Made by a program: the position numbers and the translations under genes
Notes under the pieces: model-generated
The model's database searches: none
What the model was told of the DNA's origin: nothing
What the model saw: only the letters and a program-made list of their open reading frames with translations
Source: a virus
Length of the DNA: 25,168 nucleotides
Virus record (IMG/VR): IMGVR_UViG_3300032323_001763
Coordinates: 1 to 25,168 of that record
Direction: 5' to 3' (one strand)
Part shown: positions 1-25,168 of the stretch, in pieces
How positions within the stretch are numbered: position 1 is the first letter of the stretch
Layout of the letters: each line of letters opens with the position of its first letter

Positions 1-1
1 A

Positions 2-307
2 GTATATGAAGAACCTGTAGAACTTAATGAATATTATTTTCTTCTGTTTCTTAATAATATGATGGATGTTGAGCCTATCCCACTAACCGAAGAATGGTTG
101 TTGAAGTTGGGGTTTAAGAAAACTGAATGGGACAACTTTAATTCATATAGATTAATGATAGGTAATAATGATTACACAATTGTTTTATACTCAGATGGTA
201 ATTGTGAGGTTGGAGATATTATTACTTGTAAAATTGAATATGTCCACCAATTGCAAAACCTATACTTTGCATTAACGGGAGAAGAACTTAAACAACAAGA
301 ACAATGA
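2..307 (+). CDS. RIGN/PLTEEW-family small phage protein, 5' end missing
   Basis: The reading frame is open from the first bases of the window, so the ATG at 59 is probably internal and the gene starts upstream. The visible part has the pattern EPIPLTEEWLLKLGF, then about 35 variable residues, then YVHQLQNLYFALTGEEL. I recognise this as the C-terminal half of a small protein very common in Bacteroidota phages and prophages, whose N-terminus usually begins MKASELRIGN. The complete paralogue at 1256-1660 shows that layout. Its biochemical role is unknown. It ends in KQQEQ, encoded by the junction repeat at 288-307, and its TGA overlaps the next ATG (ATGA), which suggests translational coupling. 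Confidence 0.75.
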   Translation, partial: VYEEPVELNEYYFLLFLNNMMDVEPIPLTEEWLLKLGFKKTEWDNFNSYRLMIGNNDYTIVLYSDGNCEVGDIITCKIEYVHQLQNLYFALTGEELKQQEQ

Positions 308-522
308 AAACAGCAGTAGAATTTTTAAGAGATAGATATTACCAAATGGATGGTGAATTATCTGAGGAAGACTTTGAGCAAGCTCAAGAAATGCAGGAGA
401 GTCAAATTATTGATGCAACACTCTACGGGTTTAGACAAGATTCAGATGGTGATGATTGGGAAGGTGATAAACATAATGCAGAGAAATACTATAATGAAAC
501 CTTTAAACAACAAGAACAATGA
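304..522 (+). CDS. Small acidic phage protein, YYNETF family
   Basis: 72 aa, no TM segment, rich in Asp and Glu. It opens MKTAVEFLRDRYYQ and contains a helix around EDFEQAQEMQESQIIDA. It ends NAEKYYNETFKQQEQ. This architecture (MKTAVE-, EQAKEME-QII-, -YYNETF) is a frequent uncharacterised family in Bacteroidota phages. The gene overlaps both neighbours by ATGA and starts and ends in the junction repeat. Its last 13 residues (EKYYNETFKQQEQ) are identical to those of the next gene, although the two proteins differ upstream. Function unknown. Confidence 0.75.
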   Translation: MKTAVEFLRDRYYQMDGELSEEDFEQAQEMQESQIIDATLYGFRQDSDGDDWEGDKHNAEKYYNETFKQQEQ

Positions 523-794
523 AAGACAATAAACAACAGACGGCAGTGGACATTATTTATCAAGGGATTAGTGATAAAATAGTTATGCAAGATTTAAACA
601 AAGCATTAATTTGTATTCATATTTCACACGACGATTTCCTTAAACTACATAAACAAGCCAAAGAAATGGATAAGGAGCAGAAGGTTAAGTTTGCGGAAAA
701 TTGTTTAGACAAAGCATTAGACTTAGATATTAGAACTGCATTTTCTAATGTAGAAAAATACTACAACGAAACCTTTAAACAACAAGAACAATGA
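519..794 (+). CDS. Hypothetical small phage protein with shared YYNETF tail
   Basis: 91 aa, soluble, Lys-rich, probably mostly helical (KLHKQAKEMDKEQKVKFAENCLDKALDLD). The C-terminus EKYYNETFKQQEQ is identical to that of the preceding gene while the rest differs, so the 3' end looks like a module shared by duplication or recombination. Overlaps by ATGA at both ends. No motif lets me assign a function. Confidence 0.7.
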   Translation: MKDNKQQTAVDIIYQGISDKIVMQDLNKALICIHISHDDFLKLHKQAKEMDKEQKVKFAENCLDKALDLDIRTAFSNVEKYYNETFKQQEQ

Positions 795-1042
795 AAACAG
801 AATTAGAAAAATTTGCAGAGGAACATGGTTTTGTTAAACTAACACAATCAAACCACCCTCAAGATGGACAAACAGTAGAAATTTTGGGTAGTTCAATTTC
901 AAAAGATATTAATGTAGAAAAAGTAGAATGGTTTTTTGATGGAGTTAATCACAATTATAAATGGATAACCCATGAGTTTAACAAAGGTATAATGACAACC
1001 TCACTTGATTATTGGAGAGTTTTTCAACCTAAACAATGTTAA
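791..1042 (+). CDS. Hypothetical small phage protein
   Basis: 83 aa with no TM or signal peptide. The central stretch DGQTVEILGSSIS and the aromatic-rich WFFDGVNHNYKW and DYWRVF segments suggest a small beta-rich fold. I recall similar DGQ-V-----W---F proteins in Bacteroidota phages but cannot name a function. It is the only gene in this array that does not end in KQQEQ. It stops at 1042, just before a copy of the junction repeat that is therefore untranslated in this frame (1046-1065). Confidence 0.65.
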   Translation: MKTELEKFAEEHGFVKLTQSNHPQDGQTVEILGSSISKDINVEKVEWFFDGVNHNYKWITHEFNKGIMTTSLDYWRVFQPKQC

Positions 1043-1045
1043 CCT

Positions 1046-1065
1046 TTAAACAACAAGAACAATGA
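1046..1065 (+). promoter_or_regulatory. Untranslated copy of the junction/translation-start repeat
   Basis: TTAAACAACAAGAACAATGA lies between the TAA of the preceding gene and the ATG at 1062. It is identical to the copies that elsewhere encode (F/L)KQQEQ plus stop, but here it lies outside the upstream coding region. Its preservation without coding constraint suggests a nucleotide-level role. The likely one is an A-rich initiation region, which Bacteroidota ribosomes favour in place of a Shine-Dalgarno sequence. Confidence 0.6.
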
Positions 1066-1259
1066 TACCAATAGATAGAGCAAAAGACTTGGTAAGTAAG
1101 TTTGGTAAAGAACTTGCCCCAAAAGTAGTTGATGAAATTATTGATGCTTTGGAAACTTATGATGATTACAATGATACCTTTGAGTTACAAAATATGGATG
1201 GTGACTTTAGGTATTGGGACAAAGTAAAACAAGAACTAACTAAACAACAAGAACAATGA
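1062..1259 (+). CDS. Small phage protein, YWDKVK family
   Basis: 65 aa, helical and acidic: an N-terminal AKDLVSKFGKE segment, then VVDEIIDALE, then YWDKVKQELTKQQEQ. It is paralogous to the gene at 1779-1997 (AQELL-KF, VAVDEILE, YWDKVKHELNKQQEQ) and more distantly to 2802-3011. Members usually read K-KAQELV-K / AK-CALIAVDEI / YW--VK-E and are widespread in Bacteroidota phages without known function. The start follows an untranslated copy of the junction repeat. Confidence 0.75.
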   Translation: MIPIDRAKDLVSKFGKELAPKVVDEIIDALETYDDYNDTFELQNMDGDFRYWDKVKQELTKQQEQ

Positions 1260-1660
1260 AAGCAAGTGAATTAAGAATAGGGAATCTGATAAATGGAATT
1301 TATCATGACTACGATGACGGTATTCATGAAGATATTGAAAATGAAACCATCTGCAAAGTAGTAACACTTGATGTATCTGGTAGTGGAGATTATCCAATTT
1401 ATGTTTATTCAGATGAAGACATTGAGCATTTTAGCGACTTTGAACCTATCCCACTAACCGAAGAATGGCTTGTGAAGTTTGGATTTGATAAAACATCATT
1501 GCATTATCTTAAAAAAAATGGTATTATTATTCAATCAGAAGATGACTATTTTGAGTGCCTTTTAGGTATTGTTATTGTCAAGTTACAATACGTCCACCAA
1601 CTTCAAAACCTATACTTTGCCCTTGCAGGCGAAGAACTAACAATTAAAAATCAAGAGTAA
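1256..1660 (+). CDS. RIGN/PLTEEW-family small phage protein, full length
   Basis: 134 aa. The N-terminus MKASELRIGNLINGIYHDY is the signature start of this Bacteroidota phage family. The middle EPIPLTEEWLVKFGF and the C-terminal YVHQLQNLYFALAGEEL match the truncated paralogue at 2-307. It probably forms a small beta-rich N-terminal domain followed by a helical tail, with no membrane segment. Function unknown. It overlaps both neighbours (ATGA at 1256, TAATG at 1658-1662), and its 3' end has only a weak version of the junction repeat. Confidence 0.8.
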   Translation: MKASELRIGNLINGIYHDYDDGIHEDIENETICKVVTLDVSGSGDYPIYVYSDEDIEHFSDFEPIPLTEEWLVKFGFDKTSLHYLKKNGIIIQSEDDYFECLLGIVIVKLQYVHQLQNLYFALAGEELTIKNQE

Positions 1661-1782
1661 TGAAAATAATTAGCCTTTACCCAAGCAATGATGTTTACCA
1701 AGTAGTAAGTGAAGATGAACAAACAATTTACTTTCAAGGTACATTAGAAGAATGTGAACTATTTAAACAACAAGACCTATGA
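1660..1782 (+). CDS. Very small phage protein (40 aa)
   Basis: ATG at 1660-1662, TGA at 1780-1782. The product opens MKIISLYPSNDVYQVV, contains TIYFQGTLEECE and ends KQQDL. I recognise the pattern SLYP---YQV----ETIYFQGT-EEC as a tiny protein of Bacteroidota phages. It is flanked by TAATG at its start and ATGA at its end, and finishes in a slightly diverged junction repeat, so it fits the array in frame, spacing and composition. Function unknown. Confidence 0.7.
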   Translation: MKIISLYPSNDVYQVVSEDEQTIYFQGTLEECELFKQQDL

Positions 1783-1997
1783 CACAACAAGAAAAAGCAC
1801 AAGAATTGCTTATTAAGTTTGAGCATCCGATGGGATATGTTTATTTGAAGCGAGTAATAGCTAAACAATGTGCGCTTGTTGCAGTTGATGAGATACTTGA
1901 AGTATTGTACTCTTTAAAATTGGGCAATGCTCTTTCTGAAGAAATAGAATATTGGGACAAAGTAAAACACGAACTAAATAAACAACAAGAACAATGA
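1779..1997 (+). CDS. Small phage protein, AKQCALVAVDEIL family
   Basis: 72 aa. It has the family layout KAQELLIKF, then AKQCALVAVDEILEVL, then EYWDKVKHELNKQQEQ, and is a paralogue of 1062-1259. It is predicted to be an all-helical soluble protein and carries the conserved Cys of the KQCAL motif. It is the last complete protein of the junction-repeat array. The junction after it (1978-1997) provides an ATG that opens only 15 codons and runs into hairpins. Confidence 0.75.
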   Translation: MTQQEKAQELLIKFEHPMGYVYLKRVIAKQCALVAVDEILEVLYSLKLGNALSEEIEYWDKVKHELNKQQEQ

Positions 1998-2003
1998 AAA
2001 AAA

Positions 2004-2049
2004 CCCTTAAACCTGAGAATAAGGGTATGCTTATAAAATAATTTATAAG
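2004..2049 (+). terminator. Two consecutive hairpins after the small-gene array
   Basis: CCCTTA (2004-2009) pairs with TAAGGG (2020-2025). Next, CTTATAAA (2030-2037) pairs perfectly with TTTATAAG (2042-2049) around a 4-nt loop. There is no clear U-tract, so this may be a weak terminator, an RNA-processing site or a mRNA-stabilising structure rather than a strong stop. A 15-codon ORF (1994-2041) runs through it and could conceivably be a leader peptide, but I do not call it a gene. Confidence 0.4.
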
Positions 2050-2083
2050 TGGGGTTGAAACAAAAATACAAAACAAAAAGAAT

Positions 2084-2347
2084 ATGGCAATTAAAGACAA
2101 TCACTCACCTGCTGCATATCTCGTGTTTAACTTAACGTTTCCTTTCATGAAGCATGATTTATCGGATGATGAGTTAAATCCTATTACATCGAATATCCTC
2201 GATATGTATCGGTGTGCAGAAATCACAATAGATGTGTTAAAACAAGAGTTTGTGAACCAAGGTGTAAAGCATCCGGAATACTACGATGAAGCGCATCAAC
2301 ACATTATTGAACAAATTTTAGAACTTAAACAATCAAAAAACCAATAA
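2084..2347 (+). CDS. Hypothetical protein
   Basis: 87 aa, soluble, with no recognised motif. Asp- and His-containing helices dominate (HDLSDDELNPITSN, HPEYYDEAHQHIIEQILELK). The start is preceded by a long A-rich tract, as expected of a Bacteroidota initiation region. It lies 2 nt upstream of the secreted-protein gene and probably shares its transcript. Confidence 0.6.
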   Translation: MAIKDNHSPAAYLVFNLTFPFMKHDLSDDELNPITSNILDMYRCAEITIDVLKQEFVNQGVKHPEYYDEAHQHIIEQILELKQSKNQ

Positions 2348-2349
2348 AA

Positions 2350-2805
2350 ATGAAAAAGTTAATTTTATCAGCATCATTATTCTTTACTTTAAGTGCGCAG
2401 GCGCAATGGGTTGTAAAGAAGTTAGATAACGGGTTTGATGCACCGTTTAAAATTGCATACACAGAGGATGGTCAACGTCCTTTCTTAAAAATGGAACGTT
2501 ACGAAGGTGCCGGTGTGTTGATTTTCAAAGGCGTTTACTTTTGTGGCTCGCCTGTGTTTATAGAATTATCCTTTCAAGTCAATGGTGTCAACAAGCAGTA
2601 TGGTCGCATTTGTGAATTGAATGAAGATGAAACTACATGCTTTATTACGTTTGATATTAAGAATGAAGATTTCTTCAATGACTTCAAAAACTGCACATCG
2701 GTAAAGGTTCGTGTTACGGATGCATCATGCGAAGAAACCGGAGAAATTTATACATTTAAGATGAATGGTTCAACAGCAGCTGTTAACTTTATACTTACAC
2801 CATGA
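2350..2805 (+). CDS. Secreted protein with signal peptide
   Basis: 151 aa. The N-terminus MKKLILSASLFFTLSAQAQ is a classic Sec signal peptide with a likely AQA cleavage site at about residues 18-19. The mature part is short-stranded and beta-rich, with five Cys (in FCGS, RICEL, TTCF, NCTS, SCEE) that could form disulfides in the periplasm. I do not recognise the family. An exported product in an early-type operon could act at the host envelope, for example in superinfection exclusion, but nothing visible proves this. Its TGA overlaps the next ATG. Confidence 0.7.
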   Translation: MKKLILSASLFFTLSAQAQWVVKKLDNGFDAPFKIAYTEDGQRPFLKMERYEGAGVLIFKGVYFCGSPVFIELSFQVNGVNKQYGRICELNEDETTCFITFDIKNEDFFNDFKNCTSVKVRVTDASCEETGEIYTFKMNGSTAAVNFILTP

Positions 2806-3011
2806 GTCGCGCATATCACTTAATCAAGATGTCGGAGGAGGAGTATGCGAAGTACTTACTTGAAAAAATGACTATTGATATGATGATGGATTTTGAGCAA
2901 ACGAAGCAATGTGCTTTGAATTGTCTTGATGAAATGCTATCACTAGCGCCTGATGCACAGACGATGAAGTTTCTGTTGAGAACAAAAAATATTATTGAAC
3001 CACAAAACTAA
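2802..3011 (+). CDS. Small helical protein, distant relative of the KQCAL family
   Basis: 69 aa with the central QTKQCALNCLDEMLSLAP, which matches AKQCALVAVDEILEVL of the gene at 1779-1997. An N-terminal helix (MSEEEYAKYLLEKM) replaces KAQELLIKF. It therefore looks like a third, diverged member of that phage family. It lacks the YWDKVK and KQQEQ tail. It overlaps the upstream secreted-protein gene by ATGA. Confidence 0.65.
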   Translation: MSRAYHLIKMSEEEYAKYLLEKMTIDMMMDFEQTKQCALNCLDEMLSLAPDAQTMKFLLRTKNIIEPQN

Positions 3012-3017
3012 ACCGCC

Positions 3018-3146
3018 ATGCTACCAAAAGCCTATTACTACAAAACTCGCCAGAATTATGAAGCATCATCGAAAAGTGCGTTCTACGCCTTGTTGTTACT
3101 CATCATAATGTCTTTCATACTGTTTCTCTCTCAAATGTTTCAGTAA
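3018..3146 (+). CDS. Small single-TM protein (42 aa)
   Basis: ATG at 3018-3020 and TAA at 3144-3146. A basic, Tyr-rich N-terminus (PKAYYYKTRQNYE) is followed by a C-terminal hydrophobic segment (AFYALLLLIIMSFILFL), so the product is a predicted inner-membrane protein with N-in topology. It is the last gene before the convergent terminator. Its spacing of 6 nt from the upstream stop supports real translation. It could be an accessory holin or antiholin-like peptide, but no family is recognised. Confidence 0.55.
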   Translation: MLPKAYYYKTRQNYEASSKSAFYALLLLIIMSFILFLSQMFQ

Positions 3147-3150
3147 ATAA

Positions 3151-3186
3151 AAAAAGGGTGGTTGTTTTGATACAATCACCCTTTTT
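3151..3186. terminator. Bidirectional intrinsic terminator between convergent operons
   Basis: AAAAAGGGTGGTTGT (3151-3165) pairs with ACAATCACCCTTTTT (3172-3186) around a 6-nt loop: 15 positions with one G·T wobble. An A-run precedes and a T-run follows, so it works as a rho-independent terminator on both strands. It separates the last plus-strand gene from the SOD gene on the minus strand. Confidence 0.85.
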
Positions 3187-3205
3187 AATTATCCGTTTGT
3201 GCGCT

Positions 3206-3817
3206 TCAATGCATCTGCAATACTTTATTGCAATAATCCCAGTTTATAACCTTGAATATATTCCTAACATAACTCTCTCTTTCCGCATTGTATTTCAAAT
3301 AATACGCATGCTCCCAAACATCAATTCCCAATATGATATCAACATCCATATACATTTTGGGATTGTCCTGGTATGGTGTTTCGGTTATCATAACCCGGCC
3401 TGTGCGTTTGGAAATAACTAACCACACCCAACCCGAACCAAATCTTTTCTTTGCAGTTTCAAGCATCAACTTTTGAAAGTTTGCATATCCATTGAAATTT
3501 GAGTCGATAACATTTTTTATCAACCCATAAGGTTCATTCTTTAAATTTGTGGGTGGTTTTAACATTGCCCAAAACAAACTATGGTTGTAATACCCGCCTC
3601 CGTTGTTGCGTATAGTAGTGGAGTAATTATCGATTGATTTTATCAACTGCTGGATGGGCATTTTTTTGACCTTCTCCTTTACTACGGCTTCATTCAAGTT
3701 TTTTAAATAAGTTAAGTAATGCTTATTGTAATGAATAAACATCGTCTCCTCATCAATGAAAGGTTCAAGTGAGGCGTAGGCATAGGGTAGTTTCTTTGGT
3801 AAATACATAGCATTCAT
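3206..3817 (-). CDS. Iron/manganese superoxide dismutase
   Basis: Converts superoxide to oxygen and hydrogen peroxide. It has no signal peptide, so it should act in the cytoplasm. From the ATG at 3817 it is 203 aa, the normal SodA/SodB length. Hallmarks in order: LPYAYASLEP (10-19), MFIHYNKHY (26-34), NNGGGYYNHSLFW (71-83), GSGWVWLV (127-134), YQDNP (149-153), GIDVWEHAYYLKY (164-176). All four metal ligands are present: His29, His79, Asp166, His170. NNGGG together with Gln150 matches Mn-type or cambialistic enzymes, not the classic Fe-type. An upstream ATG at 3853 would start inside a hairpin and adds residues with no family match, so I prefer 3817. Hairpins bracket the gene on both sides. 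Confidence 0.93.
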   Translation of the reverse strand: MNAMYLPKKLPYAYASLEPFIDEETMFIHYNKHYLTYLKNLNEAVVKEKVKKMPIQQLIKSIDNYSTTIRNNGGGYYNHSLFWAMLKPPTNLKNEPYGLIKNVIDSNFNGYANFQKLMLETAKKRFGSGWVWLVISKRTGRVMITETPYQDNPKMYMDVDIILGIDVWEHAYYLKYNAERESYVRNIFKVINWDYCNKVLQMH

Positions 3818-3821
3818 TTTT

Positions 3822-3868
3822 AAAAAAGGGTGGTCGTATTTTACAACAATCACCCTTTGTTTTTTTTG
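3822..3868 (-). terminator. Hairpin just upstream of the SOD gene, twin of 3151-3186
   Basis: AAAGGGTGGT (3825-3834) pairs with ATCACCCTTT (3849-3858). On the minus strand the hairpin is followed by a run of six T, as expected of an intrinsic terminator for the gene at 3886-4215. The stem sequence is nearly the same as that of the terminator on the other side of the SOD gene. Because the SOD start lies only 4-5 nt beyond it, it could also act as an attenuator or hide the SOD start. Confidence 0.65.
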
Positions 3869-3885
3869 ATTATTTCAGTAGTAGT

Positions 3886-4215
3886 TTATTTTTCGAGTGA
3901 TGCCTCACCAATCCACAATTTGCAAATTGCATCATAATCCACATTTCCGCGGATCTGAGAACAAACGCCTATTTTTTTGACAGGGTTGGTGTAGTAAAAA
4001 ATGCAATTTCCACAAATGAAGTCTTTGTTGGTTGATGGGTCTTTGTAGTTTGAATCGCGTTGAGACATTTTGAAAGGTGGTGTACCCTTGCCTTTACCTA
4101 ATAAAAAATACAGGAATGGTGTCTTTTGTTGTTCCCTAGATGGCAATTTTTGAAATTCAACCCATGCCATTTTCACCCATTTCGGTGAATTCTTTAAAGC
4201 TTCTGCGTAATCCAT
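3886..4215 (-). CDS. Small protein with HiPIP-like four-cysteine cluster
   Basis: 109 aa, no TM. The C-terminal half has Cys68-x2-Cys71-x13-Cys85-x12-Cys98 in the context CGNCIFYY, GVCSQIRG, AICKLW. This resembles the C-x2-C-x14-C-x13-C layout and aromatic surroundings of high-potential iron-sulfur proteins, although a zinc site is equally possible. The N-terminal half (MDYAEALKNSPKWVKMAWVEF) is helical. Its start overlaps the end of the upstream spanin-like gene by 22 nt, so it is translated from the lysis-module transcript, and a terminator hairpin follows it. Redox function next to SOD is suggestive only; similar cysteine motifs also occur in phage proteins of unknown role. Confidence 0.6.
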   Translation of the reverse strand: MDYAEALKNSPKWVKMAWVEFQKLPSREQQKTPFLYFLLGKGKGTPPFKMSQRDSNYKDPSTNKDFICGNCIFYYTNPVKKIGVCSQIRGNVDYDAICKLWIGEASLEK

Positions 4216-4643
4216 ATCGTAAATATATTAACCGTAACTCCTGAAATAATCGCTGTCCATTTGTAGCGCTTTTGTTTCTTTAATTCATCTTTTATCAACA
4301 CTTTTTCATCATCGCACATCGCAATCTGTCTTGATTTCTCTTTGATGATAACCTGTTGTGCTTTTTCAATTAATAAGTAATTATCAATCACGTTTTGTTG
4401 ATATTCAATAACCGAATCCTTTTGACTCAATTCTTTATTCTGAATATCATTCAACTTAATCAACTTTTTTCTTTCTTCATTCTGCAACGCCAGTTTGCGT
4501 CCTTGTTCAATTTTGAACACAATCACCGTATCTGCGCCTTTCAACTCAATTGATGGGTATTCTGTTGCATTACTCTGTGAAAATGCGAGAGATGCGAGAA
4601 AAACCGCATAAAACGCGATTACATACCTATTTAAGTTCTTCAT
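4194..4643 (-). CDS. Exported coiled-coil protein with C-terminal TM (spanin-like)
   Basis: 149 aa from the ATG at 4643, chosen because it places the signal peptide (MKNLNRYVIAFYAVFLASLAFSQ) at the N-terminus. The mature part has the D-T-V-I-V motif (GADTVIVFKIEQGRK), then a long charged coiled coil, and ends in a hydrophobic TM (WTAIISGVTVNIFTIWI). Periplasmic coiled coil plus C-terminal TM resembles unimolecular spanins, which fuse the outer and inner membranes at lysis, but no lipobox Cys is visible. Its start overlaps the 3' end of the TM/coiled-coil gene at 4627-4974 in another frame, as in Rz/Rz1 pairs. It is paralogous at its N-terminus to 5868-6425. Confidence 0.55.
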   Translation of the reverse strand: MKNLNRYVIAFYAVFLASLAFSQSNATEYPSIELKGADTVIVFKIEQGRKLALQNEERKKLIKLNDIQNKELSQKDSVIEYQQNVIDNYLLIEKAQQVIIKEKSRQIAMCDDEKVLIKDELKKQKRYKWTAIISGVTVNIFTIWITQKL

Positions 4644-4974
4644 CGAAGTAGTTTTTAAGTTGCGTTGCATCAAACGTATTGATTTTTTTTACATTATCAA
4701 CATAAACCTTCTCAACCTTTCTCTTTTCATTCTGCAATTCCGCAATCACATTCAATGACTCATCAATCAAGAATTGGTCGCGTTCAATCTGTTGCTTCAA
4801 AAAATCGATTTCATTCAGTTTTTTGTTAACTATCAACTCCGACTCTTTTCTTTGCTTGCGTAACATCTTTGTGTTCATAGAACGCAGTTCATTCTTCTCG
4901 TTATAAAGTTTTAGGATTATAACGATGAGGGTGATTAAGAAAAAGTTCTTTAAAAGGTTTGTGTAGTTATGCAT
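4627..4974 (-). CDS. Inner-membrane coiled-coil protein (i-spanin-like)
   Basis: 115 aa. There is one N-terminal TM (residues about 9-23, KNFFLITLIVIILKL), then a periplasmic coiled coil rich in K, E, Q and N running to about residue 100. This is the size and topology of Rz-type inner-membrane spanins. It follows the GH19 endolysin by about 5 nt and overlaps the exported partner downstream. Assignment rests on topology and position, since spanins are too divergent for motif recognition. A generic TM-linked structural protein is the alternative. Confidence 0.5.
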   Translation of the reverse strand: MHNYTNLLKNFFLITLIVIILKLYNEKNELRSMNTKMLRKQRKESELIVNKKLNEIDFLKQQIERDQFLIDESLNVIAELQNEKRKVEKVYVDNVKKINTFDATQLKNYFDEELK

Positions 4975-4979
4975 GTGGG

Positions 4980-5600
4980 TTATTTTACATACTCAAAATA
5001 CTTGTACGTCTTTTGTTTCCTATCCTCCAAACCATGCGTACCGCCATTGATGCGTTTTGTCAAAGCAAGGATTGCCGCATCGGTGATACCTTGGTCGCAT
5101 ATTGACCACAACTTGTTACGTTCAAAGAAGAACATTGCGGATTCAAAAGAATACTTTGTTGCAACAAGGTCTGGGTTTGTCAACACCTCATCCGTACCTA
5201 AATACTTTGCAAACGCAGTGTAATTGTCTTTGCCTGTTAATTGCAATGCACCACGACCACGGAATTTCCATCCATCACCCGTTGCCTCCGCACCATTGCC
5301 CATCCTTGCACCATATACGCGGTTTGCAATCTTCTCTGGGTTACGAGCATAGGATGTTGCTAAATCGCCCGGGAAGTATTTACCAAATATCTTTTTCAAC
5401 CCATCGGTTGAGTAATTCAAATTTTCGGAAAACAACTTAAAACCACCCGTCTCATGTGATGTTTGCGCAAAGAAATGCGCAGCACGTACAGGCGAGAGTT
5501 TGTAAAACTCCATTGCCTTTTTCATTGTTCCCGGTCCAAATGCACCATCAACTTGTGCGCCTGTAAAACCAACCTTCTCTTGTAAACTCTTTAAACTCAT
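4980..5600 (-). CDS. GH19-family endolysin (chitinase/lysozyme-like)
   Basis: Predicted to cleave the glycan backbone of peptidoglycan at lysis. 206 aa, no signal peptide or TM, so it needs a holin for release. The first 35 residues (LQEKVGFTGAQVDGAFGPGT) resemble a short peptidoglycan-binding or linker motif. The catalytic domain follows: AAHFFAQTSHETGGF with the catalytic acid Glu50, SENLNYS (58-64), NRVYGARMGNG, and the substrate-cleft motif FRGRGALQLTGKDNY typical of GH19. It starts exactly at the stop of the holin-like gene (TAATG), giving a holin-endolysin-spanin order. Confidence 0.88.
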   Translation of the reverse strand: MSLKSLQEKVGFTGAQVDGAFGPGTMKKAMEFYKLSPVRAAHFFAQTSHETGGFKLFSENLNYSTDGLKKIFGKYFPGDLATSYARNPEKIANRVYGARMGNGAEATGDGWKFRGRGALQLTGKDNYTAFAKYLGTDEVLTNPDLVATKYSFESAMFFFERNKLWSICDQGITDAAILALTKRINGGTHGLEDRKQKTYKYFEYVK

Positions 5601-5866
5601 TATTCTTCTATTTTATCGTTATTACTTTTTGACTTTCCTTTCAAACTCATTATTCTACCAGCCGTTGTGATACCAAATGCGCCTAATGTCAGCAACATAA
5701 AACCATCAAAGATAAACTCCTTGATAACCAACTCCTTGCTCATAATGCCTGTTACCACATCTACAATCAATATGAATACCATTGCAAAAAATGCAACAAC
5801 ACCCACAAACGCTTGTTCATTGATGTTGTTATCATCTGATATTAACTCTCTAAATAATTTTCTCAT
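5600..5866 (-). CDS. Holin-like two-TM protein
   Basis: 88 aa. TM1 spans about residues 19-41 (AFVGVVAFFAMVFILIVDVV) and TM2 about 51-73 (FIFDGFMLLTLGAFGITTAG). A short acidic N-terminus precedes them, and a hydrophilic charged tail (KGKSKSNNDKIEE) ends the protein. Length, two TMs, charged C-terminus and direct coupling to the endolysin (shared base at 5600) fit a class II holin, which forms the membrane lesions that release endolysin. Sequence alone does not prove holin activity. Confidence 0.65.
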   Translation of the reverse strand: MRKLFRELISDDNNINEQAFVGVVAFFAMVFILIVDVVTGIMSKELVIKEFIFDGFMLLTLGAFGITTAGRIMSLKGKSKSNNDKIEE

Positions 5867-5867
5867 T

Positions 5868-6425
5868 TTACTTTAATTTTAAAAAATTTAACCTCGGCCG
5901 CGATGGTAATGCAATATCAAACTGCCATCCCAAACTTGGCTCTTTTTGATTATCATCCTTTGGACATTCTTCATTTATTTTGAAAAACATAATATCCCCA
6001 GTATAATCATCCTTTCGTACTACATATGTTGATAAATCAACCGCTACAACTTCTTTATTTGCATATGAGTAATAAATCCAAGCACCCTCCATTGACCTTC
6101 GCAATAACCATTCGGTAATCGAATCCAGTGTTTCATCGCGCACAAGTTCCTTTTCAACTATTGTTCTATATTCAACAAACCTTTCTGTGTAAAACAGCAA
6201 TAAAGTATCGCGCATTGCAATGATTGAATCCTTCACTTTTGTCTGTTGCTTGAAATTTGCAATTTTCAATTTCTGTGAATCGAATATTGCGTTTATTGTA
6301 TCAGCTTGCGCCTTGGTAAGAATTACAACCGAATCGCCATCAATTACCGTCTGAAATGGGTAGCGTGATTGGCTGAAACTCAAACTGCTTACCACTAGAC
6401 TGCCTACGAACAACATCTTTTTCAT
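5868..6425 (-). CDS. Exported protein, second spanin-like partner
   Basis: 185 aa from the ATG at 6425, which puts a signal peptide first (MKKMLFVGSLVVSSLSFSQS). The next part (GDSVVILTKAQADTINAIFDSQKLKI) matches DTVIVFKIEQGRK...KL of the gene at 4194-4643, a motif I have seen in many Bacteroidota phage proteins. A coiled coil follows to about residue 100. A C-terminal globular stretch rich in Tyr, Asp and Lys replaces the TM of its paralogue. It overlaps the upstream TM/coiled-coil gene by 86 nt in a different frame, an Rz/Rz1-like embedded arrangement. Role inferred: envelope disruption, or a periplasmic partner of that protein. Confidence 0.5.
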   Translation of the reverse strand: MKKMLFVGSLVVSSLSFSQSRYPFQTVIDGDSVVILTKAQADTINAIFDSQKLKIANFKQQTKVKDSIIAMRDTLLLFYTERFVEYRTIVEKELVRDETLDSITEWLLRRSMEGAWIYYSYANKEVVAVDLSTYVVRKDDYTGDIMFFKINEECPKDDNQKEPSLGWQFDIALPSRPRLNFLKLK

Positions 6426-6729
6426 TTTGCAACTCTTTTTTAATATCCTTAACCACACTGCGTGTTGAATCTAAATCGCCAATAACTTCCGAAACCATTG
6501 ATTGTAAATTCTCTTTATCCTCCGCCAACTCCGCGTTCTCCTCTTTGAGATCCGAAACAGTTGTAGACAATTTTTTATTCTCCGATGTCAACTGCTTATT
6601 CTCCGTAGTTAACCTATTGTTATCATCAACAACAACAACATGCGAATGACCGGATGAAAACACTTGTAAACAAACCAGTACAACAAATCCTGCAATTGAA
6701 CCCAAAATGATTCTTTTTGTTTTTTTCAT
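6340..6729 (-). CDS. TM plus coiled-coil protein, second i-spanin-like
   Basis: 129 aa. The N-terminal TM (RIILGSIAGFVVLVCLQVF) is followed by a strongly heptad-like coiled coil (NNRLTTENKQLTSENKKL to about residue 105) and a short non-coiled end. This is the inner-membrane spanin topology. Its 3' end overlaps the next, exported gene by 86 nt. With 4627-4974 it gives two such overlapping pairs on either side of the holin and endolysin genes. Confidence 0.5.
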   Translation of the reverse strand: MKKTKRIILGSIAGFVVLVCLQVFSSGHSHVVVVDDNNRLTTENKQLTSENKKLSTTVSDLKEENAELAEDKENLQSMVSEVIGDLDSTRSVVKDIKKELQNEKDVVRRQSSGKQFEFQPITLPISDGN

Positions 6730-6730
6730 C

Positions 6731-6976
6731 TTATCGTTTTTTTGACAAGAATATCATAATCATTTCTTTTAATGACTTTGCGTTTTCGGTTGATTGCTCA
6801 ATAGTTTTTTCAAAACCATCCCTATACTCCGTTTCCAATTCTTCAACGCGAGCCTTCAATTCATCTTCCGACTTCATCAATCTATTCAAAAATGTCCAAC
6901 ACAAATAACCAAGTGCAAGGACTGCAAAGCCCAAGACACCATATTGTGTTAATACCTCAAATGGACCAAAAGACAT
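6731..6976 (-). CDS. Small one-TM protein, holin/BhlA-like topology
   Basis: 81 aa. The TM is at about residues 10-30 (YGVLGFAVLALGYLCWTFL), followed by a basic loop and an amphipathic charged helix. It is paralogous to the next gene upstream (6976-7164): both have YG-(L/I)G-A-LALGY--W-F--R. BhlA/UviB-type holin-like proteins have the same layout of short N-terminus, one TM and charged helical tail, but I cannot confirm membership. Starts by ATG/TAA overlap with its paralogue. Confidence 0.55.
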   Translation of the reverse strand: MSFGPFEVLTQYGVLGFAVLALGYLCWTFLNRLMKSEDELKARVEELETEYRDGFEKTIEQSTENAKSLKEMIMIFLSKKR

Positions 6977-7164
6977 TATTTCTTGCGTTTTTTCGATTCT
7001 TTTAACTGCTCCGCCAACCTATCCTTCTCCGCGAGATGGCGTTTGATGAAAATCCATGCAACATAGCCCAATGCCAATGCCGCTAAACCAATCGGGCCAT
7101 AATCACCCAATTGATTGAAAATGCCAAAATCTGGCGCTGTTTGTTCAACCGCTGTTGTGTCCAT
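6976..7164 (-). CDS. Small one-TM protein, paralogue of 6731-6976
   Basis: 62 aa. A short acidic N-terminus is followed by a TM (GPIGLAALALGYVAWIFI, about residues 24-41) and a basic tail (KRHLAEKDRLAEQLKESKKRKK). The TM core matches its neighbour closely, so the two arose by tandem duplication and then diverged in tail length. Function is unknown; holin-like or a virion membrane protein are both reasonable. Confidence 0.55.
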   Translation of the reverse strand: MDTTAVEQTAPDFGIFNQLGDYGPIGLAALALGYVAWIFIKRHLAEKDRLAEQLKESKKRKK

Positions 7165-7170
7165 TTTATT

Positions 7171-7854
7171 CTATTTTTTCTTGTATGCATTATATCCAAC
7201 GTACAATGCTCCGATTATCAATCCAATACCTATCACATAAGTCAATCTGCGCTTCATAGCTCGATTGTACGCGCGTTCATCAATCAAAGTGTATGTGAAC
7301 TTATTGCCATACAAATCGCGATGTTTACGCGCAAGTTTCATGAACGTTTCAAAGTCATCAGATTTTTGAAAAACCTGGCAACCTGCCGACCATGTATTTA
7401 CATCCTTCGAATCCTTGCCCGCCTTGTGAATATTTATACCAAACAACCCCGTTTCCTCACGACCATTATTGAAGTCAAGAATTGCATTGCGGTCATAATC
7501 ACGAATTACAGTCACTGGTTTTCTTTGAACCAATGCATCATATTGATTTTTGTGCTTACCAATAATATAGGTATCAACCCACTGACCTTCTTTTAATATC
7601 GCGGTTCCAAGTGTAGAGAGGGGATTTTTCAAGTAGTATGTTCCCGGGTCGGTTGTTGCTGTGAAATATTTACCTTCCCAATCCCCTTTATCTGTTTTCC
7701 AAAACGCATAAATCAAGTCATCAAACTTGTTCGGCACGGTTGAATCCTTACGAACACCAACGATGTTCAATTGATACGGCTTATCATAAATGATATAACC
7801 TTTATTGCGTAACGATGCAATAAGTGCGCGAATTGATTTTGCCTCTATCTGCAT
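7171..7854 (-). CDS. L,D-transpeptidase-like protein with C-terminal TM
   Basis: 227 aa. The region GINIHKAG (139-146) followed by WSAGCQVF (155-162) gives His143 and Cys159 16 residues apart. This resembles the H-x14-17-S-x-G-C catalytic motif of YkuD L,D-transpeptidases, though the usual residues after the Cys differ. Upstream, TTDPGTYYLKNP and AILKEGQW are features I associate with this family in Bacteroidota phages. The last 25 residues form a TM (LTYVIGIGLIIGALYVGY) ending in NAYKKK. A tail-anchored peptidoglycan-acting enzyme would sit on a membrane, either the host inner membrane or a virion membrane. Hydrolase or transpeptidase activity cannot be told apart here. Confidence 0.65.
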   Translation of the reverse strand: MQIEAKSIRALIASLRNKGYIIYDKPYQLNIVGVRKDSTVPNKFDDLIYAFWKTDKGDWEGKYFTATTDPGTYYLKNPLSTLGTAILKEGQWVDTYIIGKHKNQYDALVQRKPVTVIRDYDRNAILDFNNGREETGLFGINIHKAGKDSKDVNTWSAGCQVFQKSDDFETFMKLARKHRDLYGNKFTYTLIDERAYNRAMKRRLTYVIGIGLIIGALYVGYNAYKKK

Positions 7855-7855
7855 C

Positions 7856-8191
7856 TTACCTGCGTGTTTGGATTAATATTTGGTCTAACTTCTCATCCAT
7901 GCGACTCATGTCAGATTCTAATTTCTGAATCTTATCCTCCAACGTCTTAACTTCAACTTTGTTAACGCCTTTAAAAACATCAACCTCCTGTATATCATCC
8001 TTTATTGTTGATACATCCGACTTTACCTCTTTGATATCTTGCGTATGTTCATTCAATGTCGCTTGCGTTTTGTAGTAAAACCCATACCCAACAGACAATG
8101 CACATGCAACAGCAACAAATCCCGATATGAAATTAGTCATAACCGTTGCTTTCTTCAAGTGTTTTTCAAGAGTTACGTGTTCTGCGTTCAT
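7856..8191 (-). CDS. TM and coiled-coil protein
   Basis: 111 aa. After about 17 hydrophilic residues, a TM spans about 18-40 (TNFISGFVAVACALSVGYGF). A long coiled coil then runs to the end (DIKEVKSDVSTIKDDIQEVD, VKTLEDKIQKLESDMSRMDE). It is coupled directly to the L,D-transpeptidase-like gene (1-nt gap). Such proteins often sit in phage lysis or late modules, either as a spanin-like component or as a stalk for an assembly. No family recognised. Confidence 0.55.
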   Translation of the reverse strand: MNAEHVTLEKHLKKATVMTNFISGFVAVACALSVGYGFYYKTQATLNEHTQDIKEVKSDVSTIKDDIQEVDVFKGVNKVEVKTLEDKIQKLESDMSRMDEKLDQILIQTRR

Positions 8192-8192
8192 T

Positions 8193-8759
8193 TTAGAATG
8201 TTTTATTTAAGACGAAAATATCCGGGTGTATTGAATTCGATGTACTAGCCGCACCCCATTGCGCAGTTACATTTAATGTATTTGGTATGGTTGTATCGAA
8301 AGTTGTTGAATTTGTGCTAGTAAAAGAGAATCCTTGTTGCTGACTATTCGATTGTTTTATATCATAGAAAGTTCCAAAAGAAACTATTGATGCAACGCCA
8401 GGACCTCCAATTGCGCGAATTGTGAAATCTAGTGTTAACAACCAAATACCATTGGTTATTGCCGGGAGTGTTTGAGCATTGGATGTTGAAAGGACAACGG
8501 AGTCTGATTTTACTCGGAAATTAAGTGTGGCGTTATTTAATGAAGATAAAAGGCCCATGAATTGACCTTGAAACGTATCGCCAGGTTTAAATGCATTTGC
8601 AGGCACACTCAATGTGCCTACACCTGTATCTATTAATGTTGATTCTGCTGTTGTATTAGTAATGGTAATATTATTTCCGGTTTGCGCAAACAACCCATAG
8701 TTCAAAGGCAATCCCCCTGGACCATATAATCCTCCCGCTTGAAAACCAAATTCACCCAT
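8193..8759 (-). CDS. Putative virion spike/fibre protein (EFGFQA type)
   Basis: 188 aa, Ser/Thr/Asn/Gly-rich and beta-dominated with very few charged residues, as in phage spike or head-decoration jelly-rolls. It begins MGEFGFQAGG, closely matching MSEFGFQATG of the two YadA-like fibres at 11671-15518, so the first 8-10 residues are probably a common virion-attachment peptide. The rest has no YadA repeats. It is separated from those fibres by the glycan-modification cluster. Receptor binding or surface decoration is inferred. Confidence 0.55.
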   Translation of the reverse strand: MGEFGFQAGGLYGPGGLPLNYGLFAQTGNNITITNTTAESTLIDTGVGTLSVPANAFKPGDTFQGQFMGLLSSLNNATLNFRVKSDSVVLSTSNAQTLPAITNGIWLLTLDFTIRAIGGPGVASIVSFGTFYDIKQSNSQQQGFSFTSTNSTTFDTTIPNTLNVTAQWGAASTSNSIHPDIFVLNKTF

Positions 8760-8765
8760 TTTTAA

Positions 8766-8999
8766 TTAATCGCCCAAAACCTCAGAGAGTGGTATTTCTC
8801 TGATTAACCTCGGGCCTTTTTCATCTAGTTTATAAACCCAGAATTTCATTGTAAACGTATCATCGACTGGTTTAATCATAATAAACAAATCTTTGTGTGT
8901 GCAATTCAATTCCGTTGCTAACTTTTCCAATGTGTTTTGAATAGTATCATGAACAATTTGTTCCGTATTAATCAACCCACCTAATAAATTTCCAAACAT
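8766..8999 (-). CDS. Hypothetical protein
   Basis: 77 aa. The N-terminus MFGNLLGGLINTEQIVHDTI is mildly amphipathic. A small alpha/beta part follows (LNCTHKDLFIMIKPVDD, FWVYKLDEKGPRLIREIPL). No TM of convincing length and no recognised family. It lies between the LEA2-like gene and the spike gene with short spacers, consistent with co-transcription of late genes. Confidence 0.5.
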   Translation of the reverse strand: MFGNLLGGLINTEQIVHDTIQNTLEKLATELNCTHKDLFIMIKPVDDTFTMKFWVYKLDEKGPRLIREIPLSEVLGD

Positions 9000-9021
9000 A
9001 CTTATTGATTTTAATTGTTAA

Positions 9022-9528
9022 TTATTTTTTACCCCCTATTAACGCAGGGAAAGTTTGTGTCCATTCGTATGGATAAGGCACAGGAATTGTAAAAATACCC
9101 AATTTAACTCTAAATGTTGACTCCATGCGGATTCTCAACTTTTGTTTCTGCGATAATGCCTTCAATAAATTGTCTTTGAATTTGTAAAACATATCGCGCG
9201 GATCTACTGTGATGTCCAGTGGAATGTCTGAAATTGAGTTTGCTTTCAACACAACAGGCACATCTGACTTGATAGTCGTAATGAATCTATCGTCTACATA
9301 GATTTTATACTCCTGACCAACCAAGTTGATGTCAATGTCCGTATTGTTGTTGTAGGCATAGACAACGGAGAATGTTACGGACTGCAACGATGCTTTCTTT
9401 ACAACGAAAGATTTCAGTTCGTAGGTGTTCTTCATCAATTTATCATATTGCTTTTTTAACCACAAACCTGTAGTTACTGTTACACCTGCAACGGCTGCTA
9501 GCAATACATATTTCCACTTTTTATTCAT
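9022..9528 (-). CDS. Membrane-anchored LEA2/WHy-domain-like protein
   Basis: 168 aa. An N-terminal TM (KYVLLAAVAGVTVTTGLWL, residues about 6-24) precedes a beta-sandwich-like region. The segment VTFSVVYAYNNNTDIDINLV followed by YKIYVDDRFITTI, and the later SISDIPLDITVD, follow the pattern of LEA type-2 / WHy domains (hydrophobic-strand N-P/N-N pairs, then l-VyV-g-). These domains are found in plant stress proteins and in some bacterial and archaeal exported proteins. Function in viruses is not established. With its TM it would face the periplasm or one side of a virion membrane. Confidence 0.6.
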   Translation of the reverse strand: MNKKWKYVLLAAVAGVTVTTGLWLKKQYDKLMKNTYELKSFVVKKASLQSVTFSVVYAYNNNTDIDINLVGQEYKIYVDDRFITTIKSDVPVVLKANSISDIPLDITVDPRDMFYKFKDNLLKALSQKQKLRIRMESTFRVKLGIFTIPVPYPYEWTQTFPALIGGKK

Positions 9529-9565
9529 CTCATCTTTGAATCAATATTTTACTAATTATCCTTAT

Positions 9566-10396
9566 TTATTTTCTGTATTTAAACTTTTCAAAATACCATG
9601 TGTAGTTGTTATACAACCACTCACAAATATCTTGTCCTAAAATTTGTTTATAATCCGGTTGCTCCATCGATAATGTTGTGCGGATGCGATGCAAGTCAGA
9701 TGTTAAACCATAAACTTCATCATCCTCCTTTGTAATCTGTGCAATATTATCAAAATCATGCTCAAATTGTTCAACACCCAAATACTCATAAATGCGTTTC
9801 ATTTCGAGTTCGGGATTGAGGCACAAATCCTCGTATTTAACAAACAATACGTGTGTGTCTTGACCAAGACGTATCATTTCTAAAATGCGTTCAACAGCGC
9901 GCCCAATTGTCGATGTAGTATCCATCCATTCGTCCACTCGTTTGTGAACTATAGTTCCGCGACCCGTGGAATCATCACGAATCGGGTCATGTTTCAATGG
10001 GTTCTTACGATATATCTTTTCGTATGATGCAACAACTGCGCGTAAATCACGAACAAGGCAGATGATTTTTGGTTCTTCGTGTATCTCGGCTAAAAACGGC
10101 CTATACACTCCCCAACCTCTACTCTTGTCCATTACATACTTCTTGTCTGTAATTGCATTGTAAAACCCATACATACCTTCCTTGCAAAACGCCTTAAAAC
10201 CCTCCTCCATCAATTGCGCATCTTGCGCTTGGAATTCTGGTGATGATGTATAATTCGCTCTTGCGCCAAATATCAACTCCAAAACGCCCGATGTGGGTGT
10301 TACGTAAAAATCCGGGTTTTGCCCAAGGATGTTTTGAAACAATGTCGAGCCACTTCTTGGCATCGATGATTGAAAAAATATCTTACTTACTCCCAT
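9566..10396 (-). CDS. PAPS-dependent sulfotransferase
   Basis: Transfers sulfate from PAPS to a hydroxyl or amine acceptor, probably a glycan or lipid. 276 aa, cytosolic. The 5'-phosphosulfate-binding loop is SMPRSGSTLF (11-20). The 3'-phosphate-binding motif is VRDLRAVVASYEKIYR (115-130), with Arg116 and Ser124 in the expected places. The C-terminal half (HVLFVKYEDLCLNPELEMKRI, IYEYLGVE) is typical of the Sulfotransfer family. The start overlaps the GT9-like gene by 14 nt, so the two are translationally coupled and probably act on the same molecule. The acceptor is unknown. Confidence 0.85.
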   Translation of the reverse strand: MGVSKIFFQSSMPRSGSTLFQNILGQNPDFYVTPTSGVLELIFGARANYTSSPEFQAQDAQLMEEGFKAFCKEGMYGFYNAITDKKYVMDKSRGWGVYRPFLAEIHEEPKIICLVRDLRAVVASYEKIYRKNPLKHDPIRDDSTGRGTIVHKRVDEWMDTTSTIGRAVERILEMIRLGQDTHVLFVKYEDLCLNPELEMKRIYEYLGVEQFEHDFDNIAQITKEDDEVYGLTSDLHRIRTTLSMEQPDYKQILGQDICEWLYNNYTWYFEKFKYRK

Positions 10397-11276
10397 CGAA
10401 CATCTCTTTTACTGCATCAATAACCTCATCATCATTGAAAATCTCAGTTTCATCATTGAATGGGAATTCAAGTAAATCACCAACAATGTTGTATTTAGAG
10501 AATACGGAGTTTTTCAATTCAGGTGTTGTTGTTTCCCGATTTGCAATGATATTCTTATTGTTTAAGTATCCGAATTGTTTTGGAGTGTTTGCAACCCACA
10601 ACACAACAGAATCAAGCTGCAATGCCTTTGCAACATGTTGCGCGAATGAATCCATTAACAACCTGCCTTTTGACAACTTGATTAATACCACTAATGCGCG
10701 GAATTCTCCCGATACAGGCGTTGTATTTTGCAATCCAAGTTGGTCTTCACGCTTGATGTGAATAACGTTGTATTTGTCAACTAACGCATCAACAACTTTC
10801 TGTGCTGTTGTGATTGGAATATCGCGAGACCATGAGTATTTAATACCTTGTTCCTGCGCACCACCATTTGTTTGAATAACGAACAAAGGTTTCTCTGATG
10901 CATATTGTTGTGAGTAGAAATCAATCTCGCGTTGAGTAAGATATAATTTCGGTTGTTCGTTGTTATATTTAACATTGAACATTTCACACCAGGTTTCAAT
11001 GAGGTGTTTTTTGCGATTAATGAATGATGTTTCTTGATATGGATTATGCAAGAAAGTGATAACCTCTTGGTTTTCAATATAATCTTGATAAAAATATGGT
11101 AAATTGCCATGCGTAAGACATTTGTCTACGTGTGGATTACAAAGAAACACTTGTGGGTAAGCAGTGATAACGATGAGTTTATCATCGGGATACTGCGTTT
11201 TAATCGCTTCACAGACAGCGGTTGCCATGATTGACTTACCGATACCTCCGTCTATTGAAAAAATGATGTTTTTCAT
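10383..11276 (-). CDS. GT9-like glycosyltransferase (heptosyltransferase fold)
   Basis: 297 aa, two Rossmann-like halves. The N-terminus MKNIIFSIDGGIGKSIMATAV matches the GT9 opening (G--GD-i--t---a-k). The next sections (KLIVITAYPQVFLCNPHVDK; ETWCEMFNV; FVIQTNGGAQ; KGRLLMDSFAQHVAKAL) follow GT9/GT-B architecture, including a nucleotide-sugar pocket with the D-S-F-A-H-A region near residue 215. It would add a sugar to LPS, a capsule or a virus-specific glycan. It is coupled to the sulfotransferase by a 14-nt overlap. The GGIGKS string is not a Walker A motif here. Confidence 0.75.
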   Translation of the reverse strand: MKNIIFSIDGGIGKSIMATAVCEAIKTQYPDDKLIVITAYPQVFLCNPHVDKCLTHGNLPYFYQDYIENQEVITFLHNPYQETSFINRKKHLIETWCEMFNVKYNNEQPKLYLTQREIDFYSQQYASEKPLFVIQTNGGAQEQGIKYSWSRDIPITTAQKVVDALVDKYNVIHIKREDQLGLQNTTPVSGEFRALVVLIKLSKGRLLMDSFAQHVAKALQLDSVVLWVANTPKQFGYLNNKNIIANRETTTPELKNSVFSKYNIVGDLLEFPFNDETEIFNDDEVIDAVKEMFDGSK

Positions 11277-11302
11277 TCCTATTTATTTATTATGGTTAAA
11301 AA

Positions 11303-11635
11303 TTATTGCAAAGCATAAATTTCATCAACTAATGCATCAATAGCCGCTGTGTCTAAATCTGCATATTGTACGCGCCATCCTTCAACGTTTGGTTCAGATG
11401 TTTGCCAATCGGAAAACAATTGATTGAATGTATTGATAGCATGATAGTTCTTTGTTGCTGGGTTACCTTCTGGTTTGAAAGAATAGACATTGTCAATTAC
11501 AGCCTGTGCTTTTGTTAGATCTGCTGTATTGACTTTGATGTTATAGGTGTCGCCAATCAATTGCGTTTCACCATAACCAAAAATATGCAATGTGTTCCAT
11601 TGCGGTGTTACTGTTCCTGTTACTGTTTTTGCCAT
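11303..11635 (-). CDS. Hypothetical protein
   Basis: 110 aa, soluble. A beta-rich N-terminal part (MAKTVTGTVTPQWNTLHIFG) is followed by an alpha-rich C-terminal part ending AAIDALVDEIYALQ. No family recognised. A good promoter -7 element (TATATTTG on the minus strand) lies 18 nt before the start, so this gene is probably the first of the GT9/sulfotransferase transcript. It may be a virion-associated or carrier protein, but that is only positional. Confidence 0.55.
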   Translation of the reverse strand: MAKTVTGTVTPQWNTLHIFGYGETQLIGDTYNIKVNTADLTKAQAVIDNVYSFKPEGNPATKNYHAINTFNQLFSDWQTSEPNVEGWRVQYADLDTAAIDALVDEIYALQ

Positions 11636-11652
11636 GATAATGATTTTATTTA

Positions 11653-11660
11653 CAAATATA
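11653..11660 (-). promoter_or_regulatory. Bacteroidota promoter -7 element
   Basis: Minus-strand TATATTTG fits the TAnnTTTG consensus of Bacteroidota housekeeping promoters. It lies between the end of the fibre gene and the start at 11635 and predicts a short 5' leader. A TTG (11676-11678) lies 15 nt upstream, shorter than the usual 19-21 nt spacing to the -33 element, so the upstream element is uncertain. Confidence 0.5.
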
Positions 11661-11670
11661 ATTTAATTAA

Positions 11671-13560
11671 TTAAACAATTTTTAAAGTCCCTGCATCGTT
11701 CCAAACTGAACCTGCGGGTAAACCTGCGGAGGATGTTGGTATTGATTTAATAGAAAGGTTGTTTACAAATAGTGTGTTTGTTCTATCTGATGTAATGCCC
11801 ATACCCGCAATAAACGAACAATTACAAGAAGCTGCATTTCCACAACCACCTAAAACAGATGACCAATATCCGGATGCTGTATTGCTTTGTCCACCCGTTA
11901 CAAGTGAACATGCACCATTTGCAGTATTTGAACGCCCTCCTAAAACTGCTGAATTGTTTCCTGATGCTGTATTTAAACATCCCGAACCTACAAATGCGAA
12001 ATATGCAGATGCTGTATTGCTTTGTCCACCTACAATAACGCCTCCTGAACCTGCAGTGTTAGATGTTCCTGAAACTATTCCAGAATTTTTTTGACCAGAA
12101 ATTGTATTTACAAAACCAGCTCCGATAAAACCATAGTTGCCAGATACAGTATTTGCATAACCCCCACTGATAGTTGACCTTAGACCTGAAACATTGTGTT
12201 TTTGACCACCACTTACTGTTGATGTATATCCAGATGCTGTATTACATTGCCCTCCTGTGATTGAAGAAAAACTTCCTGTTGCCCTATTTTGAAAACCACC
12301 ACCTACAAAGGAGTATGCACCTGCATTGCAAATTGTAGGTGCAACTGTAAACGCACATGTTGCTAAATCCCAAGTACCACCTGTTGTGTTGTTTCCAACA
12401 CCACCTACTACTACCGCACCAAATGCAAGGCATCCACTTGTTGAATTACATACTGCGTTGCATTCGCCTCCTCCTACAAATGAATGAAAGGCACTAGCAA
12501 GGTTCCTTTCGCCTCCTGCAATTGTTGAACGTAATCCAGATGATGTATTTGATATACCGCCTCCTAAAAATGAATATGCGCCGCTAGCAGTGTTTGAACT
12601 TCCACTTCCAATAAAACTTCTAATACCTGAAGCAATATTCAAAACTCCTCCAGAAATTGTCGCAAATTGACCACTTGTGCTATTACACTGTCCCCCAGCA
12701 ATCGTACTATATCCACCGCTTGCAGTATTTGTTATACCTCCGCCTATACTTGTTCTATTTGCTGATGCGATGTTTGATTGACCCCCAGAAATAGTTGATG
12801 CAGTTAATGAAGCGGTATTCGAAAGCCCTCCACTTACAGTTGAGAAATCACCACATGCTACGTTTGTTGACCCGCCTGCAATTGTGGAATATTGCGCATT
12901 TGCAACATGACAAAAACCACCTCCGATAAAAGCTGCATAACCTGATGAAGTATTATTTTGTCCTCCGACTACAGTTGAAAAATTGTTAGTGCTTAAATTG
13001 AATCTGCCAGAAATAGATGATGCTGTGTTTCCTGATGCTGTATTTGATTGACCGCCTGCAACAACGTTTCTACATAACGATGCCGAATTACCAGATCCAC
13101 CGCCCACAAATGAACATCCTCCATTTGCTGAATTTGCACAACCGCCCGAAACCGTACTATAAGCAGAAGAAACGGTATTTGACCAACCTCCTGCAATTAC
13201 TGCGCTATTTCCACTTGCTGCATTTTGCCTGCCCCCACTTATAACGGCAAATGGCCCGCTAGAATTGTTACTAAAACCACCGCCTACAAATGCATCTGAT
13301 GCCGATGCTGAATTGTTTCTACCAAATGCTACTCCTGCATATGTTGATGATGCTGTGTTGCAACGACCACCTGCAACACCTGAACATGCACCAGAGGCTG
13401 TATTCAAAGTACCTCCTAATGCCGCGGAATACGCGCCAGAAGCGCTATTACTCACACCGCAACGAACTGTTGAGCATGTGCCTGCACCCAATATCTCAAC
13501 CGCACATAACGCAGGACATGATGCAGGTTGCCCAGTTGCTTGAAAACCAAATTCACTCAT
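11671..13560 (-). CDS. YadA-head-like, cysteine-rich repetitive virion fibre
   Basis: 629 aa. After MSEFGFQATG and a Cys-rich leader (residues 11-38), 22 uninterrupted 15-residue units run from 39 to 368. Their pattern is N-(T/S)-A-S-G-x-x-S-x-(V/I)-x-G-G-x-x, that of trimeric autotransporter (YadA/Hia) head beta-rolls. An insert (about 369-415, GNNTTGGTW, AFTVAPTICN) separates these from about 11 further, less regular units. The C-terminus (NNLSIKSIPTSSAGLP, then SVWNDAGTLKIV) resembles phage fibre ends. There is no signal peptide and no outer-membrane barrel anchor, so this is a virion fibre and not an autotransporter. It has 23 Cys by my count, unusual for this fold. Starts by ATGA overlap with its paralogue. 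Confidence 0.75.
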   Translation of the reverse strand: MSEFGFQATGQPASCPALCAVEILGAGTCSTVRCGVSNSASGAYSAALGGTLNTASGACSGVAGGRCNTASSTYAGVAFGRNNSASASDAFVGGGFSNNSSGPFAVISGGRQNAASGNSAVIAGGWSNTVSSAYSTVSGGCANSANGGCSFVGGGSGNSASLCRNVVAGGQSNTASGNTASSISGRFNLSTNNFSTVVGGQNNTSSGYAAFIGGGFCHVANAQYSTIAGGSTNVACGDFSTVSGGLSNTASLTASTISGGQSNIASANRTSIGGGITNTASGGYSTIAGGQCNSTSGQFATISGGVLNIASGIRSFIGSGSSNTASGAYSFLGGGISNTSSGLRSTIAGGERNLASAFHSFVGGGECNAVCNSTSGCLAFGAVVVGGVGNNTTGGTWDLATCAFTVAPTICNAGAYSFVGGGFQNRATGSFSSITGGQCNTASGYTSTVSGGQKHNVSGLRSTISGGYANTVSGNYGFIGAGFVNTISGQKNSGIVSGTSNTAGSGGVIVGGQSNTASAYFAFVGSGCLNTASGNNSAVLGGRSNTANGACSLVTGGQSNTASGYWSSVLGGCGNAASCNCSFIAGMGITSDRTNTLFVNNLSIKSIPTSSAGLPAGSVWNDAGTLKIV

Positions 13561-15518
13561 GGTACTATTGTTAAAACACCTCCATTACTCCAAACTGCCT
13601 TAGATGGTAAACCAGCAGAAGATGTTGGTATATTCATTATTGATAAATTATTTACAAATGTTGTACAATTCCTATTTGATGTAATATCAGATCCAACGAT
13701 ATATGATTTGTAACAAGATGCGGTATTATTGCAACCACCTAAAACTGCAGTAGCACGTCCAGATACTATATTATTTCGACCTCCACTAATTGTTGAATAA
13801 CAACCACTTGCCGTGTTACCAAACCCACCCCCGATGGTTACTCCAGCACCACCCGTTGCTTGATTACTTGAACCGCCACTTATGGTATTACCATTAGACG
13901 AAACTATTAAATTAGAATTACCCCCACCGATTGTTCCACAACATCCAGCATTTGTATTAGCGCATCCCCCCGTAATAGTAGCAAAATCTAAATTAGCTTG
14001 ATTATTAGCACCTCCACCTATAAATGTTCCACTATTAACTGATGAATTACTGGAGCCACCACCAATTGTACTTGGATAAGTGTCTTCATAATAATTAGAA
14101 GCCGTATTAAAACCTGCGGTGTTTTGAATACCTCCTCCTATCGTATGATTTGCTCGATTTTGGGAACATAAATTATTTAAGTTTTGGTTAATAGTATTTC
14201 CTGCTCCACCTCCTATAAATGATGCCCAACAATTTGTAGTTCCACATTGAGTATTATCTGCCCCTTGAATAACATTCGATATACCACCTGTAATAGTAGA
14301 AGCACAACCACCATAGTTACTTAATGTATTTAAAAAACCACCTCCAATAGTTCCCCATAGATTGCAAGCGGTGTTACACTCACCTCCTGCAACTACTGCT
14401 CTTTGTGCTATTGCCCTATTAATTGAACCACCACCGACTGTTGACAAATACTGACTTGCTGTATTAAATCTACCCCCGATTATACTTGTAAACTGACTCG
14501 TTGCTCGGTTTTGAAAGCCTCCCCCAATAAATGAGTATTGACCTGCATTACATATTGTTGGAGCAACTGTAAACGCGCATGAAGCCAATGTCCATGTCCC
14601 TCCCGTTGTATTGTTACCAATACCTCCGACTACCACTGCACCGATTGCAAGACATGAAGATGTAGAGTTGCAAGCGTTATTGCAAATACCGCCTAATACT
14701 GCTCCTGCATATCCTTGAACATTATTTCTAAATCCGCCTGCAATTGTTCCGCATGCACCATTAACTATATTCGAATTACCACCTCCAATGAATGAACGCG
14801 TACTTGTAATTGCATTTGAGTAACCGCCTGAAATTGTTGAAAAATCACCTGTTATGCAGTTATTATTACCTCCACCAATTGCTGTCCAGTTGTTGCATGC
14901 CTTATTTGAACCACCTCCCGCGATTGTTGCACCTGTATTTGCAGCGCAGTTTGCTGAACCACCGCCAATAAAAGTTGAATTTCCTGATGCCGTATTTGTA
15001 CACCCTCCTACAATAGTTGCATAAACTCCCGAAACAGTGTTTGTATTACCCGTTCCTATAAATGAATGGCATCCTGAAGCTGTGTTAAATGTACCCGTTA
15101 CAACTGATGCTCTAGCACCACTAACACTATTTCCGAAACCAGACCCAATAAATGTATATCCATTAGATACAGTTACCGCCCTACCGCTAGCGATACCAGC
15201 TTTTGATGCACTAGCAGTTAAACTTGCTCCATTTCCTGTTCCTAAAAATGCATGTCCTCCGCAATTTGTATTTAAATCACCGCCTCCAATAAATGAACAA
15301 GCACCTAATGCATTATTTGAACATCCTCCTACAACTATAGAGTATAATCCAGATGCAGTATTTGTTCTGCCGCCTAATGCTGCTGAATATGAGCCTGAAG
15401 CATTATTACTTACACCACAACGAACTGTAGAGCATGTGCCTGCGCCCAATATCTCAACTGCACATAATGCAGGACATGATGCCGGTTGACCCGTTGCTTG
15501 AAAACCAAATTCACTCAT
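13557..15518 (-). CDS. Second YadA-head-like, cysteine-rich fibre
   Basis: 653 aa tandem paralogue of the next gene. The first 38 residues are nearly identical (MSEFGFQATG, CPALCAVEIL, TCSTVRCGV). The body has the same GG-x-x-N-T-A-S-G repeats but with irregular unit lengths and longer inserts (for example around ADNTQCGTTNCW and FNTASNYYEDTYPS). The AFTVAPTICN/GNNTTGGTW insert is also shared. About 31 Cys by my count. C-terminus NNLSIMNIPTSSAGLP. No signal peptide or barrel. Probably a trimeric fibre with its own receptor specificity, or a partner of the paralogue. Confidence 0.72.
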   Translation of the reverse strand: MSEFGFQATGQPASCPALCAVEILGAGTCSTVRCGVSNNASGSYSAALGGRTNTASGLYSIVVGGCSNNALGACSFIGGGDLNTNCGGHAFLGTGNGASLTASASKAGIASGRAVTVSNGYTFIGSGFGNSVSGARASVVTGTFNTASGCHSFIGTGNTNTVSGVYATIVGGCTNTASGNSTFIGGGSANCAANTGATIAGGGSNKACNNWTAIGGGNNNCITGDFSTISGGYSNAITSTRSFIGGGNSNIVNGACGTIAGGFRNNVQGYAGAVLGGICNNACNSTSSCLAIGAVVVGGIGNNTTGGTWTLASCAFTVAPTICNAGQYSFIGGGFQNRATSQFTSIIGGRFNTASQYLSTVGGGSINRAIAQRAVVAGGECNTACNLWGTIGGGFLNTLSNYGGCASTITGGISNVIQGADNTQCGTTNCWASFIGGGAGNTINQNLNNLCSQNRANHTIGGGIQNTAGFNTASNYYEDTYPSTIGGGSSNSSVNSGTFIGGGANNQANLDFATITGGCANTNAGCCGTIGGGNSNLIVSSNGNTISGGSSNQATGGAGVTIGGGFGNTASGCYSTISGGRNNIVSGRATAVLGGCNNTASCYKSYIVGSDITSNRNCTTFVNNLSIMNIPTSSAGLPSKAVWSNGGVLTIVP

Positions 15519-15536
15519 TTGATTAATTTTTTAAAT

Positions 15537-15806
15537 TTATTTCGCAATCACTTCGAACACACCCGCAGTTGCAGTTATCGTAATTCCATCTAATGTAAAA
15601 CCAGAATCTGCGCGTAACAATATCGGTTGTGCTACATTCAATGCAGCCGCTGTATTCGTAACCCCAGGAACCGATGTAGTTCCAAGGATAGTTGCAGCGC
15701 CGGATATTAAATTAATAGATACGATAGAAAAACCCATCGTTTCTGTAATTGTGAATGTTGTATTTGTGAATGTTGAAGTGAAAACACTTTGATTTCTAAA
15801 TCCCAT
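15537..15806 (-). CDS. Free-standing fibre N-terminal (virion-anchor) domain
   Basis: 89 aa, beta-rich. It begins MGFRNQSVFTSTFTNTTFTI and matches, across its whole length, the first ~90 residues of the two large fibres (MSFKNQSVFSSVYTNTTFTI): the SGAATILG, PGVTN, QPILLRADSGFTL and AGVFEV segments all have counterparts. It has no receptor-binding part. It could be a short decoration protein occupying the same virion site, an assembly partner, or the remnant of a third fibre. Confidence 0.6.
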   Translation of the reverse strand: MGFRNQSVFTSTFTNTTFTITETMGFSIVSINLISGAATILGTTSVPGVTNTAAALNVAQPILLRADSGFTLDGITITATAGVFEVIAK

Positions 15807-15823
15807 GATTATATTTTTTCTTA

Positions 15824-18178
15824 TTAACTTACTTGGCGTGATAACGCGGTTTGATACGTTTGTACGCGGTTATATAAATTCGATGCGTCTGCGTCTGTTA
15901 AACCAGATCCGATTGAAGCAAAGGCAGATTCTCTATCTGTGTAGTTTCCTCTCGAAGCACCATTTGATTGAGCACCTATTATTAATGAAAATGCAGATGG
16001 TGATGATAATTGCGTTGTAGAATCAGTGCCTAATAAACTTCCGTTTTTATAAAGTTTTAAAGATGTACTCGTTGCACTATTTATAACATAACCCCTAGCA
16101 TCAACAACACTGAATCCAAGTGTTCTTGAACCTGCATTTATGCTAATTACACCAGAGAAACCAACTGCTAAATTTGAATAACTATTTGCCAATCCTGTAC
16201 CTACACCCATTTCAACTTTAGTTCCTGAAGTAGATGCAACTGTTCTTGCATAATAACTGATATGCGAATTTGCAAACATGCCCATTGATGTTTGAGTAAA
16301 GAACGTATCTGCATATCCATTTGCTCCATTCGGTGTTGCGCCTGTTGAACTATGCGTCCACCCTCCATTAAATACCAATCTATATGCTGCATCTAAATCA
16401 CGAGGGTCTTTCAAATTGTATTTATGCGTTGTTGCAGTTCCTCCAACAAATGGATAAATTGCTGTCATCTTATTCCACAAGTTATCATATTTCAATCCGA
16501 GTACCAAGTTGTTAATTGCATCCGCTTGTGTTACATCCGTAATCTGTGCTGCATCAATAAACGCTTGCGCGTTTGGATCTGATACAACAAGGACACCCAC
16601 TTGTCTACTTAACGCTTCTTGATATGTTTGAACTGCAATGTAATAATTAGCTACTTCGGTATCAGTGAATCCATCGCCTAAAGTATAAAACTTAAACTGC
16701 CTATCACTTGGATTACCTGTTCCACTACTAAATTGATTTCCAATAACAAAATTATTTGTATTTGCGTTAGCAATTATTGTTTCACTTACTGTACCCAGTT
16801 TTGTATTTTTTTCAAATACATTCACTTGAGTACTGCTAATTCTGTTCATTCCAAAAAATCCATTTCTTGAAGATGTAGAAAATGTATTAATATTTGCGCT
16901 ATTAAATTGGAAATACAATAATGTATCGCTTGGGGGTAGTGTAATTCTTGCATTTGGCGTTCCATTAATATTTCCGCTATCCCAACTAATTGCATTTACA
17001 CCAACATTTCCATAGTAAAAAATACTTGTAGAATTATAATTGGTAAAATTGCTGTTTTTAAATTTCGTATCTGCGTACCCATTTGTACCATTTCCTTGTG
17101 CGCCTGATATTGAAAATGTCCATCCTCCGTTGAATACTAATCTGAAAGCAGCGTCTAAATCGCGCGGGTCTTTGAGGTTGTATTTGAATTGTGATGCGAT
17201 GTATGCTTGTTGTGTAGTTGCGATTGGTTGGTAGGTTGATAAACTACCTATTTCTAATTGCGCACCCCACACATAATATGAAGCCAATCCATTGCCTGTG
17301 TATGAAACACTATTGTCAGCATTAGCACCATAATAAGCGGTATAGTTAACATTGGAAGCAGACATTGGCATCGTAATAGAACAACGATACCATCCATTTC
17401 CTTCATTACTTATATATGCAGTTGCTCCACTTTGAACAGTTCCAATCGTTCCTGTATTAATATTAAACCAAGCATTTCTACCTGTTGTGCCATCAAATAA
17501 AGAAACGACAAACCAATCACGAACAATCTTCTTAACATAAATACTCATAGTACAATTGCCATTACTTAAAGCAATTGCAGAAACTGCATTTGATATATAG
17601 TGATTACCTCCACTTGTATTCTCTGTTAATGTATCAGCAGTTGTAGTTCCATCAGGAGCAGTTGTTGAATTGGCAGTTGCAGTAAATCCACTTCTTACCC
17701 AATTTCCAGCAGTCACATCATTTGTATATGACCAAAGATTCCTATTATCCGTAACAAACGGATAAATCGCTTTCATTTTACTCCACAACCCGTATCCTTT
17801 CAAACTTTTGACTAAATTGTCAATTGCAAGTTGTTGTGCTGCGCCTGTGATGCCCGTAGCTGTGAAATACGCTGCGGCTGATGCATCAACTCCATTATTG
17901 TACTGATATGTACCATAAACCTCAAAAACACCGCCTGCTGTCGAATCTATTGTGATATCTGTCAATGTATATCCACTATCCGCATTTAAAACCACAGGTT
18001 GACCTACAGTTATTGCAACTGGATCTAATGTTAAACCAGGAACTCGTAAACCACCGAGTAAAGTCGCCGAACCAGACATCAATTCAATTACAACTTCAGA
18101 TAATTGCATATCTTCAGTTATGGTGAATGTTGTATTGGTATATACGGACGAGAAAACACTTTGATTTTTGAAACTCAT
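15824..18178 (-). CDS. Large modular fibre: anchor, CBM-like and two LamG-like domains
   Basis: 784 aa. Residues 1-92: anchor domain shared with the 89-aa gene. About 95-149: helical linker (GAAQQLAIDNLVKSLKGYG, WSKMKAIYPF). About 149-325: beta-sandwich resembling the carbohydrate-binding modules common in phage fibres (ISNEGNGWYRCSITM, YYVWGAQLEIG). About 330-545 and 600-784: two concanavalin/LamG-like domains, each opened by YNLKDPRDLDAA(F/Y)RLVFNGGW and closed by (T)YQ-ALSRQV. A second linker (DPNAQAFIDAAQITDVTQ) joins them. The protein is polar with no signal peptide. Receptor binding through surface glycans is inferred. Paralogue at 19220-21604. Confidence 0.7.
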   Translation of the reverse strand: MSFKNQSVFSSVYTNTTFTITEDMQLSEVVIELMSGSATLLGGLRVPGLTLDPVAITVGQPVVLNADSGYTLTDITIDSTAGGVFEVYGTYQYNNGVDASAAAYFTATGITGAAQQLAIDNLVKSLKGYGLWSKMKAIYPFVTDNRNLWSYTNDVTAGNWVRSGFTATANSTTAPDGTTTADTLTENTSGGNHYISNAVSAIALSNGNCTMSIYVKKIVRDWFVVSLFDGTTGRNAWFNINTGTIGTVQSGATAYISNEGNGWYRCSITMPMSASNVNYTAYYGANADNSVSYTGNGLASYYVWGAQLEIGSLSTYQPIATTQQAYIASQFKYNLKDPRDLDAAFRLVFNGGWTFSISGAQGNGTNGYADTKFKNSNFTNYNSTSIFYYGNVGVNAISWDSGNINGTPNARITLPPSDTLLYFQFNSANINTFSTSSRNGFFGMNRISSTQVNVFEKNTKLGTVSETIIANANTNNFVIGNQFSSGTGNPSDRQFKFYTLGDGFTDTEVANYYIAVQTYQEALSRQVGVLVVSDPNAQAFIDAAQITDVTQADAINNLVLGLKYDNLWNKMTAIYPFVGGTATTHKYNLKDPRDLDAAYRLVFNGGWTHSSTGATPNGANGYADTFFTQTSMGMFANSHISYYARTVASTSGTKVEMGVGTGLANSYSNLAVGFSGVISINAGSRTLGFSVVDARGYVINSATSTSLKLYKNGSLLGTDSTTQLSSPSAFSLIIGAQSNGASRGNYTDRESAFASIGSGLTDADASNLYNRVQTYQTALSRQVS

Positions 18179-18202
18179 GATAATTATTTTTGCAGTGTAG
18201 GA

Positions 18203-18454
18203 TTATTGAGGCATTGGAGGTGTTGGTTTCGGAACGTATTCAATTAACGGAAGTTCTTTAACCCACAATGTTTCTTCATTCGTTGTATCTTGCATCTCCT
18301 CAACGCTAATCACCCAGTTGTCATCTGCATCCTGAATTGGATTATAAATCGAATCTGGCGCGTAATAAACGCCTACAAGCGAGTCTTTTTGCTCTTCAGT
18401 TAATAAACCTACATAAACTGTAGTGTCCTCTTGTGTGATGTCTGTTAGTTTCAT
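18203..18454 (-). CDS. Small acidic protein of the fibre cluster
   Basis: 83 aa, acidic, with a Pro-rich end (YVPKPTPPMPQ). The segments LTEEQKDSLVG, YNPIQDADDNWVISVEEM and WVKELPLIEY match a pattern I have seen for small proteins encoded beside fibre genes in Bacteroidota phages. It may be a fibre-associated or assembly protein. The start codon is coupled to the end of the HNH gene (TAATG), and the large fibre gene follows 24 nt downstream. Confidence 0.55.
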   Translation of the reverse strand: MKLTDITQEDTTVYVGLLTEEQKDSLVGVYYAPDSIYNPIQDADDNWVISVEEMQDTTNEETLWVKELPLIEYVPKPTPPMPQ

Positions 18455-19188
18455 TATACTTGTTCTTTAAATTTTTTCAATATTTCTCTAAATAACTCAT
18501 CTTTGTAAGCTCCTCTTGCTTTGTTTACCCATACGCACACAAATTGTACATTACCTTCAACATAGCCTAATTCATTATCAATTCTATCTAAAGATATTAA
18601 ATATGGGCTTGATGTCATTTCACGCTTCTCAATGTAAGTTTTTGGACATAATATTTGAGTATTTGTGTACGAGCATTTAAAATCTTGTTTCTCCAATAAT
18701 CTTTGCAAATATTCAATGCTTACCGTAAATGGATAATTTCTTGAATTTGCATTTGATTTCCAACTTCCAAATAGTGAATTATAAATATTTTTAGTTCCTC
18801 CCTTATTACAGTTTCTTGGTTGACGCTTGCCAGATGCCCATACTTTTGACATCATTCCACTCTTACCTTCAACTCTTTTAATATTGTTTCTCTCAATTAT
18901 TAATTTAACTTTTTCAGATCCTATTTTATACTTCTTTGATAATTCATTTTGAGTAGCTCCGTTTTTATACTGTTCACATAATGCATCTTCATAATCAAAT
19001 TTAAGTTCTTTTATACTTGCATATAATGCAGATTTACCCATCATCTCAACACCGTTCATCTTTAATACTCTACGAACTCTGTCGGTAGTTGCATTTAAAT
19101 AAGTTGCAATTTGTTGTACTGTCTTCTTACCATAGTTGCTTACTATATAATCAGCATCTAATGGTTTAAAATTATTCCATGTTCCCAT
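18454..19188 (-). CDS. HNH homing endonuclease
   Basis: Predicted free-standing selfish endonuclease that cuts a related virus genome at the cognate site and spreads by repair. 244 aa from the ATG at 19188. Two helix-turn-helix-like segments (KKTVQQIATYLNATTDRVRR, 21-40; NELSKKYKIGSEKVKLIIER, 81-100) should read DNA. The C-terminal HNH-type nuclease has FKCSYT (170-175), SLDRIDNELGY (199-209), EGNVQFVC (211-218) and Asn222, the layout of phage SxDRID-type HNH enzymes. The longer start at 19227 would overlap the fibre stop; 19188 follows a -7 promoter element directly. Its base composition is more AT-rich than its neighbours. Confidence 0.8.
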   Translation of the reverse strand: MGTWNNFKPLDADYIVSNYGKKTVQQIATYLNATTDRVRRVLKMNGVEMMGKSALYASIKELKFDYEDALCEQYKNGATQNELSKKYKIGSEKVKLIIERNNIKRVEGKSGMMSKVWASGKRQPRNCNKGGTKNIYNSLFGSWKSNANSRNYPFTVSIEYLQRLLEKQDFKCSYTNTQILCPKTYIEKREMTSSPYLISLDRIDNELGYVEGNVQFVCVWVNKARGAYKDELFREILKKFKEQV

Positions 19189-19192
19189 AAGA

Positions 19193-19200
19193 CAAATATA
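19193..19200 (-). promoter_or_regulatory. -7 element directly upstream of the HNH gene
   Basis: Minus-strand TATATTTG, identical to the element at 11653-11660, ends 4 nt before the ATG at 19188. Transcription would begin at or next to the start codon and so give a leaderless mRNA. No TTG is visible at the correct -33 spacing, which lowers confidence. Confidence 0.35.
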
Positions 19201-19219
19201 CAATAATGTAGTCATTTCA

Positions 19220-21604
19220 TTAAGCAATTTGACGCCCTAAGGCTGTTTGATATGCTTGTACTATGGTGTATAGGTTCAATGCGTCTGCATCGGTTAAACC
19301 ATCACCTATTGATGCGAAGGCGGTTTGACGATTAGAATATGAGCTTGGGCTACCTGTTAAATTTAAAGCTGATATGTATAAGCTCACAGTAGATAAAGCA
19401 GATGTTTGCGCTCCATCAATAACTTTTACTCCGTTTTTATATCCCGTTGTGTTGGTGCTTGAATTTCTATTGGTTACAAACAATCCTAAACTTGAAGTAT
19501 TGGCTATTGATTTAACTTGAGCAGTTGCGCCATAGCAAGTATAAAATTTATCATCAAGGTATCTTGTTATCAAATTTTGTTCCGTTGCACCAACACTTGA
19601 CCCCATATCATATACACCCGTATTGTTGTTAGTTCTTGAATAAAAACTAAAGTGTCCGCTTGTTGTAGATAAAGACGAACTCGGAGATAAATATGTGTTA
19701 GCATATCCATTAGTCCCATTAGGAGTAGCCCCATTACTAGAATGTGTCCACCCTCCGTTGAAAACTAAACGATATGCAGCATCAGAATCAACCGGATTCA
19801 TAAGGTTGAATTTATGAGTTGATGCTGTTCCTCCAACAAAAGGATAAACCGCTTTCATTTTTGTCCACAATCCATTGTACTTTAATCCTAGTACCAAGTT
19901 GTTGATTGCATCCGCTTGAGTTACATCTGTAATCTGTGCTGCATCAATGAATGCTTGTGCATTTGGATCTGATACAACTGGAAGACCTACTTGGCGACTT
20001 AATGCTTCTTGATATGTTTGAACTGCAATGTAAAGGTTAGCTGCTTCGGTGTCGGTTAGACCCTCTCCAATTGTATCAAATGCGTGTTGATGAGGAGTGT
20101 ATTGTGTAGGTCCTGTTGACCAATTTGAACCACCTAAATATATTGTCCTATTTGGCAATAATTTAGTTTCGGTATTTGTATTCGTATTAAGTGAACTACC
20201 GTTAAAATATAATTTTGCAGAATTATTTGCGGTTCTATTACCTATTTGAAAACCTAAAGTATTCGTATTATTTACATATACGGCTGTTAATGAATATCCA
20301 TACAATGAAGAACCTTTTGCTAAAACACTGGCATAATATTGCCAAATATTTACTTCACTATTACTTACTGAATCGTAAGCACCTAATTGAACACCATTAA
20401 CTGAAGTATTTTGTGTTCTTGAATAATTAGATGCGTGAACACTAAATTGAGATAAATTAGTTCTTGGATTGAAAAATGTATCCGCAAACCCATTAGTTCC
20501 ATTAGGTAAAGCGCCATTTGTTGAAAATGTCCATCCTCCATTGAATACTAATCTGAAAGCCGCGTCTAAATCGCGCGGGTCTTTAAGGTTGTATTTGAAC
20601 TGATTTGCTATTGCTGATTGAGCAGATGCAAGTTGTGGCTGGTAAGCAGTAAGCGTTCCTATTTCGTTTTGTGCTCCCCAACAAAATGTTGATTTTCCAG
20701 TAACAGCAGTAAAATTGTATACTCCATTTCCATCAGCATGTCTAAGTGCTATCAACGCATTATTTGTACCTGGCATAATTCCCGTTACTGAAACACGATA
20801 CCATCCATTTCCTTCATTTGAAATCGAGCTTGTTAAATAAGTTCCTACAGTTGCATTAGCAGTTCCTAAAACTCCATTTTGAACATCAACCCAAAGACGA
20901 ATACCATCTTGACCTGTTCCGTTCCAAATTTCAAGAGTTACCCATTGAGCATTATTGTACTTTAAATAAATACTATTTGTAAAAGTTTGTCCATTTCCTG
21001 CAATCCATCCTAAATTCCAAAATACATTATTTGCATTTGAAGTTGTAGCAAAAGTATCCGCAGTTAATGTTCCGTTAGGAGCGATAGCTGTATTTGCAGT
21101 TCGTGTCATTACAACTGAATTCCATCCAATTGCATTTGTTATGTCTTCACTATATCCTGCAAGATTACGTTGGTCAGTAACAAACGGATATATAGCTTTC
21201 ATCTTCGACCACAACCCGTATCCTTTCAAACTTTTGACTAATCCATCAATAGCTGCTTGTTGTGTTGCGCCTGTGATGCCCGTAGCTGCAAAATATGCAG
21301 CAGCCGCTGGATCTACTCCATCGTTATACCCATAAATGCCTATAATTTCAAATACACCGCCTGCAGTTGAATCAACGGTTATGTCTGATAATGTATAACC
21401 TTTATTCGCTTTTAATACAACAGGTTGATTAAAATCAAGTGAAACAGGTATGTTGACTAACCCCGGTATTTGCAAACCTCCAAGTAATGTCGCTGTGCCA
21501 GAAACCACCTCAATTGAAACCTCAGAAATTTGCATCTCCTCAGTAATTGTAAATGTAGTATTGGTAAATACAGACGAAAATACGCTTTGGTTCTTAAAAC
21601 TCAT
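19220..21604 (-). CDS. Large modular fibre, paralogue of 15824-18178
   Basis: 794 aa with the same plan as its paralogue: anchor domain (MSFKNQSVFSSVFTNTTFTI, 1-92), linker (GATQQAAIDGLVKSLKGYG), CBM-like beta-sandwich (about 150-330, ISNEGNGWYRVSVTG, CWGAQNEIG), LamG-like domain 1 (from YNLKDPRDLDAAFRLVFNGG), linker 2 (DPNAQAFIDAAQITDVTQ, identical to the paralogue) and LamG-like domain 2 (from FNLMNPVDSDAAYRLVFNGG). The linkers and domain edges are almost identical between the two proteins, while the cores of the LamG-like domains differ strongly. It is the first gene of the fibre run, preceded by a regulatory region at 21605-21727. Confidence 0.7.
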   Translation of the reverse strand: MSFKNQSVFSSVFTNTTFTITEEMQISEVSIEVVSGTATLLGGLQIPGLVNIPVSLDFNQPVVLKANKGYTLSDITVDSTAGGVFEIIGIYGYNDGVDPAAAAYFAATGITGATQQAAIDGLVKSLKGYGLWSKMKAIYPFVTDQRNLAGYSEDITNAIGWNSVVMTRTANTAIAPNGTLTADTFATTSNANNVFWNLGWIAGNGQTFTNSIYLKYNNAQWVTLEIWNGTGQDGIRLWVDVQNGVLGTANATVGTYLTSSISNEGNGWYRVSVTGIMPGTNNALIALRHADGNGVYNFTAVTGKSTFCWGAQNEIGTLTAYQPQLASAQSAIANQFKYNLKDPRDLDAAFRLVFNGGWTFSTNGALPNGTNGFADTFFNPRTNLSQFSVHASNYSRTQNTSVNGVQLGAYDSVSNSEVNIWQYYASVLAKGSSLYGYSLTAVYVNNTNTLGFQIGNRTANNSAKLYFNGSSLNTNTNTETKLLPNRTIYLGGSNWSTGPTQYTPHQHAFDTIGEGLTDTEAANLYIAVQTYQEALSRQVGLPVVSDPNAQAFIDAAQITDVTQADAINNLVLGLKYNGLWTKMKAVYPFVGGTASTHKFNLMNPVDSDAAYRLVFNGGWTHSSNGATPNGTNGYANTYLSPSSSLSTTSGHFSFYSRTNNNTGVYDMGSSVGATEQNLITRYLDDKFYTCYGATAQVKSIANTSSLGLFVTNRNSSTNTTGYKNGVKVIDGAQTSALSTVSLYISALNLTGSPSSYSNRQTAFASIGDGLTDADALNLYTIVQAYQTALGRQIA

Positions 21605-21615
21605 ATTTTATGCTT

Positions 21616-21633
21616 TTTGTTATATATAACAAA
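21616..21633. promoter_or_regulatory. Perfect 18-bp palindrome before the first fibre gene
   Basis: TTTGTTATATATAACAAA is a perfect inverted repeat 12 nt upstream of the ATG at 21604. Such an AT-rich dyad next to a start could be an operator for a dimeric regulator or an RNA hairpin near the translation start. No regulator is assigned. Confidence 0.5.
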
Positions 21634-21635
21634 TG

Positions 21636-21665
21636 CTCGTGTGCAATTACATGAATCGCAACGAG
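21636..21665. other. Hairpin in the predicted 5' leader of the fibre operon
   Basis: CTCGT(g)TGC at 21636-21644 pairs with GCAACGAG at 21658-21665: eight pairs with one bulged base around a 13-nt loop. It lies between the predicted -7 element and the palindrome, so it would be in the leader RNA and might stabilise it. Confidence 0.35.
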
Positions 21666-21671
21666 ACATTA

Positions 21672-21679
21672 CAAATGTA
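21672..21679 (-). promoter_or_regulatory. -7 element for the fibre transcript
   Basis: Minus-strand TACATTTG fits TAnnTTTG. It sits directly after a terminator-like stem and about 67 nt before the first fibre gene, a sensible promoter position. I see no clear TTG at the -33 spacing. Confidence 0.45.
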
Positions 21680-21683
21680 ACAA

Positions 21684-21707
21684 TTAAGGCAATGTGTTTT
21701 GCCTTAA
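21684..21707 (-). terminator. Terminator-like stem after the membrane-protein operon
   Basis: TTAAGGCAA (21684-21692) and TTGCCTTAA (21699-21707) form a perfect 9-bp stem with a 6-nt loop, about 20 nt past the stop of the gene at 21728. On the minus strand it is followed only by TTGTT, a weak U-tract. It would separate the membrane-protein operon from the fibre promoter. Confidence 0.5.
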
Positions 21708-21727
21708 AATGTTATTTTCAAAACGAC

Positions 21728-21988
21728 TTACTTCTTTTTTGCAAAAGCCAAAATCGCAATCACCGCAACAATACCAACGCCAACATAAAGCATTTTCTGT
21801 TTGTTAGTTTTTGATGCCCAAAAACCTGGTCGTTCTTCAGGTGCGGGTTTTTGTACGCCTACTGGTTCAACGAGAATGGGTTTTTTTGTTTCTACCGTAA
21901 CCCCACCAGCCGTTACAGGCTTTGGTTTAGAGGTATAAAGCGGTTTGGATAGGGGATTGGGTTTTGTATAAGGGTTTGTTAAAGCCAT
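21728..21988 (-). CDS. Pro-rich protein with C-terminal TM
   Basis: 86 aa. Residues 1-60 are extended, Pro/Lys/Thr-rich (NPYTKPNPLSKPLYTSKPKP) and probably disordered. Residues about 66-83 form a TM (MLYVGVGIVAVIAILAF) ending in AKKK. Tail-anchored, with the Pro-rich arm on one side of a membrane and only lysines on the other. No family recognised. It is the last gene of a run of TM proteins and lies 2 nt from its upstream neighbour. A virion membrane protein is the favoured inference. Confidence 0.55.
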   Translation of the reverse strand: MALTNPYTKPNPLSKPLYTSKPKPVTAGGVTVETKKPILVEPVGVQKPAPEERPGFWASKTNKQKMLYVGVGIVAVIAILAFAKKK

Positions 21989-21989
21989 T

Positions 21990-22532
21990 TTATTTCTTTT
22001 TCTTAATTACAAAATATGCAATTGCGCCAACAACCGCAAGAACACCTACACCGATTAACACTTTTGTTGTTGTAGACATCGGTTGTGAATCCGTTGCACC
22101 TAATGCTTTTGCAAGTTCAACATCTGATGCTTTATCTTGACCTACTGCGCGATTTAAATCTGCACGAGACCTGCGCTCCTCAGCCTTTGATGATGTGCGA
22201 GCATCACGTCTAGTTTTTCTTGCAGCGCGTCTTTTTCTTGTTTCCTCCTCGGATAATGCACCTTTGATGTTCTGTCTTATTGATGCACCAACTCCATCGG
22301 CTGGATAGAAATTGTCTTGGTCGAAATAGTTACCAGTGTTTTGAGCCGCTGATGCAACAACCATACTAATTCTGCCTTCAGAATCTGCATGATTAATCAT
22401 ACCGTCTGCGTTGTTAAACGAGTTGTTGAAATAAGGAAAATCCTCACGTGTGTTCAAACCTGTCGTTCTATCTGATGGTGATGATTGTTCGATTGAAATC
22501 GGCTCACCATCAAGTTCCATGTTTACTTTCAT
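21990..22532 (-). CDS. Arg-rich protein with C-terminal TM
   Basis: 180 aa. The N-terminal 90 residues are polar and Asn/Asp-rich. Residues about 95-135 are extremely basic (EETRKRRAARKTRRDARTSS), a likely nucleic-acid- or phospholipid-binding helix. Residues about 157-176 form a TM (VLIGVGVLAVVGAIAYFVI), followed by KKKK. A membrane-anchored basic protein could link packaged DNA to an internal virion membrane. That role is inferred from charge and topology alone. Confidence 0.55.
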   Translation of the reverse strand: MKVNMELDGEPISIEQSSPSDRTTGLNTREDFPYFNNSFNNADGMINHADSEGRISMVVASAAQNTGNYFDQDNFYPADGVGASIRQNIKGALSEEETRKRRAARKTRRDARTSSKAEERRSRADLNRAVGQDKASDVELAKALGATDSQPMSTTTKVLIGVGVLAVVGAIAYFVIKKKK

Positions 22533-22548
22533 TTTTCTTCTATTTAAA

Positions 22549-23325
22549 TTAAGGTTTTGCCTTTTTAACTGTTTTAATCAAAACGTAAATTGCTATCCCT
22601 AACAATCCTAAAATCAATCCAGTTCTACCTGGGTTATTCTTAACTGTTGTGCCAATTGTTGTTGTTACATACCTGTACAAATCACCTACGCGTTTCAAAG
22701 CATTTGTCATACCGCCCAACTTGTCTTGTGATTTTAAACCTTTCACATATGCAACAGAATTGCCCGTTCCCGCGGTTACGTGGTAAAAAGCAAGTGTAGC
22801 ATCCTCTGCGTTTTTAAAATCGTTTATACCCGTTGAATTGTACGCCTTTAGTTTGCCCGAATTCTTCAATGAATTGATACCTTGTTTGTTGAACTCTATC
22901 AACACTTTTGCAGCAGTTTTTGGGTCATTGACCTTATCCGGGTTAGATACAAGGTCTTCATTAATTCGTTTGCCAAAAGCATCGTAATTGCTTTTAAACG
23001 TCAATTGATTAAATCCTCTACCCCTGTACTTATACCCTTCATTTTTCGCATTACCATACCTGCCCCCGTAAATTGCATCACCAATTTCTTTTGGTTTCCC
23101 AGCCAATTGATTAGCCCTAGAGCTTGAAAGGTTAAAAACCTCCTGCAGCCTTTTGGCTGAATAATTCAAGTTCTCGGATTGCGGAATGAATTTGCTTTCT
23201 TTTGAGACAATAGACAATATGGCAGCAATGGAATACGGATTCGTAATACCACCTTTAACGGCTTCGTCTTTTATCAAAGCCATATTCCTTTTCTGTTCTG
23301 CCGATAATGTGTCTACGTAACTCAT
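22549..23325 (-). CDS. Tail-anchored GH19-like peptidoglycan hydrolase
   Basis: 258 aa. The GH19-like core matches the endolysin at 4980-5600: SIVSKESKF with the putative catalytic Glu43, SENLNYSAKRL (50-60), AIYGGRYGNA and YKYRGRGFNQLTFKSNYDAFG. A linker leads to a C-terminal TM (residues about 235-253, TGLILGLLGIAIYVLIKTV) and a basic end (KKAKP). No N-terminal signal is seen. A second GH19 enzyme fixed to a membrane and encoded among other TM proteins suggests a virion enzyme that opens peptidoglycan during entry, distinct from the soluble lysis enzyme. Confidence 0.8.
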   Translation of the reverse strand: MSYVDTLSAEQKRNMALIKDEAVKGGITNPYSIAAILSIVSKESKFIPQSENLNYSAKRLQEVFNLSSSRANQLAGKPKEIGDAIYGGRYGNAKNEGYKYRGRGFNQLTFKSNYDAFGKRINEDLVSNPDKVNDPKTAAKVLIEFNKQGINSLKNSGKLKAYNSTGINDFKNAEDATLAFYHVTAGTGNSVAYVKGLKSQDKLGGMTNALKRVGDLYRYVTTTIGTTVKNNPGRTGLILGLLGIAIYVLIKTVKKAKP

Positions 23326-23328
23326 ACG

Positions 23329-23964
23329 TTATGAAATCAAAGCCTTCAGCGTATCCCAGATACTTGTATTATCAATTGTTTTGCCTTTTTTCGCTCCGAA
23401 GTTAATTACAATCCTACGACCGCGGTTTGACCACGTACCCGTATTCAATGTAGAACCATAAGCCGATGCAAAATGTGCAAACTTCTTATCTAATTGATAA
23501 CGCGCAATTGTTCCGTTTGATAAATCAACATCAACCGAAGCAACTGAACCTGCACCAGATAATGGGATAATCCTTGCCTTAGACGCAGTCAATAAGTAAA
23601 CGCGATATAAATCACCATAAACATTGAAAACTGCGCGTGTTGAAGGGCCTGCAATACCATACCCCGCACCTTTGTTCAATTTCTTATACTTCCCATCCGT
23701 ACCTCGCACCCAAGGTCCAATTGAGTCCATAAAATCTTGAAACTTCTTTACCTTATCCATTGAATTTAATTCAACAGGTAGGGCAACAGGAGAAGGTGCT
23801 GGCGTGGGTGTTACATTAGTTGTTGAGTCATCGGTTGGTGCGGCATCAATATCCTCATCACCCTCTTCAACATCCCTATTCTTTGCAAAAAGATACCATG
23901 CAACACCCGCTATAACAACAACAGAACCACCAATAAGTAATAACCTTTTAGTTTTACTTTCCAT
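23329..23964 (-). CDS. TM-anchored putative peptidoglycan-binding protein
   Basis: 211 aa. N-terminal TM (LLLIGGSVVVIAGVAWYLF, about 8-26), an acidic/Pro/Thr spacer (about 30-65) and a globular domain. The stretch VKKFQDFMDSIGPWV to GYGIAGPSTRAVFNVYGDLY follows the V--FQ----------G-G-GP-T--A---YG layout of peptidoglycan_binding_1-like modules. The final 100 residues are beta-rich and unrecognised. It is 3 nt from the tail-anchored GH19 gene, so the two probably form an anchoring-plus-cutting pair for cell-wall penetration. Confidence 0.55.
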   Translation of the reverse strand: MESKTKRLLLIGGSVVVIAGVAWYLFAKNRDVEEGDEDIDAAPTDDSTTNVTPTPAPSPVALPVELNSMDKVKKFQDFMDSIGPWVRGTDGKYKKLNKGAGYGIAGPSTRAVFNVYGDLYRVYLLTASKARIIPLSGAGSVASVDVDLSNGTIARYQLDKKFAHFASAYGSTLNTGTWSNRGRRIVINFGAKKGKTIDNTSIWDTLKALIS

Positions 23965-23975
23965 GTTCTGATAAA

Positions 23976-24194
23976 TTACTTCTTAACAGTACCTACGGAT
24001 GGTGTAGATTTTTTAGCCGCGATAGCAGATTGTGCATAAGCACCTGCAACACCACCTAAAACTGCTAAACTCAAACGTACCCAAGTTTTAGATACACCTG
24101 TGTACTTTCCTACTGCCCAATATGTAACGAGTGCGCCTGCGGCTGTACCGATAATATTGTTTTTTACTTTTGCGATTGGTTGTTTAAACATCAC
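23976..24194 (-). CDS. Small two-TM protein
   Basis: 72 aa. Two Ala/Gly-rich hydrophobic stretches (IIGTAAGALVTYWAVGKY, about 14-31; VRLSLAVLGGVAGAYAQSAI, about 39-58) and a basic C-terminus (KKSTPSVGTVKK). No family recognised. Short, Gly/Ala-rich TM proteins in a row of similar genes suggest virion membrane constituents. Confidence 0.55.
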   Translation of the reverse strand: MMFKQPIAKVKNNIIGTAAGALVTYWAVGKYTGVSKTWVRLSLAVLGGVAGAYAQSAIAAKKSTPSVGTVKK

Positions 24195-24221
24195 TTTAAA
24201 TTTTAATGGTTAATTACTCGA

Positions 24222-24329
24222 TTACTTCTTAACTTGCTTAACAACAAGGAAGGTTAACAATCCGATGATGATTAGATTGTGTACGTTTTGTCCACCAAGG
24301 AACGTGTTAGGGTTTTTAATATCAAACAT
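24222..24329 (-). CDS. Very small membrane protein (35 aa)
   Basis: ATG at 24329-24327 and TAA at 24224-24222. The product opens MFDIKNPNTFLGGQNVHN, then has a TM (LIIIGLLTFLVV) and ends KQVKK. It fills the gap between two other small membrane-protein genes, is spaced like its neighbours, and has an A-rich stretch before its start on the minus strand, so I believe it is translated. Topology and Lys-rich end match the other tail-anchored proteins here. Confidence 0.6.
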   Translation of the reverse strand: MFDIKNPNTFLGGQNVHNLIIIGLLTFLVVKQVKK

Positions 24330-24364
24330 TTTTTTTTGATTTTAAGGGTTAATTAATAAACTGA

Positions 24365-24562
24365 TTAATTTTTAGATACTTCGATTTTGTCTTTCATTGC
24401 GTAATTGAATGCTGCAACGCCTACCAAAACGGCAATAACGGGCATCAAACCTTCACGAACACTCTTTACTGTAAACAATTGCATACCCGCACCTACGACC
24501 AAAGCCGCAGATCCAGCGATTGTTGCAATCTTAACTGTTTTTTGAACTGTTGGATTTTTCAT
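24365..24562 (-). CDS. Small two-TM protein
   Basis: 65 aa. TM1 about residues 11-30 (KIATIAGSAALVVGAGMQLF), TM2 about 38-55 (GLMPVIAVLVGVAAFNYAM), then a charged tail (KDKIEVSKN). Similar in size and Ala/Gly richness to 23976-24194, though the two are not clearly homologous. Possible virion membrane protein. Confidence 0.55.
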   Translation of the reverse strand: MKNPTVQKTVKIATIAGSAALVVGAGMQLFTVKSVREGLMPVIAVLVGVAAFNYAMKDKIEVSKN

Positions 24563-24579
24563 TTTTACTTGTTTTTAAA

Positions 24580-25074
24580 TTAAACTCTATACTTGATACC
24601 TTTTGATTGAAGAATATCATTTACTTTTTTCACTTCCGCATCACTCATCTCCCAACGAATGTATTGTGGCAATGTCATATTACGACCAATACCCCATTCG
24701 TAAACTTTACGATTAGGTTTACCCCATGCATTTAGCAATTTGAGGTAATCGGTGTTGTTTTTCAATTTGCGAAAAGTAGAATAAATTGCAGCCTCATCCG
24801 TACCTACATCAAAACCTGCAGTTTCAATTGTGTTGGCAAATGTGCGGTATTGTGAATCGGGATATGATGCTGGTTTCTTTTTAGATTCAGTTTGAAGTTC
24901 GTTTTGAACCTCACTCTCCTCTTTTCTATCCGCTTCCTCCGTATCACCCAATTTCTGAGTTAACTTGTAAAACGCATAACCAACCGCACCAACAACCGCA
25001 ACTGCAACAATGCCTTTTGCCCAAGGTGGTAAACCAAGAAATGATTTTTGCGCGAATTTTGTATTTACTGCCAT
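24580..25074 (-). CDS. TM-anchored protein with a C-terminal helical domain
   Basis: 164 aa. TM at about residues 18-40 (WAKGIVAVAVVGAVGYAFY), a charged linker (about 42-68), then a domain with FDVGTDEAAIYSTFRKLKNN, LLNAWG, and EVKKVNDILQSKGIKY at the end. I have seen this GTDE---I------L-----y--L---fG / V--IL---GI-Y pattern in Bacteroidota phage proteins, without a known function. It starts the visible run of membrane proteins and is separated by 24 nt from the truncated upstream gene. Confidence 0.55.
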   Translation of the reverse strand: MAVNTKFAQKSFLGLPPWAKGIVAVAVVGAVGYAFYKLTQKLGDTEEADRKEESEVQNELQTESKKKPASYPDSQYRTFANTIETAGFDVGTDEAAIYSTFRKLKNNTDYLKLLNAWGKPNRKVYEWGIGRNMTLPQYIRWEMSDAEVKKVNDILQSKGIKYRV

Positions 25075-25098
25075 TTTATTTAAAATTTAATTTTTCAT

Positions 25099-25168
25099 TT
25101 AATTTGTAAAAGCCATCAAACCATCTAAGTTGATTTGAAATCCTCCAATTTGTGTTTCCTCGGCCGGG
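25099..25168 (-). CDS. C-terminal end of a gene running off the window
   Basis: Reading the minus strand from the right edge, one frame stays open for 22 codons and ends QIGGFQINLDGLMAFTN then TAA (25101-25099). The spacing to the next gene (24 nt) and the strand match the operon. Too short to identify. Confidence 0.5.
   Translation of the reverse strand, partial: PAEETQIGGFQINLDGLMAFTN

Follow-up and report, generated by a model that had tools for sequence, protein, structure and literature searches.

Several described systems come close to the element reported here. The SAS/ESAS sequences of Cluster K mycobacteriophages are 13 bp long (GGGATAGGAGCCC) and contain a Shine-Dalgarno core; they lie 3-7 bp ahead of the start codon, the genes concerned mostly having upstream spacers longer than 50 bp, and half are accompanied by inverted repeats (as described in PMC3203893). 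How phages manage clean exchanges of single genes has long been asked, border sequences being usually absent; short boundary sequences between phage modules have been proposed to provide homology for exchange at borders, and by the account in PMC3029335 they are not findable at most mosaic borders. In T4-type phages, promoter-early stem-loops (PeSLs)—a promoter plus a stem-loop between genes—are repeated elements tied to accessory-gene shuffling (cited in PMC4503421). Among cellular genomes, Flavobacterium johnsoniae has A-rich, Kozak-like starts in which A at -3, -6, -12 and -13 is a positive determinant (as reported in PMC6847099), and repeated TAACTGA heptamers lie near start codons in Beggiatoaceae and some Bacteroidetes, where a translational role and horizontal spread are suspected (as outlined in PMC4679880).

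The window—the whole 25,168-nt stretch of viral DNA analysed here—carries a 20-nt repeat, TTAAACAACAAGAACAATGA, which we call J1. A scan recovered seven copies at 288-1997, all on the + strand and all with ATG at repeat positions 17-19: four are exact (288..307, 503..522, 775..794 and 1046..1065), two have one mismatch (1240..1259, with C at -16, and 1978..1997, with A at -16), and one, a GACCT variant, has two (1763..1782). An eighth match, with three mismatches on the - strand (18470-18451), also falls on an ATG gene start. With up to three mismatches allowed, shuffled sequence averaged 0.02 matches, and none of 100 shuffles attained eight; rescan and shuffles together bear out the earlier note, which had described a 20-nt repeat occurring seven times in 1.7 kb, four times exactly, with the start codon fixed. 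The first three copies each form the tail of one ORF and the start of the next, joining 2-307 to 304-522, 304-522 to 519-794, and 519-794 to 791-1042. Gene 791-1042 ends in TAA ahead of the fourth copy, which is out of its frame, noncoding for it, and opens 1062-1259. The fifth copy is the tail of 1062-1259 and the start of 1256-1660, a degenerate J1-like junction with four mismatches (1644..1663, +) starts 1660-1782, and the sixth copy provides the KQQDL tail of 1660-1782 and the start of 1779-1997. The seventh is the tail of 1779-1997 and opens an ORF of only 15 codons, and two predicted hairpins (1999..2045, +; -10.5 kcal/mol, z -3.3) close the array.

J1 and SAS are alike as short asymmetric repeats at the starts of many genes (non-structural ones for SAS), in one or nearly one orientation, with several copies per genome, varied gene families and near absence from hosts (as SAS is characterised in PMC3203893). 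Start proximity and single orientation are shared; the 13-bp sequence and the Shine-Dalgarno core are not found in J1, which, unlike SAS, runs up to and takes in the ATG, in many cases overlaps the stop codon of the gene before it, occurs across terminase lineages less than 40% identical and is shown here to be an exchange boundary. As in the boundary-sequence proposal (in the form given in PMC3029335), exchanged modules end at a shared sequence; J1 differs in being a single sequence that returns at the borders of individual genes and that resembles a start signal as well. PeSLs share with J1 the link between a repeated element and accessory-gene shuffling, whereas J1 shows neither an early promoter nor a stem-loop, is unstructured and would act, if at all, at translation (PeSLs as summarised in PMC4503421); nor does it have the structured recombination site of integrons and other site-specific systems. 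The A-rich starts of F. johnsoniae carry A at the same four positions, as statistical preferences, whereas J1 is one fixed sequence across genes and viruses (preferences as listed in PMC6847099). Like J1, TAACTGA sits near start codons, with suspected translational role and horizontal spread, but as repeated heptamers in cellular genomes, while J1 is viral and single at each junction (TAACTGA as portrayed in PMC4679880). Searches of a collection of open-access papers returned neither the 16-mer AACAACAAGAACAATG nor the peptide YYNETF, and word searches over the same collection returned no description of the element.

J1 extends over about 20-22 nt, with the core TAAACAACAAGAACA-ATGA, and is found where small accessory genes begin. 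At least 120 viral-contig stretches contain exact copies, whereas the reversed sequence, searched as a control, matches none; among 84,980 cellular genomes, exact copies appear in only 2 (an Arenibacter and a Chitinophagales MAG). We take these two to be chance matches; they open longer genes (352 and 185 codons), and the incoming ORFs have only 25 and 16 codons. J1-bearing viruses span five terminase groups with less than 40% identity over long alignments. Across 265 non-redundant junctions J1 opens an ORF of at least 25 codons at 253, and in 28 of 28 records all copies share a single orientation, the richest record having 21 of them in 173.8 kb. At least one further start module of this design exists: J2 (TTTAAATCAGAATAAG-ATGA), which yields a KSE tail. 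At up to three mismatches, neither J1 nor J2 occurs in the superoxide-dismutase relatives L299-L309 or in the Cellulophaga loci L130 and L131.

All four A determinants are present in 97% of J1 copies (n = 229) and 99% of J2 copies (n = 150), as against 11% of other starts (n = 2861) and 1% of internal Met codons (n = 7936). Shine-Dalgarno-like motifs occur at 1.5% of the other starts in J1 viruses, and inspection of J1 revealed no Shine-Dalgarno core. By sequence, J1 fits a Bacteroidota-type A-rich, non-Shine-Dalgarno translation start; it is conserved also at C-11, C-8, C-2 and G-5, none of them a listed determinant. One representative composed stretch folds to almost nothing (-0.3 kcal/mol), and a scan of window positions 1-3300 with a sigma-70 pattern found no excess of promoters (10 against 14.8 expected), so that a promoter or terminator within J1 is without support from either scan.

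The earlier note had suggested that J1 may be an A-rich translation-coupling signal, and had pointed to the KQQEQ tail as a feature common to different proteins. Five array proteins do end in KQQEQ (2-307, 304-522, 519-794, 1062-1259 and 1779-1997), but the tail reads KQQDL at 1763 and the repeat is out of frame at 1046. Among ORFs that carry the tail, its codons are identical in 123 of 124 selected by J1 and in 36 of 36 selected by protein, where codon use of gene bodies gives an expectation of 0.37 per tail. J1 is conserved as DNA, whether it codes for an upstream tail or not; the out-of-frame copies and uniform codons rule out selection on the protein tail, which is a by-product, translated when the upstream gene runs into J1. 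As for coupling, the A-rich start matches published determinants, but because no ORF of at least 25 codons ends in the repeat's TGA at 125 of the 265 junctions, coupling is not the common factor, and as the sole role of J1 it is ruled out.

Genes on both sides of J1 change between viruses while J1 stays. In gapped comparisons of junctions, excluding near-same viruses and counting pairs that are not independent, two viruses sharing the gene after J1 had different upstream neighbours in 103 of 113 J1-J1 pairs (91%), compared with 746 of 1433 same-gene pairs (52%) at non-J1 starts; conversely, where the 70 nt before J1 were the same, the downstream sequence differed in 97 of 102 pairs. Exchanged sequence ends at the two edges of J1, identity falling at -16/-17 and past +5, whereas at non-J1 starts it falls at -1. 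The upstream side also differs in 32 of 34 J1-J2 pairs and 46 of 46 J1-other pairs. The idea that J1 bounds exchangeable cassettes is supported by these paired exchanges and sharp edges, and the checks that the earlier note had called for show the 20-mer at gene starts between differing neighbours in many other viruses. Tandem duplication with homogenisation is ruled out, copies within a locus being no more alike (mean difference 1.40) than copies between loci (1.18).

Within J1, the linkage of variant bases passes from the module before it to the one behind it, which may reflect crossover inside the element, although the signal is noisy at -14 to -12 and the pairs are non-independent. Base -16 goes with the upstream module (discordance 0.025; unrelated pairs, 0.465), whereas bases -8, -5 and -2 follow the gene downstream (0.007, 0.007 and 0.023; unrelated pairs, 0.080, 0.070 and 0.114); linkage at -14 to -12 is not clean, since variation among same-gene pairs (0.134, 0.074 and 0.070) exceeds that among unrelated pairs (0.024, 0.006 and 0.038). 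Most of the loci compared were fetched for holding J1. The gene MKIEITHYGHK, whose 80 loci were picked by protein rather than by J1, occurs in 30 upstream contexts (15 of them with J1), and 58 of the 80 loci share one downstream neighbour. With the selected gene excluded, exchange without J1 is seen in 158 of 727 cases in protein-selected loci; since exchange at non-J1 starts is common in both data sets, J1 is not required for it. Internal ends of BLAST matches lie at J1 in both sequences in 291 of 2095 cases and at random points in one sequence in 232 of 2328, a mild enrichment in J1-selected loci by a blunt measure and not a like-for-like comparison; in TAVEWL-selected loci the figures are 3 of 104 and 2 of 140.

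We consider it probable that J1 is a portable non-Shine-Dalgarno start module of tailed phages with Bacteroidota-like hosts, doubling as a short homology patch. Both its translational strength and the recombination pathway are what we infer: J1 would provide a strong A-rich start, so that a gene placed behind it would be expressed whatever precedes—a gene, a stop and terminator, or a tRNA-like element—and its 20-odd identical bases would allow short-homology recombination, by host enzymes or phage annealing enzymes (ERF where present), that swaps, drops or adds single genes with frames undamaged. At 20-22 nt, J1 is just under the minimal pairing length given for Red-beta (23-27 bp) and well under that for RecA (31-34) in the figures quoted from PMC3945230. 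An ERF recombinase is encoded in 11 of 28 J1 records, the same 11 that carry Terminase_3, and this restricted presence rules it out as the recombinase responsible throughout; RecT was found in 0 of 28 records, and Rad52_Rad22 is missing from 27.

An alternative that we regard as rather unlikely is that J1 does no more than accompany each gene by descent as a favourable start region, illegitimate recombination occurring anywhere without a role for homology and selection keeping the events with intact start and stop, so that breakpoints would gather at gene starts whether J1 is present or not. The exchanges at non-J1 starts, with identity falling at -1, are in its favour, as are the J1-J2 and J1-other swaps, which mean that the module itself is replaceable; single-sided inheritance does not, however, account for J1 being kept through exchanges on both sides, for linkage partners switching inside it, or for boundaries changing oftener at J1 than elsewhere (91% vs 52%). 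It is improbable, in our view, that J1 is a binding site for an RNA-binding protein or small RNA marking one translational regulon, a role that has been proposed for mycobacteriophage SAS. Its exactness at C-11, C-8, C-2 and G-5 goes beyond what an A-rich start needs, and J1 and J2 are two discrete alleles rather than a cloud; spread by recombination would explain exactness too, though, and with a fold of only -0.3 kcal/mol in the representative stretch, whatever binds there would need to recognise RNA without structure.

Exchange of single genes, cassette-like, at a fixed short sequence might also recall a site-specific recombination site of integron or invertase type, to which we give a very slim chance: J1 has no palindrome on inspection and no fold, there is no single base at which its linkage changes sharply, it can be replaced by J2 or by unrelated sequence, and Pfam and PHROG searches found no recombinase gene in the window array. 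Slimmer still is the chance that the junctions are assembly artefacts, unrelated metagenome contigs joined at a common 20-mer. The sources are metagenomic, and a 20-22 nt repeat could misjoin reads at very small k; yet junctions recur (the upstream side is common to 61 of 175 J1-J1 pairs, and to 7 of 113 without near-same viruses), J1-J2 and J1-other swaps take place without a common 20-mer, seven copies follow one another in the window, each between different genes, and the cultured Tenacibaculum phage Gundel_1 has a J1-like gene junction, if a weak match (31 nt, 87.5%, E 3).

Returning to the start module that doubles as a homology patch, we see about an even chance that standard modules (J1, J2 and perhaps more) are a connector common to unrelated Bacteroidota phage lineages, which would draw genes singly from one pool by crossover inside the start signal. 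Each small gene would then be exchanged as a part that brings its guaranteed non-Shine-Dalgarno start along, and viruses with unrelated structural genes would share one accessory-gene pool. Since this border can be seen, is met again in many uncultured viruses and falls on a translation start, gene-by-gene shuffling becomes testable. As a search tag, J1 may also lead to accessory-gene arrays of unknown function in the phages of Bacteroidota, and Flavobacterium genetics gains in it a candidate for a strong start.

The array genes themselves, all on the + strand, belong to several small families. Genes 2-307, which the boundary of the window truncates 5', and 1256-1660 both match phrog_10066 (E 1.2e-23 and 2.2e-22) and are clearly related with their tails cut (pairwise score 173), as the earlier note had proposed; its second pair, 1062-1259 and 1779-1997, scores weakly (34), but both members match phrog_21441, the former with E 0.00097. 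Gene 304-522, without a match in Pfam or PHROG searches, has 51 relatives in viral contigs, a family that we name TAVEWL...YYNETF; 519-794 is probably a distant TAVEWL-type paralogue, judging by pairwise comparison (score 33 once tails are cut). Gene 791-1042 drew no assignment from the Pfam and PHROG searches. The SLYPSNDVYQVVSEDE family gene at 1660-1782 has a relative elsewhere in the array of locus L013, where the GACCT variant of J1 precedes the same gene as 1779-1997, with another gene upstream; the protein of 1779-1997 is 96% identical in L013/L132. Even in a near relative of the window (L297) the gene content beside J1 differs: the counterpart of the first flanking gene (2084-2347, +) is joined there directly to J1, after a TAVEWL-type tail.

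The small genes from 2-307 through 1779-1997 are strung together by a 20-nt junction repeat (J1), whose description in the earlier note was borne out: seven copies with at most two mismatches, four of them exact, lie within 288-1997, always with the ATG at repeat positions 17-19, and shuffles give only 0.02 matches expected by chance at ≤3 mismatches. The accompanying claim of a shared KQQEQ tail stood for five array proteins, but one ends in KQQDL and the copy at 1046 is out of frame with the preceding gene (TAA stop at 1042); because that gene has already stopped, J1 is retained there even without a coding role for the upstream gene. Elsewhere in the window, a J1-like sequence with three mismatches (18451-18470, minus strand) forms the start of the ORF 18203-18454 and overlaps the stop of the ORF 18454-19227.

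Exact J1 occurs in at least 120 stretches of the viral contig collection, often as clusters of two to five; the reversed 20-mer had no matches in the same kind of scan, and two exact matches were found among 84,980 cellular genomes. The 120 loci plus the window contain 324 sites, reduced to 277 non-redundant junctions with full flanks, 265 of which end in ATGA; as the earlier note anticipated, these sit at gene starts, with 253 of the 265 opening an ORF of ≥25 codons. On the upstream side, 140 follow an ORF of ≥25 codons ending in the overlapping TGA and 125 do not, being preceded by stop codons, intergenic stretches, a terminator-like stem plus T run, or a tRNA-like element. The codons encoding KQQEQ are identical in 123/124 J1-selected and 36/36 protein-selected ORFs. 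The tRNA-like element, directly before J1 on the reverse strand of two viral loci (L016, about 10186-10265; L026, about 6040-6140), has paired ends AGTCAGG/CCTGACT and a T-arm-like AGGTTCGAGTCCT (fold z -2.4 in L016), and was called by neither ARAGORN nor Rfam. A second start module of the same design, J2 (TTTAAATCAGAATAAG-ATGA, giving a KSE tail), is found in at least 120 stretches, likewise behind a stop codon in one locus (L162). Among 16-base pre-start sequences from loci fetched by protein rather than by J1, both modules form discrete peaks, with 10 (J1) and 11 (J2) distinct downstream contexts.

Within each of 28 virus records (those of the 120 J1 loci chosen as >25 kb), all J1 copies lie on one strand, and the largest record, at 173.8 kb, carries 21 copies at ≤2 mismatches. 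Terminases, comparable in 13 of the 28, comprised two groups of five (72-80% and 78-96% identical within the group) plus the singles G012, G001, and G007; between groups, identity stayed below 40% over long alignments.

We called 4999 gene starts in 286 loci, 279 of them J1 (5.6%) and 189 J2, and compared the 154 nt upstream of genes from different viruses sharing ≥85% identity over their first 69 nt. Consistent with the earlier proposal that genes beside J1 differ between viruses, upstream sequence was unrelated in 103/113 J1-J1 pairs (seven same, three intermediate), as in 32/34 J1-J2, 46/46 J1-other, and 19/29 J2-J2 pairs; the figure for other-other pairs was 746/1433. Mosaic exchange is thus widespread across these viruses, and more frequent still at J1. 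Retention of J1 across exchanges is far above its share of starts. Conversely, downstream genes differ in 97/102 J1 pairs sharing 70 nt upstream. Relative to the start codon, identity profiles drop at one edge at -16/-17 and at the other beyond +5. The way the pairs were chosen guarantees identity within J1, but not these drops at the edges. Base -16 is linked to the upstream module and bases -8, -5, and -2 to the downstream gene, which would place the switch inside J1, although positions -14 to -12 vary more among same-gene pairs than among unrelated ones, against a clean linkage there.

Relatives of the window also differ in J1-flanked genes, as the cassette idea had supposed. Loci L297/L298 are largely collinear with the window through 7.7 kb (90% identity for protein 2350-2805), but there the homologue of 2084-2347, the first flanking gene, is joined directly to exact J1 behind a ...YYNETFKQQEQ tail; in the window the array ends with another gene, and an 86-nt hairpin-bearing spacer follows. 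In locus L013, gene 1779-1997 (96% protein identity) again follows the rare GACCT variant of J1, but the gene ahead of that junction is a different one, and a relative of gene 1660-1782 sits elsewhere in the L013 array.

Loci not selected by J1 were obtained by a protein search with the 52-aa gene MKIEITHYGHK, for which the best 80 of 122 relatives were examined. Start junctions were J1 in 37, J2 in 6, and other in 37 (two of the latter without ATG at the inferred start), a J1 share that is not a population estimate because the query was picked as the commonest gene behind J1. Several "other" starts resemble indel variants of J1. Among these 80, upstream contexts number 30, with J1 in 15, and one downstream neighbour is common to 58. 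Across all protein-selected loci with MKIEITHYGHK removed, a small sample, upstream sequence differs in 7/10 J1-J1 versus 158/727 other-other pairs. In the MKIEITHYGHK loci (L310-L389), a terminator-like stem, GCCTTC...AAAAAGGC, plus T run stands ahead of a J1-type start; the upstream context holding it is common to 36 of the best 80 and marks the border of a conserved block.

PMC6847099 describes Flavobacterium johnsoniae start regions as tuned by A at -3, -6, -12, and -13. A occupies all four positions in 97% of J1 and 99% of J2 copies, compared with 11% for other starts and 1% for internal Met codons, and SD-like motifs are rare at starts of these viruses. Judging from these A-rich positions, J1 would give strong, context-independent translation initiation. 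The nearest cultured signals are Cellulophaga phages and Nonlabens phage P12024L, with a weak J1-like junction (E 3) in Tenacibaculum phage Gundel_1; the hosts of these phages are Flavobacteriaceae, and the A-rich, SD-free starts agree with a putative host of that type for the window. Exchange at J1 may proceed through a recombination pathway such as ERF-type annealing where present: an ERF-type protein occurs in 11 of the 28 records, and RecT was found in none. J1 is borderline for Red-beta, since the minimal pairing length quoted in PMC3945230 is 23-27 bp (31-34 for RecA).

J1 resembles the start-associated sequence of Cluster K mycobacteriophages in sitting at gene starts but falls outside that element's sequence definition (PMC3203893); like boundary sequences between phage modules, it marks exchange borders. 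The mostly open-access literature searched contained no description of a start signal and exchange boundary combined at single-gene resolution across lineages.

Further genes of note in the window, each on the minus strand, include one with iron/manganese superoxide dismutase domains (3206-3853; Pfam E 7.8e-31 and 7e-23), here in phage context and with relatives in 12 viral loci, and, in the same strand block, a sulfotransferase-family protein (9566-10396; E 1.9e-21). Two GH19-type (chitinase class I) genes in this one fragment (4980-5600 and 22549-23325) are presumably endolysin-like. Two adjacent GG-N-AS-G repeat proteins (11671-13560 and 13557-15518) have near-identical N-termini, and the former has a match (E 1.1e-15) to the beta-roll family LbR_Ice_bind.

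Follow-up and report, generated by a model that had tools for sequence, protein, structure and literature searches.

Known superoxide dismutases of viruses

Virus-encoded superoxide dismutases (SODs) are commonly regarded as auxiliary genes of host origin with a scattered occurrence. Homologues of the Fe/Mn type occur in isolated bacterial viruses, namely PA5oct and its relatives and Vibrio phage 2.275.O. A 501-aa protein (A0A6J5L953) is annotated as "superoxide dismutase [uncultured Caudovirales phage]". Putative Microcystis bloom viruses are also reported to carry an Fe/Mn SOD among their auxiliary metabolic genes, with protection from reactive oxygen as its proposed role (PMC12542629), and a virus-encoded SOD is attributed to Megavirus chilensis in the reference list of PMC9405923. 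Literature searches on phage Fe/Mn SODs returned passing mentions only; matches on Lac Pavin concerned CPR bacteria and those on earthworms the host's own enzyme, and both were set aside.

Within the Fe/Mn family, SodFM1 is set apart by a C-terminal Gln, and the residue two positions before the Asp ligand (D-2) is a determinant of metal preference (Sendra et al., 2023; PMC10172142). A C-terminal Gln together with Gly at D-2 is mostly associated with Mn preference, with the warning that homology alone does not reveal the metal, Mn preference being usual in SodFM1 but not universal (PMC10172142). The words virus and phage are absent from the main text of that study.

A complete Fe/Mn SOD gene in a viral contig

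The window analyzed here is the whole 25,168-nt stretch of the IMG/VR virus record IMGVR_UViG_3300032323_001763. An earlier note, made from its letters alone, had claimed a complete Mn/Fe SOD with all four metal ligands and the family motifs intact, and had called the enzyme probably active. Positions 3206–3817 (minus strand) form an open frame of 203 aa, with an alternative in-frame start at 3817. We regard 3206–3808 (minus strand) as the likelier CDS because the homolog in the viral contig L002 has its sole in-frame ATG at the position that aligns with Met4 of the window frame (base 3808). Besides this start comparison, the annotation as an Fe/Mn SOD of the SodFM1 type draws on Pfam domains, ligands and fold. 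The protein matches both Sod_Fe_N (PF00081; 6.2e-23, 81.5 bits against a curated cut-off of 27) and Sod_Fe_C (PF02777; 6.8e-31, 106.8 bits against a cut-off of 20.9).

In an alignment of 40 SODs the metal ligands H29, H79, D166, and H170 (three His and one Asp) are invariant, and so are the second-sphere residues H33, Y37, N78, W130, W132, Q150, W168, E169, and Y173. H33 and Y37 are the gateway residues of the window SOD and Q150 is its C-terminal Gln. The AlphaFold model of the monomer (pLDDT 94, pTM 0.90) has the MnSOD fold; solved MnSODs overlay it at a TM of about 0.9, the closest PDB structure being the B. subtilis SOD (TM about 0.9), and by sequence the MnSOD of Sphingobacterium sp. T2 (PDB 6gsc) is one of its closest relatives with a solved structure. 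With both domains, all ligands and second-sphere residues and the fold in place, the claim of a complete enzyme with intact ligands and motifs is borne out, and "probably active" holds as a prediction from these same features. The window gene is a genuine virus-borne Fe/Mn SOD that is probably functional, its activity being predicted.

The water-coordinating Gln of the window protein is the C-terminal one (Q150, within TPYQDNP); the N-terminal Gln is absent, the protein reading NNGGGYYNH in place of NNAAQVWNH. The D-2 position is occupied by Gly. The window SOD is accordingly labeled as SodFM1 by Gln position, and a preference for Mn is predicted.

Genes surrounding the SOD

The earlier note had placed the SOD in a viral gene cluster, among genes for lysis and the virion, and annotation of the neighboring genes, all on the minus strand, agrees with this. 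Beside the SOD lies a gene for a small Cys-containing protein (3886–4215), which has only a sub-threshold Pfam HIPIP match and has relatives in L002, L003, and L354. A cluster of lysis and membrane-protein genes, including small membrane proteins, covers 4194–8191 according to Pfam and PHROG matches and comparison with relatives. Within it are a GH19-type lysozyme-like gene (4980–5600), a putative holin-like gene (5600–5866) and a putative L,D-transpeptidase-like gene (7171–7854) that matches phrog_3000 and, more weakly, an endolysin family.

The part from 9566 to 25074 contains sulfotransferase, glycosyltransferase-like, repeat-rich fiber-like and other probable virion genes that are common to L015 and L018. 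The sulfotransferase adjoins the glycosyltransferase-like gene (9566–11276) and the pair is conserved in L015–L018; the products perhaps modify the fibers or the host surface. Two adjacent proteins (11671–13560 and 13557–15518) share the same N-terminus, have YadA-head-like repeats and are probably fiber or receptor-binding proteins. Two further genes (15824–18178 and 19220–21604) encode paralogous proteins of 784 and 794 aa, the first matching the phrog_5939 tail protein; the ORF between them (18454–19227) resembles an HNH homing endonuclease and has an unusually low GC content (0.29).

The SOD belongs to the virus

L002 is an independent 7.7-kb viral contig from IMG/VR that aligns with the window without a break over positions 2093–5883, at about 81% nucleotide identity. 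The alignment spans the SOD and both its flanks, and the gene order is common to both contigs. The GC content of the SOD (0.36) is close to that of the window (0.37). A misassembly with host DNA, which the earlier note had named as something that would count against it, is ruled out by this unbroken synteny. That the gene is host contamination or a misassembly can be given practically no weight: SOD genes are frequent in Bacteroidia genomes, but the synteny with L002 and the SODs of the same lineage or closer in three further viral contigs argue against such an origin. The dN/dS between the window and L002 SODs is 0.026, compared with 0.029 for the adjoining lysozyme-like gene; the ratio is rough, synonymous sites being near saturation. 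The window/L002 SOD is under strong purifying selection.

Near-identical terminator-like hairpins bracket the SOD in both the window and L002. The upstream hairpin (3826–3857, minus strand) is followed by a T run and folds at -14.2 kcal/mol (z -4.0), and the downstream one (3154–3183, minus strand), a near copy of it, folds at -15.7 kcal/mol (z -4.3); both are conserved in L002. A simple terminator scan of the window did not list either of them. Among 435 loci scanned, of which L001 and L353 are copies of the window and L002, the paired pattern was seen for the SODs of the window and L002 only, besides one bacterial locus. About 18 bases separate the end of the upstream hairpin from the start codon, too few for a promoter between it and the SOD. 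Transcription of the SOD must consequently start before or at the upstream hairpin or read through it. One sigma-70-like match was found at 3896–3869, but equally many are expected by chance and Bacteroidota promoters differ. As for the terminator that a moron would bring with it, a predicted one stands on each side of the gene, and the SOD appears as a self-contained, moron-like cassette at the downstream end of the lysis/virion cluster.

Distribution within the virus family

Searching related viral contigs, as the earlier note had proposed, identified SODs in L002, L003, and L004 with 91, 60, and 55% identity to the window SOD, respectively. L003 has several genes in common with the window. 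The tie to L004 is looser: it is made by a packaging-ATPase-like gene and a putative capsid protein of 245 aa that also occur in L015 and L019, themselves relatives of the window. The SOD is absent from L014–L019, the relatives found through the gene at 7171–7854, and 12 of the 13 contigs found via the putative capsid gene or the gene at 3886–4215 carry no SOD either, L004 being the exception; the family contigs may be incomplete, so that absence is not certain. A marker search with the gene at 3886–4215 identified only L002 and one SOD-less contig. The earlier note had further named a combination of close relatives lacking the gene and decay of the copy as evidence against it. The lack is seen in most of the family, but the window copy, with its low dN/dS, is not decayed.

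The position of the SOD also varies. It follows the gene at 3886–4215 in the window and L002, the holin-like gene in L003 and a calcineurin-like gene in L004, and at the slot where the window and L002 have the SOD, L014 and L015 carry other genes. We infer that within this family the SOD may pass from virus to virus as a moron, an optional accessory gene; this would account for its sporadic presence and changing position.

The family itself has a HerA/Zot-like ATPase and a well-conserved 245-aa putative capsid protein (L338, L018, L019, L004, and L340), as well as many small proteins whose ends consist of a membrane segment and lysines. To judge from the genes read, the virus may lack a tail and contain a membrane. 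The predicted structure of the putative capsid protein has a pLDDT of 42, and no isolate was found among phage genomes with the packaging ATPase as query. The neighbor of the L004 SOD matches genes of Cellulophaga phages at about 61% identity; with this hint, the host of the window virus is probably a member of the Bacteroidota, in line with the earlier note.

Related SODs in other phage groups

A two-pattern scan of IMG/VR seeded with four viral SODs confirmed 119 stretches of viral contigs that encode a related SOD. In many of these the SOD is followed by some 150 to 370 extra residues, and on annotated contigs the extended SODs adjoin a head-tail adaptor gene, with genes for a UvsW-like helicase and a DNA polymerase nearby. 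With the adaptor gene as query, 575 relatives were identified. Of the best 80, 77 reached far enough upstream, and 67 of these had the SOD close upstream of the adaptor gene; SOD carriers had served as seeds and the nearest relatives were kept, and the 87% applies to that subset. Among the contigs sampled, the SOD is near-core in this uncultivated contractile-tailed phage group. The remark in the earlier note that an Mn/Fe SOD is unusual in such a viral cluster holds only in part, Fe/Mn SODs being frequent in viral contigs, as the 119 stretches and the 67 of 77 sampled contigs of this one group show. The adaptor gene matched no isolate when used as query in phage genomes.

The loci of the group (L356–L435 and L173–L249, e.g., L175:5911–7428) indicate that it is large and that the adaptor-linked SOD often has a variable C-terminal extension. 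The extensions are of several unrelated kinds (L173, L224, L232, and L235), some with a PD-(D/E)XK-nuclease-like motif (GVDIKV..QVKPF), and no Pfam match was found for the extensions of three proteins tested.

A third phage group (L008, L010–L012, and L234) is characterized by an SOD that starts with a tag (ITESQxxLxL or IKKILREE-like) similar to those of many unrelated proteins encoded on these contigs. Such tags were found in 20 of 90 ORFs in these loci and in 3 of 478 in bacterial loci. The tag suggests virion targeting and is perhaps a propeptide. Several of the phage records H1–H11, either named as phages of Listeria, Enterococcus, Staphylococcus, Salmonella, or Acinetobacter or listed as phage under the name of the host, have host-like SOD genes, look like host sequence and were not used.

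Phylogeny of the viral SODs

Cellular SODs were sampled as the best 80 of at least about 590 genome-contig loci, together with 395 Bacteroidia genomes and further genomes for SOD paralogs, SodFM2 and archaeal copies. An SOD match was found in 377 of the 395 Bacteroidia genomes, the best having about 49% identity to the window SOD. Over all cellular matches listed, the best identity was about 49–50%, against the 91, 60, and 55% of the viral relatives. As far as sampled, a recent pickup from a host is ruled out, no cellular SOD exceeding about 50% identity.

In a tree rooted with SodFM2, 22 of the 23 SODs from viral contigs, which come from several phage groups, form one clade (support 100/99) on the SodFM1 side. 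This clade is separate from every cellular SOD sampled, and the window, L002, L003, and L004 make up a subclade within it (support 100/100). The split from SodFM2 has the same 100/99 support, the subfamily labels being assigned by Gln position. The viral clade stays after removal of the longest row, L009, and an unrooted tree of 139 rows agrees on it; the bootstrap was not fully settled (correlation 0.96 and 0.91). Its members have the motif HYNKHY in common. Two SODs of viral or phage records, L221 (from the same record as L005) and L280, nest among bacteria and were not counted in the clade. The earlier note had left it open whether the gene is nested within host genes or belongs to a separate viral clade, and the trees favor the latter, with some room for a separate capture.

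Origin and role of the viral SOD

AU tests did not reject a grouping of the window lineage with Chitinophagaceae-type SODs (p 0.30) or with flavobacterial SODs (p 0.16). The viral clade is therefore the best tree and not a proven single origin. The clade has a long stem (0.39) and was drawn from a short alignment (197 columns), and these figures together with the AU tests would fit an independent capture of the SOD by the window lineage from a Bacteroidota host, the clade being partly a long-branch effect. We consider such a capture unlikely, though deserving real weight, as the clade has 100/99 support in two trees and is kept without its longest row, its SODs share the HYNKHY motif, and a close bacterial relative was not found among the cellular SODs sampled. 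At the other extreme, the viral SODs might be a virus-only Mn-type clade of single old origin that has been passed between unrelated phages as part of the virion or its assembly, with the gene being core beside the head-tail adaptor in one large uncultivated contractile-tailed group, and the window gene being the same viral enzyme carried as a mobile cassette by another kind of virus. We regard this wider reading as rather doubtful.

The reading we prefer, with some reserve, is that the window holds a probably functional SodFM1 cassette, carried as a moron by an uncultivated virus of probable Bacteroidota, and that it encodes a late cytosolic SOD that protects virus production. Judged from gene position, the infected cell would produce the enzyme at a probably late stage, and from the start of its sequence the enzyme would act in the cytosol, presumably as a dimer. 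It would convert superoxide to hydrogen peroxide and oxygen, and host enzymes can clear the hydrogen peroxide. Host iron-sulfur enzymes and virus production would in this way be spared until lysis while infection disturbs respiration.

The main rival is packaging of the SOD in the virion, where it would protect the particle itself or the opening minutes of an infection. The location of the window SOD within a virion/lysis cluster would fit this, as would the SOD of the same clade that adjoins a head-tail adaptor gene in another phage group and the N-terminal tag that the SOD of the third group has in common with unrelated proteins. In addition, the distant SOD-like gp223 of PA5oct is annotated "ESI-MS/MS" (virion or infected cell), and giant-virus particles contain an SOD (PMC9405923). 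The window SOD, however, has neither tag nor extension, no tag was found in its family, and the hairpins set it off from the virion genes, so that packaging seems improbable here; the contractile-tailed and tagged groups are likelier candidates for it. The optional and mobile nature of the SOD is shared with many counter-defense genes, and it might counter a host defense that makes superoxide or kills by oxidative stress; a general need would better explain why the clade is near-core in another phage group, and we give a role in counter-defense little credence. Still less probable is a protein that has kept the fold and changed its chemistry. Radical generation is ascribed to the Sphingobacterium sp. 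T2 MnSOD in the title of the PDB entry 6gsc, which is among the nearest solved structures by sequence, but that activity is reported for an otherwise ordinary MnSOD in which dismutation is still possible, and all canonical residues are intact in the window SOD. The two roles put forward in the earlier note, protection of the host and counter-defense, are plausible, and protection of virus production by a late cytosolic SOD remains our preferred role.

Comparison with known systems

Individual phage SODs have already been annotated, both in isolated jumbo phages and in UniProt, and the window SOD is best described as an ordinary enzyme whose lineage is unusual in being apparently restricted to viruses. 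The SODs of PA5oct and its relatives and of Vibrio phage 2.275.O, jumbo phages of Gammaproteobacteria, have 25–26% identity to the window SOD and form very long branches outside the group. In its SOD part A0A6J5L953 is closer, sharing the fold at 46% identity, but it has a long extra region whereas the window protein is SOD only; in length it resembles the extended SODs that adjoin a head-tail adaptor gene. The Fe/Mn SOD of the putative Microcystis viruses, likened here by description, belongs to another host group (PMC12542629). Going by the reference list of PMC9405923, the enzyme of Megavirus chilensis is a Cu,Zn-SOD, from an unrelated family with another metal, in a eukaryotic giant virus.

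No description of a virus-only SodFM clade or of a near-core status was found in the open-access literature. The evidence points to an old viral SOD lineage that is common to unrelated phages, near-core in one large uncultivated group and under strong selection where this could be measured. This raises the question of whether Bacteroidota phages need a superoxide defense of their own, in the cell or in the particle, although nearly all sampled Bacteroidia genomes encode an SOD.

The viral branch would join the SodFM family; in the literature checked, viruses have had no part in studies of how its metal preference evolved. Like SodFM1 proteins, the window SOD has the four metal ligands, the C-terminal water-coordinating Gln and Gly at D-2, and in the tree it groups with SodFM1 proteins from Bacteroidota and other taxa and not with SodFM2. 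It differs in standing on a separate, long-stemmed viral branch with about 40–50% identity to the cellular members, and in that its HxxxHH motif ends in Tyr (HYNKHY). With viral copies on a branch of their own as its nearest relatives, closer than any bacterial gene found, the window SOD seems to be a tool that viruses have kept for long, rather than something picked up recently or by accident.

Follow-up and report, generated by a model that had tools for sequence, protein, structure and literature searches.

A membrane-protein gene block in a Bacteroidota virus contig, probably for virion morphogenesis in a large tailless virus

What kind of virus carries a run of small membrane-protein genes directly beside its fibre genes? 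Such a run occupies positions 21728-25074 on the minus strand of the 25,168-nucleotide stretch analysed here (the window; IMG/VR record IMGVR_UViG_3300032323_001763, positions 1 to 25,168). A first-pass annotation, made from the letters alone, counted eight membrane-protein genes and proposed an undescribed, large membrane-containing virus of Bacteroidota. We consider it probable that the block, which holds seven minus-strand ORFs rather than eight in the ORF listing of the window, forms the distal part of a region for virion morphogenesis in a large, tailless Bacteroidota DNA virus.

The block and its neighbours in the window

The seven ORFs, with hydrophobic segments called by the Kyte-Doolittle scale (19-residue window, threshold 1.6), are:

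21728-21988, minus strand: 86-aa protein with a C-terminal TM segment (65-83)
21990-22532, minus strand: 180-aa protein with a basic stretch and a C-terminal TM segment (158-176); 50% to its relative in G001
22549-23325, minus strand: 258-aa GH19 muralytic enzyme with a C-terminal TM anchor (235-253)
23329-23964, minus strand: 211-aa protein with an N-terminal TM segment (8-26); 43% over 67 aa in G001
23976-24194, minus strand: 72-aa small hydrophobic protein, its TM segment below threshold in the window; family in 9 of 11 records
24365-24562, minus strand: 65-aa protein with hydrophobic segments at 12-30 and 38-56; 90% over 60 aa in G001
24580-25074, minus strand: 164-aa protein with an N-terminal hydrophobic segment (13-31); 59% in G001

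One or two TM segments had been ascribed to every gene of the block. This is borne out for six of the seven, with the segment C-terminal in three, N-terminal in two and one protein carrying two; the exception is the 72-aa protein, in whose family two thirds of the members exceed the threshold. Sequence comparison with records G001-G010 finds relatives for six of the block proteins, those of 24580-25074 lying also in G003, G004, G008 and G009, and finds none at 1e-4 for 21728-21988. The identification of a tail-anchored GH19 enzyme is confirmed by matches to PF00182 (29.3 bits, cut-off 25.5) and to the endolysin family phrog_181 (6.7e-32), and in G001 the same slot is occupied by a different lytic enzyme, likewise C-terminally anchored. 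For 23329-23964, described earlier as a TM-anchored putative peptidoglycan-binding protein, the N-terminal anchor stands; the peptidoglycan-binding domain is not confirmed, as Pfam and PHROG searches gave no match. A search of a phage collection with this protein and with 24580-25074 returned no match for either.

The other window genes considered here are:

19220-21604, minus strand: 794-aa fibre-like protein (phrog_5939), adjoining the block
15824-18178, minus strand: 784-aa fibre-like protein (phrog_5939)
15537-15806, minus strand: 89-aa protein with a domain common to the N-termini of both phrog_5939 fibres
11671-15518, minus strand: two repeat-rich fibre proteins (629 and 653 aa), related to G001 35160-38459
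5600-9528, minus strand: small genes, mostly TM-bearing, collinear with G001 (9022-9528, 8766-8999, 7856-8191, 7171-7854, 6976-7164, 6731-6976, 5868-6458, 5600-5866)

The block does adjoin fibre genes, as first described, but PHROGs labels phrog_5939, which the two fibre-like proteins match at 2.7e-13 and 8.7e-31, 'tail protein'. Neither a capsid nor an ATPase gene is present in the window itself. The fragment ends 94 bases upstream of the block, and capsid genes were therefore sought in relatives.

ATPase and capsid candidates in related contigs and proviruses

The related set comprises 17 IMG/VR contigs, one of them 50.8 kb long and collinear with the window; they are incomplete, span 22-146 kb and are classed as viral. 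Thirty window ORFs match something in G001-G010, and 26 of these match G001, mostly in order. The gene order in the relatives begins with an FtsK-HerA-type ATPase, a single-jelly-roll capsid candidate and a first set of TM-anchored proteins, continues with a predicted HExxH peptidase, a second jelly-roll capsid-like paralogue and a spike-like protein, and ends with the block of the window followed by fibres and lytic genes; PHROG scans find fibres and several lytic enzymes across the window and its relatives. The combination of a jelly-roll capsid protein and an A32-like ATPase, which the first-pass annotation had singled out as the signature to look for, is present to the extent of a HerA-type ATPase in all 17 contigs (the cluster table shows it in 10 of 10 relatives) and a predicted jelly roll in 15.

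The ATPase matches the DUF87/HerA profile at 30.9 bits (cut-off 23.2), and we suggest that it packages DNA. Its sole match in the phage collection was short, to a Lactococcus terminase small subunit (E 0.06), and neither the ATPase nor the capsid profile found anything in searches of PDB sequences. The two contigs that lack the conserved 245-aa capsid candidate end near the ATPase. This protein is predicted to be a single jelly roll, with AlphaFold2 block means of 68-95 over residues 61-200 in a second run; our fold conclusions rest on that run and not on the first, made with nine close sequences (mean pLDDT 50), whose fold searches also list jelly rolls. The best ten Foldseek rows against the PDB are all viral jelly-roll capsid proteins, and the best VIA row is CPMV (Z 6.1, rmsd 4.0, 124 aligned). 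These matches are weak, with Foldseek E no better than 1.2e-3 and VIA Z at most 6.1, a value that by the tool's own warning may reflect just a common arrangement, and these lists also contain jelly rolls that are not capsid proteins. The capsid proteins of PRD1 and PM2 and VP16/VP17 of P23-77 are absent among the fold matches listed, which excludes nothing. The second capsid-like protein is a paralogue of the first (hhalign 84%, E 7.4e-6), and its HMM matches five of the seven capsid candidates of newly fetched loci (8e-5 to 8e-3). In the phage collection the 245-aa capsid candidate has no match at E 1. We suggest that this protein has a capsid role.

Divergent versions of the cassette occur in one Bacteroidota class, where seven of the 395 genomes sampled carry them; at least two of these versions adjoin host genes as proviruses. 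The hhalign comparison for this clade gave 97.2% and E 4.8e-11 over 130 columns; gene order is retained in G023, G299, G126, G189 and G397, and the ATPase-capsid pair is the conserved core of both clades. The divergent-clade ATPase reaches 20.8 bits against PF05707 Zot (cut-off 20.3), and its best PHROG, phrog_2666 (1.4e-5), is named 'terminase large subunit', a label that database records also give to the ATPases of PRD1, PM2 and P23-77. An ATPase profile search of the 395 Bacteroidota genomes at E 1e-15 gave no match, and this null shows nothing, because it also missed the fragment in G018 (3.2e-14). The ends of the G023 element carry no direct repeat of at least 16 bases, so its boundaries are not proven. 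All that G209 retains is a decayed capsid gene interrupted by an in-frame stop; the 51 kb examined contain no ATPase.

HerA-like ATPases and polyvalent proteins are also known from conjugative elements, and the integrated forms in host contigs would suit an integrative or conjugative element that is not a virus and depends on a HerA or VirB4-like ATPase for its transfer. We regard this as scarcely credible for elements that encode paralogous jelly rolls with viral capsid matches, fibres and several lytic enzymes, and whose relatives are classed as viral in IMG/VR. The carrier genomes and the contigs of up to 146 kb instead agree with the earlier reading of a large Bacteroidota virus.

Tailed-phage genes and membrane anchors

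PHROG scans covered 130 proteins from the capsid regions of G001, G002 and G005. No terminase is found among the matches listed, either for the 55 G001 proteins (best 25 of 40 families) or for the 75 G002/G005 proteins of at least 190 aa (best 25 of 62 families), nor is any portal family among the matches listed for the 130. The same library scores the TerLs of the Bacteroidota tailed phages crAss001, 11b and B40-8 at 9e-36 to 1.8e-94. With Pfam, Terminase_3, portal PF04860 and HK97 capsid PF05065 each match 0 of 17 related records, although Pfam sensitivity in this phylum is uncertain for the latter two; PF04860 matches 4 of 14 control genomes. PF03237 matches 0 of 9 records, which is weak evidence because it misses three of five Bacteroidota tailed phages and scores above cut-off in only one of the two that it matches. 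A census of P-loop patterns was rejected as proof of terminase absence, since the pattern catches only one of three known TerLs.

These searches bear on whether the relatives could be tailed phages with terminase, portal and tail genes diverged beyond recognition, the jelly rolls serving to decorate the head or build the fibres and the HerA-like ATPase being put to some other use. The contigs are incomplete, some PHROG matches carry tail labels, the Pfam terminase search is insensitive as described, and the Foldseek matches of the poorer capsid model to viral predicted structures include tail proteins. We nevertheless think a tailed phage very unlikely, given the strength with which PHROGs detects the three control TerLs, while none is among the matches listed for the 130 proteins, and given the conservation of the ATPase-capsid core in both clades. 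The tailless jelly-roll/HerA plan, as predicted from gene content and modelled folds, is well supported.

C-terminal anchors are more frequent than chance would give: each of the eight relatives that contain the block has 9-18 C-terminally anchored ORFs, whereas six stretches taken from five Bacteroidota tailed phages have 0-4. The window itself has four such ORFs, and its longest TM run of four (strict predictor) equals the highest tailed-phage value. Four tailless membrane phages likewise have 0-4. The TM predictor also flags some beta proteins, among them the capsid candidate, so raw TM fractions are inflated and were dropped as main evidence. The anchored genes that separate the two capsid-like genes belong to the most broadly conserved of the region, being present in 8-9 of 11 records.

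Membrane-free virions are also built from jelly-roll capsids, and the TM proteins of a tailless virus lacking virion lipid could stay out of the particle altogether, with roles in the host envelope, in assembly or egress, in lysis or in superinfection exclusion; the anchored lytic enzymes could then serve release. We judge this unlikely in view of the position and retention of the anchored genes between the capsid-like genes, and of the two unrelated lytic enzymes that share one slot and are both C-terminally anchored. The idea of a membrane-containing virus is supported, and we infer that the virion contains lipid and that the seven window proteins have a role in it. In such a virion, the two jelly-roll proteins would build an icosahedral lattice that encloses a lipid vesicle. 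The TM-anchored proteins would be embedded in this vesicle, and the basic arms of some of them may be turned towards the DNA. DNA would be pumped into the particle by the ATPase in place of a terminase-portal machine, and the fibres would attach to the cell surface. Peptidoglycan would then be opened by the tail-anchored muralytic enzyme (GH19 in the window, another enzyme in the relative), with the membrane acting as the conduit for DNA delivery.

Relation to known viruses

The Singelaviria plan, as outlined in two papers, combines two jelly-roll capsid proteins, an FtsK-HerA ATPase and membrane genes (PMC12714852, PMC6414509). The cassette resembles Singelaviria/Helvetiavirae (Thermus phage P23-77, haloarchaeal HCIV-1 and HHIV-2) in its two jelly-roll capsid-like proteins, in an FtsK-HerA-type ATPase gene near the capsid genes and in its membrane-protein and cell-wall enzyme genes. 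It differs in its Bacteroidota hosts and in the size of the related contigs, up to 146 kb against 17 kb for P23-77; sequence similarity was not found. In hhalign comparisons with single sequences, the capsid profiles match none of P23-77 VP16/VP17, PRD1 P3, PM2 P2 and the FLiP MCP, and the relatives' ATPases match none of those of P23-77, PRD1, PM2 and FLiP. A divergent branch of the realm Singelaviria would account for the agreement with the plan described in those sources, but the lack of detectable similarity to VP16, VP17 or the P23-77 ATPase and the far larger genome make this a somewhat doubtful, if real, possibility.

PRD1 and PM2 (Varidnaviria/Bamfordvirae) share the FtsK-HerA packaging ATPase, a membrane-anchored lytic enzyme (the database record of PM2 P5 gives it a putative TM domain) and the tailless plan, whereas the conserved capsid candidate here is one predicted jelly roll, not two, and no sequence similarity was found. 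Genome sizes of prokaryotic double-jelly-roll viruses lie at roughly 7-18 kb (PMC5894146), and the tailless jelly-roll phages in the literature and database records that we compared span 7-30 kb, against 146 kb for the longest related contig. Flavobacterium phage FLiP (Finnlakeviridae) is a lipid-containing tailless phage of a Bacteroidota host, but its ssDNA genome has 9,174 bases and its MCP is not matched by our profiles; the related contigs, at 22-146 kb, depart from the small circular Finnlakeviridae genome of about 9 kb. The FLiP capsid protein is a double jelly roll. Crassvirales and other Bacteroidota Caudoviricetes share the host phylum, a genome size near 100 kb, genes for replication (among them DnaB and thymidylate synthase) and elaborate fibres; they differ in having terminase, portal and HK97-type capsid, none of which is among the matches listed here, and in their few tail-anchored proteins.

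Full-text literature searches gave no description of this lineage, in keeping with the earlier view of an undescribed virus. We tentatively propose, with confidence a little short of even, that the contigs and proviruses represent a high-rank lineage of their own, possibly a kingdom or realm, of large tailless bacterial viruses with a single-jelly-roll capsid, a turret-bearing paralogue, a HerA-type packaging ATPase, a protein-rich internal membrane and genomes of at least 100 kb. Such a lineage would be to bacteria what the large membrane-containing DNA viruses are to eukaryotes. It would be widespread in Bacteroidota, as free virus and provirus alike, and would bear on the kinship of single- and double-jelly-roll viruses with large eukaryotic DNA viruses. 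If the tailless plan holds on contigs of up to 146 kb, large phage genomes need no tailed-phage machinery, and the lineage would offer a system for the study of large membrane-containing capsids in bacteria. Since the provirus form occurs in seven of the 395 genomes, carrier strains could be found and induced.

The membrane-protein block and its collinear relative

The region 21728-25074, described in the first-pass annotation as a run of eight membrane-protein genes, contains seven ORFs by our count, six of which encode a clear hydrophobic segment, and the GH19 enzyme placed within it was borne out at 22549-23325 by Pfam and PHROGs. Genes from 3206 to 25074 of this 25,168-base IMG/VR virus fragment lie on the minus strand; genes upstream of the block would therefore fall past the end of the fragment at base 25168, which is only 94 bases from the first block gene. 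This first gene (24580-25074) encodes a protein with one relative in the IMG/VR scan, at 59% identity, on the 50,833-base contig G001. Among the 30 window ORFs with any match in ten related contigs (G001-G010), 26 match G001, at 39-90% identity and in mostly collinear order. Other features of the window are:

3206-3853, minus: superoxide dismutase, iron/manganese type (PF02777 7.8e-31, PF00081 7e-23)
9566-11276, minus: sulfotransferase and a gene weakly similar to glycosyltransferase-9, adjoining the fibres (G001 versions 78% and 72% identical); a possible role is glycan modification on the virion or host surface
15537-21604, minus: stand-alone 89-aa ORF and both large fibres, all matched by a 90-aa G001 protein (88 aa in each fibre), in what looks like a common attachment domain

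Upstream of the block, G001 encodes a spike-like 354-aa protein, a 358-aa protein and a 262-aa protein, the last a predicted peptidase from an HExxH motif that is invariant in its family alignment, and then further genes. Beyond the 262-aa protein come several proteins with C-terminal anchors and then a 245-aa protein; a 282-aa ATPase is encoded 4.9 kb farther upstream. Elsewhere G001 (locus L004) carries a eukaryote-type topoisomerase IB (L004:18991-19683; PF01028 4.8e-21), a very large polyvalent-type protein with an ADP-ribosyltransferase domain (ART-PolyVal; L004:1144-4899), and, at L004:6064-9123, a MoxR-type AAA ATPase with a 555-aa protein of no assigned family next to it; the MoxR-type cluster occurs in 6 of 11 records and the 555-aa protein in 4.

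A candidate capsid protein and a HerA-type ATPase

The 282-aa ATPase matches Pfam DUF87, the HerA central domain, at 30.9 bits (cut-off 23.2), and had no convincing match among 50,697 phage records. It is present in all ten relatives of the cluster table and in 17 contigs overall, a total that comes from the widest contig search, in which the ATPase itself was the query. Bacterial genomes encode a divergent homologue whose match to Zot (PF05707) is barely above the cut-off; HerA and Zot are both members of the FtsK-HerA superfamily. PMC5894146 describes DNA packaging in double-jelly-roll viruses by FtsK-HerA ATPases unrelated to terminases.

Of the 17 contigs, 15 (9 + 6) encode the 245-aa protein; the other two, G010 and G011, stop near the ATPase gene. 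It is conserved much as the ATPase is (mean column identity 74% and 75%), with nothing at E 1 among the 50,697 phage records, no Pfam match, and a best PHROGs E of 0.089. A first AlphaFold2 model was poor. The second, made with 18 more diverse sequences, has ten-residue block means of 68-95 over residues 61-200 and is all-beta with a jelly-roll-like strand order. Each of the ten top-ranked Foldseek rows in the PDB is a viral jelly-roll capsid protein, from picornaviruses, tymoviruses and their relatives, the lowest E being 1.2e-3. The top VIA-align structure is cowpea mosaic virus (Z 6.1, rmsd 4.0, 124 aligned), closely followed by capsids of other plant viruses and by several jelly rolls that are not capsid proteins. 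We thus assign the predicted fold as a jelly roll with fair confidence and consider the protein a candidate capsid protein, a role that rests on genome context.

Homology to this candidate was found in the 358-aa protein, within its C-terminal half (hhalign 84% probability, E 7.4e-6, 96 columns), and an HMM of the latter recovers five of the seven capsid candidates of newly fetched loci (8e-5 to 8e-3). This second capsid-like protein is found in 8 of 11 records and four further contigs. The longest contig, G002, has two more divergent paralogues of the capsid candidate, adjoining the ATPase (L007:2016-3523).

Tailed-phage hallmarks, membrane anchors and genome size

Terminase, portal, HK97 capsid and tape measure were absent from the PHROG families listed (25 of 40 and 25 of 62) when 55 proteins of G001, and 75 of G005 and late G002, were scanned. 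As a control, the same library found the known terminases of crAss001 (1.8e-94), 11b (9e-36) and B40-8 (2.4e-54). Families listed included endolysins, DnaB, primase, thymidylate synthase and exonucleases; two matches carried tail names, phrog_326 (endopeptidase-domain tail protein, 1.6e-11) and phrog_33406 (tail fibre, 8e-6), and we read the first as a lytic enzyme, the second as a fibre. Pfam searches, of limited sensitivity, found Terminase_3, portal and HK97 capsid in none of 17 contigs and Terminase_6N in none of nine records.

C-terminally anchored ORFs number 11, 18, 10, 9, 13, 15, 12 and 10 in the eight block-bearing relatives, G001, G002, G003, G004, G005, G007, G008 and G009, 4 in the window, and 1 and 0 in the two relatives without the block. 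Six tailed-phage stretches have 0, 0, 3, 1, 4 and 1, and the tailless P23-77, PRD1, PM2 and FLiP have 1, 0, 4 and 1. In G001 the GH19 slot holds a different enzyme, judged by sequence to be probably the Glucosaminidase match, and each of the two enzymes ends in a hydrophobic C-terminal segment. Strongly basic stretches occur in some of the anchored proteins. These features would be compatible with proteins of an internal membrane, short of proof.

G002 extends to 146,216 bases without end repeats, in contrast to 17,036 for P23-77, 14,927 for PRD1, 10,079 for PM2 and 9,174 for FLiP. It may be chimeric; against this, the DnaB-type helicase family is common to seven of the records. Prokaryotic double-jelly-roll viruses are given genomes of ~7-18 kb in PMC5894146, and published abstracts put Simuloviridae at 16-19 kb and Sphaerolipoviridae at ~30 kb. 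The plan of these contigs resembles that of Singelaviria as outlined in PMC12714852 and PMC6414509, a likeness of plan and not established membership. Titles and abstracts of the papers listed by full-text literature searches, with bioRxiv barely covered, contained no description of large single-jelly-roll tailless Bacteroidota viruses.

A divergent clade in Bacteroidota genomes

Both the capsid gene and an end fragment of the ATPase are present on a MAG contig with the title Bacteroidetes bacterium. Among 395 genomes of the MAG's class, the capsid profile matched six, four of them weakly (25-28 bits). These four appear real because homologues of the ATPase, peptidase or second capsid protein adjoin weak matches in order in G023, G299 and G126. 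Comparison of the two capsid families gave 97.2% probability (E 4.8e-11, 130 columns), and a divergent-clade profile matches 8 of the 395 genomes, as seven full-length genes and a remnant in G209. Gene order is likewise kept in G397 and G189; G114 was omitted, and the part of G238 fetched stops short of any ATPase. The middle of this clade's second capsid protein matches a beta-propeller (Lactonase 7.9e-9), plausibly a turret.

The G023 element is bordered on the left by host-like genes, close to a tRNA-Arg (53425-53499), and a tyrosine integrase lies at 125764-127086, near the contig end. The neighbours of the G299 element look, on visual inspection, like pyrH, tsf, rpsB, rpsI and rplM.

Between the virion genes and integrase of the G023 element, L094:70-9357 holds PorP/SprF (PF11751 6.9e-62) with very large genes next to it, which may be lysogenic cargo that affects the surface served by type IX secretion. 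The same genome encodes very large polyvalent-type proteins with methyltransferase, helicase and DarB-like matches (L092:5206-15608). Defence-like islands with MADS, Ssp/Dnd and Pgl-type matches and methyltransferases lie near the capsid gene at L086:7997-19940 and L088:8497-17577. One such island sits between the capsid gene and the ATPase in G126, with other cargo there in G397 and G189, and this interval may be a defence hotspot of these proviruses.
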